DNA of 64,000 nt from Kappaphycus alvarezii. Its lineage: Eukaryota > Rhodophyta > Florideophyceae > Gigartinales > Solieriaceae. Under the pieces are notes generated by a model. That model was not told the DNA's origin. It saw only the letters and a list, made by a program, of their open reading frames with translations, and ran no database searches. How positions within the stretch are numbered: the stretch's first letter is position 1; each line of letters begins with the position of its first letter. Shown here in pieces: positions 1 to 64,000 of the stretch. The DNA lies in the NCBI GenBank assembly GCA_002205965.3, contig NADL03000859.1:124001-188000 (forward strand), read 5' to 3'. Made by a program: the position numbers and the translations under genes.

Positions 1-495
1 CTGATAGTGCCACACTAGGTGGCGCCGTCCTACACTACTTAGGGTATCAACACCCTAGGAAGTCCACAGTAAACCAAAAACAAAACTCCCCGAGCCCAAG
101 TTACCTTTTTATTTCCGTGACCGGAGTAGTCCGGAAGTTCAACCTTAGCTAGGACTCCTAGTTTGTGACCGGAAATCCTAGCGCTGCATGGATCACTACA
201 GCTAGAACCTTCTAGCGTGCGGCCGGAGTAGTCGTGGCTACCCTTTTACTTGGCCAGTCCCGGAGTAGGACTGCCTACCCTATCCTTTACCCACCGCTTT
301 CCCATCCTTCATTCCCCAAAGAAAGATCCTGGAGGACCGTAGGGCATCCTCCTACGCCTATCAAGCGCGACCTACGTCAATCTATCCCGCTACTACCACG
401 TAGCTGTCTAGTCCTCCTAGACTGGTCTCCCGTGGAAGCGCCAGCTTCCGAAACTAACCACCTGTTGCGTGGTCCTCAAGGGCCATATTACTACA
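1..495 (+). repeat. Left LTR of element A (start lies outside the window)
   Basis: Positions 1-495 match 11111-11638 closely. Both copies end in ACA, and position 497 begins a TGG primer-binding site, which fixes the LTR end at 495. The right copy appears to begin about 160 bp further upstream than position 1, so this LTR is truncated by the window edge. Hairpins with 6-7 bp arms lie at 149-161, 201-216, 406-422 and 434-449. Confidence 0.85.
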
Positions 496-496
496 G

Positions 497-512
497 TGGT
501 CTCCCGACCTAG
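497..512 (+). other. Primer-binding site of element A
   Basis: TGGTCTCCCGACCTAG starts one base after the LTR end. It begins with the TGG expected for pairing to a tRNA 3' CCA. The primer tRNA cannot be named from the sequence alone. Confidence 0.6.
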
Positions 513-617
513 ATAGGCTTTTCCTCCTCCCCTCAACGCGAGCGATCAGCGGGAGCGAAACAGAAAGGCGATCCTTTCTGAAGACCCGACAGCACGAGCG
601 CGCTGCGAATCGAAAAG

Positions 618-2880
618 ATGCCTCTTGCCTCAGATGCTTCGATCCAAGGCCGTGCCTCGGATCGCCCACAACGAGGAGTTCCTCGTATCAGATATTCGAA
701 TAACGGAGAAGGTTCACGTTCTTCGCGAGTTCGTAATGGTCAGGGAATTCCTGACCCAAGACCAAGAGCCACCGCCGCTCAAGGGTTGGAAACCGCACCA
801 ACAGTTGCTGATTCACAAGCCGTTCCGGCACCGCCGGAACGTCCAACTGGGAATCCCCCAGTGCCTACAGTGGGTGACAATGGCGTCCCCACTCCCATTG
901 AGGAAATCTCTCAATCCATTCTATCTCCCGAGCTTCGCTTGGTCGAGTTCCACCTCGAGCAGATGCTCGAGGACCGCTTGGTTGCGTTCCAGGAAATCCT
1001 GGAAGAACGCTTGGAAGAGAAGGACGATTCATTCCACACCATGCTCCGCCAGGAGATGTTCGCCCTCTGCAAAGAGGAGCGTACGGTACCAGATGCTACA
1101 CAAGTTGGCCGGCTCGTCGGAGCCGCCATGGCGGATTCGCCTATCGAGCGTCAGCTCGATGAACTCAAACAACAGCTTCAGGAAGAGAGACGCAGGGTTT
1201 CGGACCTGCATGACGAACTGCGTGGGCTGAGACTCTGCAGGGATCGCTCTCCGGCATCTAGCCGGAGCCCTGTTCCGAAGAGAACAAGGTACAGACGGCG
1301 CTACAGCCCGGTCAGTGATTACCATCCGGGATATCCTGGACTCCACTGCCAACAGTGTGGCATGAGTGGACGCGCGCGGAATGTCCGTAGTGACTCCCCA
1401 GAGCGAGTCAATCGCTGGTACCAGGATCGCCTGGTCAAACAAGCCCACAAGGCAGAAGCCGAGGAGTCCTCGAACTGGATGGAAGGTAGGGAGAGAGAAG
1501 TCATTCCCCCGCACAAGGTCTGGGTTGGTCCCCGACATGAAGGCCTCAGAGAGATCCAACCGGCCGAGCCAAGCTTCGCTCGTGTCGTTTCATACCGCAG
1601 GTACCGCCTGCGCAACACAGACCAGAACATCTCTGGTACAGTGCTCGCAGACACCGGTGACCACTACAAGTGGCTCAACCATATGCTTGGCGCCCGCAAA
1701 AATTTGATGGGAAAGATCCCATCTACATCATCCCCTTCTTGTCTGCGTACAAGGTGTGCGATAACAATCGCGTAAGTGAGGGAGCCGCCCTCATCCTGTT
1801 ACCGAATTTCCTCTCGGGCGAGGCCCGAGAGCAGTTCGAATCCAACTTCGAGTTGGGAGAAGAGGGTAGTGGAGGATTCACCTCCTACCCAGGAGCCGTG
1901 CAGTTCTTGCTGCGCATATACGCCACCGATCGTACGATCGAGGCGGTCGTCGAGAACATCGACAGTCTCCGGCAGAAGCCGGAGGAAACGGAACTAGCAT
2001 TTGCTAGTCGTCTACGCAAAGCCGCGAGGTCCTGTGGAGCGGTGTAAACCGAGCAGGACCTCATCACGCGCTTGGGTAAGGGGATTCTTACCTGACTTGA
2101 AGCCGCTGCTTCAAGTTGAGCGGCAGACGTCGCAACAATCTCGGGACAACCCGAGAGCTTTCCTCGACTTTGTCGAGAAGGCAACCGCCATCGGGGATGC
2201 TCACAGAGCCCTCATACAGAGGCAGCACACGCTGCCAAGGTCATCCCGAAGAGCTATAGCCCTGTCGGTGAACTCAATCGATGAGGGACATCCCTCACAA
2301 GAGCGTCGTCGCAAGACCGCTCACCTCCAGGGCGATACAGTGTTCGCACTTCAGTCGTACTAGGAGGTTACCTCCTCCCAAGTGTTCGACTCGGCCACCG
2401 AGTTCGATTCGCACCGGACACGCCCGCATCAGGAAAGGCCTGACTCTGCGCTTGCCGTGATTACGGCTCGTAATCCGCGACTACTGTCATGGGCATCGCT
2501 TAACCAAGATCCAGAAGCCTGGTTGGGTAACATCTGAGGATCAACCCTCAGACATTTGTTTCGAGTGTTACAAGTTGGGACATCGCCGTCCCAACTGTCC
2601 AGATCAGGGACGCCCTGATTCCGACTCTCACTTCGCAAGGGTCGTCCGCGACAACTACAACAAGTTTTCGAGGCAGCAGAAGGATTTACTTCGCGCCGTA
2701 GAAAGAGCGCCGCGCTTCCTTACCGAGGACGGAAAAGGCCCGTCCTATGTTCAAGACACCCCACTGGCACCGCCGGTGAGGTCGAAATCACCATCGAGGG
2801 AATCCTCGATATTGACAAGGAAGGATGACCGTCATGTCTCCTTCTCGGAATCTGAGACTCCGACGCAGTCGGAAAAATAG
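618..2880 (+). pseudogene. Element A gag (matrix/capsid region, zinc knuckle), frame-shifted
   Basis: An ATG at 618 (AAGATGC) opens a 385-codon frame rich in Arg, Ser and Glu, with a long charged, probably coiled-coil stretch at about residues 105-205 and an SR-rich part near 215-235. Capsid-like sequence continues in a second frame from about 1670 (motifs PQKFDGKDP, FLSGEAREQFE) and a third frame from about 2090 (GFLPDLKPLL), so at least two indels separate the pieces. A perfect CCHC zinc knuckle (CFECYKLGHRRPNC, CX2CX4HX4C) lies at 2557-2598. Gag packages the element RNA into virus-like particles; this copy cannot make the whole protein in one frame. Confidence 0.75.
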
Positions 2881-3011
2881 AAGGGGTCCCGCCACAAGCG
2901 AAGCCCCTGGCGGAACCCCCTCCCTCAGGGGAACAGTCGGGCAATCACGACTCTAAACCAACACAGGTAGGGATCCTACCTCGGCCTTACGGGCTCTCTC
3001 GCCACATCACT

Positions 3012-3644
3012 GTGGAGGAGTATCGAGCAGATCCTATCTGCTATCTATCGCGCTACAACTACGAGGTGGTCGCAGAAATTGTGGACGCCCCAAATACGCT
3101 CAACGCGTACAACACCGTGTTCGACACCGGTGCAGGACCAAATTTAGTCAAGGCAGCTTGCCTGCCTCAAGAGGTTGTTGCTAACGCCAACCGAAATCGA
3201 GAGATAGTTAACCTATCTAGCGCTTCAAATCACCGTCTGAAGACGATGGGAATCGTAGTACTGTCGCTACGAGTCGGGGACCTGCTCTGCAGGCAACCCT
3301 TTGTAGTCATCGAGGAACTCGGCGCTGATGCCATACTTGGCACCACCTTCATCGACCGGCGTGTGGAACTTATCCACATCCGTCGTCGAGAAGTGGTCCT
3401 CCGTAGCGGAGCTACAGTGCGGATACATAGAGACCCGCATTGGTTCCGTTCCGTCGCTGTTCGACGGGGACCGAAACCATTCTTCGAGGAAGTGCCTCGA
3501 AATAAGATCGTGCGGACTACCCGCCGATTCCTCCTGCCTCCGCAATCTGAGACAGTGGTGGAAGTTCAAGCTTCCCCTAACAGGAGATGTCCTGCTAGAG
3601 ACCTATCCAAGGTTGTATCGCAAGACTCAGGTCAGCCTGAGTAA
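3012..3644 (+). pseudogene. Element A aspartic protease
   Basis: The frame contains the retropepsin active-site motif as FDTGAGPNLV near 3119-3148 and a downstream hydrophobic ILGTTF motif near 3333, the usual pair for a gypsy protease (flap and second strand). It would cleave Gag and Pol inside the particle. The protease frame differs from the RT frame that follows, so a frameshift lies around 3500-3640, unless gag-pro and pol were originally joined by recoding. No ATG start is expected for this internal pol domain. Confidence 0.75.
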
Positions 3645-4650
3645 TGGAATTGCTTCGCTCAAGCCAAAAGAATCGTTCGTTGTGAACGTCGCGAACTTTT
3701 CGACCGAAACGCGCGTTCTGGCAGAAGGCCAGATTGTAGGGTACGCATCCGCGATGCCCGATACTGTACTCGAGGTCACCCTCGACGAGAAGACACCCGG
3801 CCGTGTAAACAATTCCGCGCCGCAAAGCTTCGGCACCGCCGAAGAGAAACTTGGGGTGGATGACGTTGACTTGTCCCATCTCACCCTCGCAGTGCAAGCC
3901 AAGATACGAGCAATGCTCGTGAAGCATGAGACTATGTGGTCAGGCCACTTAGGAAAAATCCGGGCTACCGAACACCGAATCGACCTCGTACCTGGGTCAG
4001 TCCCAGTACGCTCACACCCTTACCGTGCAGGCCCCAAGGCCCGCGAGACGGAAGAGAAAGAAGTCAAGCGAATGCTTGACGCGAAGGTGATTGAGCCCGA
4101 TCAATCGGAATTCGCCAGCTCAGTAGTGCTGGTGCCCAAACCGGATGGGAGCAGACGGTTCTGCATAGAATACCGGAAGCTCAACGCCCTCACGGTCAAG
4201 GACAGCTATCCGTTGCCCCGCATGGATGAATGCCTAGACTCGCCAGGTGAGGCGACGGTATTTACCGCCTTAGACTGTAACTGCGGTTACTGGCAAATAA
4301 CTATCCGCGAAGCGGACAAGGACAACACAGAATTCGTCTGTCATGAAGGCTGTTTCCGGTTCTACCGGATGTCTTTCGGGCTGTGCAATGCACCAGCCAC
4401 GTTCCAATGCACTGTAGATATCCTACTGGCACGATACAAGTGGAATACTTGTTTAGTATACTTGGATGATATCATCATTTTCTCCAAGTCGATCGAGGAA
4501 CACCTCGATCATGTCGACGAAGTACTCACGGTACCGGAATTCAGGGGTATCCCTGAAGTTGAAGAAATGCACGTGGTTCACAACCACTGTCAACTACCTC
4601 GACCATGTGATACGGCCGGGTAACTCGAGGTTGCATCGAAGAACATCGAA
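3645..4650 (+). pseudogene. Element A reverse transcriptase
   Basis: RT motifs run in order: SSVVLVPKPDGSRRFC, FTALDCNCGYWQI (first catalytic Asp), RMSFGLCNAPATFQ, and CLVYLDDIIIFS with the catalytic YLDD at 4459-4470. All three metal-binding aspartates are present. Around 4540 the frame slips: the conserved follow-up (GVSLKLKKC, VNYLDHVIRPG) is read in the +1 frame up to about 4623, then the original frame resumes as LEVASKNIEAVKGFTP after a TAA at 4621. The slip coincides with a 7-bp hairpin at 4540-4557. Confidence 0.88.
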
Positions 4651-4653
4651 GCA

Positions 4654-5319
4654 GTGAAGGGCTTCACCCCACAGCTTTCGCAAACGCAACTGAGGAGCTT
4701 CCTCGGTCTCTGCAACGTATATCGGAGATCCTTCCCGAACTTTTCCCGAGTGGCAGCGCCACCCAACAAGCTATTGAAGAAGGGAAATCCCTTCCAACTT
4801 CCGGAGCTTGACTCCGTGCAACTGGAAGCATTCGCTTCCTTGAAGCAGGCCCTCATCGAGTCGCCTGTGTTGAGGTTACCTCAACCTGGATTACCATACT
4901 CGGTCGATACCGACGCGTGTGATGAACAAGTAGGATGTGATCTACTTCAGACCCATGAGGATGGCATTCGCCATCCAATCGGCTATTGGAGCCGATCACT
5001 CGGCCCCGCCGAGAGGAACTACACGAAGAGCGAGAAGGAATGCCTTGCTGTTGTTTGGGCCGTGCAAATGCTCCGCCCGTACCTCGAACAGGAATATTTT
5101 CAACTGTTCACAGATCACCAGGCATTACGCTGGTTGATGACGCCCACCGACACCACCGGTCGGTTGGCCTGTTGGAGGCTATGCCTCCTCGAATTCGACT
5201 TCACCCTTGGTTACAGAAAAGGGGTGAAGAACAAAGTAGCAGATGCTATGTCAAGGTTACACACCGACGGCGAGACAGACTTCGCCGGAGATTGGGAAGT
5301 ACCTTGCTTCCTCGTGTAA
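4654..5319 (+). pseudogene. Element A RNase H and RT connection domain
   Basis: The connection segment (LRSFLGLCNVYRRSFPNFS) is followed by the gypsy RNase H core: SVDTDACDEQVG, IGYWSRSL, ERNYTKSEKECLAVVWA and FTDHQALRWL, ending with ADAMSRL. The acidic active-site positions (D in DTDA, E in EKE, D in TDH) are present. It would remove the RNA template during reverse transcription. The frame is the same as RT and integrase; a TAA at 5317 separates it from the integrase. Three hairpins stand back to back within its coding sequence at 4959-4976, 4978-4996 and 4999-5013. Confidence 0.88.
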
Positions 5320-5367
5320 TCTGACGGGGACCCGTCAGGGTCACCCGCCTATCCGACAGGAACAGGC

Positions 5368-6561
5368 TTGAGCCAGCTCCTCAGCTCAGCAAGGATATCC
5401 TTGCCCTTACCCCGAACCTTTCAAAGGGAGGTTCTTCGCTGCAAGACACCTGCACATAATCCAGTCGTCGACATGGATTTAGACGACATCGACTGTGAAG
5501 ACAGTCGCAACGAGGGCTTGACCTCGTTCGATCCAATCTCGGCAACCGAGCCAGCACGTGAGCTGCAACCGCTCACGACGGAGGAAATCCTCCGTGAACA
5601 AGAGAAGGACTCCTTCTGTCAAGAGTTAAAGGACGCCTTCACAGACGATGAACGTAAAGTCAGGGACTTTACGATTGCCCAGAGTGGCCTGGTCGTTCGA
5701 CTTTCGAAAGTCGATGAAAAGATGCAAATCTACGTGCCTGCATCGTTGCGTCCGCGACTGCTGATGAGATCGTACTACGCAAAAGTGTCTGGGCATCCCG
5801 GAGGATCACGCATGTACATGACTTTATGTCGTACATTCTATTGGCACAGCATGGCGCTGGACGTCTACAACACCGTTCGCCAGTGCTCAAGCTGCGCGAA
5901 GGAACATATCGCTCTTAGGAAGCACGCAAACTTTCCCAAACTATTCCAGGCCTCGAGTCCTCTCGAGTTTGTGGGGATCGATATCCTCGGTCCACTTCCA
6001 AGGACATTCTTGGGCTACCGCTGTCTGTTAGTTATCACAAATAGGTTTTCCAAGCTGGTTCGAACTGTCGCGCTACGCAGAGTAACTGCTGTGGCGATCA
6101 CCAAAGCCTTCTGCGGAGAATGGGTGTTTACATACGGGAGTCCCGTATACCTACTGTCTGACAACGGAGGGCAGTTTGCCAGCAAGTTCTTTAAGAGCAT
6201 ATGCTCTGTCCTAGGCACGCGTCACCTATTTACGACAGCCTACCATCCGCAGACCAATGGTCAGACGGAGAGATTTAACAGGACAATCCTGTCAGCGTTG
6301 CGTCACTTTTGCAGTGAGCACGGGAGGGACTGGGATCATTACCATCCCTCTGTAATCTAAGGTTACAACAATAAAGTGCATCGGGAAACCGGTCACAGTC
6401 CGTTTGAGCTACTGCTCAGCCGTCCACCAACCCCGCTTGGTCTGGCGCAAGTGAGGACGATTAACCTCGGGGATTTTCACCCGAGTCAAGTGAAGCGTCG
6501 CTTCCATGACCGCTTAAAGGCCATGTTGGCAACTTCAAGGAAAAGAATGAGCAAACCTTAG
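5368..6561 (+). pseudogene. Element A integrase (zinc-binding and DDE core)
   Basis: The HHCC zinc module (GHPGGSRMYMTL, CSSCAKEH) precedes the core with FVGIDILGPL (first D), LLSDNGGQF (second D) and PQTNGQTERFN (catalytic E), so the DDE triad is intact. In-frame stops sit at 6358 (TAA, in the conserved stretch before GYNNKVHRETG) and 6559 (TAG). The domain inserts the cDNA into host chromatin. Frame and order continue directly from RNase H. Confidence 0.88.
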
Positions 6562-6591
6562 GACGCATACAAGCGAGGCTATGATAGCCGC

Positions 6592-7407
6592 TTGAGAGTA
6601 AGCACTGAGAATATCTCAGTGGGTGACTCGGTCGTCGTGAGCCGCTGGCGAACGAAGAGCGACGAGCCAAACGCACCGACGAATGAACCGGTCGACAACT
6701 TACCGGAGCACAAGCTCCGCACGAAATCGCTGGGACCATACCCAGTTGTGAGGACATCCTCACACACAGTCACGATCCTGCGAGATGGACTCGAGGATAC
6801 TGCGTCGCGAGACCGTATCGCAAAGGCACCCACTCGGTCGCTGCCAAGTACAGGGGTATCGGGAACTCTCGATACTGAAGAAAATAAGGAAAACCCTGAT
6901 TCAGGACCTAAATCCGCGTCCCCTCCTCAGGAAGGGACGGAAGACTCTCAGGAATCGCCTGAACCAATAAAGATGAAGGGACAAACCCTCACCGTCGATC
7001 AAGAACAAGAAGCCCCGCTTCTTCGATTAGGCCAGAGGGACACGCCCTCGAACGCTGGTGAAGCGTCACGCGAAGCGCCGCTTCGTCGCTCATCCCGCCT
7101 TGCTGCGCAAGGACAGGAACAAACGAGGATAACTCGGATGACTGAGAATAATCCCGAGTCGGCAACGCCGACTACGGAAAGAAATGAGGGCAACCTCAGT
7201 CAAGAACCAGGTAACTTAGGTCCGTACGCGTTCGATCGGATTATAGATCACGATCTTGATAGCGGGCTGTACCGCGTCCGCTGGACGAACTACTCGTCTA
7301 GTGAGGATACCCGGGAACATAGGTCGTCCATCCCTTTCAATGCCGTAGCACAGTACCACCGGCGTAAAAGACTGAGGCCCCCTCAGTATTACCCTTCGTC
7401 CGCCTGA
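6592..7407 (+). pseudogene. Element A integrase C-terminus with divergent chromodomain
   Basis: The first 60 codons carry the integrase C-terminal barrel (SVGDSVVVSRW, LGPYPVVRTSS). A Glu/Ser/Pro-rich linker follows. Codons for residues encoded at about 7225-7371 read as a chromodomain: YAFDRIIDHDLDSGLYRVRW, then TNYSSSEDT. Trp and Tyr at the WxxY positions of the methyl-lysine cage are present, but the usual TWEP segment is replaced by TREH, so binding may be altered. In chromoviruses this domain steers integration toward marked chromatin. The frame ends at a TGA after 7404. Confidence 0.7.
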
Positions 7408-8603
7408 CGAAAAAAGATATTGGAACAAGGGTAGCCTTGTTACTTGGCTAAGCCAAATAGACGTCAAGGATATCTCGACTACACAGTACCACCCAGTTGT
7501 TCCTGGGTAGGTGAACTACGCCTACCAAGAAGGTAGACGGGGAAGAGTGTCTGCTCCCCAAACAGGAATCCCGTGTCGACCACGCAGGGGGAGAATAGCC
7601 TCCCCACCGCTATTACAATTGGGAATTCCAAAATCCTGTTGGGAGCCGAACTTCGGCCTTTGAAACGACAGACCGGGACAAAACGATCACGTGGAAATTA
7701 GGCGACTCGCGCCTACCACTCGAGATAGCTCTAGTGATATTCTCAACTTAAGGTGAGCTGGTAAATATTCCCCCGCCCAACGCAATCCTTGGCAAAAAAA
7801 TACTGAAGCGATACGACCGCCCACTCTCTATTAGGTATCCCAATACATTAGTACGAACCGACGTGCAGCCTGGCTCTTAATTGGAGGAAAAAACGCCTCC
7901 AGAAGGAAGACGAGCCTCCTTATGTCCGAAAAAGGCTCCACGCGCCGTTGTGATACACACGAGAACCCTCGTGACAATTTGGAATGGGACGCCCCATTCT
8001 CTGTCAAGGCAAAGCTCATCCTTGCCCTCTTGAACCAGGTCCCCTGGTCTAAAGTGTGCAATCAACCGGGACTGCACTGCCCTTTATCAGGACTCCTGAT
8101 TTCTTCTAGGTTGGGGAAATCACCCCCCCAACTTATGTTCAACCAGCTTGGCTGGCTAACATCGTGTTGCTCCGCCCCACGTTGGATGGGAGAACCCATC
8201 CCGCAAACCACTACACAGTGACTACTATTGCTCACTGCATACCCAGGTAACCTGGACTACGATTATAGACAATAGAAGAGACCAATATCGCCGCGACGGC
8301 TACCGTACGCCGGCAGACAAATTACTGAGCAATCACAGTACATCAACAACCGTCTCACGAACTCTTCGTGCAGGCGCAGACCAACATCTGTTGGTACTGT
8401 AACAGTCCCTACGGAATGTTCCAAGGGAACCGATGGCACCAACAAGGATAACCTTGTTACAACTCTGTTGGGAATGACTCAACCCGAGATGCTTTATTAA
8501 CTATTCAGGTTAGCCTGGATCTACAAGTTCTACTCTAGTTATCCAACTATGAGGGAACAGGGAAGGCTACTTCTCACAAGACAAATCCGGGACACCAGGT
8601 CTT
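7408..8603 (+). other. Element A post-pol spacer without sense coding
   Basis: No sense ORF or known domain is visible between the chromodomain and the antisense ORF. The sequence is rich in perfect short hairpins, for example 7982-7999, 8086-8100 and 8184-8201 with 7-bp arms. This may be untranslated RNA, the promoter/terminator side of the antisense ORF, or captured sequence. Confidence 0.5.
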
Positions 8604-10073
8604 TTATTCAACTGCGTGTGGGCTATCTCCATACCAACCACTGCGAAGCCTGACTACACGTCGGCTACGCCTGGCCTTCTTGGCATTACCGCCAGACCGG
8701 GGAGTATTCTCCCTCCCCTCTTCAACCAGGTCGTCATCACCGACCACCGCTGGGAGGACAACATCCCTCCCCTTTACCAGGATATCTTGGAGCAATTCCA
8801 GGAGACCAACAATGATCAATCGTCCTGGATGACCGTTGCGTGCAAGCGCTTCGAGAAACGCCGGGCCCCACCGGTTGAATGCCATAGTACCAAGGATTCT
8901 CTCAGCTTGTTTGTACTCCTCACGGTAACACCCCCGTTGAGCTACGGTCGGGAAGCTGCCCGACCCAATGGACTGTCCGAACGCCCCCGCCACCCCTGTC
9001 TGGCGGCCTTCTTGCGGCAACGACCGCAAATTATCCGTCAAGCGAGGACCCCTATCGTCACGGGGAATCAAACCGCTTGGACTACGTGGGGTGAGCCCCT
9101 CAGGAGGGCTACTCGGAGCCCAGATCGCTGGACTAAACTCGAACCAGTCTCCACAAGCATAGACTAGTGTACTCATGTCCTGAGTTTCCGGAAGGACCCG
9201 GTTCATCGCAGGAACCTGTGACCAGTGTATCTGGTCAACAAAGTACAGCAGGGCGCTGGCATCGGCGCGGTCCACCGCTGTCGATTGAGGAAGCAACGAT
9301 TACAGGCCGATGTTCCTCGCACCGTCTACAGTTGCGGGCGGAAGGTAGTATAGCCTACCTCGACGCGCTTCATAGATCAGCTCTATGACGCAATTATGTA
9401 TCCATTCGGATACAATGACATTCCACGAGAAATCCTCGTCATTTGCGTACGGGCCTGCAATGTCCAATCCGCGGTACGCAATGAACAAGGGAGTCTCTGG
9501 TAAGAAGCCGTTCGGAACTTCCTACTTGTTCCACCAGACAGGGAATGGCACGTACTTGTCACCCAGCGCCGCTGGGTCAATAATATCCGCTTCGCGGTTA
9601 TGATAGCTCACAAATACTCGGTGAGAATGGCGCATCTTCCTTTCGAATTTGCGATCCGGAGGACCGGGGTAGTAGTCCCGGTCAGCGCGAATGCTGACAG
9701 CACGCCGCAACGCCGCGCGCCCCTCAAGGAGCCTTCGCTCCTTCCCGAACAACAGGGCTGCGGACTGATAACCGTCGCATTCCATGTCGTCCTTAGTTAA
9801 CGAGGCAATCCTCGTTGCATACGGTGCTTCGGTTGCGCAACGCGCAAACACAATGTTGAGGCCTTCCTCGACCGCAAAACGGAGGTCAAAGTACTGACCC
9901 CGACGACGAGCACAGGACACCAGCCTGTCTAAACGACGCTGACTAACAGCGTTGCTGTCAAAACGGATTAACCAGTCTTTGCTGGTTGTCATCGCCCGAG
10001 GAATACCCGGTGCGGCATGGGAAAGATAACCTGCCCTTTCGGCGGAACCCGCCTCAGGAAGAAGCCCTGACAT
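8604..10073 (-). pseudogene. Long antisense ORF of element A, two internal stops, function unknown
   Basis: On the minus strand an ATG at 10073 starts a frame that runs 490 codons to a TAA at 8604, interrupted only by TAG at 9522-9524 and TAA at 9300-9302; all three open pieces (183, 73 and 231 codons) lie in the same frame. An in-frame TAA lies 36 nt before the ATG, so this is the first possible start. The product would be soluble, mixed charge, Arg-rich at about residues 50-135 and basic at the end (KKARRSRRVVRLRSG). No known motif is recognised. Antisense ORFs in the same position, between pol and the 3' LTR, are known from some plant gypsy elements such as Grande; homology to those is not claimed. 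Confidence 0.55.
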
Positions 10074-10948
10074 GAAGCTGAAATGGAGGAAGGAGGAAAC
10101 GGGTTGTTAGACTGAGGACGGGGCGGCGGTAAGCAAGAGGACGCGCCGGATGAAATCGCTGTGCGGAACACTCGGGCTATTCGGGTTTGTGTTCTGGGGA
10201 GAGTGATGGAACTCTCCAAACCCACCAGGAGTCCTGGTTGTAAAGCGGTTCACCGAAAAGTGATACTGTATTTTTCGAGGGATATGCCCTTTTCCTGGGG
10301 AGTGCCCAGATAAGACGGTGAATGAAAATTAATTTTACCAGTCAATTCACGGGGGGGTGGCCGGGAAAACCCGACCAGCAAGGCGCTCCCTCTAATTGAT
10401 CGGGTCACCCGATCCGAGCTTTTGGAAATCAACGGCCGCCCGAAAACCGGGCGCGCCCCACAACGGATTCTTACCAGGATTACCTGGTATGTCTTGGATG
10501 ACCCCGCAGGAACACGGGTTCGAGGAATATGGAACAGCGGAACAACTGCTCCACAGGGGATCACCCGACGACGGTATAATGTCTAGTAGCAGAAGCTACT
10601 ATTTGGATTTACAGTTAAGCGTTGCTAACCGGGTCCAGCCAGGATCACCTGGCTCAACGCAAAGTTTTAAGAGGATGGGGTTACCCAACCCCCATACCTC
10701 GTCAATATTGTCAAGGAACCCCTTGACCGTTTATAGGCCCTACACGAGACGACGTGTAACTATCATTGCTAGTTCGGCAACCGAAGTACTGGCTTGCCAC
10801 GAAATTGGGAAACCCCAACTGCGTTATGACCTTACGATATTATAATTTGCTACGGACTAATGTGCGCGGTACCACATCCCGACCAGGCTCCCTGGTCTGT
10901 CTTTCTCGCGTTACTCGTACTACGTACTCGACGCTGGGTGAGGGAGCA
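10074..10948 (+). other. Element A 3' spacer with candidate polypurine tract
   Basis: No credible ORF. Hairpins continue, for example 10398-10414 with 7-bp arms. The purine-rich GGGTGAGGGAGCA at 10936-10948 directly precedes TGTGGGAACC, the proposed start of the right LTR, and is the best candidate for the plus-strand primer. Confidence 0.45.
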
Positions 10949-11638
10949 TGTGGGAACCTGGCCGTTATTTTTCGCGCGCGCATAAGATACCTACAACTAA
11001 GGACAGAATGTCCTGTACCGGGCCAGTAGGGCCACGTGTAGCTGCTTTTTAATTAATTTTAATTCCCCAATTATTCCTTTATTTTAGTAATTACTGTAAG
11101 ACTAGTCTAGCTGATAGTGCCACACTAGGTGGCGCCGTCCTACACTACTTAGGGTGTCACCACCCTAGGACGTCCACAGTAAACCAAAAACAAACCCCCC
11201 CGAGCCCAAGTTACCTTTTTATTTCCGTGACAGGAGTAGTCCGGAAGTTCAACCTTAACTAGGACTCCTAGTTTGTGACAGGCAATCCTAGCGCTGCAAG
11301 TATCACTACAGCTAGAAACTTCTAGCGTGTGGCCGGAGTAGTCGGCGCTACCCCTTTATCGCGCGGCCAGAGTAGTCGTGGCTACCCTTTACTTGGCCAG
11401 TCCCGGAGTAGGACTGCCTACCCTATCCTTTACCCACCGCTTTCCCATCCTTCATTCCCCAGAGAAAAATCCTGGAGGACTATAGGGCATCCTCCTACGC
11501 CTATCGAGCGCGACCTACGTCGCTCTACCCAGCTACTACCACGTAGCTGTCTAGGCCTCCTGGACTAGTCCCCCGCGGAAGCGCCAGCTCCCGAAACTAA
11601 CCACCTGTTGCGTGGTCCTCAAGGGCCATATTACGACA
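10949..11638 (+). repeat. Right LTR of element A
   Basis: Positions 11111-11638 repeat the left LTR. The start at 10949 (TGTGGGAACC) is inferred from the purine tract in front of it and from the TG...CA rule, giving about 690 bp. Compared with the left copy it has a tandem duplication of about 34 bp near 11333-11380 built on the unit GGCCRGAGTAGTCG. Confidence 0.7.
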
Positions 11639-12620
11639 GATTATTCCTAGGTGTCCAGTGTTAGGCGTGCATTCATATTCATGCAGGAGCTTAACTCTAA
11701 AATTTACTTCTGGTACAAAGATCTTCTTGTTTCTAAGTGGGAGTATCTCTCGAAGCTCAATTGTAGCTTTAGGATCTTGATAATGGGTTCTGAGGTTCTC
11801 ATACCTACCATAATCTTCTGCCAACCCCACTAACTCAGTGTTCGTGAATGATATGGTCGAAATGTTATTTGATTCTGAGGATGTCTTGGTGGTAACTTCG
11901 TAGAGTAATCAATTGTTTCGGTGATCAGGTGAGGGCACATCTTGTGGTTTTCTGGATAATGCGTCCGCCACTATATTTGATTTTACTTAGATGGGGATTA
12001 TCTCAAAGTCGATATTAAACAATCTTTCCAGCCATCTCGCTTGTCTCGGGGACAAGTTTTCTTGAGTTTCTAGTTATCTTAGGGGATAGTGGTCCGAGTG
12101 AATGGTGAATGAATTACCATAAAGGTATGATCTCCACCACTTGAGGGAATCTACAATTTCCAAAAGTTACCTTTCATGGGTCGCATAGGTTTATTCCGCA
12201 TCATTAAGAGTCCTGGAAGCAAACGAGAGCAGCCTTTTAGAACCTAATTCTTCCTGTTCCAGCACTGCACCAATTGAATACTGTAAAGGATCTGTGGTTC
12301 CGTAGAAAGGCAGCATGGCGTCGAAATTTCTGAGAACCGGTGCGCTACAACGTGTTTGCTTGAGTACTTTGAATGCATCGTACTGAGTGCCGCACCATTG
12401 AAAATTCACGTTTTTTTGTCAATCCTGTCAGAGGTTTTCCAAGAATTGAACGGCCTTTTATGAATCTCAGGTAAAAATTGACAAAAACAAGAAAATACTG
12501 TACTTGTTGCTTATTCTTTGGTATCGGCAATTCCATGACTGCACTTATCTTTTTTGGATCAACAGAAATAACACTTTGAGAAACAATGTGTCCTAGGTAC
12601 TACACTTCTGTAACTCCAAA
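11639..12620 (-). pseudogene. Older gypsy pol fragment, split by element A
   Basis: Read on the minus strand from 12620 to 11639 the pieces follow gypsy order: LGHIVSQSVISVDPKKI and QYFLVFVNFYLRFIKG (RT connection), PLQYSIGAVLEQEELGSKR with LLSFASRTLNDAE (RNase H), then KIFVPEVNFRVKLLHEYE and TPNTGHLGI (start of the integrase zinc module). It stops exactly at the LTR end of A, and its continuation must lie left of the window. Several frameshifts and stops show it is old. Confidence 0.75.
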
Positions 12621-12870
12621 AACACATAGTAGATATGGCTCGGTTGTTCATGCCGATACCCGATGCTGTAGAACCCGCCAAGCCGGTAAAAGACTCTTTA
12701 AAAGAGTAAGAGGGACCGTTGAGACGCCGATATCCCTCTTTTCCTCACGCCAAAGGCTTACAGTTCACTCAGTTGATGTTGATGTTACCTTCATGTCGCT
12801 AGAAGACAAGCTCCCAGCCGGCGATGAGATGTAGACATGCTTCTTCAAAAGGAAGAATTACAAGGTAAAC

Positions 12871-13629
12871 GTGAGCATCGGTCGCTTGTTGCAGCTCATG
12901 CTTTCCCAAACTGCGGTGCTGGATACGGGTGCGGGACCGAATCTCTTCAGTGCCAGAAATATCCACGGATCTTGGTTGGCGAATGTTCGTCGAATATCGG
13001 TGCCGGCCTTAGTTTCTGCTAATAAGCAACTACTCTCCGTTCTCGGTGTGATTCTCTTAATTGTGGTTGTTGGTCAATTAAAGGTGCGTGTCCTCTTTCT
13101 GGTCGTCGTGAAACTTTCAATCGACGTGATACTCGAAACGTCCTTCATCGACTGCCACTTCAAGGTAATCCCCCCCGGATACCGGCGGGTGATGTTTTAC
13201 AATTCGCCATCCGTGTGCATTGTCGGGTCGACGCAGACACAGAGAAGATGCATGGGAACCGATTTCTTGGGGAAAAACCTCAGGTCAATCTCACCAACCA
13301 TACCGACCAGCACGGTGTCGAAAAAGGTCCGCCTTGTTCGACGCATCTTGATTCCGTCCATGAGTCAAATTAATGCGAACGTGACAGCCGAAGCCGGTGG
13401 TTTCTGGTTCTTACAGAACCACCCTAAGTTGATTCATCGGAACATGAACCTGATAGCCAACGGAATTATGAACATAATTCCAAACAAACCGTTCAGGTCA
13501 CTGTTGTTGAACTTCTCCGACCGCGCTGTGAAGCTACCGAAGCATACGGTAACCGCTCTGGCCCTCCAAGCCCCCGCTAAAGTACATACCGAAATTCCGG
13601 GCGTTAACTCCCCTTACTCTACTAATTAA
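12871..13629 (+). pseudogene. Element B aspartic protease
   Basis: The motif VLDTGAGPNLF near 12913 matches the retropepsin active site, and DVILETSFIDCHF about 70 residues later is the second hydrophobic segment, as in element A (FDTGAG, ILGTTF). The frame starts with a non-ATG codon and is an internal polyprotein piece ending at TAA 13627. The 250-codon frame also covers the protease-RT linker. Confidence 0.7.
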
Positions 13630-13656
13630 CTATCACCGGACCCGGACAAACCTCAA

Positions 13657-13675
13657 TCTAAGGAGGGGGGGAGAT
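13657..13675 (+). other. Internal polypurine tract in element B
   Basis: AAGGAGGGGGGGAGA lies between the protease and RT regions, not at the 3' end. It closely resembles the terminal polypurine tract of the same element at 16944-16958 and that of the LTR at 27321-27335. Confidence 0.5.
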
Positions 13676-13933
13676 GCTAAGAATTTTGTTGAAACCAGAA
13701 AATCGGAAGAAGGTTGGAAACAATCTGTCAAGATCAGGTTCGAGGATTAGTGAGTTCGTTCGCAGGTCTATCGCCTGTTATTGGAATTACCATCGATGTG
13801 GACCGGTGACCTCGGATGTATCGCCGCGGCAAAACAAAGCATCCAACTAAAACCGGATGCAAAGCATATGTATTAAGCGCCATACAAAGCAGGTCACCGA
13901 GGTCGGGAATTTCAGCAGAAAGAGATCGGCCGA

Positions 13934-14580
13934 ATGATCGCCGACAAAATTATCAAGTCCGCACAGTCGGTGTGGTCGAGCCCCGTCGTCTTAATCCAGA
14001 AGAAAGACGGAAAGCTGCGCTTATGTGTGGACAATCGCCGACTCAATGCGGTCAGTAGTCGTGACAATTACCCAATTCCGCGGATGGACGCGTGCATAGA
14101 TTCTCTCGGCGACGCGGCCATTTTCAGTACTTAGACTGTAATTCGGGATATTGGCAAGTTGAAGTCGCCGAGGAAGATCGGATAGGACGACGTTCGTTAC
14201 GCACCGTGGAACCTACCGATTTCTTCAGATAACCCTTGGGCTGAAAAACGCCCCTACAACTTTCCAACGGAGAGTGGATATCATCCTTTCCAGGGTAAAT
14301 TGAAGGTTCGCGCTCGCCTACCTGGACGACGTGATAGTATTCTACAACAACCTGCAGGATCACTTCCGACATGTGCGGGAAATTCTGCAAATATTAACCG
14401 GTGCCGGAGTCACGCCACGACTCGAGAAGTGTTCGTTCTTCAATTCCGAAGTGGCGTACCTCGGTCACACAATCAAATCCGGGCGAGTAGAGGTGAACAA
14501 CAAGAACACCGACACAATTCCGAAGGCGCGGCCTCCAACGAACATGATGGAGCTCCGATCATTTCTCGGTATGTGAAAAC
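13934..14580 (+). pseudogene. Element B reverse transcriptase
   Basis: Motifs are spread over three frames: SSPVVLIQKKDGKLRLC and NYPIPRMDACIDSLGDA, then CNSGYWQV, then the catalytic AYLDDVIVFY with YLDD at 14319-14330, and GVTPRLEKCSFF plus AYLGHTIKSGRVEV. The catalytic Asp pair is intact but the polypeptide cannot be read continuously. Confidence 0.82.
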
Positions 14581-14767
14581 GTATACCACCGCTTTGTCCC
14601 CAATTTCGCTCGAGTCTCAGCACAGCCTCATCAGAATACAAGGAAAGAGGAACAGACCGAATGGGAGACCTTTGAAGAAGAAGAATATTCCACTTTCTCG
14701 CAGTTGAAGCAGCGTCTGGTCTCCCCCTCTGATCCTCGCTTTGCCGCATTCCTGCTTCTAGTATACC

Positions 14768-15397
14768 TTGGACACTGAAGCTTGCGATGATGAAGTATTT
14801 TTTTGCCTGCTACAAGAAAAACTGGATGGAGACAGACTCCCTGTCCGGTATTGGAGTCGCAGTTTAACCGACACAGAACGTAATTACACCGCTTCACAAC
14901 GGAAGTGCCTCGCCGTGGTATGGGCTATGTTTCAGCCTCATCTGTACCTGTACAGTGATCGCTTTATCCCGCGAACGGATCACAACGCTCTCCGCTGGAT
15001 CCTGAATTTGTCCGACGCGTCAGGAAGACTCGTGCGCTGGCGTCTCCATCTTGCAGAATTCGATTATGAACTACAGTACCGACCCGGTGTCAAGCATCAG
15101 CTTGCTGATGGCATGTCCCGCCTTCGGACCGACGAGGGCCCGGAACCGCTGGACGATGAGATCCCGTGTTACGTAATTGACGCGCATTCCAATGACGGTA
15201 AAGAAAAATTGCTTGTTGGTTGCTGGGAGAACGAACCTGATTCGGATGAGTTACTACGATCGTTTGGCAAAAGAATAAAAAGATCGCACGTATTGGCCTC
15301 GAAAATTTCCTGGAATTCGGAAAACACTACAAGCCAGTTTCAGCCAACTGAGGTGATCTCCGAGGACACAAACGTGACTTCGATAACGTTTCAATAA
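14768..15397 (+). pseudogene. Element B RNase H
   Basis: One 209-codon frame carries DTEACDDEVFF, VRYWSRSLTDTERNY, QRKCLAVVWA, RTDHNALRWI and LADGMSRL, the full gypsy RNase H signature. The acidic residue usual in SEKE is replaced (SQRK), so one active-site position is lost. The sequence aligns well with element A and gives a hairpin-free reference for it. Confidence 0.82.
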
Positions 15398-15499
15398 TTT
15401 TGGAAGCCCAGGGCACCGATCCGCTTTGTCGGAAATTCTTGGAAGAGGTTATCGTTTCCAAGAGCCAATACGCCTAAAACAGGTACGGCATCCTCTTGC

Positions 15500-16380
15500 G
15501 GCGCTCCCCACTCGATATAGCACTGCAACGTGTGGTTCCAAAGTCCGTTAGCGCGTGCGTCCTGTATCTAGCGCATTATGCACGCCTCAATGGTCATCCT
15601 GGTGCAACTCGTATGTACTACACGCTGCGCCGCGACTACTACTAGCTTCATATGGCCCTGGGCGCATATAAAACCGCAGCTCTGTGTCGCAGTTGTATCC
15701 GTTTCCGGAGAACTTAGTAAAAGCATCAAAAGTACTTTAAGCTTTTCCCGGCGTCCGGACCACCCGAATGTGTCGTGTTGGACATCCTCAGCCCATTCCC
15801 GACGACTCCCCTCAGATATTGGTCCATAGTAATCATCACAGACAGGTACTCTAAGCTCACGCGTACCGTCCTTCTACGAAAAAATTACGCTGCCGATGTC
15901 GGATAAGCATTCCTTGAATAATTGGTTTACACTTAAGGTGTGCAGAATTACTTCCTTACGGACATTGGAAGGCGTTCCGCCACCAATATCTTCGATAACG
16001 TTTGTGGAATGCTGGGAATCAATCACTACCTCACTGGTGCGTATCACCCATAAACAAACAGTCAAACCGAAGGTTTCAACGGCACACTCGTACGCTCCCT
16101 CCGGAATTACGTCGCGGAACACCAGACAAACTGGGACGAGTTCGTTGAACCTCTTACTTACGGGTAAAATATGCAAGCACACCACACACCGGGAACGACG
16201 CCTTTCGACTTTTTGCTGACCCGACAACCTCTGAACATCATCGTGCGAGACGTCCCCTCCATCGGACGACCGCCCGGCTGGCCTCACCCCGACTTAGCTC
16301 AACGTGACGCAATCCGCAAACTCAAAGTACGGTTGAACGCAGCGACCGCCAAAATGACCGCTGTTTAGCGTCGGCATAAA
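15500..16380 (+). pseudogene. Element B integrase, heavily broken
   Basis: Fragments in several frames: HYARLNGHPGATRMYYTL-like zinc module near 15565-15620, a core region near 15760-16140, and TPGTTPFDFLLTRQPLN near 16183, the post-core segment matching HRETGHSPFELLLSR in element A. No continuous DDE core can be read. Assignment rests on order and on the two end motifs. Confidence 0.6.
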
Positions 16381-16461
16381 CGCGATTTTCACCAAAAAGT
16401 TCGGTTTCGTCATGACATTCAACCCGAAGATGAGGTCTTTATCGACCGCTCGGACTGAACC

Positions 16462-16910
16462 TTGACTGCAGATGAACGAGAAGAGGCGATTACCTATGCA
16501 GATGATGTGGCGCACAAGCTTCTAACTCGTAGGCAAGGCCCGTTTCGTGTAGAACGAGTTACGGATGCGAACGTCATGATCGAGAAGGACGGCGTGCTTT
16601 TCATCGTCTCTATTGAGCGCTGTACACCGTTCCTCGCATTGCACCACGGAATGTTACGGACAACACTACTGAGCTGCCGGAGGAACCCGTGATCCCAGAG
16701 GCAGATGAAAAAACCGAGTACCGCATTGATGCGATGGTTAATCAAGAGGAGCGCGGGGATGGAATGTGGTACAAAGTCCACTGGTACGGTTACAGTCCCT
16801 CGCACGACACTTGGAAACCGGGTTTCGATATTCCCGAGAATTTCATAACCACTTACTGGCGCCAATGTACCCATCGCCATCGGTCCCGCAGCACGCGAAA
16901 AAACGCTTAA
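16462..16910 (+). pseudogene. Element B integrase tail and chromodomain
   Basis: The first frame (to 16692) holds the integrase barrel end (QGPFRVERVTDANVMI). The second, from 16689, encodes a clear chromodomain: EYRIDAMVNQEERGDG, MWYKVHWYGYSPSHDTW and FDIPENFITTYW. Aromatic cage positions (Y at the start, W and Y in HWYGY) and the DTW tryptophan are all present. This is a better preserved version of the domain in element A and supports chromovirus identity for both. Confidence 0.85.
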
Positions 16911-16943
16911 CAGCTTCCCGATTGCCGGTTTATACCCCTGCTT

Positions 16944-17590
16944 AAGGAAGGGGGGAGTTCTGAGCGTACCGTTTGTCCAGTGTTATCAGTATTCCGATAT
17001 CGGTTATATATTCAGCTCTAGTTGAAGGCTTTTGTCTGGCGCTACCCGCTCTCGGTGTATTCTTTCCGTATTTTGGAATAGCAACCAACTCAAAGTTGGT
17101 ATTAACGAAATTTACCGGCATGCTGCCATTTTTCTCGTTTTCCTCCGGACATGCGAGCAATTTGCAATGATTCAAGCCCGAACGATGGTGATACGCATTC
17201 AATCGTGACCACCGCTGCATTTGGAAGCTCGAGATGCGTCGAATAAATACCTATTCGCCTGGGAGTTCCGACTCTACGGTGTTGTGCGTTACTGTACGCT
17301 GGCACCGACGAATGGTCCCCCGCGCGGAGCTCTGTACACGGTCGCAAAACTGTCCCAATAGACAGAGTCACGTGATGCACGTGAGTCACGCGAACCCGTG
17401 TTCCCAGGGCGCGAAAGGGGTAGGCTGGCCTGTAGCGCGCGGGTTGGGGGTTTGAAGGGGTGGAGAGCCGGTAAGGGGAGATATATGCGGATGGAAAGGA
17501 GGGAAGGTTGTTGGAGAGGGACGAGATGTTCTCTTAGGTTGCTAAGGTTACTGTCTCGTAGATACAAGATAGCCGCCCCTCAGAGATAAT
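16944..17590 (+). repeat. Element B polypurine tract and probable right LTR
   Basis: AAGGAAGGGGGGAG at 16944-16957 is a strong polypurine tract, followed by TGAGCGTACC at 16961 as likely LTR start. The right end is not identifiable because the left LTR is missing. No gene is seen here. Confidence 0.45.
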
Positions 17591-18631
17591 AAATATTCTA
17601 AAATAACCTACAGTATAGTGCACCACTTCTGGTCCTCAGAAACTTCTAGAAGCCACGTGTATGGCTGGAGGGTGGCAGGGGAGGACACATTACAGTGCGA
17701 GGTGCGTCCGAGCACAGTGCTTGTACGTTCACTTCTCCTCCCCCATACCCTTGACACCCCCCCCCACCTGCAACCGCAATCAGCCGGTGTACACTCAAGA
17801 TAAGTTAAAAGAGTAAAGAAAGAAACCCCACGACCCGGATACCACCTCACTCAGAATCAGCCGACCCTTGGGTATTGTACCGCCAATACAGCACAACCCT
17901 CGCCAGCCACAGCACCCAGTACAGTACTGCTCCATATCCGACACACGGACTACCGTTATTTGGAAACATGCCCTGCTGGCACTGAAAAGAGACTGTATTC
18001 GTCCGGGACACTGTCAGCCCACTGTTATTCGAGGACCAAGGACCGGACCGACCGGACCCTCAAGTGACCGGGACCCACCCTGTTCAGTGCCAATGTTGGG
18101 CCAACCGGGGCACTTTCGGACTTTGGTAATGCAAACTGGGGGAGAAGACAATGAAGCTGACTGCACTTCGGGAGCTCATATCTCGCGACGAAACATGCCA
18201 ATCTCGGTTTGGTTTTCGTACCGATGAGGGGGGCCTGAGTTAGTGAACAGGTAGTAGCAAAAGGAACGGCGCACGGAGACTCATGGGATCGGTACAAGCG
18301 ATTTTGAACTCCGTTTTTTGGTCCAGCACTGTGCAGTATGGGTAGAAAAGCTCTCGTTTATTGCAATGCTACACTACTCGACCGCACTCGGAGCGACAGC
18401 GCTTTCGGGAAACATCCCCTGCCTTGCTGTCGACTGCGCGCGATGGACCGAAGTCGTAATTGCCATGTGCCTCATTCAAGACGGAGTGTCAGGCAGCAGC
18501 GGCCTCGCGAACTGTCTTCCACTGACTTTGCAGGCCATGTAAATCTGAGGGACACCCTACAAATCGTTTAACGCAGCCGCTAAGTCTGGATACCGCTGTC
18601 GGTATAGCGCGTCGCAGGTCTTTTGCAGTAG
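17591..18631. other. Stretch without recognisable gene
   Basis: Only short overlapping frames with no conserved motif are present on either strand. A C-run lies near 17755-17766. I see no RNA gene. Confidence 0.4.
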
Positions 18632-18794
18632 CTCGTAAGCCACCTGCGCTCCCGCCGAAAGTCGGTCGGCGCTCGAATCCACCTCAAATTCCTCCTCTCT
18701 CTTGAAACTACCACGAAGAACGGAGATGTAGACCTCGGACCCCGTCTTGTCGTAGACTTCGACAAACTCGACTCTATTCGAGTCACCACAAGTG

Positions 18795-19516
18795 CGATAG
18801 GGGTAAATCGGCGGGGGAAGAGATCCTCAGAACCAATTACCCTGAGAAGGAGGTGTTGCGAGCGACAAAAGTGCTACCGTGGTATTGTTGAACGAACAAA
18901 AGGGAGTGTATATAGAAGAGAGTTGAGAAAGCTACAAGCGAGTATAAAAGGGGCAGGGTCTACCACCGACGCTCTGCGACCAGCTTAGGAAAAAGTTTTC
19001 TTGGGTCTGAAGTTGACTCTCAACTTCCTACTACTCGGGACTTGGCTTGAAGTTGTCTGCCAACTTGCTTCACCTCCACTAAAGGAAGCAGTTTTCTCGG
19101 CTTATATAGACTTTTGGCTACCCCAAAAGTCTCAAACAAACATACTAATAACCATAAAAAGTATTCACGGTAATCGTGTGAACCAGAGAGACTATTAGAA
19201 GATATTTCCTCAAGGTAAATATCTAGGTGCCATACCCATGCCAGCCACCCATCGGCCAGGGGTGGGAATTGATGTGGCCATTATATAGACCTTTCAGAGC
19301 TACTTGTAGTATCACCCACAACCTGGAACTGTACTGACATCTACTATGACAGCGTGTCCTAAAATGAAAAAATCAGCCGACGAATTTGCCACACTCACCC
19401 AAATTAAAAATATCTTGCAAATTCAAAAACTGTAAAAATATCTTCCCAATTCCGATACTGAATACAATCATGGTCCTCATCTAGATTTTTTTTCGTGTGC
19501 GAATTTGCGCACATCA
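18795..19516 (-). repeat. 3' LTR of element C
   Basis: It is 722 bp and nearly identical to 25585-26306. The outermost base is C instead of T (CGATAGGGG against TGATAGGGG). The other edge ends CACATCA. It is flanked outside by AAGTG. Confidence 0.95.
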
Positions 19517-19549
19517 CGCCCTCTTGCTCAAGACGAACGTCCCGACTCG

Positions 19550-20872
19550 TCACTGCTCTTCTTCTGCTTCCGTTAGTGTTCGCTGTCTTATTGATAAAAT
19601 GTATGGTCTCTCAAACGGGTACGGATGCAACTGATTACCAATATGATGCTCTAAAAAGTAGGTTCGCATTACTGGTACCTCACTTTGTAGCATAGCCTCA
19701 TATATTGGTTTGATAACATCGAGGTGGGGTTGAATACATTCTTCTGCCGTGAATCTTCCGAATCTTCCAAGAGTGAAAAAATATATGTGATATGCAAACT
19801 CTTCTGGAAGATGCCGGAGGAATGGATGCCGATAATAAAAGAAGACGCGCATCATCAAGAACGAATCTTCGCAAGATAATTGCGGTCCATGTAGCGCCCT
19901 AAAACATAAACAGATGCTTATCATGAAATGAGAAATGACCTGCGCATCGTTCGCATCCTCGGAGATATCGCGCAGCCAAAAAGATAATCTTCTTCTTCCG
20001 ACTGTATGCTGTGCATGGCTGTGAAGCAGTGCTAGAGATGAAGTTGTGGTGGACGGTCCCGATGAATGGCCGCGACCAGCTCCTGACGTACTGGGACCTG
20101 CACGAGGTCCTCTCGGGGGACGACCGGAACTTCTTCTGGGCGGGTTGTTGTCTCCTGAAGGTCCTCCTCTGGTCATCATCACTGCTTCAGGAGGATCCTC
20201 GCCGCCTTCAACGTTCCCAATTTGTGGCGGAGAAACGTAAGGTTCCCATAGAGGATACAGGACCAGCCTGTATTCCATATCCGGGGGTAAGGCGTAACCT
20301 CTCAGTCGCACATCTTGGTTGTTCTTGCGAAATACGTAAATTGGACGGATAATATTCAGATACGTTTGCGACAAGTCTCCAGCAGCTACCATTCCATATC
20401 TTCCTATAGAGTAATGATATATTACCTCCACAAACTCTGGACCTGCTTCCGTGAACCTTCCGTTTTGGAATGAAAAAAGAACTCTTATTAATAGTCGGAA
20501 ATCTTCTTCAGGTAGCAATGGTCCGTTCAACGTACGAAAACATAGGCATATATTAATGTAGAGATGGATGATTACGTGGAGTTCGTAGTAGTCCCGCGTA
20601 ACCGAGATGATCCATTCCCAGGCCCTTTTTCCTCCCATAGGAATCATTCTATAGTTAAAGATGAGTATGCCCCGTGGTTGCGCATAGTCCTGTGTGAGAA
20701 GGAATTCTTCAGGCCTCTGATGGTAAGGGACCAGACGACGTGCATGGATGGCCCTCCTTGATCTCTTCCCTGAGCTTGAACAGAGCTGATAGTGCGGGTG
20801 TCTTTCCTCCGTGACGATGCAAGGGTTCGAGTACTTGGTTTGGAAAGCCGGCCACTTCACAGCCTGCTGCAT
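19550..20872 (-). CDS. Element C post-integrase protein with tandem unknown domain
   Basis: The 440-codon frame (non-ATG opening, so joined to or translated from pol) begins with the integrase C-terminal end, RRAIHARRLVPY at residues 39-50, which matches KKVIHARRIVPY in element D. Two copies of one domain follow: residues 85-216 and 297-427. They align without a gap at an offset of 212 residues, with 36 identities in 93 positions (W87 to Y179), including ICLCFR, GP.L, ED, RV, EF, GR.G and PIY. A Gly/Pro/Ser-rich flexible linker (217-296) separates them. The domain looks helical and Cys-poor apart from CLC. I do not recognise it. Its place corresponds to env or other accessory ORFs of gypsy elements, but no signal peptide or membrane segment is evident. 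Confidence 0.75.
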   Translation of the reverse strand: MQQAVKWPAFQTKYSNPCIVTEERHPHYQLCSSSGKRSRRAIHARRLVPYHQRPEEFLLTQDYAQPRGILIFNYRMIPMGGKRAWEWIISVTRDYYELHVIIHLYINICLCFRTLNGPLLPEEDFRLLIRVLFSFQNGRFTEAGPEFVEVIYHYSIGRYGMVAAGDLSQTYLNIIRPIYVFRKNNQDVRLRGYALPPDMEYRLVLYPLWEPYVSPPQIGNVEGGEDPPEAVMMTRGGPSGDNNPPRRSSGRPPRGPRAGPSTSGAGRGHSSGPSTTTSSLALLHSHAQHTVGRRRLSFWLRDISEDANDAQVISHFMISICLCFRALHGPQLSCEDSFLMMRVFFYYRHPFLRHLPEEFAYHIYFFTLGRFGRFTAEECIQPHLDVIKPIYEAMLQSEVPVMRTYFLEHHIGNQLHPYPFERPYILSIRQRTLTEAEEEQ

Positions 20873-20929
20873 TGCTTTTCCATGTACTACAAGTACTTTA
20901 GAGCCAACTGAAAAGGTTCTGACTGCAGG

Positions 20930-21640
20930 TTATGCATCCTTATTTCTTGTCTGTGTTAGCGCGCGGTGTGATCTCCAGCCTTCGGTGGCCAGTAGTTCAA
21001 CTTCCCTACTCTCTTCATCGATAATATTTGTTTCCATGTCTCTCTGTAACATTCTAGGAGTCCTTCCGTACATTAGCTCGAATGGTGAGCGTCCATTTCT
21101 TCCTCTTCTTCGACTGTAGCCGTATAACACTTTTTGGTAATGCATCTTCCCACTGGATTTTATTCTCCGACATAGTTTTCGATATTGCTCGTTTGATGGT
21201 TCCAACCATCCTCTCCGCTTTCCCGTTGGACATAGGAGCGTATGCGAGAACGGTCTTCAGCTGAATCTCTTTCTCTTTCAAAAAACGAAGCAGTGAAGTT
21301 GCAGTAAAACAAAGGGCGTTATCCGAGATGATCCTTTTTGGAAGACCAAACGGTTCAATTATTTCTTTTTTGATGAATCTCAGTACCACCTCAGTATTTG
21401 CCTCCTCGACTGCAACTGCTATTGGCCATCCAGTGAGATGTTCCACCCCTGTAAGGAGATATTTGTTTCCGGAAGAAGTTTCCTTGAACGGGCCCGCGAA
21501 GTCAATTGAGAAGGTTTCAAAGAGACCGGAAACTGGAAAACTTAGAGTTGTCTTATACTTCCGTATTGGAGTGAAATTTTGGCAGTTGTCGCAGCTTTTC
21601 ACGAAGTTATAGATGTCCTTATGGATTTCGGGCCACCAGA
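20930..21640 (-). pseudogene. Element C integrase core
   Basis: From the zinc-module end (CDNCQNF) the frame gives FSIDFAGPFKE (first D), RIISDNALCF (second D) and SNGKAERMVGTIKRA (E): an intact DDE triad. After KRAIS the reading continues in another frame from 21205 to 20930 (NGRSPFELMYGRTPRM), so one frameshift lies near 21120. It then approaches the barrel end encoded at the start of the 20872-19550 frame. Confidence 0.85.
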
Positions 21641-21684
21641 ATCTCTAGTTACGAATTTTTTGGTTGTTTCGAGATCCCAATGCC

Positions 21685-22653
21685 CTAGCCATCATGGAAA
21701 GTCCTCAAGATCTTCATTCTTTCTTTCAAACGGGCCACTAGTCGGGGTCCGGCTTTAGTATGCCGGAAGAGTTTCCCATTCCACAATGTAAAAGCCTTTT
21801 GATTCCTGCGTACCCAATTTCGGTGTTCAAGATCAACCTTTCTCATTTCTAGTCCATCGAGGAATTTGATCAGTCCGTGAATATTAGCTTCGTACTCGTT
21901 ATCGTTCGGCAAATGTAACCCGGAAACTCCGACGATGTCATCCAAAGCTTTTTCATTTGGAATCAGTGCGTCCCTCAAGCGGGATAGGTAATCGGCAGGC
22001 TGATTATTGCGTCCGGGTCTATACAAAATTTCAAACCGATATTCTGCGAAAATTTCGAGCCATCGGGCCAAGCGGTGATGTACATCCTTCTTTTGGAATG
22101 CTGTTTTAAGTGCCTGGTGATCAGTTATCAAGACAAATTTCTCGAGTGATAAAAGATATACGCGAAACTTTTCCAGCGCGAAGACGACAGCTAGCGCTTC
22201 TTTCTCGCAGACTGAGTATCTCCTTTCCGCATCATTCAGAGTTCGGCTTGCGAATTGAACAGGGTGTAGTCTTCCTGTTTTCATCTTTTTGGGACAAAAC
22301 GGCACCCAAAGACCGTTCTGAGGCATCTGTCTCCACAACGAATGGTCTCTTGAAATCTGGGTACATGAGAACTGGGGGACACATAGCTTATCTTTAAGCT
22401 CCTTAAATGCAGTTTCCATTTCCTTGTTCCAGTAAATTTTCCGTTCTTCGTAGTGCTGGCATGTAACGGTGCTGCAGTCTTGGCGAAATCTTTGATAAAT
22501 CTTCTGTAATATGAGGCCAGTCCTAAGAAGCTTCGGACCTCCGTCTTTGAAGCGGGCCTTGGTGCCAACTTTATTTTTTCGTTTTCTCTGGATCCACTCT
22601 AATTCCCTCTTGGTCGACGATATGACCGAGTAATTGGATAGAAGTTTTCGCAA
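21685..22653 (-). pseudogene. Element C RT connection and RNase H
   Basis: The frame carries RNase H motifs VQFASRTLNDAERRY, CEKEALAVVFALEKF, LITDHQALKTAF and QPADYLSRL. The start of the domain lies in a neighbouring frame (22568-22281: SFLGLASYYRRFIKDF, then DRC), so one indel occurs near 22330. Catalytic Glu and the TDH aspartate are present. After RNase H the sequence runs toward the integrase zinc module (RHTKAGPRLVA, LRTFHD). Confidence 0.85.
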
Positions 22654-22677
22654 AGAAGCATTTGCTCAACTTAATTT

Positions 22678-23290
22678 TCAAGCTATACTCCGATATCCTC
22701 TCCACAACTGTCTTGACGTGCGAGATGTGCTATCCAATGTTTCTGAGAATATGACGACATCATCGATATAGACTCTTGCGAATGGAAGTCCTTTCAAAAC
22801 CTCGTTCATCATTCTTTGGAATGTAGCTGGTGCATTCATGAGACCAAAAGGCATCACTTCGAACCTGAACGTACCGGCTTTGCTGGTAAAGGTTGTTTTT
22901 TCCTTACATTTTTCATCCAATGGAATCTGCCAATAGCCAGTGTAAAGGTCAATTGAGGTGAAATATCTTCCATCCTCAGGTCCTCGAGGATCTCCTCCAT
23001 GTTCGGAATCGGAAATCGATCGGGTATCATTCTCTGGTTCAGTTGTCGTTAATCGACGCAAAAACGCAGCTTTCCATCCTTATTTGGTGCGACCACAACT
23101 GGAAACGACCATGGGGATGAAACTGGTCGAATAATATCATTTTTCAGCATACTTGTAACATTTTCTGAGATAAATTGGTCATATTTTGGCGGTTGACGTC
23201 TAGGCTTGTGGTAATCGGTTGAGTGTCGGTAAGTTCGAACGAGTGAGTAACCGGTACACTTGCTTGTCTTAAATCTGAAACGCTCCATGC
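22678..23290 (-). pseudogene. Element C reverse transcriptase
   Basis: Two adjoining frames: 23288-23049 with SPWSFPVVVAPNKDGKLRFCVD, and 23061-22678 with YFTSIDLYTGYWQI, FEVMPFGLMNAPATFQRMM and ARVYIDDVVIFS. The catalytic YIDD is at 22759-22770. The three catalytic aspartates are preserved. The clade differs from A and B (YIDD and LMNAP wording) and matches D. Confidence 0.88.
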
Positions 23291-23599
23291 AATTACTTCG
23301 GAAGATGTTAACATGTCGGATATTTTCAGTGAGGCTGGGGCGGGAAGGTGCTGCACTTTTCCTTGGATTTCTGCCATTTGGCGCCCTTTTTCTTCTTGAT
23401 CCTCAACCTCAATATTTTGAAGGACCTCTTCCGTCGTGCTCACATCTTCATATATGGAATTCGACGTATTCTTATTTTCTTTGCAAAGATAATCTTCTTT
23501 CATGCTCCGAATTCTGTCCTTTGATTCGATATCATCGCAAAAAGAAACACATTCGGGTTTCAAACTTATCCTAGAATTACAGTCGTCATCTGTTTCAAA

Positions 23600-25495
23600 C
23601 CCGGAATCATAATCGTCCCATGCCATGTTCATTACCCCGAGGGTACCCTTTTCCACTTCCGAAAGTGTTAGTTGGTTCCGAATCTTCACTGTCATAGCTA
23701 GAAGTGAAATCTTCACTGTCCATTTCTTTTAAATCTTCAGGATGCGTGCTTTTGTCGAAATCCAGGGGCATCTTCACGGTTCTGCCGTCAATATTAACTG
23801 AAACCATTTGGTTCCAAGTCAATGCATGTTCCTAGTCTTTCCATTGTGGGGCAGCCAATGATTGCATCGAAAGGGAGATACGGCATGACAAGAAAGTCTA
23901 CATCAACTTTAGAGTCCCCAAAGAACACGGAAACCTTGTCAACAGTGCCCATGCATTTTGAGACGGTTCCATCCGCTACAGTTATTTTTCGAGTCGTTGG
24001 AGTAATTTCGAGACCTAGATCTGTCACCAAAGTTTCTGAAATGAGGTTTGGAACAGCACCCGAATCGAAGAGAGCTTGGGTTTTCATACCCAATACTTTG
24101 ACTGGTACCAGCTTAAGACGTCTTGGTGCTGTCGAGGCCGATTGAAGAAACAGTTTCTTACCCTTAGCGGACTTATTAGACCTGATAATTTTTTTGAGTT
24201 CTTTTCTCGCATCCTCTGCGTCGCCCCTCAAAAGTTGACCAAACGTGATCTCAGTTGGGGCAGATGCAAGCTCAGCCACCAAATTGTACCTCTTCACATA
24301 CTCTAGTACGTCCTTAGAGATACTCTTAACTTTCTTACTCTTTTTCGTCTTCTTGGCCGGAGTGACTCCCACTCCTGGAACAACTTGATCAGACCTCTTG
24401 GTTCGATGAGGTACAGGTTCTGGGATTCCATACTCTAGCCTAGGTTTCTTCGATAAAATGTTCCCTTCCACATACCTTTTTGTCACATTGACTTGACTAA
24501 TCTCTTCAGCGATGGATACGTTACCAGCATCCGTCAACCGTTGATCCCTCCTATTTTGTAAGATTTTCACCTCTGGTCCTGACTCACTCCTTGCTTCCGA
24601 TAAATTTGCTCTTCTGTTGTCTTTAGACCAGCAGTTACTTTCATGATGCCCATATCGACCGCACTTTGCACAACGAGTGTTTCTATATGGATTATCAGGA
24701 CACCTGTTTGCAAAGTGTCCAGGCTTGTGACAGTAAGAACAGACTTCTGCGGCTTTAGGGGCCCCAGACTGGTCCTTCTTAATGGTAAGAGTAAGGCTTT
24801 CCAACTGCGAGGTTATCATGTCAAGTCGATTATCGAATCGGGTTTCCAACCTTTCTTCCAAGTTTTTGACATCGCTCCTGACAGATTCTAATGCCGCTGC
24901 ACTAGTAGCCGGCCTTTGATAATTCTTTTCAGAATGTACGATAGACATCGATGTGCGGGTTTCCCTCGGTAACTCACTCAGTGACTGAAACGTCTCCGAA
25001 TTTTTGACAAATTCTACTATGTTACCCTTCAGTTCATCAAAAGTGTGAGGGCCCTTGATGAGGAGGAAATCGGAGAGCCGCTTATCCCCCATAGCCGCCT
25101 TACGCAGCATTCCGTACTTGGCTTGGGCGTTGAACCCACCCTTTTCATAAAGATCACACAAGTACACCAATGAGCTTAACAAATCGTCGAAGTTGAGCCG
25201 GGCCTCTATGGCGGTACGAATCATCTCATCTGGTTCTACCTCCTTAGCATACTCTTTCACAAGCCACTCACATACCTCACCGAAGTTACGCCCATTCCCG
25301 TTAAGAGACCACCCGTCGATAAACTTGGACTTATACTTGTGCTTTGCGTCACCATAAAGATAGGCGAAGATACTTGCGGCCTTCTCTTCATAGCCCTTCT
25401 CTCGCATCACAACGTTGACATATGTGTAAAAAAAACTCCTCAACAACTTCAGTCTTGCCCCCTGTGAACGTTATACGAGCAGCGTTGAGATCCAT
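23600..25495 (-). pseudogene. Element C gag-protease
   Basis: The natural start is probably the ATG at 25495-25493 (MDLNAARITFTGG), 90 bp inside the LTR. That frame meets the long gag frame across an 8-A run at 25428-25435 (8 T on the coding strand), where a one-base slip joins VVEEFF to YVNVVMREKG. The long frame then holds capsid sequence, two perfect CCHC knuckles (CSYCHKPGHFANRC and CAKCGRYGHHESNC), a linker with FGQLLRGDAED, and the protease motif ALFDSGAVPNLI with FDAIIGCPTME. The active site is DSG. An acidic linker (23716-23300) leads into RT. Confidence 0.85.
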
Positions 25496-25568
25496 GATTA
25501 CAGAAAAGAAATCCCCCCGAAGTGTTCCTTACTACTGCTCAACTCGAATACCTCGGGTGCAACCCCCT

Positions 25569-25582
25569 CCACAAGAGTACCA
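25569..25582 (-). other. Primer-binding site of element C
   Basis: On the minus strand TGGTACTCTTGTGG begins two bases after the 5' LTR. The same first nine bases, TGGTACTCT, follow the 5' LTR of element E. Confidence 0.7.
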
Positions 25583-25584
25583 AA

Positions 25585-26306
25585 TGATAGGGGTAAATCG
25601 GCGGGGGAAGAGATCCTCAGAACCAATTACCCTGAGAAGGAGGTGTTGCGAGCGACAAAAGTGCTACCGTGGTATTGTTGAACGAACAAAAGGGAGTGTA
25701 TATAGAAGAGAGTTGAGAAAGCTACAAGCGAGTATAAAAGGGGCAGGGTCTACCACCGACGCTCTGCGACCAGCTTAGGAAAAAGTTTTCTTGGGTCTGA
25801 AGTTGACTCTCAACTTCCTACTACTCGGGACTTGGCTTGAAGTTGTCTGCCAACTTGCTTCACCTCCACTAAAGGAAGCAGTTTTCTCGGCTTATATAGA
25901 CTTTTGGCTACCCCAAAAGTCTCAAACAAACATACTAATAACCATAAAAAGTATTCACGGTAATCGTGTGAACCAGAGAGACTATTAGAAGATATTTCCT
26001 CAAGGTAAATATCTAGGTGCCATACCCATGCCAGCCACCCATCGGCCAGGGGTGGGAATTGATGTGGCCATTATATAGACCTTTCACAGCTACTTGTAGT
26101 ATCACCCACAACCTGGAACTGTACTGACATCTACTATGACAGCGTGTCCTAAAATGAAAAAAACAACCGACGAATTTGCCACACTCACCCAAATTAAAAA
26201 TATCTTGCAAATTCAAAAACTGTAAAAATATCTTCCCAATTCCGATACTGAATACAATCATGGTCCTCATCTAGATTTTTTTTCGTGTGCGAATTTGCGC
26301 ACATCA
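25585..26306 (-). repeat. 5' LTR of element C
   Basis: TGATAGGGG to CACATCA on the plus strand, 722 bp. It is followed by the second AAGTG target copy at 26307-26311. A TATATAG motif near 25891 may be part of the core promoter. Confidence 0.95.
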
Positions 26307-26311
26307 AAGTG

Positions 26312-27320
26312 CATCCGAAGAGTTCGGACGTCAGGCTTGCAACCCTATCCGGAGCCCCGACCTCGGATTGAGCTTGAAGCTCCCTGTGCCTACAGTGAAG
26401 GCAGCCGTAGTGCTCGGAACGTCGACGGGCTAGGGACGGAGAGGTAGGTCGGTCGCATCGCAGTACGCATCGCCCCGGGAACCTCTATCGGTGTAGATGA
26501 GGTCTCCTCTTCTGCAATACATGCCGTAGGCTCATTTTCGAAGGACGGATTGATCTGCCCCCATTCCTGGCCCTATTTGTGAGCTCGCAGCCAGGTCGGA
26601 ACTTGACCGAATTCCGGTATGTTTGGAACAGTAACTGCGAGCATGCCAGTCGTACCAAAGAGCTACCCTCCATTGCGCCCACGCATGCGCGTCCAACCGA
26701 CATTCGGGTTACCCATGAGGCTCAAGACGGCCTCCTCATCCTCGGTTTGGAATGAATTTTTGGAGGCGATGGAATGTACTCCGACGCGACGAAAAAGTGA
26801 CAATATTCCTCCCGAAATCCGCATAAAGCGCCCCTTCGGTTCTTTACTCCCGCCAAAACTGTCCAAACATTCGAGCCGGAACCTCTAATCATTGTTGCGC
26901 GTGTAGAACTCGCAACCGACTCGCGCACAGAGGAGCAACGAGACCAACGCAAGCACCGCAATCTCGGAGACCAACTTACCCTCAATAATCGCCTTGACAG
27001 GAGTACAGTCCCCATCCAGCATTAACGCCCTTCCGTAATACGCCAAGACCGGAGGCATCGGTACGCAGAACTACACGAGGCATTTGATGTCAGTCCAATT
27101 ATCTGGAATCGGTGGATAGAAGCTAGACCGAAGACAGGCGGGGACCACAAAGAACTCGAAGCAGTTCAACATGAAAAAGACGCTGCCCTTCTGGCGCACC
27201 CGAGCTTCGGTAGGCATGTTCGTCCCGCCCCGCTGCGAAGGGTATGGTTGGAATGATGGGGGTGGTTTAAAGAAAAGGTTGTTGACTCGACAGTCCGAAA
27301 CACGTGGACGTGTTCCAATT
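26312..27320. other. Old sequence left of an LTR; probable eroded retroelement 3' part
   Basis: Short open stretches exist on the plus strand (for example 26882-27022 and 27080-27240) but no domain is recognised. The stretch ends in a strong polypurine tract, so it is probably the decayed 3' end of an LTR element. Confidence 0.35.
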
Positions 27321-27758
27321 TAAGGAGGGGGAGATTGTGGTATTATTGCGTCGATGGCAGAGTGTGATGAGAGATTTCGGTTATGGGATTGGGATTTAGC
27401 TAGGTGTAATCCGGGTTGCCGGTAATCACTAACTAGTGTAGTCGATAATATAATTTAGATAACTGTAATTGTGTTGATATTTATTAGCTTACTGAAGATA
27501 ATTATCTGGGGCCCAAAACCTCGGGGTCGGCCTGTATATAAGGCCATAGCCGACCCCACTTTCCTACAGTAAAGACAAGGCAATTTAACTTATGAACAAT
27601 TCCTTAACGGTGACCGTCCTCGGTTAGCCGTCGTTTACGCATAGGTTTCCCTCTCGTTGCTCCCGTTTTCTGTCGTTCCCACTGTTTACCGCTCGATCGC
27701 GCGTCTAGGACGGACTCCCCTCCACCCTGTGGGATATTCCGCGCCACTACCGACCATA
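27321..27758 (+). repeat. Polypurine tract and 3' LTR of an unnamed LTR element
   Basis: AAGGAGGGGGAGA at 27322-27334 is followed by TGTGGTATTATT at 27336. The LTR contains a TATA box (TATATAA, 27535-27541) within the loop of a perfect 9-bp inverted repeat: GGGGTCGGC at 27523-27531 and its complement at 27549-27557. The end near 27758 (GACCA) is a guess because no second copy is present. Confidence 0.5.
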
Positions 27759-27959
27759 TTTTTCAAATATTAAATCACCGCACATTTACCCTGTAGGTTG
27801 TAGGGAGGATTTACAGGGAAGCGGGAGAGGGGAAAGACGCCGACGTATCTTGCGGCGGGAGGTCCGATTCCATAGGGTGGACCCATCCCATGGTGGGTAG
27901 GGGCGGCGTTAGACCGACTGGCCTCTTGGCTAATGGAGGGGCTCCTCCATACCTTCCGT

Positions 27960-29204
27960 GCCAGCAATTAACGGCTGCATGGAGACGGGTGAGGCGGACT
28001 CCTTACACTTCGTCGCCGCGGAGGCAACGGTGGGAGGAAGAACCGCCGTAGGCGCCGGCGATTAGTTGGGTACCATGAGTAACTCAGACGCCGGGGCTTC
28101 TTTAGGCACGGGAAAAAGGCGTTTTGACGCCGACGGGGAAGAGCCTGGGGACTGGAGTGTGACATCAAGATTGTTTAGAGGGGCAGAGCGGGAAAAGACA
28201 AGGGGGCGGAGGAATTGCCCCCGTTAGGGCGTTTTGGGGGTTGTGATGGGCCGGGTGGGGCTGGGTTGGGTTTGGTCGGGGCAGGCACGATGGGCTTAAC
28301 AGGGTTCTCGGGCGGTGTGTGGGCAGCCGTGCGGATGGGATTCCCGCCGGTCGGGTGGTGCGCCTTAGCAATGTGGCGGGCATCGTGGTGGAGGGAGACC
28401 GCTAATGCGTTGCGGACGTGGGGGGAAACTAACGAACGCAGCTTGGGGCTGACCACGCGAGCAGCCTCACGTTGAAGGCGGGTGACGACACCCTGGGCGG
28501 CGGAGAGATCCAATGCGGAGTATTTTCGGGTCTACGCGAGCGGCGTTAGCTGAAGGTCTGTGTATATCAGACGGAGGTAGGCGAGGACGTTGAACACGTC
28601 CAGACGGGCCGGGGCGGAAAAGTAGAGGTAGAGCCAGTTTCCGACGTGTGGGACTAGGATGAAGGGGGTCAAGGTGGTCTTGAAGAGGGCGGTGGCCGAG
28701 CAGATCTTGCGGCAGACCGCGTCGGAGGAGGGGAAGGAGTAAGTAGAGGACAGAGCGAATCCGACATGAAGGAGGTCAGGGGTAGGTGGGGAATGGGTTC
28801 ATGCTCACCCGTGCGGGGGTCGAAGCGGCTGGGTTTGTCGGTGACGGTGGCGAGAAGGGCGCGGGCACCGGTAAGGTCGGCCGAGGAAAAATCTTCCGGA
28901 TGTCCAATCACATGGCGCGCCTTCGGTCGATTCAATAATCCCTGGCCGATGGCGGGATCAAGGGTCGGGAGCTGCTCCGAGGGTAACGGACGCAGTGTTG
29001 AGGGGGTGGACAGGCGGGGTGGCAGGCGGGAAGCGACAACCGCATACGGGGCGCTCATCCAAGAGGAAGAAGTTTGCGCGGTCCATACCAGCGGAGAGGG
29101 CGGCGGCGCGGGAGACGGCGCGGGCGCGGTGGTCGCAGGGAGGTGGGGAATTTTTGAGAGTTTGGGGAATGGGGAGGCATGATGATACGGTTAATGATTT
29201 TTGA
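27960..29204 (-). pseudogene. GC-rich degenerate coding region, unrecognised
   Basis: The minus strand shows three overlapping coding-like pieces: 29058-28669 (Pro-rich, SRFDPRTGEHEPIPHLPL), a hydrophobic stretch about 28690-28550 in another frame (FKTTLTPFILVPHVGNWLYL, then YFSAPARLDVFNVLAYLRLI, ending in TAG), and 28513-28175 (Ala/Arg-rich start, then a Pro-rich tail). Together they could be one eroded protein of about 300 residues with two breaks, similar in composition to ORF1 proteins of retroelements. No domain is identified. GC content is clearly higher than in the flanks. Confidence 0.35.
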
Positions 29205-29254
29205 AAAAATGGGCTCTATAATCTGATTAGCTCTCCTCGCAACTTCACATTTAA

Positions 29255-29480
29255 GTCCTGGTGACCTAGTGGTTAAGTGTAAGCAGCTCCTGATGAAGTG
29301 GTAGCGGGTTCAAATCAGCAGGGATCACTTACAAAAAGTTCCCTCCCTGACATAAGGGTTGACGTCAGTCATGTCGGGTGCGTTATGGTAGCCCTTCTTC
29401 CGATTCTTGCTTTGCGGTGGTTGTCTTGTCTAGGTCCTTATGGCGATACGGACTTAAAATTGTAAGTCCTAATAAAAGGA
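29255..29480 (+). repeat. Candidate tRNA-derived SINE
   Basis: The head has a pol III A box (TGACCTAGTGG, 29262-29272) and, 34 bp further, a B box (GGTTCAAATCA, 29307-29317), the layout of a tRNA gene. The acceptor halves (TCCTGGT and GCAGGGA) pair only with wobbles and a mismatch, and the T arm does not fold properly, so it is not a working tRNA. An unrelated body of about 150 bp follows, ending near an A-rich stretch (CCTAATAAAAGG, 29468-29479). Confidence 0.45.
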
Positions 29481-29623
29481 TATGGGGGTAGCAGAGGAAA
29501 CCTGGCAATCACAGCGGAAGGATGCCCACAACACACACACGAAGTTGATTGAGAAATGAACTTATTGCTCTATTTTTCTTTTTTTTACTCAAAAAAGAGA
29601 AATTTTAATGGAAAATAAAGATA

Positions 29624-30096
29624 CTACTTGCGTTCCCTGACTGTGAGTCGATACTGAGCCCCATTCTGATTGCTGACGAGGTCTTGTTCACTGAAAACCT
29701 CAATATTGCAATCCTCGCACTTGTACTCCTTGCCTGTACGGCGGATGTGACGGTGGGAACGGAGGTGCTCGAAGTACTGAACGCAATCGGAGCATGTGAC
29801 TTGAAAATGACGACAATGGAATGGAGAGAACTTCAGATTCTTTTTCATCCGCGGCCTTTTTGAGGGCATAGACTTGCGGATTCGATTGTTTACCACCCTT
29901 TGAATAGAAAAAGAGGCGGCGTCTGGCAGCACTTGAAGCCTTCTCGGAGGAGCGCTTGAACTTTTCGGTGGCCTTGATGTGTTCGGGACGGTCGGACGTG
30001 ACGGCTTCCTTGGGACCGGGGGCAAGGATCAAAGACCGGTCGATGCGGGTAGGGCAAACGATCAAAAAGGGGCGCGAGGCTCCGCAACAGTAACAA
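29624..30096 (-). CDS. Small Cys-rich ORF, possible zinc-finger protein, one frameshift
   Basis: Two overlapping minus-strand frames seem to form one product. The upstream frame (30065-29830) is basic (KATEKFKRSSEKASSAARR). The downstream frame (to 29624) contains FHCRHFQVTCSDC, YFEHLRSHRHIRR, then YKCEDCNIEVFSEQ. The first C2H2-like unit has compressed spacing (CX2C, then H/H after nine residues) and the second lacks its histidines. It could be a decayed host gene or part of a transposon. Function is not assigned. Confidence 0.35.
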
Positions 30097-30099
30097 GGG

Positions 30100-31030
30100 G
30101 AAGTGCTCTTGTAACTGAAAGTGCTCGGGGTAAGAAGAGATCTTGGCCAGGAAAATAAGTCGGTGTTGGTTTCTCAGGCTTCTAATGGCTGTGCAGAGCG
30201 AAGTCGGCGAGCGGGGTCCTCGGGATTGATGAGCGAGGCGGAGTCTTGGGATCTTCTCCGTCGCAGATCGTACGAATGTCGTTGTGGGCGGGGAGCGAAA
30301 GCTGGAAAAGTCTTCTTAGTATTATTCTGACAACGAAAGAGGTCGGCCCTTTGAATCTCTGTTGCACGACACTGGGGGTTTCTGCGTAAGGGTCAGAATG
30401 AACAACACAAGGTTAGTCTCTGTTTGCAATAGGGCAGCTGAGATAAATCTAGTAGAGATTTTATCCCAACTGGCGGATTGGAAAAACGAACAATGAGGCA
30501 AAACTGACTTGCGATGCTACCACGACGTGGGGTGTTAAGCGCAAAAGAGCAAATCTATGTAGAACTGTGGTTGATACTTTGGTTGAGACTGGCTGGGTTA
30601 AGCCGCCCGCTCCAAACCATGGGTTATACAGAACTAGAGATAGCTACATATTAAAGGAAAATGCAGTCTAAAAGTAGTGAATGCAAATTATTTTTTGCCG
30701 TAAAACAGCCCTGACGGTATCGTAGGTAGCGCTTTCAAAATTGTATTCGGCACGAGTGACATACTCTGATAAGATTTTAGAAGTACATTGGTCCAGTTCG
30801 CATGGATTAGCAAGGCAACTTTTGATTGGTAAAGAAATGATATAATATCCCAGTATGCAACTTGCCCGGAACTATTCCAAGTGTACCGATGGGGTCGAGC
30901 TCTGTGTTTAGAACTGTAAGGAAAATCTCATGACAGCAAAGTGCGTAGTAGTCCTGGTTGTAAGGTTATCAGTGGTTTGAATCTACAGTACAGTAGATGC
31001 AGTGAATTTGTGTAAAGCTGCAAGGCCTGT
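30100..31030. other. Stretch without recognisable gene
   Basis: No motif-bearing ORF, RNA gene or repeat boundary was recognised on either strand. Confidence 0.4.
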
Positions 31031-31219
31031 GAAGTAAAAAAAACAGCCTCGCTCGGCGAATAATGAAGTTAAGAAGGAGGTAAAAGAGGAGGTGGACCGC
31101 TCGGCTCTATTGGCCTCGAAGCTGGACCATCTCGATGAGAAGAATCAGTAGGAGCTGGCGAATATTCTCAGGGATACGAATGTCATTGCTTCGGGCACTC
31201 TCGATCTCGAGCCTGCTCA

Positions 31220-32004
31220 TGTACCGGCGGTACGAGTTGACGAACGAGACTCCGATACATTCGAGAGACTGCCGAATGCCGCCGAGGCATAAAGAAGTCG
31301 CAAAGAAAGAAGTGAAGGAATTATTGGACGCAGGAATCATTACGCTGTAAAGGTCCGCCTGGTCCATTTCGGTAGCGATAGCCACGAAGAAAGACGACAG
31401 GCCCCAGTTCTGTGTCGACTTTCGTCAGTTGAACAGAGTGATGAAGCCAGATCGCTGGGCGTTACCGAAAATAGAGGAAAATTTCGAAGAACTCTCTGGC
31501 GCAGAGTTTTTCACAACATTGGACCTTTACATAGGATACTGCCAGCTTAGGTCGTCCGAAATTTGCACGGAAAAAACTAAGTTATTCTATCGACACGGAA
31601 CGCACAAATTCGAGGCAATGCCGTTTGCACTCATGAACGCTCCGTAGACGTTTCAAAGGATGATGGCCGCGGTCCTTCGCGGCTTACCGTTCGCTATGGC
31701 TTATTTGGAAGACGTTTTAGTCTTCTCAGAGACGTTGGAGGAACACATAGCTCATTGCAAAGCGGTGTTCAGGAGGATAAAAGAATCTAAGCTTAAGCCA
31801 AAGGTAACCAAGTGCAGCTTTTCTCAGGCCGAAGTGAAGTTGCTTGGTCACATAGTTAATTCAAGCAGTGTGAAAGTGGATCCCAACAAGGTTATATTAA
31901 AGATAGTTTGGAAACTCCGGTGCGGGAAACGTGAACGAGCTCAGGAGTTTTCTAGGTTTCGCAGGGTACTATTGACGGTTCATAAGGAGTTTCCGAAAAC
32001 TTAG
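31220..32004 (+). pseudogene. Element D reverse transcriptase
   Basis: The order is KEVKELLDAGIITL, ATKKDDRPQFCVDFRQLN, FFTTLDLYIGYCQL, FEAMPFALMNAP, a TAG, TFQRMMAAVLRGL and MAYLEDVLVFSETL. The catalytic pair is YLED near 31701-31712: the first Asp of YxDD is replaced by Glu, which should inactivate the enzyme. The TAG near 31645 falls at the Ala of NAPATFQ. Frame is otherwise kept to LGHIVNSSSVKVDPNKV. Confidence 0.85.
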
Positions 32005-32044
32005 CAGAGTTACACGCGGCGATGTCTTTCGAGAAGGCTTTCGA

Positions 32045-32630
32045 ATGAACTGTGGAGATGAAAGGGACTTTCTGAAGGAGAACATTAATATCCCTCCAGT
32101 TTTGGCGGTTTCGGATTTCAATTCGCCGTTCTTAGCGGAAATCGATGCCTCTTCGGCAGCCCTTAGGGTGGTTTTCTCGCAGAAAAAAGAAGATCGGAAA
32201 GTAAATCCCATTCAGTTCGCTTCGCGAACGATGACGTGCCAGGAGCGTTGCTAATACACAAGCAAACGAGAATCCCTTGCCGTGGTTTTCACTTTTAATG
32301 AAGTCCCGAGTGTACTTTCTGTCTGATAAGCCTTTCGTCGTCTATACGGACAATCAAGCACTTCAAACCGCGTTTAAGAGGAAAGATGTTCACGGACAGT
32401 TGGAAAAGTGGATGAACTTGATGCTGGAATACGAATTCGACATAAAGTTTTGTCCGGGCCTGGCGAATAGGGCAGCCGATTATCTCTTGCGAAGACCTAA
32501 CAAGAATGAGGAAAGAGGAAACGATGAGAACATAACAGAAGGATTGGTAGCGACAGTGGATTGGGCAGAATCAAAGTTGAACAGCTTGGAACTGCACTTG
32601 CTAGACGTAGCACGGTTTCTAGCCGGATAA
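32045..32630 (+). pseudogene. Element D RNase H
   Basis: LAEIDASSAALRVVFSQK, NPIQFASRTMTCQERC and, after a TAA and a frameshift near 32254-32277, VYTDNQALQTAFKRKDVH and NRAADYLLRRP. The motif order is that of element C. The catalytic Asp of the TDN motif is present. Confidence 0.8.
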
Positions 32631-32855
32631 ATTGTTCGGGAACCCGACTCAAAGAAGAAGGTCACAGTCAGACGGAATGGTAAGGGTTTCAATGCTCTGT
32701 AATGGCACCATCTTTCTTTGCGAGAGGGACGGATTCCGTGTAAGGCCTTTGATTGGTCAAAGCTCAGAGATAATGGCCACATTTCAGATAATGCTGGACT
32801 CTAGGACGTCAGTTTGACGAAAAAGTTCGTGAGAGACCGATTCTGATGGCCTAGG

Positions 32856-33872
32856 GTGTACCGCGACATCACCGAGTATGTACAAGGTTGTGATGGGTGC
32901 CAGCATGCGAGAAGGTTGCCGGCGTATAAATATACTCTGAAAGCTCTCCTCAATGGACTCTTCAAGACCTTCTCGATGGACTTCGCTGGACCATTCAAGC
33001 CTCCGAAGACTGGAAAAAGATTTTTTCTGATTTACGTGGAACATATGACTGGGTGGACCATAGCGTGGGCCACGACTGATTCTCCTGCCGATACGGTGAC
33101 GAGATTCATCGAGGAAGAGATAATATCACCGTTTGGACCGCCAAAAGTAATCGTCTCGGATAACGCGACTGCGTTTATGGCAGGATCGGTACAAGAGTAT
33201 ATGAAAGAGAAGGGGGTCGATTTGAAAGCGGTGCTCGCTTACGCGCCGATGGCAAACAGCCACGCAGAGCGTATGGTAGGAACTATCAAGCATGCGCTCA
33301 AGGGCTCGATCGTACGCGGTGGGGCGGACTGGGCAGAAGCCCTCCCTAACGTCCTACATGGTTACCGCAGACACGATCGAAGCGACGGCCCTTACCCTTT
33401 CCGACTGAGGTATGTAATTAATTCGAGGAAGCTGACCAGTGATTTTTTGGCATTTCTCAGTAAAGCAGGTGCACATCATCGGCTTATCGAGACATCAGCC
33501 AAATCTGGAACGCGAGCTGGTGTGGTGGAGATATATAGGGAATTCCGCGATGCCAAAGAAAAAGCTAGGGAGTTCGAAATTGGAGATGAATTGTTAGTGA
33601 CGCACAGTACGACCTTTAATAAAGGGCTCAAATGGCCGGAAATCGATTCATATTTGTATGGACTGTACCGGGTGACTAAGGCGAACCACCTGCGCTACGA
33701 GTTAATGTCCTCTATAGGTCGCGTTACAAAGAAAGTAATTCATGCGCGTCGGATCGTCCCGTATAATACGATATCTACTCATTTACTCATTAAAGGAAAA
33801 GCAAGAATTTCAACGAAGCAAGAGAAGAAGAAACAGGAATCCAGTAGATTGAACAGCAATGACGGAGAATAA
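32856..33872 (+). CDS. Element D integrase, open over 338 codons
   Basis: The frame starts with an ATG in the zinc module (CDGCQHAR) and carries FSMDFAGPFKPPKT (first D), VIVSDNATAFMAG (second D) and MANSHAERMVGTIKHA (E), a complete DDE triad. It continues through GYRRHDRSDGPYPFRLRY to the barrel and the end motif KKVIHARRIVPYN, then a Lys-rich tail. No chromodomain follows. The upstream half of the zinc module is out of frame. Being open to the natural end, this is the best preserved integrase of the window. Confidence 0.85.
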   Translation: MYRDITEYVQGCDGCQHARRLPAYKYTLKALLNGLFKTFSMDFAGPFKPPKTGKRFFLIYVEHMTGWTIAWATTDSPADTVTRFIEEEIISPFGPPKVIVSDNATAFMAGSVQEYMKEKGVDLKAVLAYAPMANSHAERMVGTIKHALKGSIVRGGADWAEALPNVLHGYRRHDRSDGPYPFRLRYVINSRKLTSDFLAFLSKAGAHHRLIETSAKSGTRAGVVEIYREFRDAKEKAREFEIGDELLVTHSTTFNKGLKWPEIDSYLYGLYRVTKANHLRYELMSSIGRVTKKVIHARRIVPYNTISTHLLIKGKARISTKQEKKKQESSRLNSNDGE

Positions 33873-34143
33873 TTCACGATAGAAAGCTAATTAATAAGGA
33901 AGCACGAAGAGAAATCGTAAACGTTGCGAATAAAGTCCTAAATCTTGAGTAAAAAGGGAGCGGCGCTGCTGCCTCCCTGGTTTTCCCTCATACTCTGCCC
34001 GCTTTTCCGGACCGTCAAAGAGAAACGACCAGAAAGCCGCTTCCTGCGCTTTACTGCAGTCGCGCGCACCCCCTGTGAACGCTCGACACAGCTCTGAGTC
34101 GACTTTCACACCCAAAGGAGAACCTGGCGTAACGAGAGATAAA

Positions 34144-34524
34144 ATGACAGACTGGCTCTTGGGGACCGGAAACCGCGAGAGTGTAGAGCAAAAGCAGGTG
34201 CTTCTCTCCATTTTTCGAGTCTATTGCTCGATAAGTTTGGGTGGCTTCGTCCCAATGGACCGTACTGATGGTTCAATCTCCTTTTCGGACCTCATCATAA
34301 ACGAACCGATCGTGCTGAAATTCTGTGAGACCGAGTTTGAAGGCGTTCTCGCGCGTAACTTCGTTACAGACGCAGTGAGCTACATAGTCCGTAGTGTGGG
34401 TTCCGAAGAAATCGAGGAAATCCTGACGCGAAACGTGGTATGGATGGATGCCGCAAGAATATTTGTGAATTACGACGGGGTTCCGCTCCTACCCGCCGAT
34501 GAAGAGCACCTTCTTGATGTCTGA
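34144..34524 (+). CDS. Element D small ORF behind the integrase, unknown
   Basis: ATG at 34144 in a good context (AAAATGACA) opens 126 codons ending in TGA at 34522. It lies between the integrase and the polypurine tract, so inside the element. The predicted protein is acidic and probably helical, with W at residue 4, then a hydrophobic helix VLLSIFRVYCSI and later FVTDAVSYIVRS. The W-to-Cys spacing resembles the start of each domain copy in element C (W then C 22-24 residues later), so remote homology is possible but not shown. Confidence 0.5.
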   Translation: MTDWLLGTGNRESVEQKQVLLSIFRVYCSISLGGFVPMDRTDGSISFSDLIINEPIVLKFCETEFEGVLARNFVTDAVSYIVRSVGSEEIEEILTRNVVWMDAARIFVNYDGVPLLPADEEHLLDV

Positions 34525-34672
34525 CCGTTCCGACAAAAGACGCATGAGATTCGCCCTCGCTACTGGGGGAGGTCCCTTTGCGCTGCGGGAGACCCTTGCC
34601 GCCTTAGTCGCAATGTTCTTCTGAGGAGCACTACTTCAGTGCTCAAACGAGCGAGTTGCTCGGCTCGAGCCA

Positions 34673-35470
34673 ATGTTGGGGGGAGAAGGAAAAAAGGAGT
34701 TGTGAATAGGTTTGAGCGGTCCAAAAGGTGGAGAGCGGATAAGGGATTCATGAAAGATGGAAGATATGGCATCTTCTGTCGTATACCGGCTGTTTATCAG
34801 CACTTAGATTGTTTGCCTAGATAAATGGTTCCACGTCGGGCGTATACCGGCTTTTCGTCAGGACCTCGGTCGTTCGCCCTACAGAGATTGAGAATTTGAG
34901 TGTGGAATGGAGTAGATAGGAGGAGAAGAGGACGTGGTCTGGGAGTGGGCTGAACTGGGAGAGTGTTGTCAAGAGGGACCTCTACGTGGGAGGAAGTGGG
35001 AGCTAGAATACGTTGAGCTATGGTAAGTTATTTTTTTCTGTGGCGGTCGTGGCCCACAATAAGTTGGGGGACATTTTGCGTGAGTTTTGCGTTGTGTGAT
35101 TCCCAGCGTCGCTGTCTGATTGGACTAGTTCGCTCGTACATTATGCTTGTATCTCTGTACAATGCAAGAGCGGGAAGTAAGCTCGTACAGTGTACAGTGG
35201 TAGTGTACACTGTACGATCACTGTACAAGCGTAGTAAACCTGGACTCCCCTAGAAGTCAGCATGAACACAGTCTAACTGGACCACTAGTTAAACCAGTCA
35301 GACTGTGAAAAAGGCGTTCCGCGAAGGGAATTTACGATAAGAAGAGGGCCCGCGAACCTAAAGACATTTCTGGGTCCAGTTCAGTGCCTTCCTAATAATA
35401 AAACGGTCGGTTTATTTCTGAAAATTTTTAAACGGTTCGGTTCACTTGTTCGGGTGTGACAACGTGGGCA
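34673..35470 (+). repeat. Element D polypurine tract and probable LTR
   Basis: GGGGGGAGAAGGAAAAAAGG begins near 34679, and TGTGAATAGG follows at 34701. The region then lacks ORFs with motifs. It contains a perfect 13-bp inverted repeat with a 7-nt loop at 35184-35216 built on GTACAGTGTACA. Confidence 0.4.
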
Positions 35471-35484
35471 GTCCAGGATTTGCC

Positions 35485-35512
35485 ATAAACTGCGGTTCGA
35501 ACCGCAGTTTAT
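35485..35512. repeat. 28-bp perfect palindrome
   Basis: ATAAACTGCGGTTC is followed directly by its exact complement. It may mark a foldback element or a dimer-binding site; nothing else identifies it. Confidence 0.6.
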
Positions 35513-35885
35513 ATTTTCGTTCTGCCTCAATGTAATAAGGTAATATATCAGCATATGATACAGATTATTACAAAAAAACTCAATTATTCTTACTTATTGC
35601 TCAAAGTACTAAGTGTAATTTTTAATTTAAAAAGTACAAATGATTGTAGCAGATGATCTGAAACATATACCTGGATTGACAATCTACTCGATAAGATGAT
35701 TAGACTATGTTCAGATGATATTGAACTTAGTCCCATCATCTCTATTCCCGTCCACATTGCCCAGATTGGCTTATTAGTCCGATCCAACGGACGCAGCACG
35801 CAATATTATAAATAACAACAAGTGGGTAGGACAAAGCGGAGGCTTCAAGCTCTAAACGAACAATATTAGAGCAGCTAATGGATGA

Positions 35886-36176
35886 GAACAGTGGCAAATA
35901 ACACAAAAAAACGATGAGATCAGCAAGTTTGTTCGGGCTACGTCATGTTCTAACAAGGGTATAGATCCTTTACGGCAGTGGAAACTAAATCAACACAGGT
36001 ATCCAAACAATAGCCTTGTTGCAAGGGACGTCTTAGCCATTCAGGACTCTTCTGTCGCAGGTGAGAGTGCGTTTTATCATGCAAATAGGGTATTGTACGA
36101 GGCCCGATTGCCGATGAATGATGAAACTATAACAGATTCAGTTTTGCTGGATTCCTGGAACACATTTTTGTCTTAA
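35886..36176 (+). pseudogene. hAT transposase C-terminal dimerisation domain
   Basis: A 96-codon open stretch between TGA (35883) and TAA (36174) reads DPLRQWKLNQHRYP, LVARDVLAIQDSSVAGESAF, then EARLPMNDETI and LDSWNTFLS. This is the typical hAT C-terminal signature (D-L-W-K, YP, LAR-LAI-SSV-E-F, R-L, W). The catalytic part upstream is not recognisable, so it is a remnant. No terminal repeats were identified. Confidence 0.7.
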
Positions 36177-36344
36177 GTAAACCAGTAATTCCGCGCGAGA
36201 CGGTGTTGAGCTCTATAGTCGTAGCGATCATAACGCTTAGCGCAATGGTTTCGAAGTTTGAATATCATGTATAAAATATCATAAATTCTTGACAAAGCCT
36301 GTACCTCAAAAAGAGAGAGATGGTGATCTTTACTGGACGATTAA

Positions 36345-36726
36345 TTAAAAAACAGAACTACATTGGCGAATGCCGGTATAGTTTACGACGATTGATAGCA
36401 ATCGCCTTCCGTTGTAGGACGAGAGAGGAGAGGGCCAGTGATAGCGTGTGCCGTTCGGCATGGGGACTGGTTCCCTTTCAAGCGGCAATGTAGTCCGATA
36501 TACGTTGGAGACCAGCTTCAGTTCCGGGGCCACCGGAGCCGAAGATGTCGATGGGCATGGCATAAATGTCCATATCCAATTCATCGCATACAGCCCGATA
36601 TCGTCCCTCCTTGGTGCGTTCGGCATGTGAAAGAGCAGCGAAGGGGTCTGAAGGGCGTAAGCTGATGTAGGGTTCGGAATGAGGGCTGATAACTGTAACA
36701 TCGTAGTACCTTCTAGTCAAATGCAT
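36345..36726 (-). pseudogene. Second copy of RT-associated nuclease-like domain
   Basis: The frame gives YYDVTVISPHSEPY, ALSHAERTKEGRYRAVC and IDIFGSGGPGTEAGLQRI. It is in the same frame as the copy at 37617-36757, one TGA/TAA-type stop away, and aligns with it motif by motif (IDVTIVSPHSRPY, KKHNYY, FDVYG). The layout D(V)T..P plus K..Y..C and FDxxG resembles the PD-(D/E)XK-like region found behind RT in many algal and fungal retroelements; nuclease activity is inferred. Confidence 0.55.
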
Positions 36727-36756
36727 AATGAGGGGACCGAGCGGTCCCAGCTGGAC

Positions 36757-37617
36757 TTAGTGGGGCTCAACAGCGCTGAATTGACGCTGGTTGATCATAA
36801 CAGCAGTGTAGCGTTGCACGAAGGCAGACGTGGTGCGAAGTGCACAAAACTCCGCGAATGCGGGCTTGCCTCTTCTAGCGGCGAAACAAGTTGCGATGTC
36901 TTGGAGGAGTTGAAGGCCGGTGATGTCAATCTGGCCATAAACATCGAAGGCCAGGGGGCGCAAGTCGATGCCCTCAGACCGGCATGGGGGGCCATAATAA
37001 TTGTGCTTCTTGAGGGTTGCCCGCTCGAGCATGGATGCACCGCCGTCGGCGAGGTCGCGGTAGGGACGAGAGTGGGGGCTGACGATGGTGACGTCGATGC
37101 CTTGACGGGAGGGAGCGAAGAGTGGATCGTCAATGACCAGGTCGAGCTTCCGTTGTTCGGCCGGGCTTTTGTGGATGTCAGCCGCCAGGGGTCGTTCACG
37201 CGAGACGGACAGGGCGATAGCAGGGTGGGTTAGGTGACGGGAGAGATGATCGCGTAGGCGGTTATGTCGTCTCACCGCGCCCACTGCGCCCTTGCAGACG
37301 GATGCGTGGTGACCGGGAGCGTCCAGTATGGGGATGGGCTGGGCTGAACTTGTCGAGCACATCGGACAGAGACGAGAACCATCGAAGAGGGGTTTACCGA
37401 GGCGGACATCAACCATAGTGCGCCAGACTTCAGCCTCGACGCGGAGGTCGTTGCTGGAGAGCGGTAGGGTGTAGAATGGGGCGGAAGCAGCCGTGGATGC
37501 GATGGTCGCTAGGCGGGCACGGTGATGTGGGGTGGAGAGGGTTCGATTTTGTTGATGGCGGAGAGTGTCAGTATGATAATAATAATTTTTACTCATGTTT
37601 CTGGAGTGTACACTCAC
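36757..37617 (-). pseudogene. RT-element C-terminal protein with nuclease-like domain
   Basis: A 286-codon ORF with ATG at 37617 (AACATGAGT-type start follows). It contains RRHNRLRDHLSRHL, LDLVIDDPLF, GIDVTIVSPHSRPYRD, TLKKHNYYGPPCRS and LAFDVYGQID. Upstream RT belonging to this piece is not present; the RT to the right (39466-37835) is a different, APE-type element. The domain order H-R-R, D-D, DVT, K-Y-C, FD-YG is that of the RT-nuclease family also seen as element G. An apparently intact ORF, but with no intact element around it. Confidence 0.6.
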
Positions 37618-37834
37618 TGACAGACTATTGAGTTAACAACTAACTGGATGGTGTGGTGAACATTTATTTAAAACTCCTCACTAATAGAAGCCGACTAGTG
37701 GGCTATGTTGTCAGGGTTATCTTGCAAGGGAAATACTGTAATGCATGCGGAGAATCTTGTTCGGATGGACTTTGGTGTGTATCTTGGCCGCCGTTTGGAG
37801 CCAGCGACAGGAGAGAGATGCAATGAAGTGGCCA

Positions 37835-39973
37835 CTAGCGCTGAGTGTATAGTACATTGATGGCGTGCCGTAATCGTTTAAGTTGGTTGTCGGTGATGGC
37901 GTTGTTCCGGAGGAGTTCCATGGTCCTGGTAGCAGTTCTGTGGGGCGTTGTTGTAGGTACTGGGTGATGTGGGAACCAGCGTAGGAACCATCGTAAGGCG
38001 AGGCGACGTGGGTGCCCCTTGAGGATGGGGAAGGTGAGAAAGGATGGGTATGTTCCTATTTGTGTTACGGCGGGTGCGTGGCGGGGTGAGAAGCGACGTT
38101 GACGGCGTGATGGGGGGTTGTTACGCGTATTCCAAACGGTGGTGTAGAGGTGGGATGGGTGCGTCTGGGATGCGGAGGTGAGGGTTTTGTGGAGAACCGA
38201 GTTGGTACCAGCGGTTCTGATATTTTGTAGGGTACGGGCCGGCGTTGACTTGTGGTTACCTGTGCCCGTTTTGGTGGTGGCTTGGAGAGTGGCGAGGAAA
38301 TTGGAGGCTTGTGTTTGGAGAAGGCTGGTGAGGTCCGGGATTTGGAGGATGGCCCGTAACCGGGACAGGTGGGTGGTGTTGAATATGCTTCTTGTGCGGA
38401 GGTAGGATGCGAAGAGCTGCCGCTGGATGGAGAGGTCGGTGCGATGGAGGTCTTCGAGATCGCGCAGCAGGATTGCGCCGTAGAGGTACGTGCTGCGTAT
38501 GAAGGTGTGGAGGAGGTGGCCAGGACGGGCAGGGGTCATGTCAGTAGTGAGGGGTGTTGAGTGTAACAGGGACCGGGTGCCATGTAGGGTACGTTGTGCC
38601 CTGGTGATGGTTGCGTCAGGGTGTATTCCGTGGAGGGTGATTGTCATCCCTAGGTATGGGGCCTTGTCTGCGAGACGAATCGCCGTGGAATGGATTGTGA
38701 GTGGTAGCGCTGGGTGGGCCGGGTGCTGGGAGATTACTATGCACTTCTTGGGTGCCCAGGTCATTTGTCTGGCCGATGCCCAGCGTTGACATTCGTCGAG
38801 GAGAGTCTGGAGGAGCGAAGGGTCGTGGGAGTGGAGGAGGACGTCGTCCGCGAATAGTTTGCATGGAGGAGGGAGGGAGAGGGAAGTTGAGATGGCAGTC
38901 AGGGCGTGTGGAAGGCCATTAATAAAGACATTGAAGAGGAGTGGGGAGAGAGGGGAACCTTGGGTGAGACCGAGGCGGATTTCCGTTGTCTTAGAGGTAC
39001 AGTCGTCTCTTGTCCGGACCGTGAGGGGCAGGAGGCATGCTGTTATCATGGCTGTTTCTGTGTGGGGGAGCATGCGTCCACAGTCGTGTAAGGGCAGATG
39101 ACGGTTGACCCTGTCGTAGGCTTTGAACATGTCCAGGGCAGCGAGCCAGCGATCCCCTTGGGTAATGGCTGCTTCCGTGGCTATGAGAGCGTGAAGGGGG
39201 CCCATTCTTCTTTGGAAACCAAATTGCATTGGGTGGGGGTCTGTGAGGTCGGCTAGGAAAGAGGCGAGACCTCCTTCGATGGCTTTCCGGCAGTGCGATA
39301 AGAGGCAAAGTGGGCGGTAATTCGCTGGATTTTGTTGGTCCCCTCGTTTGTGGACCGGGATCAGGGTTCCTGTTGCCCAGGTTCGGGTGTAGTGGAGCGT
39401 TCGGCCTATTGTCGTCCACCAGGTGTATAGCAGAGTGGCGAAGAGAACGGACTCTGTCTTCATCATCTCAGTGTGTATGCCATCATTTCCTACTGCTTTT
39501 CCCCGTGGCGCGGTGCAGATGTAGTTGAGGATGTGTTTCGAGCGCCGGTGGGGGGGGTATAGCTCTGTATTTGGATCGGGGGTTGTTCCTGATTATGGGC
39601 GGTGCCCATGTACATAGTGAAGTCCCGTGGGGGAGAGCTGGCGTCCGTTGCGGTTTTGGTCCGTTTTCCTCCTGGCGGTCTGCCGTCGATCAGTTGCTAC
39701 TGCCCTGGTATATTGTTCGTTGGGGAGGTCTGTGAGGCGGAGCAGGGTCCGCTTTTGAAACCATCGTTTCTCTCTTCGGACTTGTTGCCGGACGACGGCC
39801 AGGAGTCTTTTGAACTCGAGATAATCCGCATATATTCCAGTACGTTTTGCTTTCTTATAAGCCTTGTTGCGTTTGGCCGCTAGTGCTTCCAAGGAGTGAG
39901 TCCAGAACGGTTTGAATCGGCGCGGTCGGCGGTTTGCGATGTTGCCATGGTTCGGTGATGGCTCGTGTGACAC
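37835..39973 (-). pseudogene. APE-type non-LTR retrotransposon RT
   Basis: From 39973 the typical pre-RT segment (PFWTHSLEALAAKRNKAY, REKRWFQKRTL) leads, after one TAA at 39593, into RT in the same frame: GKAVGNDGIHTEMMK, GDQQNPANYRPLCLL, FGFQRRMGPLHAL, AALDMFKAYDRV, LTQGSPLSPLLFNVFINGL, LFADDVLLHSH and YLGMTITLHGI. The catalytic FADD and DMFKAYD aspartates are present. The 543-codon RT frame runs to a natural end at 37835 without a zinc knuckle. Except for the TAA this RT is intact. Function: target-primed reverse transcription. Confidence 0.88.
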
Positions 39974-40700
39974 GATCGTATATGGCAGGGGCGGTCATCG
40001 CAGTGCAGTTGGAGAGCGCGTCGATAAGTGGTGGCAGGGAACGTTTGTAGGTTTCCGCTGCTTGCTGCTGGTTCGTCGGGGTGGTGAGCATTGATTTCGT
40101 TATCCTTCTAGGGGTCGTGTTTGAGTTGGGGAGGAGGCTGCGGGTGGTCGTCGCCATTACGGGGTGATGATCTGAGCAGCTAGTCCAGCTGTTTGTGCGG
40201 GTGGTGCAGTGTAGTTCCATTGGGATACCCTAATTTGTCATCTCGGGGGCCAATGAATCCATTGGGGGGGGGGCGTCTGGGTTGGGGGGCATGGCGGTGT
40301 CGGTATCGGCGGCCTGTGGGGGGTTTTGGAGCCTCTTTTTGTGCGGGGGTGGTTGTTCCGGAGGTCGTGTAATTGGGTGTTGGGCGGGGTTGTTTGGCTG
40401 GGCGTGGTCGTTGTGTGTGGGTGTGTAGGCGGTAGGTACGAGGCGGACATTTGTGTCTGTGTTGTTCACTCGAGAGTGCTGGATGTTAAAGGCCGTTTCC
40501 AATCTTGCCAGTAGCGTGCGGAAGTGATTTTGGGTGCTGACGTTAATGGAACGTTCTGCGCTGCTGATCCATGATGCTCTGACTGCTGCTAGATGGTGGA
40601 GGAGAGCAATGTCTCTGTCGCGGCCTTCCGTGTTGTCGTGGGGGGGTAGAGACAACGGGTCATATTTTGGGGGTAGGCGACGGATGTTTGCACTGGCCAT
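39855..40700 (-). pseudogene. Non-LTR element 5' protein with remnant of endonuclease end
   Basis: An ATG at 40700 starts a Pro/Asn/Thr-rich protein (156 codons) that could be an ORF1 product. After TAG at 40230 the same frame continues as NSWTSCSDHHPVMATTTRSL, where SDHHPV matches the conserved end of the APE-type endonuclease. The bulk of the endonuclease domain is missing, so an internal deletion fused the two. A frameshift near 39950 then leads to the pre-RT segment. Confidence 0.55.
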
Positions 40701-40744
40701 CTTTTGGAGGAGGACAGGAAGTACTTTTTGGTCGCAGACGATCT

Positions 40745-41199
40745 GGACTATGCCAGTGTAGGGGCTGCCATGTTGTGTATAGTTCCTGAGGAGGCGGGGG
40801 TCATTTCCGAGGAGAGTTGCGGAGTGCGTCCTTCAGCGTGGATATGCGGTCTCCTTTGGAAATCCAGAAATAGGCGGTGGTGAACATCGGTTACGTGCAG
40901 TGGGGCACGGGAAATGATGGCCATGGCCACCGAGGACCACAGAACACAGCTGATGCGCTGATAAATTCGCGAGCGGGCAGTGGCATCAGAGGTGTGATAT
41001 CTGGTCGCAATCCGGGGAATTAACGTTTCCAGAAACAGTGCAGTGGCTGGGGACGCCGCTCCAAGGGAGTCGAAAGCAAGCGGTTGGAATGTGAAATTCA
41101 GCTGGCGTGACGGGTTGCCAGATGGTGGTACAAGGCGCCTGGAGAGCTTACGCTCAAGCCAGATGGTGGTACAAGGCGCTTGGAGAGCTTACGCTCAAG
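40745..41199 (-). pseudogene. RT-nuclease element fragment with 41-bp tandem duplication
   Basis: On the minus strand the sequence reads as a C-terminal fragment (VPRIATRY-like, YQRISCVLWSSVAMAIISRA). It is about 90 percent identical to 42463-42720. A 41-bp unit is repeated in tandem at 41118-41158 and 41159-41199 with one mismatch. The fragment ends next to the start of the non-LTR element at 40700. Confidence 0.55.
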
Positions 41200-41401
41200 G
41201 TCCTGGACCTTGTTGCGGTAAGCTTGAAGGTGTGTGGTGATTTCGTCCTACGCAAACAGGACCTCTGGTTCTGCTAGAGGGAAGACTCCGGGCAATGGCT
41301 GAATCAATTGCCCACTCAAGCGAGAAAGGGACCAGAAGAAAACTCCACCACCTGAACCTGCGCCGACGCAAATCGCATATGATGTCACCATTCGCAATCC
41401 C

Positions 41402-41764
41402 ATGGCCCGATCTTACCTCAAACAAGCTGCATTAGCACCTTGCGGGGCAGCCGAATCGGCCTACGCAGACAAGGTGAAAACCTTCGACCGCGCAGTGAGA
41501 GCTGCGTTTAACTTGACCCCGGAAGCTACTTTTCCAAAGCTCGGTTTTCACTTTGTTCCGCTTGTTTTCGACTCTTTCGCCGCGCCTTGTAAGTCAACCT
41601 CTGGGGTGATTGAGACCCATGCGAAATTGATATCGCGACGACTGTTCTGTACACCAGCGGCGGCCCTTGACCACCTGCGGCAACGAATCTCGTCAACCAT
41701 ATGGTCTACCTTTGCAACATCGATCCTAGCGCGTACTCCCAAGCTGGGCAGCGTCGAACTTTAA
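41402..41764 (+). pseudogene. RT-nuclease element C-terminal fragment
   Basis: The 120-codon frame reads KVKTFDRAVRAAFNL, FHFVPLVFDSFAAPCKS, ISRRLFC and LRQRISSTIWSTFATSILAR. It matches, in opposite orientation, the copies at 40.9 and 42.6 kb (FTFQPLALDSLGAA, YQHLSCVLWSSVATAIVAR). FxPLxFDSFxA is the hallmark segment behind the nuclease-like core of this family. Confidence 0.6.
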
Positions 41765-42410
41765 CTATCTTAGCTTACACTGTCAGCTAGGCTTGTACGC
41801 CTCTTATAATACATGAAGTAAAGATGATTATATATACCTGAGCCGAGGATTCAGGAGGCTTAAAAAAATCCCGCTGTAAGTACATAGGCTTACAGATAGA
41901 GACGGCGACGACAGCGGCGAGATCTCCGGACGAGCGATCTTGACGACAAGCCCGCAAGGCTGTGAAGACCGCAACCCCTCACAGTCCGTCAAAACGACGA
42001 AAGATTTGAGCACGGCAGGGTACGGTGTGATGGACATTTTATTTACTCCCGACGAGGAGCCATCTAGGGTTATGTTGTCGGGGAAAACTAAGAGGGTAAC
42101 CGTAGGATTTTCGGTGCGGGGTTCGAGTGTAATTCTTGAGATCGGTCGGCTCCATGTGCAGGCCCAAAAAAAAACCCAGTAGGAAAAAAACAGGCCTTAA
42201 ATTCGAAGCCGATCCGCCTCGTCTAGTGCTTTTCTTCGCGGAATTCTTGGAATGTGGGGTAGTCCTTGTGCGAGAGTCAGTGCTTGAGCTTGTGTTTGAT
42301 CCTGTCCGTTCTTGCTTTGCCTGAGTTAGTGCTTCTGCGTTCGTGGATGAGTTTTACGCCTCCCTACGGTGGACTTCGCAAACCTTGTTCGAGTAGTAGA
42401 GCCGGGCCAA
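41765..42410. other. Stretch without recognisable gene
   Basis: Only short frames without motifs are present. Confidence 0.35.
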
Positions 42411-42788
42411 TCAACTAGCAACTCTGACCGTCGCGCGACGCAAAACTCGCGCGACAATGGCCGTAGCCACCGAGGACCATAGAACACAGCTGAGGTGCTG
42501 ATAGATCCGCGAGCAAATAGTGGCATCAGAGGTGCGATATCTGGTTGCAATCCGCGGAATGAACGTTTCCAGAAACAGGAGTGGCTGGGGACGCCGCTCC
42601 AAGGGAGTCGAGAGCGAGTGGTTGAAAGGTGAAATTTGGCTGGCGAGACGGGTTGCCAGATGGTGGTACAAAGCGCCTGGAGAGCTTACGCTCAAGGTCG
42701 TGGACCATGTTGCGCTAAGTTTGCGTGGCGGCGCCTGCGGCGGCTTGCGTTGCTTTCGTGACAGAGGCCTGTTTGAACGGCGAAACAA
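42411..42788 (-). pseudogene. RT-nuclease element C-terminal fragment, duplicate
   Basis: Two frames share the coding sense: KLSRRFVPPSGNPSRQ with FTFQPLALDSLGAASPA, then FLETFIPRIATRYRTSD and RIYQHLSCVLWSSVATAIVA. One indel near 42585 separates them. The nucleotide sequence repeats 40919-41150. Confidence 0.6.
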
Positions 42789-42840
42789 CAGTAACGATTC
42801 TAATGGAGTAAAGTATTATTATATTATATTATTAAGTCTA

Positions 42841-43810
42841 TCAATGGATTTTGAAATTGTACAGTACTGTACTCAATTGACTACAGTTGTCGAATAGACA
42901 GCAGCGCTTAATAGCACACCCTCCATCTAGACGGCCCGATGGGTGGCAACTCCTCCTATCGGCGCCGTCACCCCCCGTCAGCGCTTTCCACCCCGTCCTC
43001 GCACGCTGCTCGTATCCCAAACGAGGGAGCTTTCCTTCGCCTCGCTCACTATCACCGATGGAATAGGTTATGATCTCCTTAAATCTGGGTGGCAGCCTGG
43101 GTCCCCGCTTGGTCCATCGTTGGTGGAAAATCGTCTTCCATTTCATGTCTCCTAGTCGCCGTCCTCGCCACCCACATCTCCTATTAACATTGTGGTGAAA
43201 TGTGGCTGTGCTGGCCTTGGAATGATCTCTAGTGTTGCCCTTTAGGATGGACCTTCTGATGACCCTGAGGCAACGGAAAATGCGAGGTCAGCTCCAGAGG
43301 TAGAGGCGGTAAGCTACGATGATGTACCTGATGTGTTTGACCCTTTGAGACCACGTTGGCACTTTGATCCCATTCATGTTGTAAGCAGGTTGAAGACGTT
43401 GAGGAAACACGAGATGAAGTGCCCAGCTAATCCTCAGCGGGGTTGCAATGGTGGCGCAGGGAGAGGAGGGCTGGTGCTCGGCGGGCGGCTTGTAGACTCG
43501 TCCCAGGAATATTTAAGCAATGGGGGCATTCCCAAGATGGAATACGTGGAAAAAGTGATCTCAGTCCCACAAGTAACGACTCCACTGACGCATCTAGTGA
43601 CGTAGCCGGAGTTTTTGGAGGTGAAACTGCCGCCGATAAGGGCGGGGTTTGAGTTGAATGGGGGTTTGTCAACAAATCAGGATAGCGGGATATCCCTGCT
43701 GCGAAAAGAGCGCCTTCTTTTAACGCATCCATGTCTTCAAATGTGAGTAAACCTCGCTGACTCGCAACCTTTGGGCTATTCAGACGTTTAGCGAATAATT
43801 GACACACTTA
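42841..43810 (-). pseudogene. Degenerate coding pieces, possibly N-terminal part of an RT-nuclease element
   Basis: The piece 43807-43427 contains a Cys/His cluster (WECPHCLNIPGTS, then LSLRHHC) that could be a zinc finger, preceded by a Pro/Ser-rich segment. The piece 43146-42841 is basic. Both lie upstream, on the same strand, of the fragment at 42788-42411, so they may be the remains of one element. Homology is not shown. Confidence 0.3.
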
Positions 43811-43936
43811 CTAAGATAGTCGCTAAAAGAGCAGTGCTTTGGCGCAGCGGAGTCGTGGTTCTCGCAAGAACTTGTTTGCATTTTTCATCAGTTAAGTACC
43901 CTGTGCGGCGATACCACTCGTCTGTATTTTAGGAAT

Positions 43937-46019
43937 CTAAAGGTTTGACCAGTCCATTTGAGCCTTCAGCTTCGCGCACTCCGGCGTTTCTTCTCGCCAC
44001 CCGCCATTCTCCTGCAGCCTCAAAACGCGGTCGTGTATGTCAAGCAGAGAGGGCCGGTTTCCCACGCTTATGATGGTTGCGCCCATTTGCTTAACCATTG
44101 CGTACATGTCCCTTTCATTGTCCAGGTCGAGTGCACTGGACGATTCATCAAGTACAACCAACTTCGGTCTGGAAATTGCAATCCGTGCGAACGCTAACCG
44201 CTGCTGCTCCCCTAAGCTTAACCGCTTTGACAACGTTTCTCCCCTTGGAGAACAGACCTTCGTCCCTACACAGCAAATACTCTAAATTAACTCGTCGCAA
44301 TGCCTCCTCCACCTCCCTATCAGTAACATCGGTCCTTCTCGACGGATACGTGACATTCTCCCTCAATGTGCCCAGCATCACAAAAGGTCGCTGCGGCAAA
44401 AACAACGTATCTTCCGCCGGTGGCCTACTAACGGTCCCGGCCCCACAACCCCACAAGCCGCAAATAGCCCTCATTAATGAGCTCTTACCTAGCCCAGACC
44501 TTCCTACAACCAATAATGCCTTCCCCGCGCTGACCGTCACATCAAGGTCCTTCACGAGAGTCCTCCTTGGCCACGTGGGCGTCTCCACTGTCAAGCTTTT
44601 GACATCTACCCCATCCCCTGCTACGGTGCTCGTCACAATACCAACTTTATCCCCCTTCCCGCTCTCCATCACATCAGCCAAACCTTTCAGCCTCTTCACC
44701 CCTGCCGCAAACTCGGCCAATGCCGCAAACTCCGACACTACCAGGCCCACACTACCCAACACGTGATTGAAAGAAAAGAACACCTGACTAATGGTGCCCA
44801 TCAGTATCTTACCCGCAAAAAACTGCGGCGCAATCACTGCCGTTGGCAAAACCTGAGCCCAATACGAAAACGACTTGGACACCAACATAACATCCCTTCT
44901 CTTTGCCATAAGATGAACAGAATTTGCAAACGCAACACGAAATCTTTTCATCAATTCGTCGCTCTCCCTTGTCTCCCCTCTATAAAAAGCGACACTCTCA
45001 GTGGACTCCCTAACCCTCACCAAAGCAAAGCGAAAATTAGCCTCTCTCATCGCCTGTACACGATTCAGTTCCAGCAGTCTACCACCGACAATACCTGTCC
45101 CAAACGTCCCCAGCGTAGAATAAACAACCAATACGTACCACAACGGACTAAAAATGCGATACAGAATAACCGAGAAAATTGCAAAATCAAATACCGCGAC
45201 GCCCATAATGGTGAAAAACCGCACCGCCCGGGACGTGAACATATAGACATCCTCTGCAATGCGCTGATCAGGATTGTCAATGCGCCCTATGCCCTGGCTT
45301 AGTTTATAATAATTGAGGTTGGAAAAATAGGCGCCGAGTAACTGCTCGGTCAAAGCACGGCGCCAATACAAGGAGAGACGATCCTTGACCCAGTCGAAAA
45401 GCGAAAGGACAATTGGACCCAAGGTTACGGTGAATGCATAAAGCAAAAGAAGTTTACCAAAATTTGCGACGTCCTTCTGCGAGATGACGTTCCAGAAAAA
45501 CTTCTTAACAGAAGACAACAAAACAGCATACAGTGTGGCAGCAAGCGCAAGAAGCACAGTTGCAATTACCCAAAGCAGAGCAGTGAAACGACGAGGACCG
45601 GTCCACAGGGGCCTAGATAGCATATGTATACCTTTGAAGATTTCTAGAAGAGCTGGTGGCGGTGGTTTATTATCGGTGGGCAAGGGGACGGAGGAGGAAG
45701 GACGGTTCTCGTCGGACGAGGGAGTCTTTGTTTGCGGATAGGCTGTGGAGCAGTGCGGGCCAGACACGCGACGGTGGAGTATACAACGCACTGGGAGCGG
45801 GCCGACGTAGTCGCTTCGACGAAAGTTGGTTTTTGCTGCGGTGGAGGAAGAGATTGGCGATAGGACTTGAGAGGGTATGAAAGCAAACATGACGTGATAG
45901 CGGCGGAGAAGGAAGAGCGGGGTTGAAGTTGTTGAAAGAACAAACCGGCTGCTTGTCCATCGGCAACTGTCGCGTGGTTTGGAGCCGTGGGACGAAGAGC
46001 CTTGGTAAAGTCTGATCAT
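43937..46019 (-). CDS. Chloroplast-type ABC half-transporter (ABCD2-like), one apparent frameshift
   Basis: The first ATG is at 46019; the ATG at 45890 (MFAFIPSQ) is the better start, because it opens a Ser/Arg-rich, Phe-containing leader that resembles red-algal plastid transit peptides. About five membrane segments follow, with family signatures LYWRRALTEQLLGAYF, IDNPDQRIAEDVYMFT and NFRFALVRVREST. The nucleotide-binding domain has Walker A GRSGLGKSS (residues 506-514), Q-loop FLPQRPFVMLGTLREN, signature RLSLGEQQRLAFAR and Walker B LVVLDESSSALD. Between VNLEYLLCRDEG and the signature the frame shifts by one near 44230-44280, by mutation, sequence error or a tiny intron. It is the only likely host gene in the window. 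The substrate is unknown. Confidence 0.85.
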
Positions 46020-46028
46020 GTCTCATCA

Positions 46029-46297
46029 TTAGAGGAAAATTTGGGTTGTTTTTAATCCTTGAAAAATGAGGTCAGCTGTTCCTTGAGGGATGTCGTGATA
46101 TGGGTAAAAGCTTACAATGTAAAGGTCTCCCTTGCCCTCGTAGCGACGTTGCGTGCGACGTCGCTTAGCAACGCGTGAGCGTTCGGGTGCCATCCTCCGA
46201 GGGTAGAGATGGGCACTCGGGTTACAGCCGGAAGGGAGTGAATAATTGCACCAGTGCCACAATAGATTCGAGTTTTCAATAGAACAGGTGTTGCCAT
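46029..46297 (-). pseudogene. Fragment of RT-nuclease element (family of G)
   Basis: The frame from 46297 reads VTRVPISTLGGWHPNAHALL then SDVARNVATR. Element G has VPVPISTPGGFDSCSVL then SDVAKNV at the equivalent place. The fragment lies within 10 bp of the upstream ATG of the ABC gene, so a retroelement scrap abuts its 5' side. Confidence 0.6.
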
Positions 46298-46429
46298 CTG
46301 TCTAACCCTAAGTTCGGAGAGGCTACATTCTTTGAGTTCTTCATTATATTTGCGAGCAAACAGGCCGATCCCGTGTGCATACTGTTATGTGGCTCATGGT
46401 GGCCGGTGTCCTACGGCCACAAGTTACGG

Positions 46430-46530
46430 TCTCGAGAGCCATGTACAGTACTGTACATGGCCACAAATTTGGATACGAGAGCCATGTACAGTATATATTG
46501 TGCATGGCTCTGAGCCAGAAGTGGCGTGCA
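46430..46530 (+). repeat. GAGAGCCATGTACAGTACTG repeat cluster, left
   Basis: Two tandem units of a motif of about 40 bp (GAGAGCCATGTACAGTA, then a GCCACAAATTTGG tail) centred on the palindrome GTACAGTACTGTAC. Related units in opposite orientation lie at 48220-48410. Confidence 0.6.
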
Positions 46531-46749
46531 CTTCACAACAGTACAGTAGAGGCGCCTCAAAACAGGCGAATAGGGGGACCTATGTAAGGGCTACTTTTTA
46601 TATTTTGCTAGGAGTTTAGTACCAATTTGTGCGTTTTAGAGAGTTGCTAATCTCTATATACTGTACAGGCTGGTCGACTGGGGTGTGATCCTCGACCGGC
46701 AATAACAAAACCGAGACCAAGACCACCTCCCAAACCAAAACCACCACTC

Positions 46750-48030
46750 CAAAACCCAAACACACCACCATCTCAACACAAACGCACCAACATCCCAACA
46801 CCACAAACAGTACGTTGTCTTGTCCCGTCTCCTGTCCTCAAAGCAATGGCATCCCTTGCCTCCTTGGATATACAGGGTACATACCGAAGTTCAAGGGGAC
46901 AATACCCACTATTCTGCATGTATCTCTTGTCTCTTTGGACTTTCGGTGCCTGGCTCGAAGTTCAAGGGGTCAATACCCTCAGTGACTGCTGAGGCTTAAA
47001 CTCTGAGCGTACAAAACTAGAAAAGAAGCAAAAAGAAGAATAAAGAAGAAAAAAAGAAGAAAATAGAAAAAACAGAAAACAAAGTAGAGGCTCTTAAATA
47101 GAGGAACGATAGAATGAAACATAAGCCCTTCCAGTGCCTCACGAAAACCAGTACTATTACATACGATACATTTTTTGTAGTAGCCTCTTACAGGACAAAT
47201 CACTTTGTACTGTGAAAACTAGAATTACGGTTTGGTACGCTTACAAGTACAGAAAAGTTCTCGGCATTACACTAGACCGGCAACATTACCTGCCTCGAAA
47301 TTGGTCTTTACAGAAACTAGCTAGTATCGTAATGAAAAACGAAATGCACCTTACAGAATACCTCTTCTTTAAGGATGAAAAAGCAGCGAGCACCAACCCA
47401 AAACGGCAGTCTCATGAGCAAAAAAACATTGTACAGTACAGCAAATTTTATAAACGTAGTATCATTCTAACAGAATCATTGGCTCTAATATTATCTGTTT
47501 GTGAGAGTTCTGGAAGTGGTTATTTATTTTAATGGTTTTGTTTTGAATTTTTTTCTCTTTTTTCCTGTTTTATTTTGTTTTTTTCCTTTCATTTTTTCGA
47601 TTCATTTTGGTTTCTTTTGTTTTTTTCTAAACTTATTTTTTAACTCTGTCTGTTTCCTACCGCTGCCAAATAAACCTGTCAATCATCGCCTTTGACTAAA
47701 CCCATAGTACCCGTGGTGGTCTTGCTGCGTCCCTAGTGGTTCCAAAGGCCTTCGATCACCCCCTTCGAGTATCAGGAATGTTTAAATTATAGCACTCACT
47801 GAGAATACTGGCCCCTTGAACTTTGAGCTAAGCACTGAAAGTCCAAAGAGACAAGAGACACCTGCAGTATAATGGGTACTGCCCCCTTGAACTTCGGTAT
47901 GTACACAATCCAATGAGAAAAGGGAAACCGCTTCTTTGAGGAAAACAGATAAGAGAAGGGACACTTTTTGGTTGGGGTGTTCTTGGGTGTTGTGGTATGG
48001 ATGTTGTGGTTCAGAAGGTTTTGAGGGTAT
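46750..48030. repeat. Large inverted-repeat (foldback/MITE-like) element
   Basis: Sequence 46878-46990 (CGAAGTTCAAGGGGACAATA onward) is the reverse complement of 47791-47905 with a few differences, and weaker complementarity extends outward to about 46760 and 48030. The 800-bp centre contains a purine-rich stretch (47015-47080), a pyrimidine-rich stretch (47525-47640) and a 132-codon frame (47134-47532) without recognised domain. The layout fits a foldback transposon, possibly nested inside the GAGAGCCATG repeats. Confidence 0.65.
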
Positions 48031-48219
48031 TGCCTGCCTCCTTCGTTATGTATCGAATCCCTCCTTACCCTAATTCGTACAAATAGCTCATAAATACCAA
48101 AAAACACTGGATAGTACTAAAAACTTAGAATACAGATACAAAGTTGCCTTTACAGTACTTTTGAGCCCGGTGGTTGTGCTTGTCGCACTGTATTGTAGTG
48201 GGAGGTTCACAATATGTGT

Positions 48220-48410
48220 CCGAGAGCCATGGGAGTACTCCATACAGTTCGCGTGATCCAAATTTGGGGCCATGTGCAATACTGTACATGGCTCTCAGGA
48301 ACCAAATTTGTGGGGAAATACGGTACTGTTCTGAATATAACTCGTGCGATGCAAACTTGAGGCCGTGTTCAGTATTTTACATGGCTCTCAGGAGCCAAAT
48401 TTGTGGCCGT
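48220..48410 (-). repeat. GAGAGCCATG repeat cluster, right
   Basis: Units such as TACTGTACATGGCTCTC and CCAAATTTGTGG repeat two to three times in mostly inverted orientation to the cluster at 46430-46530. Together they bracket the inverted-repeat element. Confidence 0.55.
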
Positions 48411-48960
48411 TCCGTTGACGGTACAAACAGACTCGGAGGGCACGACAAACCAAAGCGAACCGAATACGGCTGCACAACGACCAAAAGTCTACTCAGAAGC
48501 GAAGGCTTGTCTGCTCGTTTTTGTCAGGCTGCTCTATTCTCACCTTGCTGACGGAGATGGCGGTCTTACGGAAGCATTCAAGCCAGCCAGTCTCACTGCC
48601 AAACCAAACAGTGGATATTGCAATTTATATCGAGACTGGTACAAGTCAGCAGCAAATTTAGTGTGGAAATATGGACAATGGAAGACACATCCAAACTACG
48701 CTTTGCTCCCGGAAGCTGATTTCCGGCGAAATATCCGCCATCGAGCGTGCCTAGAAACGCCAGCTGTGGCCTTTCTCACTCCTTATCAGTTGGAGGTCAG
48801 CCGAGCGTTCAACTAAATGTGGACGGGAATGCTACGGTGCTGTCCGGGACGTTAACGTCTTCGGCGAAACCACATCACTACGGTGCGCAGTATGCAACAA
48901 ATAGATGGGCCATTCAGGAGACTATACTGTCGAAATTTGTTGCAAAGATATGAGATTTGC
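48403..48960 (+). pseudogene. Possible broken coding region, unrecognised
   Basis: A 137-codon frame (non-ATG opening) reads LTEAFKPASLTAKPNSGY and LYRDWYKSAANLVWKYG, then a neighbouring frame continues (QLNVDGNATVLSGTLTSS, HHYGAQYATNRWA). The composition is protein-like but no family is recognised; it may be an old transposon piece. Confidence 0.3.
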
Positions 48961-49025
48961 CAACCGTCACAACGCTGGATTGCCGGTACTGCGTCTACAT
49001 ACATTCAAGGCAGCGTAAGTCGGCA

Positions 49026-49420
49026 TCAAAAAGATATATTTAAAGTACTTACTTCCCAGACTTGATGTGCACCCACAGCCACTCTCGTGTACCCGCGGCC
49101 TGTTGCCAGGATTAACTTGCCTCCCCTTCCAGTGGCATACGAAACCTCACTTTCGTCACCATTCTGACGTAAGATGATGTGCATGGAAGCAATTGAATCG
49201 CAAGTTGTTGCAAATGCAGGCGAAAAGCGGATGTTGAGGGATTTAGACAGCAAAGTAGCCACCATTCCAGGCGAGGTACTGCCCGGAAGATCAAGACTCG
49301 AATGGAAGTCGCTGGTATTCGACTCGCTAGAGCCACCGTTCTCCACGACGTCCGAGTTCATCGACGAGTACGCGACGGCTGCAGCGATTCCCAGTAGATG
49401 CTGAGAAGGAGTAAGGATGT
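49026..49420 (-). CDS. Possible small gene, unrecognised
   Basis: The minus frame contains TPSQHLLGIAAAVAYSSMNS near 49410-49350 and continues to the end at 49026 through SPAFATTCDSIASMHIILRQ and TRVAVGAHQVWEV. The start is uncertain (ATG at 49361 or further upstream). There is no known domain. Confidence 0.3.
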
Positions 49421-49424
49421 GTCT

Positions 49425-49860
49425 GGCTCGACAGAAACTTGAACTACTCCATCTGTTTAACTCGCGCGTACTCTTTCATGAGAAGAGCTCCGCACTAAGC
49501 AGATCTTAGTCGCTCAATTGAACTGATTACTTTTGAGGACTCCTCAGTTGCCTTTTTATATACAGATGATAAAAACAGCGCAACAGATTTGTCCCAGCCG
49601 CAAAGCATCAACAATGTGTACTTGGGTTTGAGGCCCTAAATTTTTTTGATTCAGCCTATGTGAGACACACATCCACAAATTTCTAAAAAGATGGCATGGT
49701 TTTAAAGTTTTGAAGGGCTAACGACTTTAATAGACCAGGCATATACTGTACTTATTCCTACAGCTCGGAGCATTAAAACTTAGAATGAATATTTGCGCCG
49801 TATGGTTTCCAAAAATCACATAAATTCGAAAGATATGCTACATATTAAAGCTATCCTCCC
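49425..49860. other. Stretch without recognisable gene
   Basis: AT-richer sequence bordering the DNA transposon; no feature seen. Confidence 0.35.
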
Positions 49861-49863
49861 CAG

Positions 49864-52267
49864 AAAGGGTGATTTGGAGTAAACTTTGAACGTTTAAAAG
49901 AAAATTAACCTTAGAATTGTGCATTCGGAGCTTTTTTGGATTCGTCAGAAATAGTAAAATACTGTTTTTTGACTAACTGCGAAAAACTTGAAAAATTAAA
50001 GGACGTAAATAAAATTTTAAGAGTTTGTCTGGTTGCCCAAATAGACTGTTTCAGGAGGAAAGAGGGGTGATTTGGAGTGGATGACGCACCGGATTTCAGG
50101 AAGTAAAGTTCGTGCACAGCTGGTGCATCACCCTCTTCGTCCACCTCAAGCGACTTAGATATATCGTTGAGGTCACGCTTTGCTCCCTTCAAAGCTTTTT
50201 TGCGATCTTTCTTCTTCAATTTTTCTAGATTACGCTTCTTCTTCTCGACGCGCTCCTCCCGTTTCCTCTTAACTTTTGATCTCTTTACGCGATTTACAGC
50301 TTCCCGGTGTAAACTTTTCCGCTACCTCTAGGCTTTTTTATGCTTTTCTATCTTAACAGGCTCCCAATGTTTGCGCTTCTCAATTAGCTGTCCATGTGTC
50401 AAATATAGTACGGTCGTACCCATACAAAACACCTCCCGTGATTAAGAAACGTCAATGCCCTTACTACCACGAAAATACTCTCTCTTATTGTTTGTGTACT
50501 TCTCGATAATAGCACTCATCACGTTTTGTTTCTCTAATAACTTAGATATGGAAACAATAGCATTCCCAGGCTTTGGATTTCCCTGCATTGCTTGGCGAAT
50601 TTTGCGAAATTTCATGCGATCTTTGCGCTTAATGTCGGTGACTCGCATTATATTGGCGTTTCTTTTCATATTTTCCTTCTCCTCTGCGTCTTTAACAAAA
50701 AGGTAATACATTGGCTATATTCCGCAGTGCCTAAAAGACGCAGTTACTACAGCAGGTATCAATGACTTGTACCCCGATGTCCCAAGCTTCAGCTTCATAC
50801 CTATGTCTACAGTGTCTAGATGATAAAATTGCGACAAATAGTCAATAGTTCTTCTAATAATTCTCTTGAATTACTTGTTTATGTAACTGTTACAGGGTTT
50901 TATAAAATGGTAGGTGCTGGCTGGGCTCTCAACAACTTCTATATTCTTCGTCTCAGAGAGTTAAAACCAGTCCCATCCAATCCTTAATGAGTGTACGTCT
51001 AAAGTTATAAATATCTTGTGGTCACGAGGGACAATCATACATGCGTGTCTGTCAATGTACGACATAAGTTTGGGCAAAAATTCCATTTCTTTTGATCCAT
51101 TTTCCGTCCCAGCCAGGAAGGTGTTCTCTGGAAACCAATTTTCTTCTGAAAGTCAATGTGGGGAATCGCACTTGTTGGGGAAGATCTCTACCAGCAAGAG
51201 ATCTAAACAATGGATCATCTGATTAACCCCAGAAATATGAAGAAAGGATGGAAAAAATGTCCTGCTGCAGAGACAACGACAATCGAAGCATGTCAATTGT
51301 CCTGACATGCTTTCCAGGAGCAGTGATATGTACAGCTCTGAACACCCCATAAAGAGTGTTAGATTGTTAAGAAACTTTTTTGCGCTGCCCGAATGCTGTC
51401 AAGACATTTGTTTCATCGAGATTCCAAATCCGTTCGGGACTTGAGAAGATTCACTTATTGTTTTTGGAAACTAATCGAAGCACAGTCTCATAAGTCCTGA
51501 CATGATCAGCATGTTTACCTTGCAGCTTGCAGAGCTTTCTACTTTCAAAACTAAGGAATTTTATGTCACGATGTCGGGCTCTAAATGATCTTTTCAAGCC
51601 GTCAAAAGGGTCCTCGCTCTGAAAAGACTTACAGTTGTCTTTTGCCACAGCCGTCATGATGTTATTTACAGTGTCAAAATCGATAGCAAATCCTCGAATT
51701 GCAACGAGTTTCCGCTTTTCGTATATGGTATTTTCTTCTGCAGTAGTAAGTACTGTTCTTGCCCCTGCAAGGTTCTCGTTTGGACTTAGTAGCTTCTCAA
51801 TGAGCTCTGGATTTTTCCTAATAGCTTTGGTACACATAAAAGTTCCATTGCTAAGCCCAGTGACTCCCATTACTTTTTGGACTGTTCTGCCACCCCGTAG
51901 AAGCTCGAGGGCATTGAGAAGTTTTTCTAGCCTTCGTAAATCTCTCTCGTCCATTACATCGTCCTTTGTGGCTTGCCTCTTCTTTAAAAAGGTAGCCATA
52001 CCGGACTGTTGTGATATCTGACCCCATGAGGTTCATTACAGTGGGAGAAATATGCATAAAATGTCATTTGGTGGGGGGTTTTGGCGCGTTTTTTCGGTTC
52101 CAGTTGTATTTGTTGGCACAATTTCTCCCTTTGGACATTCTCTGGGAGTAAAGTGCTCTTCCGGCAAGGCCCTTATAGCCCTTGCCGGAAAGGCACTTTA
52201 ATTGCGCATGAATTGCTATTAAACAATTGTATCGTAAGGGTAAATATATTTACTTCAAATCACCTTT
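49864..52267 (-). mobile_element. Pogo/CENP-B-like DNA transposon, decayed
   Basis: An imperfect terminal inverted repeat is visible: AAAGGGTGATTTGGAGTAAA at about 49864-49883 and, inverted, AAAAGGTGATTTGAAGTAAA at about 52248-52267 (18 of 20 equal). An additional internal copy (GGGGTGATTTGGAGT) is near 50065. Between them lies a minus-strand transposase with stops and frameshifts. Flanking TA duplications are not certain. Confidence 0.55.
50200..51999 (-). pseudogene. DDE transposase of the pogo/CENP-B type
   Basis: ATG at 51999 starts 182 codons with a helix-turn-helix region (LRGGRTVQKVMGVTGLSNGT) and a CENP-B-like second DNA-binding part (IRGFAIDFDTVNNIM, FDGLKRSFRARHRDIKFLS). After a stop, IWNLDETNV gives the first catalytic Asp of the DDE superfamily. 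The remaining core is broken, and a Lys-rich tail appears at 50711-50442 and 50219-49911. The element cannot transpose on its own. Confidence 0.7.
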
Positions 52268-52443
52268 TTCCCCAAATTACTATAGGTTCTAAATCACATT
52301 TTCAACTGCACGGTACGTTATAGAAAATAGGGACAGGCTTGGATGCTTCACCCTTGGAAGATGTATCCGATCTATCCCATGGTTTTCCAGACAATTAAAA
52401 TCGACTCAGAAAGGGTATAACGACACAGTAATGTGGAAAGAAC

Positions 52444-52652
52444 TTAGCTCTCTGAAAAGTTACCTTCGGACCAGCCATCAAGCATGGCGCAATGGACATG
52501 ACAGCTGCTGCGGCGTGCCTTTTCATCACAAATCCCCAAACCTTTCCGTACGTTTCTAGTGTCCTCACAACCTACGTTCTTTGCCACGTCACTTAGCACT
52601 GAACATGAATCAAACCCTCCAGGAGTGGAGATTGGCACAGGCACGAGCCTAC
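52444..52652 (-). pseudogene. Element G, 3' part of RT-nuclease protein
   Basis: The frame reads LVPVPISTPGGFDSCSVL then SDVAKNVGCED. It is the direct continuation of the frame that ends at the solo LTR (53382): removing the LTR and one target copy joins both in frame. Confidence 0.65.
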
Positions 52653-53386
52653 TGATAGGGGTAAATCGTCGGGAGAAGAGAAACTTAGAACCAATTACCC
52701 CAAGAAGGAGGTTTTGCAAGCGACAAAAGTGCTATCTTGGTATAGTTGAACGAACAAAAAGGAGTGGATAGGGAAGACAGTTCAAAGGGCTACAAGAAAG
52801 TATGGAAAGGACAGGGTCCACCACCTATGCTTAGTGACTAGCGTAAAATAAATGCTTCTTGGGTCTGAAGTTGACTCTCAACTTCCTAACTATTTGGGAC
52901 TGGGCTTGAAGTTGTCTGCTAACTTGCTTCACCTCCACAAGAGGAAGCAGTTTACTCAGCTTATATAGACTTTTTGACTGACCCTAAAGTCTCAAAAAAC
53001 ATACTAAGAGCCGTAAAATGCATTCACGGGAATCTTGTGAACCAGAGAGACTATTAGAAGATATTTCCTCAAGGTAAATATCTAGGTGCCATACCCATGC
53101 TAGCCACCCATCGGCCAAGGGTGGGAATTAATTTGGTCACTATATAGACCTTTCAGAGTATTTCGTAGTATAACCCACAACCTGGATCTGTACTGACATC
53201 TATTACGACAGCGTGTCCTAAAATAAAAAAAAATCAACCGATTAATTTGCCACACTCATCCAAATTAAAAATATCTTGCAAATTCAAAAACTGTAAAAAC
53301 ATCTTCCCAATTCCGATACTGTATACAATTATGGTCAGGTCCTCATCTATATTTTTTTTGTGTGCGAATTTGCACACATCATCTAC
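52648..53386 (-). repeat. Solo LTR of element C family with target duplication
   Basis: 729 bp (52653-53381), TGATAGGGG to CACATCA, clearly the same sequence as the C LTRs but more diverged. It is flanked by CCTAC (52648-52652) and TCTAC (53382-53386), a 5-bp duplication with one change. It arose by LTR-LTR recombination after inserting into element G. Confidence 0.9.
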
Positions 53387-54933
53387 CTCTAGTGGAGGTC
53401 GCGATAAAAGATTTATCTCTTCTCTGCTTTGCATTTCGCGCCACATTCACAGAGTACATCAGATTGAAGGCTCTCACTCCCCTGCTGGATTGAGCGAGGG
53501 GATTCAAGAAGGTAACATCAAAAAAGCCGGTCCCTCCACTGCTTCCCATTTCCTTTATGTCTGGTCTCGTGCGGTAGAGACCATGGCGTGGCTCTGCGAC
53601 AGGGTGTCGAGCAGCTGTTGCCAGGTCTGTTGCGAGAAGGTTCACTTGGATATCATGTCGGTTGAGACTGTGGCCCCCATGCAAACATTGCATGAGATGA
53701 TTTTGATGTACATCGACAGTGTCCGGTAAATTCATTCTTGAGCATAGCGTGCCAAGGTGAAAAGTGAGACTTGACAGTAGTATTGAAGCCACACCGAGAA
53801 TTCTCGAGGTTCAATACTTGTCTGTGGTCCGGGGCATGGGGGACAATACACCCATTCCTTAGCTGCCGGGAGGAGCATAAACGCCCGAAACGACTGCTTT
53901 CTCGAATCCCCAAGAGGTATTAGCTCTTGCACTGCTTCATGGATTGCGTCTGTTAGCGTTTTCTGCGATGGTGTTTTTTGCGAGCAAAATAAAGTGAACG
54001 GGATAATTATAGACGGCAGAAAAGAGGTCGACCACCTCCGATGGGTTTCTGCAACTGCTTCGTATGTTCCCAGCTCCTTAATAGGAGTTAGGAGCAAGGC
54101 CTTGCAATGCTTGCTAGATGATGAGCTAGAAGCCAAGAATGCCGCAGCCGCGATGTTCTTCGCGGATGTGCATCCGATCCAAACACATGGGTTTTCTTTT
54201 CCTTGGGTTTGACCGGCAGCTGGAGTTCTAGAAATACTTCCGAGTCCAGTACTTCCCCTGCCAATTTTCGAACAAAGTCCTCCGTCATTCTGTAGAAATC
54301 TTCGGCTCCTTCTCCGGTACCAGATGGGGGCAATAATCTCAACAATATCCTACTTTGGAAACGCCAAAACAGTTACGCAGTAGCTGGAACGCCACTTGCG
54401 TATTCGCAAGGTCAGCAACAGTCTCGAGGAATGGTCTCAGAGATAAGATATGGTTCTTAAAGGACCTTGTGGCTAACTACTTAGTACCGGCGGGCGCGAA
54501 CAGGACGGAAGTACCCTCGCTGTACTCTAGATTAATTCCTTCTGAGTAGAGACTCTGTACTGACCCAGAGGGGCTGTAGGCCACCCAACGGTGCACTTTG
54601 GCAGTGACAAGTGAAGTCCTTGGCTTTCAGCATCCTCGAAGCGCAGTAATTCGATAGCTTTGATGAGTAAGTCGTGGCGCCAGATAGTGTACCCGTCATC
54701 GTGGTACCATTTTTGAAGTAACGACTTTGCCAAACCTCTGTTCTCCCCTTAACTCTGAATTGAAGAGTTCTTGTATTTTGAGGATAATAGGGTGCAGCAC
54801 CAGGTCGAAGAGGAGGCCTCCAAGGTTGTATCCCTATTCTGTCCCGCAGATGCTTCTTATGGTGTGACTACTTGTCCACTGGGGATGTTTATCGATAAGG
54901 GCACCAATTACATCACTGGTAGCTGGTAGAATG
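53382..54933 (-). pseudogene. Element G: RT end and nuclease-like domain
   Basis: Read from 54933: ATSDVIGALIDKHPQW, then, after missing early RT motifs and a TAG, YNLGGLLFDLVLHPIIL and the catalytic WYHDDGYTIW (HDDG instead of the family's YLDDG), GLHLSLPKCTVGWPT. A frameshifted middle part follows (54345-53732). The C-terminal part (53792-53382) has RHDIQVNLLATDLATAARHP, RTRPDI, FFDVTFLNPLAQS and NVARNAKQRRDKSFI. D(I), DVT and K/KQRRDK fit a PD-(D/E)XK-like nuclease as found in RT elements of algae and fungi. Early RT motifs are absent, so an internal deletion lies near 54840. Confidence 0.65.
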
Positions 54934-55171
54934 TGTTGGTGTCGGTCGTTGTGTTGTCTGATTACTCGCGCGCATCCGACGCTCCGCCTGCATGTATCGG
55001 CAAGCGCCGAAAATGGATGTGACCAAAAGGCGGTCGTGGGTTCGTAGAAAACATATTAATATCGGCAGTCCAGTCTAGGAATAAAAACATACCAGGTACA
55101 GTATAGTATTGTACCTTACAGTATTAAAAAAATAATTAAAACAACCCAGAATGCAACATTTGCCCCCATCA
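54934..55171 (-). repeat. 3' LTR of element E
   Basis: On the plus strand it runs from TGTTGGTGTCGG to CCCCCATCA, 238 bp, and matches 60414-60649. The polypurine tract lies directly inside. Confidence 0.9.
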
Positions 55172-56900
55172 CCACCCCCACCTCCAGCGCCTTGTTCGCT
55201 TGTGCCTCTCCTCGCCACCTTATTGTCCTCATCAGTGCGGAGACAAAACGACGGTGACGTGGAAGCTGAAAAGTATGGACGTGCAGTTTTAGAATGCCTA
55301 GTTTTTTAGAAGCTCATCTTTAGTTGTGTTTTCTTTAGTTGTGCACAAACACTGCAATTTGGTGGACAAAGCAGGAGATAGATTGAGAACGGGAGGCAAA
55401 TCGCCACGAAAGAAGGTTGCTACTAAGGCGGCGAGAATTTAGGGGGAAGCGGACGCTGAAGCCCAGTCAAAGCTAACTCCGCCGACTGGGGCCCTTCTTG
55501 GGAGATTGGAAATTATTAAGATCAAGCACATTTAGTAGAACGAGCCCGAAATCGTTTCATTCACCTCTGGGTCCCCCCGCATGACAATGGTTCGCGCTTG
55601 CGACTTTCCAATCATATAATAGACGCAGTTTACGCCTCGTCTACCAGGGAGCTTACAAAGAAGGTTGTCTGCCAGCTGGTCTTAACAGAATACCTTGACT
55701 CCCGTGCGTATAAAAAGGTGCCGGAAACAGACTATATTGTGAAGTTTATAGGGGCCACCAGGGAATTTCATACTATCGTTTGGTACACCCTTTCCTTTGA
55801 GGGTGATGCAGCTCCTTTATGCACGATATCAACGAAGACCGCCAATTCACCCTGGGTTCGGACAAACGTTGGGAGGCGATCTTTAAAATACACGAATGGT
55901 GCCAGGAACCCCCTGGCCGGAAGCTTCTTCTTTCTTTCACCCGCTCTCCGAAACCCCGCGCTAATGAAACCAGGTAACGCTCTTTCCCGCTCTTCAGGAC
56001 TCCTTTCATTGACCAGACGGAAGGGTGTACTGGCACTCCCGTCACAAATAAGTTGCGAGAATGAGGGAAGGAGGGCGATACGAAGCTTCGGTTTGACTAC
56101 TTTCGGTTAAATATGGCTCAATGTCATGGGAATCACTTGAGAAAAGGCCGAATCGTAGACCTACGGGACGCCCAAAAGCACCTACCCCCTTAGGGATTTT
56201 GTGCGCGAAAAACTTCTGACGATATATCCTACCGATAAATCTGCGTTGGCCTTGGACACTTTTGTCTATATCGTCTCTATAGAAGGTTCCAATAGCGCCA
56301 AGCACTGCGTTGCGATGAATACTCAGACGAGTCACCTTCTTGACCTCGCTGGAACTTTCGTTCTTGAGCTCTCCGAGATGTCCTTGGTTGAGGTCTTGGG
56401 CGGAAGTTTAACCTTCATCACGATACTGGAAGTTCGAAAGCTGTCACAAAGAAGTGGAAAGACATCAAAGCGTCCCTGCTGCCATGGCGGGACCAAATTG
56501 GAGATCCGTAACAGTCGCCGCGCGCAGTCGGAGGTGAAGGGGAAACCGAGTAGCTCCAAGCAGTGGGGTTTTACGGTGATTCAGTGGGTTCTATCACTCG
56601 AAGTTTTTCTTTGATAATCCGTTTGTTGTAGTTTTCTTTTCTTTGTGTACGCATATGTTTAAAACCAACAATAACAAATGTATTACCCAAACGATAAAAA
56701 GATATATTCTTGGAATAAGCAGGAGAAAAGTTCTGTTAAATGGTAGCTTTGCGATCGGTTTTATCAACGAGAACGGAGGGCACTAATTTTGCGGGCTTTT
56801 CGGTTGGATCACAAAAGGAACTAAACGTCTTGCGTGGATAGCACGTCGGTAGTGACGTCTACAGTAGAAGGTCAGCCAATATCTCGGGTGATCTCCTTTC
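55172..56900. other. Element E 3' region without recognised sense gene
   Basis: Several short frames on both strands. The longest is on the plus strand, antisense to the element (55598-56110, 170 codons with a TTG opening). No domain is recognised on either strand. Confidence 0.35.
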
Positions 56901-57159
56901 CATATCTGGCACGGCCCGAAGCATCTTGATTTGAAAGGTTGCCATTTAACTGCTGTCGGAAAGGACGGGCGCTGTGCAACAAGAACCCAGTCGCTTACGT
57001 TTAACCCTTCAGGTTCCGCGAATGGCTTTATTTCTCAATACGCGCTATTTTCCATACCTTCTTCGTGCCCGGAGTGCCACGTTTGCTAACACCTCCAATC
57101 GAGAATGGATCTCCGAAGCGTTGGAAATTAGACTTATCGCATCTGATTATTTCATGTGC

Positions 57160-57670
57160 GTCAAAACTCCGTACATAAACTCGAGCAGGGATGCTCTAGA
57201 GGCAAGAAGACGACGACGGTAACCATCAAAACTTTTAGCAGACCGTTCTCCCAATCCACTCACTTTTCACATAGTTTTGGATGTCCCTATGCATATAAGA
57301 CTAACAGTAGCGGTCAAAGATGAACTTATTCGTGATTCCAGTGTCCCGGTGTTCGATATCGTTGTGGAAGCTAAGGAGTGTCGAAGTACTATCCTCAAGG
57401 AAAGGGATAGTCTTGAGTCCCATTTTCGTGCCTCTTAGTAGTTTCTCCTCGCAAATAATGAAACATTTCGCCATATGCTTCATTGCACGACTCTTTATTT
57501 CGCCCTCTTCCTCGATATTCAACTCCTGCAGATGACGAGTGACCTCAATAATCTGGTATTCAAATGAACGGCCTTCCGCGATAGCGACTGAACAAACTGT
57601 TGCAACCAAGTCTTCTTCGTCGACCTCTGTGGATGGTTTGGAACCAGTAGAGAAGGATCGCGACATGTAG
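57160..57670 (-). pseudogene. Element E end of RNase H and integrase zinc module
   Basis: The 121-codon frame ends in LLSFHNDIEHRDTGIT then FIFDRYC and, across a stop, MHRDIQNYVKS, which corresponds to the H-H half of the gypsy integrase zinc module. The DDE core does not follow. Confidence 0.6.
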
Positions 57671-58281
57671 TTTGCCTCCCCATTATTTGCCCCCGGTCTC
57701 TACTCTACTTCGAACTCGTACTCAGCAAGTAAGTGCATCCAACGCGCCAACCTTCCATGGATGTAGTTATTTTTAAGGGAATAGAGAAGCAGGTGATGAT
57801 TTATAACCAAAAGTAATGGATTTCTCGACAACCGGTATACCGCAAACTTCTACAAGGCGAAATTTACCACTAAAGCTTCCCTTTGACATGCGAAATAGTT
57901 CTTCTGAGCCGATTTAATGCGGCGGCCAGCAGACTGCGCGCGGTATAACTTCTTGTTATCCTTTTTTTCGGCATGAACTGTCCCTACTGCGACGCTTGAA
58001 GCGTCAGTTTCCACTATAAATGAGGAGTCGAAGTCTGGAAATGTCAGAACCGGGGGGCAGTGAGCTTCTCTTTCAAAGTCTCGAATGCCTCCGTCATTTT
58101 CTTTGTCAAGTTCAGATCGTTCTTGCTAGACGTACAAGCATGTAATGCTGCGAAAATATCGGCAAATACACGAATAAAACGGCGGAATAACCGACAAGGC
58201 CCAGGAAACCGCGCAGTTCAGTAGTATTCTTCGAACCTGGGATTCTTTGATGGCCCTAATCTTCTCTTTGTCGACGTGAAA

Positions 58282-58800
58282 TCAGTTTTTGTCAATTTCA
58301 CGTCCTGAAAACTTCACGGATGGTTTTGCAAAGTCGCATTTAGTGATATTGAGCTTCAAGCCGGCCTTTCCGATAGCGTTGAAACTTATATTGAAGTGAT
58401 AAATGTGATCGTTGACGAAAAGACTATAACATCGTCCATTTAAACGCGGGCTAAGGGAATGTACCGTAAGAAATAGTCCACCATGCGCTGAAAAGTTGAA
58501 GTCGCATTCATGATACAAAAGAGCATAATCTCGAACTTGAACGCCCCGTAACGGCAAACAAAGGTAGTCATATCCTTACAATATTCGCTCATGCGAACCC
58601 ACCAGCATCCTGCGAACAAGTCGAGGGTAGTGAATACCGAGCTATACTTTAGTTCATCGAATATTACTTCTATCTTGGACTGAGGCCAACGATCAGCCTT
58701 CATCTTACGGTTCAAACTGCGGTAGTACACACAGAATCTGTGCTTTCCGTCCATCTTGGAGGCGATCACTCCAGGAAAGTACCATGCAGAAGATGCTGGG
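58282..58800 (-). pseudogene. Element E reverse transcriptase, inactivated
   Basis: MIASKMDGKHRFCVYYRSLN, FTTLDLFAGCWWVRM, FEIMLFCIMNATSTFQRMV and RYIPLARV are followed by TAA and MDDVIVFSS. The Tyr codon of the catalytic YxDD has become a stop, while both aspartates remain. RNase H beyond 58280 is only faintly visible. Confidence 0.8.
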
Positions 58801-58827
58801 GTATTAATTCATGCTTAAAGCATCTTA

Positions 58828-60506
58828 TCAACTTCTTGTCGGACCATATCGTTGTGAGGCGGAGCAAGGCAACGAGCTCTGTGGTAAAATGGTATGAATA
58901 ATCAGCAATGAGTCGACACACGACGAACTTTCTCCATTAGCCACTGTTATCTTCCTTGGCGAAAAATTTGGCGACACATATAAGAGGTGAGAATAGACAG
59001 CAGACATCACAATGGGTACTACATCAGAGTCAAGCAATGCCCAAACATCAGTGCCATAAACCTTGCGTTGTAAGACATGTAATGAAGTGACTCCTGGTTG
59101 GACACGACTGCGACGCGGGGTACTGGCTGCTTCCCGAGCAAACAGCGAATTATCTTGGTGGGTCCATCTGCATCCCCACGAAGGAGCTGGCCAAAGGCGA
59201 GACCACAGTTGTCATTTGCAGCTTCCGAGACGAAGTAGTATTTGCCCACGTACTCTTGGATCTTGTTCAATTTCTTTTGCGCGCACAAGTTTTTCTTCGG
59301 CCTAATTCATGCGGTTCGAATTACGGATTAATTCAACCGAAGGGACTCAAGGAATAACTCGGGCCTGCTGTGGGCTATTCAAGAGACAGGATATCTGAAT
59401 AACTTCGTTGTTTCCTTGACGGGGCTGTTTCGTTAGGGTGCCTCCCGCGGCTCTTCTTTTCGTTGCATCAACGAGTTCTTGGATAGCAAAATCGCTGACT
59501 GAATCTCTTTCAAAGACTAAATTTACCTGGTTTGCTTTTCGATCTTCCTCCTTCTCTTTTTATCGTGAGCCCTCAAAGAACTTTCAATAGCAACGGACCA
59601 ACAAGTGGATTCCAAATGACCAGACTTTCCACAAGAAGACCACCGCATATTGCGGTGAGGGTTTTCTCGCAGTTCATGGAGTTATGACCTAGTTCGTTGT
59701 AATAAGAGCACGGATGAACTTTGTTGCCCCTCTTTTGTGCCAGCGAGGGTCCTACATCGTTATCTACCTTCCTATGTTTTTAAAACATGTCAGTCTGGAG
59801 GGAGTTCCAGCTAGAGCCTCCATCTTGTTCTCGATGTTTCTGGAACGGGAGCCTGGAAGAAATTAAAACTTGGCCAGTGGAACGTCTGAAACTCGGCTTG
59901 ACAGGCCAATAAACGTGAGATGATTCGAGTGAAAGTCTCCTAGAGCCTGTTTGATGCTTGAGTAATCTCGAGGTCCACAAAAGACTAAGAAACACTGTAG
60001 CTCCTCCTAAGAACAGACGGCGGTGCGTAAAAGTCAAATTTTTGCAACGTTGTCGAATCCAGTTTGCTCGCAAAGGCGATCCATTTCCTTCAGGGAGCTA
60101 GGAATATATTCAATTTCGTGTCAAACTTCTAAAGCTTGTCGGATAACGTGCTAGGGATCCTTTTTTTGACGAGATGCTCTAAGAATTTTTGCTTGAAGGT
60201 GGAGTAGTCTTTTGCTTCATCTACGAGTTCGTCAATCGACGCGAATTTATCGTAGCAGAAATAGAAAAGAGGGCCATCTAGATGTCCACGGTGAGAGGTT
60301 CTCTTCTCAGGATCAGGTCTTGAGACCATAGCGACGTTTGCACAGAAAAAGAAGAATTTGCGGACATCGCTAGTTCCATCTAACACTACCGCGCTGACGC
60401 CAAGAGAGTACCATGTTGGTGTCGGTCTTTGTGTCGTCTGTTTACTCGCGCGCATTTGACGCTCCGCCTTCATATATAGGCAAGAGCCGAAAATGAATGT
60501 GGCCAA
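58828..60506 (-). pseudogene. Element E gag-protease
   Basis: Gag frame 60506-60129 (acidic end FASIDELVDEAKDYSTFKQK) is followed by two damaged zinc knuckles near 59700-59600 (CSYYNELGHNSMNC, with Cys2 changed to Tyr; and CGKSGHLESTC, first Cys lost). The linker YFVSEAANDNCGLAFGQLL lies at about 59265-59160, and the protease has DSD where DSG is expected (58828-59037). All point to long decay. Confidence 0.7.
60398..60413 (-). other. Primer-binding site of element E
   Basis: On the minus strand TGGTACTCTCTTGGCG follows the LTR without spacer. The first nine bases equal those of element C. Confidence 0.65.
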
Positions 60507-60649
60507 AAGGCGGGCAGTGGCTCCTAGAAAAACATAAATATCAGCACTTTAGTCAAAAATACAAATATAACTCGTAGAGTACAGTATGGCGCAGTACTAT
60601 ACTTAAACAATGATTAGAAAAATCCAGAATGCAATATTTGCCCCCATCA
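60414..60649 (-). repeat. 5' LTR of element E
   Basis: 236 bp, TGTTGGTGTCGG to CCCCCATCA on the plus strand. A TATATA motif at about 60474 may be the core promoter. Confidence 0.9.
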
Positions 60650-60800
60650 GAACGCCTAGCGAGCGTAAAGCTTGTTCAACCTTTCCGTACGAACCATCTT
60701 TGACCAGCTTTGTCGCCCTTTTTATATTGAACTGTTGCTGGTCCGAAGTGGGACGAACTGGTGCCGTGCGTTTTTTGGGCTGGTCGAGGGCTTGCATTCA
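60650..60800 (-). pseudogene. Element G: upstream part of the RT protein
   Basis: The frame from ATG 60797 reads IKRATKLVKDGSYGKVEQAL then RSLG up to the LTR of E. Joined to 54933 after removing E and one target copy it continues as ILPATSDVIGALIDKHPQ. Such RATKLVKDG..KVEQAL..LG.LPAT...AL..KHP wording is typical of the segment in front of RT in this family. Confidence 0.6.
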
Positions 60801-60999
60801 TAGAGTTATGAAGTTCCCCGCGTTCCATAAATCTGTTCTTTCCCTCATTTTGTCCGTAAGACAGTGCCATCGGTATTCACTGGAGCAGGAATCTGAAGAG
60901 TGAATGTTCGTAAGCATAACTGCTGGGAGCAGAAATATTTTTGTGAGCGCCTGAGTTACTCGTGAATTCTCAGCAAGACAAGCGTTCAATGCATCGTCT

Positions 61000-61430
61000 A
61001 CTTTTCATACATCTCTACTAGACAACCGCGGAACTTTGTCGGTATATGCGACCACTGGTGTGTGGGTTGTGAAGATCTCTTTTATAGAGGGCAAAGACTG
61101 TTCACGAAGATAGGAGTTTTTTGATGCGATGTTGGGCCTCTGGTTTGAAGCTGCGGGAGCTGTTTCATTTGAAATGGTACCGGTGTAATGGAGTCGACCT
61201 CCTCCAAATGTATGTGCTCCAGGACAACCTGATCCATGCCAGCGATGGAAACTGTTCTTCGGTCAATTTTCCGCTATTAATCACTGCTTTTACTCTCTGT
61301 ACGGGCTGGGAATGACTATACCTCCAGACCAGACAGCCAGCCGACCGTCTTCGTAATTGTAGTCCGCAATGAACTTCCAGTGCCAAACAACAGCCTCTGA
61401 ACCGCAGATTCGTTAAACGAGTATTCTTAT
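61000..61430 (-). pseudogene. Uncertain coding remnant upstream of element G
   Basis: A 73-codon minus frame (61386-61165) contains HCGLQLRRRSAGCLVWRY. It is too short and unrecognised; it may belong to the 5' part of G. Confidence 0.2.
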
Positions 61431-61639
61431 ATTAGGGGAAGCAATTTATATTCGACGACTTGGTGCCAGAAATTTTACTGAAAACTCCTATTTGGCATCA
61501 ATGTCATCTTATGTGTAACATTGAGTTTTCCAACGGTTATCTCGACCTAGGTTTTCGAATTTCTAATGATCTTCTTGGAGATCACGCTGAGACGAAACGA
61601 TCTCGTTTTGAGGTGGAGGTAGGACAGAATCGCCGAGGT

Positions 61640-62650
61640 GTGATAGGTTTAGAAAATTTTTAGCCGTTGTAAGGATATAATTGTTGCAAAAATATAGTGA
61701 AGGGAAGATAAGAAAGGATAAAACAGACCCTAATAAAGGAATTTAAGATAAAAATAAATACAATTCAATAGAGAAGTAGACAAAGTTGTCCCCAAAGGAC
61801 GTTTTTAAACGTACTTTAGAAAAAAAGAATGTAATTTGAATGAAGGAAACAGCGGAGAAGGAAAGAGAATGGGAGCAATAGTCAGTAAAAAGCTATAAAA
61901 TGTAATAGATGGCTTATAAGCTACTGCAATTGAATTTAATTGAGACGATAATGGATAAAAATAAGGAGATGAAAACCTAATGATGAAAATAAGTAGATAA
62001 TGTTTAGAAGGAAACTATTAACATTTATTATGCTAAAATAATTGTAAACGTGACCAGAATAAAAAGTTTGCTAAGAATAATATCTGTTATAATATTTACT
62101 CGCAAGGAAGTGCAGAAGATTAGGAGTCAGTTTGCGACTTTGGACTTTGAAAAGTTTTCACTCATCTCTGCAGTCTACAAGGCTATTATTCCCAAAACTA
62201 CTGGGAAAGGAAGTAATATTTTTCTAAGAGATTATTCGAATTGAAAAGAAATGAACTGTAGGTAAGATAAACACAACTAGTTGTATAAGGATTTAATAGA
62301 GAAAATAGTCTGAAACTCCAGCAGAAAGAGCAATAGGACAACACCTTTGTAAATTATTTTAAAAAGCTGGAGCTATATGAAATAAAATTAACATCTAGAA
62401 AAGCATTATAAATAATGGAAAGATTAGGTGCAGGGTGTGGGAGTTTGGGCGCACAAAAGGTAATCGATGGTTGAACTCATTTTTGAAGCTTCTGGTGAAC
62501 AGACCGGAGCTTCTGACCATGTTTTTTATAGAGAAGCATTCAACGAGAGTGACAATGAATGGTAGGTAAAGAATACTAAATTCAAAGGTAATCTAGGAGA
62601 ACAGGCCTAGAGACGTAATATTACAAGGTTTTGGGAGTTCTCCTAGCATA
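61640..62650. other. AT-rich stretch without genes
   Basis: About 1 kb of strongly A-rich, repeat-poor sequence with no motif-bearing frame. The composition differs sharply from the GC-rich surroundings of elements A and B. Confidence 0.5.
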
Positions 62651-62919
62651 TTAAGGTGAGACTGGCACTATTGTCCATCATTGCAGAGTTCCATTGATCC
62701 ACCTGGCGAGACAGCACAAAGCACTTGCTGATTGGTTTTGCCTGAAAAGTACTTACGAGTATGGCAGGTATCCATAATGGCTTCTTCCGATTGGCTCTGT
62801 GGTCTTACGTAGTGTCGGTGCCAGATTACAGTACAATAGTTGCGCTTATGTCTGCTTGCAGTGCTTATGTTGTAATGGTGGTTCTCTACGGTGCTCATGC
62901 CGTTTCATGGCTACTGGCG

Positions 62920-64000
62920 GGATACTACTGGGAGTATTGATACTACTCGGCATATTCGTCACATCAATTTCCCCTACGGAAAAGAATCGGCACGATTCTT
63001 GTAGCTGTTCAATATTTCTTGGCAGTTTTTAAGTTCGGTTTCCCATCACCAGGAGTTTTCGTGATCTGCGTACTTTTCCATTTGATGATATATATTTTTT
63101 CCGTTTTGCTTCTTGTGTGCTAATATAGATTCGAATCTGTACTCTGTGTGTCCGTTTTTGCGTTTTTATTGGTGGTAGCAGTGGGATTTCTCGATCAAAA
63201 CCATCTCGGAAGTACGACTTAAGGAGGCTTGCGTGGAAAGCATTGTGAATTCCCTTATCAATCATTGGCTGGGATAGAATTAAGCGGTACGTGACTCCGT
63301 TAATATGTTCTGATTATTCGAAAGGGCCACAATTCTTGGGGTTAAGTTAAGAGATCCGGCGCCATCCCCTGGAGCTAGATTTTTAGTTTAAAGCCAGACT
63401 TTATCACCAACTTTGTACGTCGAATGCCTCCTACTTTTGTTGACATAAGATGCCGTGGCATCGTTCGACCTCTTGATTTGTTCTTGGGCCCTTCTCAGTG
63501 ATTCTCGCATATATTTGAGGAATTTTATCGCGGCTGGTTTTTCTGTAGCAAGTATGCCCAAAGGAACAGTTTTAAGGTGAATTACGTAATTAAGAAAGAA
63601 CGGGGAGAATGTTTTGGTCGCGTTAATCGAAGAGTTGTAGGAAACTTCAAAGTCGACCAAGTATTTGTCCCGGTCAAATTTGTAAAAAATAACGAAGGAA
63701 CGAATCATTTCCTCAATATTTCGGTTCATCGCTTCAGATTGCCCATTTGTCTGTGGGTGTTATGCAGTAGAATTGAATATTTTGGTACCTAAGAGGTGGA
63801 ATAATCTTTTCCAAAAATTGCTCAAGAAAATTGGATTTCTATGGCAAATGATATTTTCAAGGATTCTATGGATTCTGTATGTATGGTCTTTAAAAATGCT
63901 GGCAGCTGACAGAGAATCTAATTTAGGTTTTGTGGGGATAATTCATATCTTTGTTGATAGTCGGTCAACAACCGTTAGTATTCCACCATTTCCGTTCCTT
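62920..64000 (-). pseudogene. Element F: gypsy integrase part, cut by window edge
   Basis: From 64000 downwards the minus strand reads GILTVVDRLSTK (first D), ENIICHRNPIFLSNFWKRL (the second catalytic Asp replaced by His, CHRNP instead of SDRDP), HPQTNGQSEAMNRNIEEM (E present), then DKYLVDFEVSYNSS, YKVGDKVWL and, after a frameshift, GIHNAFHASLLKSYF. This is the integrase of another gypsy clade, closer to the common HNVFHVS type than A-E. No chromodomain is visible. Frameshifts and stops show it is inactive. Confidence 0.8.

Follow-up and report, generated by a model that had tools for sequence, protein, structure and literature searches.

The 64,000-nucleotide stretch of Kappaphycus alvarezii DNA analyzed here (hereafter, the window) carries an LTR retrotransposon, element A, that is saturated with short perfect hairpins, many of which share a single sequence-specific plan. 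The array runs through coding and non-coding sequence at similar density, coexists with recognizable pol proteins and is confined, within the window, to element A. The shared stem-loop has very probably been selected as such. As an overall explanation we tentatively propose an array of RGS-capped stem-loops that would serve as Gag sites on the genomic RNA.

Identity and gene map of element A

Element A (positions 1-11638) is a Ty3/gypsy LTR retrotransposon, probably of the chromodomain type (Table 1). It is represented here by a single decayed copy. Repeat pairs and the LTR-LTR alignment showed blocks of 93-94% identity between the two LTRs, with 32 substitutions and a 33-nt insertion. According to Pfam, the pol order is protease, reverse transcriptase (RT), RNase H and integrase, with the protease and rve matches under their cut-offs, while the first piece of gag had no Pfam match. 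PF00385 occurs in several of the homologues found for the integrase piece, and protein relatives reach up to 73% identity across part of this piece. The window itself starts one base upstream of the 5' LTR.

Table 1. Features of element A, in window coordinates, with the evidence for each
Feature	Positions	Strand	Evidence or remark
Array of 154 perfect hairpins (arm at least 6), including 77 strict-plan sites	1..11638	+	scans
5' LTR (TG...CA)	2..495	+	repeat pairs, alignment to 3' LTR; exact ends by eye
Probable primer-binding site, TGG start directly after LTR	497..510	+	inferred by eye
gag, first piece	618..1775	+	open frame 582-1775, first ATG 618
gag, end piece	2551..2877	+	sequence motif CFECYKLGHRRPNC at 2557-2598, which we take to be a CCHC knuckle
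9-bp hairpin within zinc-knuckle codons	2573..2596	+	
Protease piece	2856..3644	+	gag-asp_proteas E 0.0027, under Pfam cut-off
RT piece	3607..4623	+	RVT_1 E 4.8e-24, above cut-off
8-bp hairpin over RT residues SIEEHLDH	4491..4510	+	other elements keep 3/8 pairs in each of two comparisons
RNase H piece	4624..5319	+	RT_RNaseH E 3.5e-33, above cut-off; 241 homologues
8-bp hairpin over conserved LRLPQ	4869..4885	+	GTTGAGG-TTA-CCTCAAC plus one inner pair
7-bp hairpin over conserved RNase H IGYWSRS	4978..4996	+	two compared homologues keep 2/7 pairs each
Integrase piece	5320..6360	+	Integrase_H2C2 E 2.9e-12, above cut-off; rve E 4.1e-7, just under; 249 homologues
C-terminal integrase piece, chromodomain-like end	6562..7407	+	Chromo E 4e-4, 20.7 bits against cut-off of 25.1
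Typical hairpin, non-coding	10472..10489	+	TACCAGG-ATTA-CCTGGTA
Typical hairpin, non-coding	10637..10654	+	AGCCAGG-ATCA-CCTGGCT
3' LTR, with 33-nt insertion relative to 5' LTR	11112..11638	+	repeat pairs, alignment; ends by eye

Hairpin excess over controls

Positions 1-11638 were scanned for perfect arms with loops of at most 8 nt, counted greedily without overlap. Hairpins with arms of at least 6 bp numbered 154, against 20.9 ± 5.0 (maximum 30) in 30 dinucleotide shuffles. At longer arms the same shuffles gave 4.8 ± 2.1 (maximum 9) against 80 observed for at least 7 bp, 1.3 (maximum 4) against 20 for at least 8 bp, and 0.27 (maximum 1) against 7 for at least 9 bp. Markov sequences of order 2 to 5 (30 each) had means of 20.0-20.8 for arms of at least 6 and 5.0-6.1 for at least 7, with maxima of 37 and 11. 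Synonymous-codon shuffling of six coding segments left 12.4 ± 3.3 hairpins (maximum 19 in 60 shuffles) where 70 were observed; one of these segments is out of frame (12 stops), and without it the figures were 58 observed against about 10.2. Chance and composition were rejected on these dinucleotide, codon and Markov controls, whose hairpin numbers at arms of at least 6 come to roughly one-fifth to one-seventh of those observed. Since the hairpins also sit within codons of recognizable proteins and nothing observed spoke for chance, composition or an assembly artefact, we give these a practically negligible probability. The hairpin saturation of element A is confirmed.

On average a hairpin occurs about once in 75 nt and a strict-plan site (defined below) about once in 150 nt. 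The earlier note on this DNA, made from the sequence by eye, had listed 25 hairpins in element A, all of which proved to have perfect 7-9 bp arms and 0-7 nt loops; the roughly 4 per 10 kb that it expected by chance is consistent with the dinucleotide shuffles (4.8 at arms of at least 7). The apparent clustering of 19 of these 25 within 3.6 kb was a product of the incomplete list, as regional density in element A varies only from 9.4 to 15.8 per kb. The last hairpin of element A ends at 11549, and the next is located at 12040. Positions 12000-64000, examined almost completely as six stretches, had observed/expected ratios of 0.98-1.64, against 7.4 for element A, in line with the earlier statement that the neighbouring elements do not show the pattern. 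Two of these stretches were somewhat above their own shuffles (29 versus 18.2 ± 4.5, and 43 versus 26.6 ± 4.2). In nine contigs bearing distant gypsy elements the ratios were 0.51-1.54, none much above shuffles. Thus neither shuffled controls nor other gypsy elements, either of which had been named as capable of overturning the claim, reached the density of element A.

A common stem-loop plan

One plan, absent from the earlier note, is common to the hairpins. Specifically, the stem-loop is about 18 nt long, with a 7-bp stem in which the outer four pairs are free and the inner three read 5'-R-G-S...S-C-Y-3' around a loop of 3-4 nt. Under a strict definition of this plan, N4-RGS-(3-4 nt)-SCY-N'4 with six or more of the seven pairs formed, element A contains 77 sites where 1.6 are expected (about 48-fold), while the mirror core Y-C-S has 4 sites against 1.15 expected. 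In the remainder of the window both cores are near expectation (RGS 5 versus 4.7, YCS 6 versus 5.3). Strict-plan sites occur in the LTRs, gag, pol and spacers. The peak class, arm 7 with loop 4, holds 22 hairpins against 0.2 expected. Pairing outside the core is raised up to a total length of 17-18 nt and then drops to about 0.25; at least three of the four outer pairs are formed in 45/61 cores with 4-nt loops and in 32/52 with 3-nt loops. A surplus of about threefold (46 versus 15.3 expected) is also seen among hairpins lacking the RGS core. Spacing was no more regular than random placement (standard deviation of gaps 52 versus 57 ± 5; 13% of null placements gave a value as low or lower).

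The outer pairs show little composition bias, and 76/80 outer 7-mers are distinct. An origin by small insertions or by the spread of a palindromic repeat was rejected on this diversity and on two further grounds: few 10-mers are common to the hairpins, the longest shared runs being those of the LTR pairs, and alignments to homologues show few gaps at hairpin codons (rates of 0-0.033 inside hairpins and 0-0.013 outside). Recognition of double-stranded DNA by a protein is likewise disfavoured, as the outer arms complement each other although their sequence is free.

Hairpins within protein-coding sequence

Template switching or snap-back synthesis by RT could in principle perfect short seeds into 7-bp palindromes with little or no selection. 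Such a mutational process would account for stems that are mostly strict Watson-Crick (83 perfect 7-bp stems against 3.3 expected), for outer pairs nearly free in composition and for the limited palindrome length. It would, however, be expected to leave far fewer palindromes in coding DNA, and hairpin density, compared in frames without stops, reaches 13.0/kb for coding sequence and 12.9/kb for the non-coding remainder. Among simulated palindrome-making changes only 1.4% were synonymous and 17.5% conservative. With so few protein-sparing changes, this equality is hard to reconcile with template switching as the only cause and favours a sequence-specific stem-loop under selection. Strict-plan sites, at about 6.7/kb for gag-pol and 8.1/kb for LTRs plus spacers, likewise have a ratio far from the expected one. 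Moreover, seed pairing alone would not give a core orientation of 77 to 4, and other elements in the window lack the pattern. Template switching as the sole cause, the first of the causes offered earlier, is accordingly disfavoured, and we regard a mainly mutational origin as improbable.

Identity to homologues, taken relative to column conservation, is similar inside and outside hairpins. In the integrase piece, agreement with the majority residue is lower inside them (0.52 versus 0.67 outside).

RNA folding and acting strand

Element A folds more stably than expected on both strands, with mean z of -1.91 (+) and -1.66 (-) over 192 folding windows, compared with -0.22 and -0.02 over 216 elsewhere; one sample stretch of element A reached -4.17. 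This excess would fit selection for genome-scale RNA structure of a general kind, which would stabilise the RNA or protect it from silencing and would need no specific reader. The mirror core YCS is about as stable as RGS by stacking energy, but has 4 sites to the 77 of RGS, and the limit on hairpin length also speaks against that reading, which we consider very improbable. Selection for a structured RNA, which the earlier note had raised, thus stands in general through the folding scores, while generic structure leaves the single core and the limited length unexplained.

An inverted repeat is identical on both strands, so that strand information resides only in loops and mismatches. Local pairing probability was 0.81 on the plus and 0.75 on the minus strand, with 136/154 and 123/154 hairpins, respectively, above 0.5. 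When hairpins are folded in isolation, stability is slightly greater for the minus strand (-8.98 versus -8.84 kcal/mol). Loops of 4 nt are strand-asymmetric (p = 0.002, n = 43), A tending to positions 1 (27/43) and 3 (26/43), whereas no significant asymmetry was found in 3-nt loops (p = 0.16), nor for A versus T across loops of 3-8 nt (p = 0.12). Single internal mismatches on the sense strand comprised 48 A-C (10.7 expected) and 25 G-T (7.9 expected), and mismatch counts across the hairpins gave no preference for G-U pairs on that strand. On balance, we consider it somewhat probable that the stem-loop acts in sense RNA.

Putative reader of the stem-loops

In the explanation that we favour, selection on the folded single strand, most likely the sense genomic RNA, would maintain a dense array of one sequence-specific stem-loop. 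Individually the stem-loops would bind the element's own Gag weakly, and many of them could jointly select, compact and package the genomic RNA, as proposed for dispersed packaging signals. The RGS excess, the arm-7 peak, the length limit, the diversity of the outer pairs, the equal density in coding and non-coding sequence, the similar identity to homologues inside and outside hairpins, the asymmetry of 4-nt loops, plus-strand pairing and the CCHC knuckle in Gag were counted for this explanation. Counted against it were the missing G-U preference, the slightly greater stability of isolated hairpins on the minus strand, 3-nt loops without significant asymmetry, the non-significant A-versus-T comparison, spacing no more regular than random, the surplus of non-RGS hairpins, lower majority agreement inside integrase hairpins, and loops that are poor in G. 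Retroviral nucleocapsids prefer unpaired G. Overall, Gag is a plausible but uncertain candidate for the reader. More doubtful still is the stronger proposal of an RNA assembly code, in which on the order of a hundred capped stem-loops, written in gag and pol largely by codon choice and equally dense in non-coding sequence, would be read jointly by Gag so that the element recognises and packs its own RNA.

The same selected array might instead be read by a host protein (in export, stability or silencing), or act in antisense RNA or minus-strand cDNA. RGS specificity would hold for any reader, A-C mismatches on the plus strand are G-U on the minus strand, and long antisense open frames lie at 8604-10106. 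On the other hand, local pairing probability favours the sense strand, the A-C surplus may reflect a G-to-A bias and involves small numbers within strict RGS sites, no homologue was found for the antisense frame 9522-10106, and neither antisense piece matches Pfam. We regard a reader other than Gag as unlikely, if less so than a mutational origin. The structure-based host interaction suggested earlier survives in part: an interaction with a protein fits best, with the element's Gag as first candidate and a host factor as second.

Should compensatory changes prove to preserve the stems in other copies, element A would offer a very clean natural example of RNA recognition distributed along a retroelement, and would reveal the extent to which coding sequence can accommodate an RNA structure. 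A mutational origin, by contrast, would imply a process of unusual strength and sequence bias. Were the Gag assembly code true, this would be, to our knowledge, the first LTR element with packaging sites over its entire genome.

Comparison with known systems

An Rfam scan of the whole window at the gathering threshold gave no match, and a tRNA scan found none. No relative was detected in the viral contigs scanned, and the bacterial and archaeal genome contigs yielded nine distant gypsy-bearing contigs and no DNA relative of the family; a plasmid search returned three distant protein-level matches. Among the open-licence papers listed by our searches we recognized none that describes a retrotransposon tiled with hairpins.

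Element A shares with Ty3/gypsy chromoviruses its LTRs, CCHC gag and protease-RT-RNase H-integrase order and, less surely, a chromodomain-like end. Like genomes with genome-scale ordered RNA structure, it has excess folding energy over its whole length. The cases of such structure known to us lack sequence specificity, whereas element A repeats one short, perfect, sequence-capped hairpin (RGS 77, YCS 4).

The genomic RNA of yeast Ty3 is described as a mosaic with stable regions of up to 30% and with packaging and dimerisation elements in a structured 5' end (PMC11381356); compared with that description, element A repeats one short hairpin plan over its entire length. Dispersed packaging signals, many stem-loops with a common recognition motif, have been described for MS2 and other RNA viruses (PMC6281560) and for hepatitis B virus (PMC7612645). 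As in those systems, element A has many motif-sharing stem-loops along its genome, in LTRs, gag, pol and spacers. The viral motif is described as lying in the loop, as (x)xYA or -RGAG-, while the clearest motif of element A lies in the closing stem. Distributed weak recognition sites are usually faint and hard to settle; the strict plan of element A, about 48-fold over chance, is legible in a single sequence.

Hairpin density in element A

The Ty3/gypsy LTR retrotransposon element A, represented here by one copy of its family, was scanned over positions 1-11638 for non-overlapping hairpins with perfect arms and loops of at most 8 nt, and the counts were compared with 30 dinucleotide shuffles. 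A total of 154 hairpins had arms of at least 6 bp (20.9 ± 5.0 expected), 80 had arms of at least 7 bp (4.8 ± 2.1), 20 of at least 8 bp (1.3), and 7 of at least 9 bp (0.27). The earlier note had described the element as saturated with such structures, and all 25 hairpins that it listed were recovered in place; their arms pair perfectly over 7-9 bp and their loops span 0-7 nt. In Markov-generated sequences (order 2-5) the means were 20.0-20.8 (arm at least 6) and 5.0-6.1 (arm at least 7). Synonymous codon shuffling of five coding segments in the correct frame gave about 10.2 hairpins versus 58 observed; with six segments, one of them in the wrong frame, 70 were observed versus 12.4 ± 3.3 (maximum 19 in 60). 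No shuffle or Markov control reached the observed density.

Nor did other gypsy elements share it. The observed/expected ratio was 7.4 in element A versus 0.98-1.64 in six stretches spanning nearly all of 12000-64000 (two of which slightly exceeded their own shuffles) and 0.51-1.54 in nine contigs carrying distant gypsy elements. The second gypsy element of the window (18790-26270), a young, recent insertion since its flanking repeat blocks are 98-100% identical, had a ratio of 1.38, and the degraded relative of A at 12835-16143 was at background level.

A shared stem-loop plan

The excess was maximal for arms of 7 bp with loops of 4 nt (22 observed versus 0.2 expected). Around a paired 3-bp core, additional pairing was elevated up to a total of about 17-18 nt (slightly further with 8-nt loops), beyond which it was about 0.25. 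On the 5' arm the inner three pairs read R-G-S from outside to inside, so that the strict plan is N4-RGS-(3-4 nt)-SCY-N'4. Sites were counted if the loop was 3 or 4 nt, the core was paired and six or more of the seven pairs formed; expectations came from 20 shuffles for A and three for the rest of the window. Element A held 77 RGS sites (1.6 expected), 4 sites with the mirror core YCS (1.15) and 46 with other cores (15.3), whereas the rest of the window held 5 (4.7), 6 (5.3) and 94 (89), respectively. Judged by stacking energy, the mirror core should be at least as stable. At least three of the four outer pairs were formed at 45 of 61 RGS cores with 4-nt loops and 32 of 52 with 3-nt loops, versus 3 of 20 and 1 of 16 YCS cores. 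The outer pairs showed little compositional bias, and the 7-mers were diverse (76 of 80 distinct).

Coding and non-coding sequence

Hairpins with arms of at least 6 bp occurred at 13.0/kb in coding sequence (70 in 5,370 nt, six segments) and at 12.9/kb in non-coding sequence (43 in 3,338 nt), or 12.2/kb (59 in 4,848 nt) when the region of antisense frames (8604-10106) was included. Of the strict-plan sites, 46 fell in leader, gag and pol (6,911 nt; 6.7/kb) and 26 in LTRs and spacers (3,217 nt; 8.1/kb); the antisense-frame region was the thinnest part of A, with 5 sites (3.3/kb). When 3-bp seeds in codon-shuffled segments were extended in simulation to stems of 7 bp by copying four bases, 1.4% of 6,868 conversions were synonymous and 17.5% conservative. 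A process blind to coding is thus disfavoured as sole cause, because it would give far fewer genic hairpins.

Homologues were compared inside and outside the arms among the 240 matches listed of 490. Among these, identity was 0.484 inside (18 codons) and 0.603 outside (92) for RT, 0.575 (46) and 0.521 (185) for RNase H, and 0.421 (44) and 0.509 (221) for integrase. Since column conservation shifted the same way (0.603/0.741, 0.656/0.629 and 0.542/0.634, respectively), the ratios of identity to conservation were alike in and out of arms. Among the same matches, A held the majority residue of integrase less often inside arms (0.523) than outside (0.665), and gap rates were 0-0.033 inside and 0-0.013 outside. 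Over 42 homologous plus-strand comparisons (minus-strand matches excluded), the other elements of the window kept 90 of 277 stem pairs (32%), where unrelated letters would keep about one quarter. Together with the homologue comparison, this share indicates that the other elements of the window do not have the stems of A, and points mainly to codon choice as the means by which these were accommodated in recognisable proteins.

Acting strand

Because the stems of inverted repeats are identical on either strand, only loops and mismatches carry strand information. The 43 loops of 4 nt were asymmetric, with A in the first position of 27 and the third position of 26, where a single loop had G (p = 0.002, symmetric, skew-matched null), and no significant asymmetry was observed for 3-nt loops (p = 0.16, n = 31). 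Across loops of 3-8 nt, C was commoner than G (p = 0.006), with no significant difference between A and T (p = 0.12). Local pairing probability was 0.81 for the sense and 0.75 for the minus strand (p = 3e-5), exceeding 0.5 in 136 and 123 of the 154 hairpins, respectively. Two results count against the sense strand: folded in isolation, the hairpins had a small stability advantage as minus strand, and single internal mismatches were A-C (48 versus 10.7 expected) more often than G-T (25 versus 7.9), with few mismatches at strict RGS sites. The A-C surplus would correspond to G-U on the minus strand or to a G-to-A bias. Plus-strand composition of 1-11638 was A/T 0.251/0.211 and C/G 0.285/0.253; this skew and the A-C surplus may reflect a plus-strand G-to-A bias. 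We lean towards sense RNA as the acting strand.

Structure, relatives and surroundings

The LTRs of A share 93-94% identity over two aligned blocks and differ by 32 substitutions and one 33-nt insertion. A CCHC knuckle is present in gag, and pol matched RT, RNase H and integrase zinc-binding domains above Pfam cut-offs; its matches to protease, integrase core and chromodomain fell below them. The open frames fall in separate pieces, which means that the copy has decayed or else relies on frameshifts. The RNase H piece had 63% identity to its best match over the full length, and the integrase piece reached 73% over part of its length; the named proteins among the matches listed derive from the red algae Agarophyton chilense and Chondrus crispus, which points to a probable red-algal host. 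No relatives were found among the viral contigs scanned. Neither antisense frame had a Pfam match, and a homologue search with the one at 9522-10106 found none.

Features of the window around and antisense to element A
Feature	Position	Strand	Remarks
Long open frame antisense to A	8604-9299	minus	
Long open frame antisense to A	9522-10106	minus	
Degraded Ty3/gypsy element related to A	12835-16143	plus	31-55% identity in pieces
Second gypsy element, repeat blocks	18796-19475, 25586-26265	minus	98-100% identical
Strong strand skew, G over C	28001-42000		up to 0.35 at 38001-40000
Long open frame inside skewed stretch	37835-39592	minus	LINE-type reverse transcriptase by eye
Open frame, 624 aa	44148-46022	minus	resembles ABC half-transporter by eye
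Inverted repeat	46877-47904		125-nt arms, 84% complementary, 778-nt separation
Third copy of repeat block	52654-53336		72-94% identical; may be a lone LTR

Comparison with known systems

The stem-loops of A look like a set of candidate sites for one protein: the cap is fixed, the lower stem is free to vary, and the same stem-loop recurs in all parts of the genomic RNA, LTRs included. Gag would be the natural candidate reader; however, nucleocapsids prefer unpaired G, and the G-poor loops of A count against it. For yeast Ty3, the mapped RNA is described as a mosaic in which stable regions make up as much as 30%, and packaging and dimerisation sequences lie within a structured 5' end (PMC11381356). 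A loop motif, -RGAG-, is described for the dispersed packaging signals of hepatitis B virus (PMC7612645). Such dispersed signals, in which stem-loops with a common motif touch the coat protein (PMC6281560), offer a precedent for a putative Gag-read array in element A.
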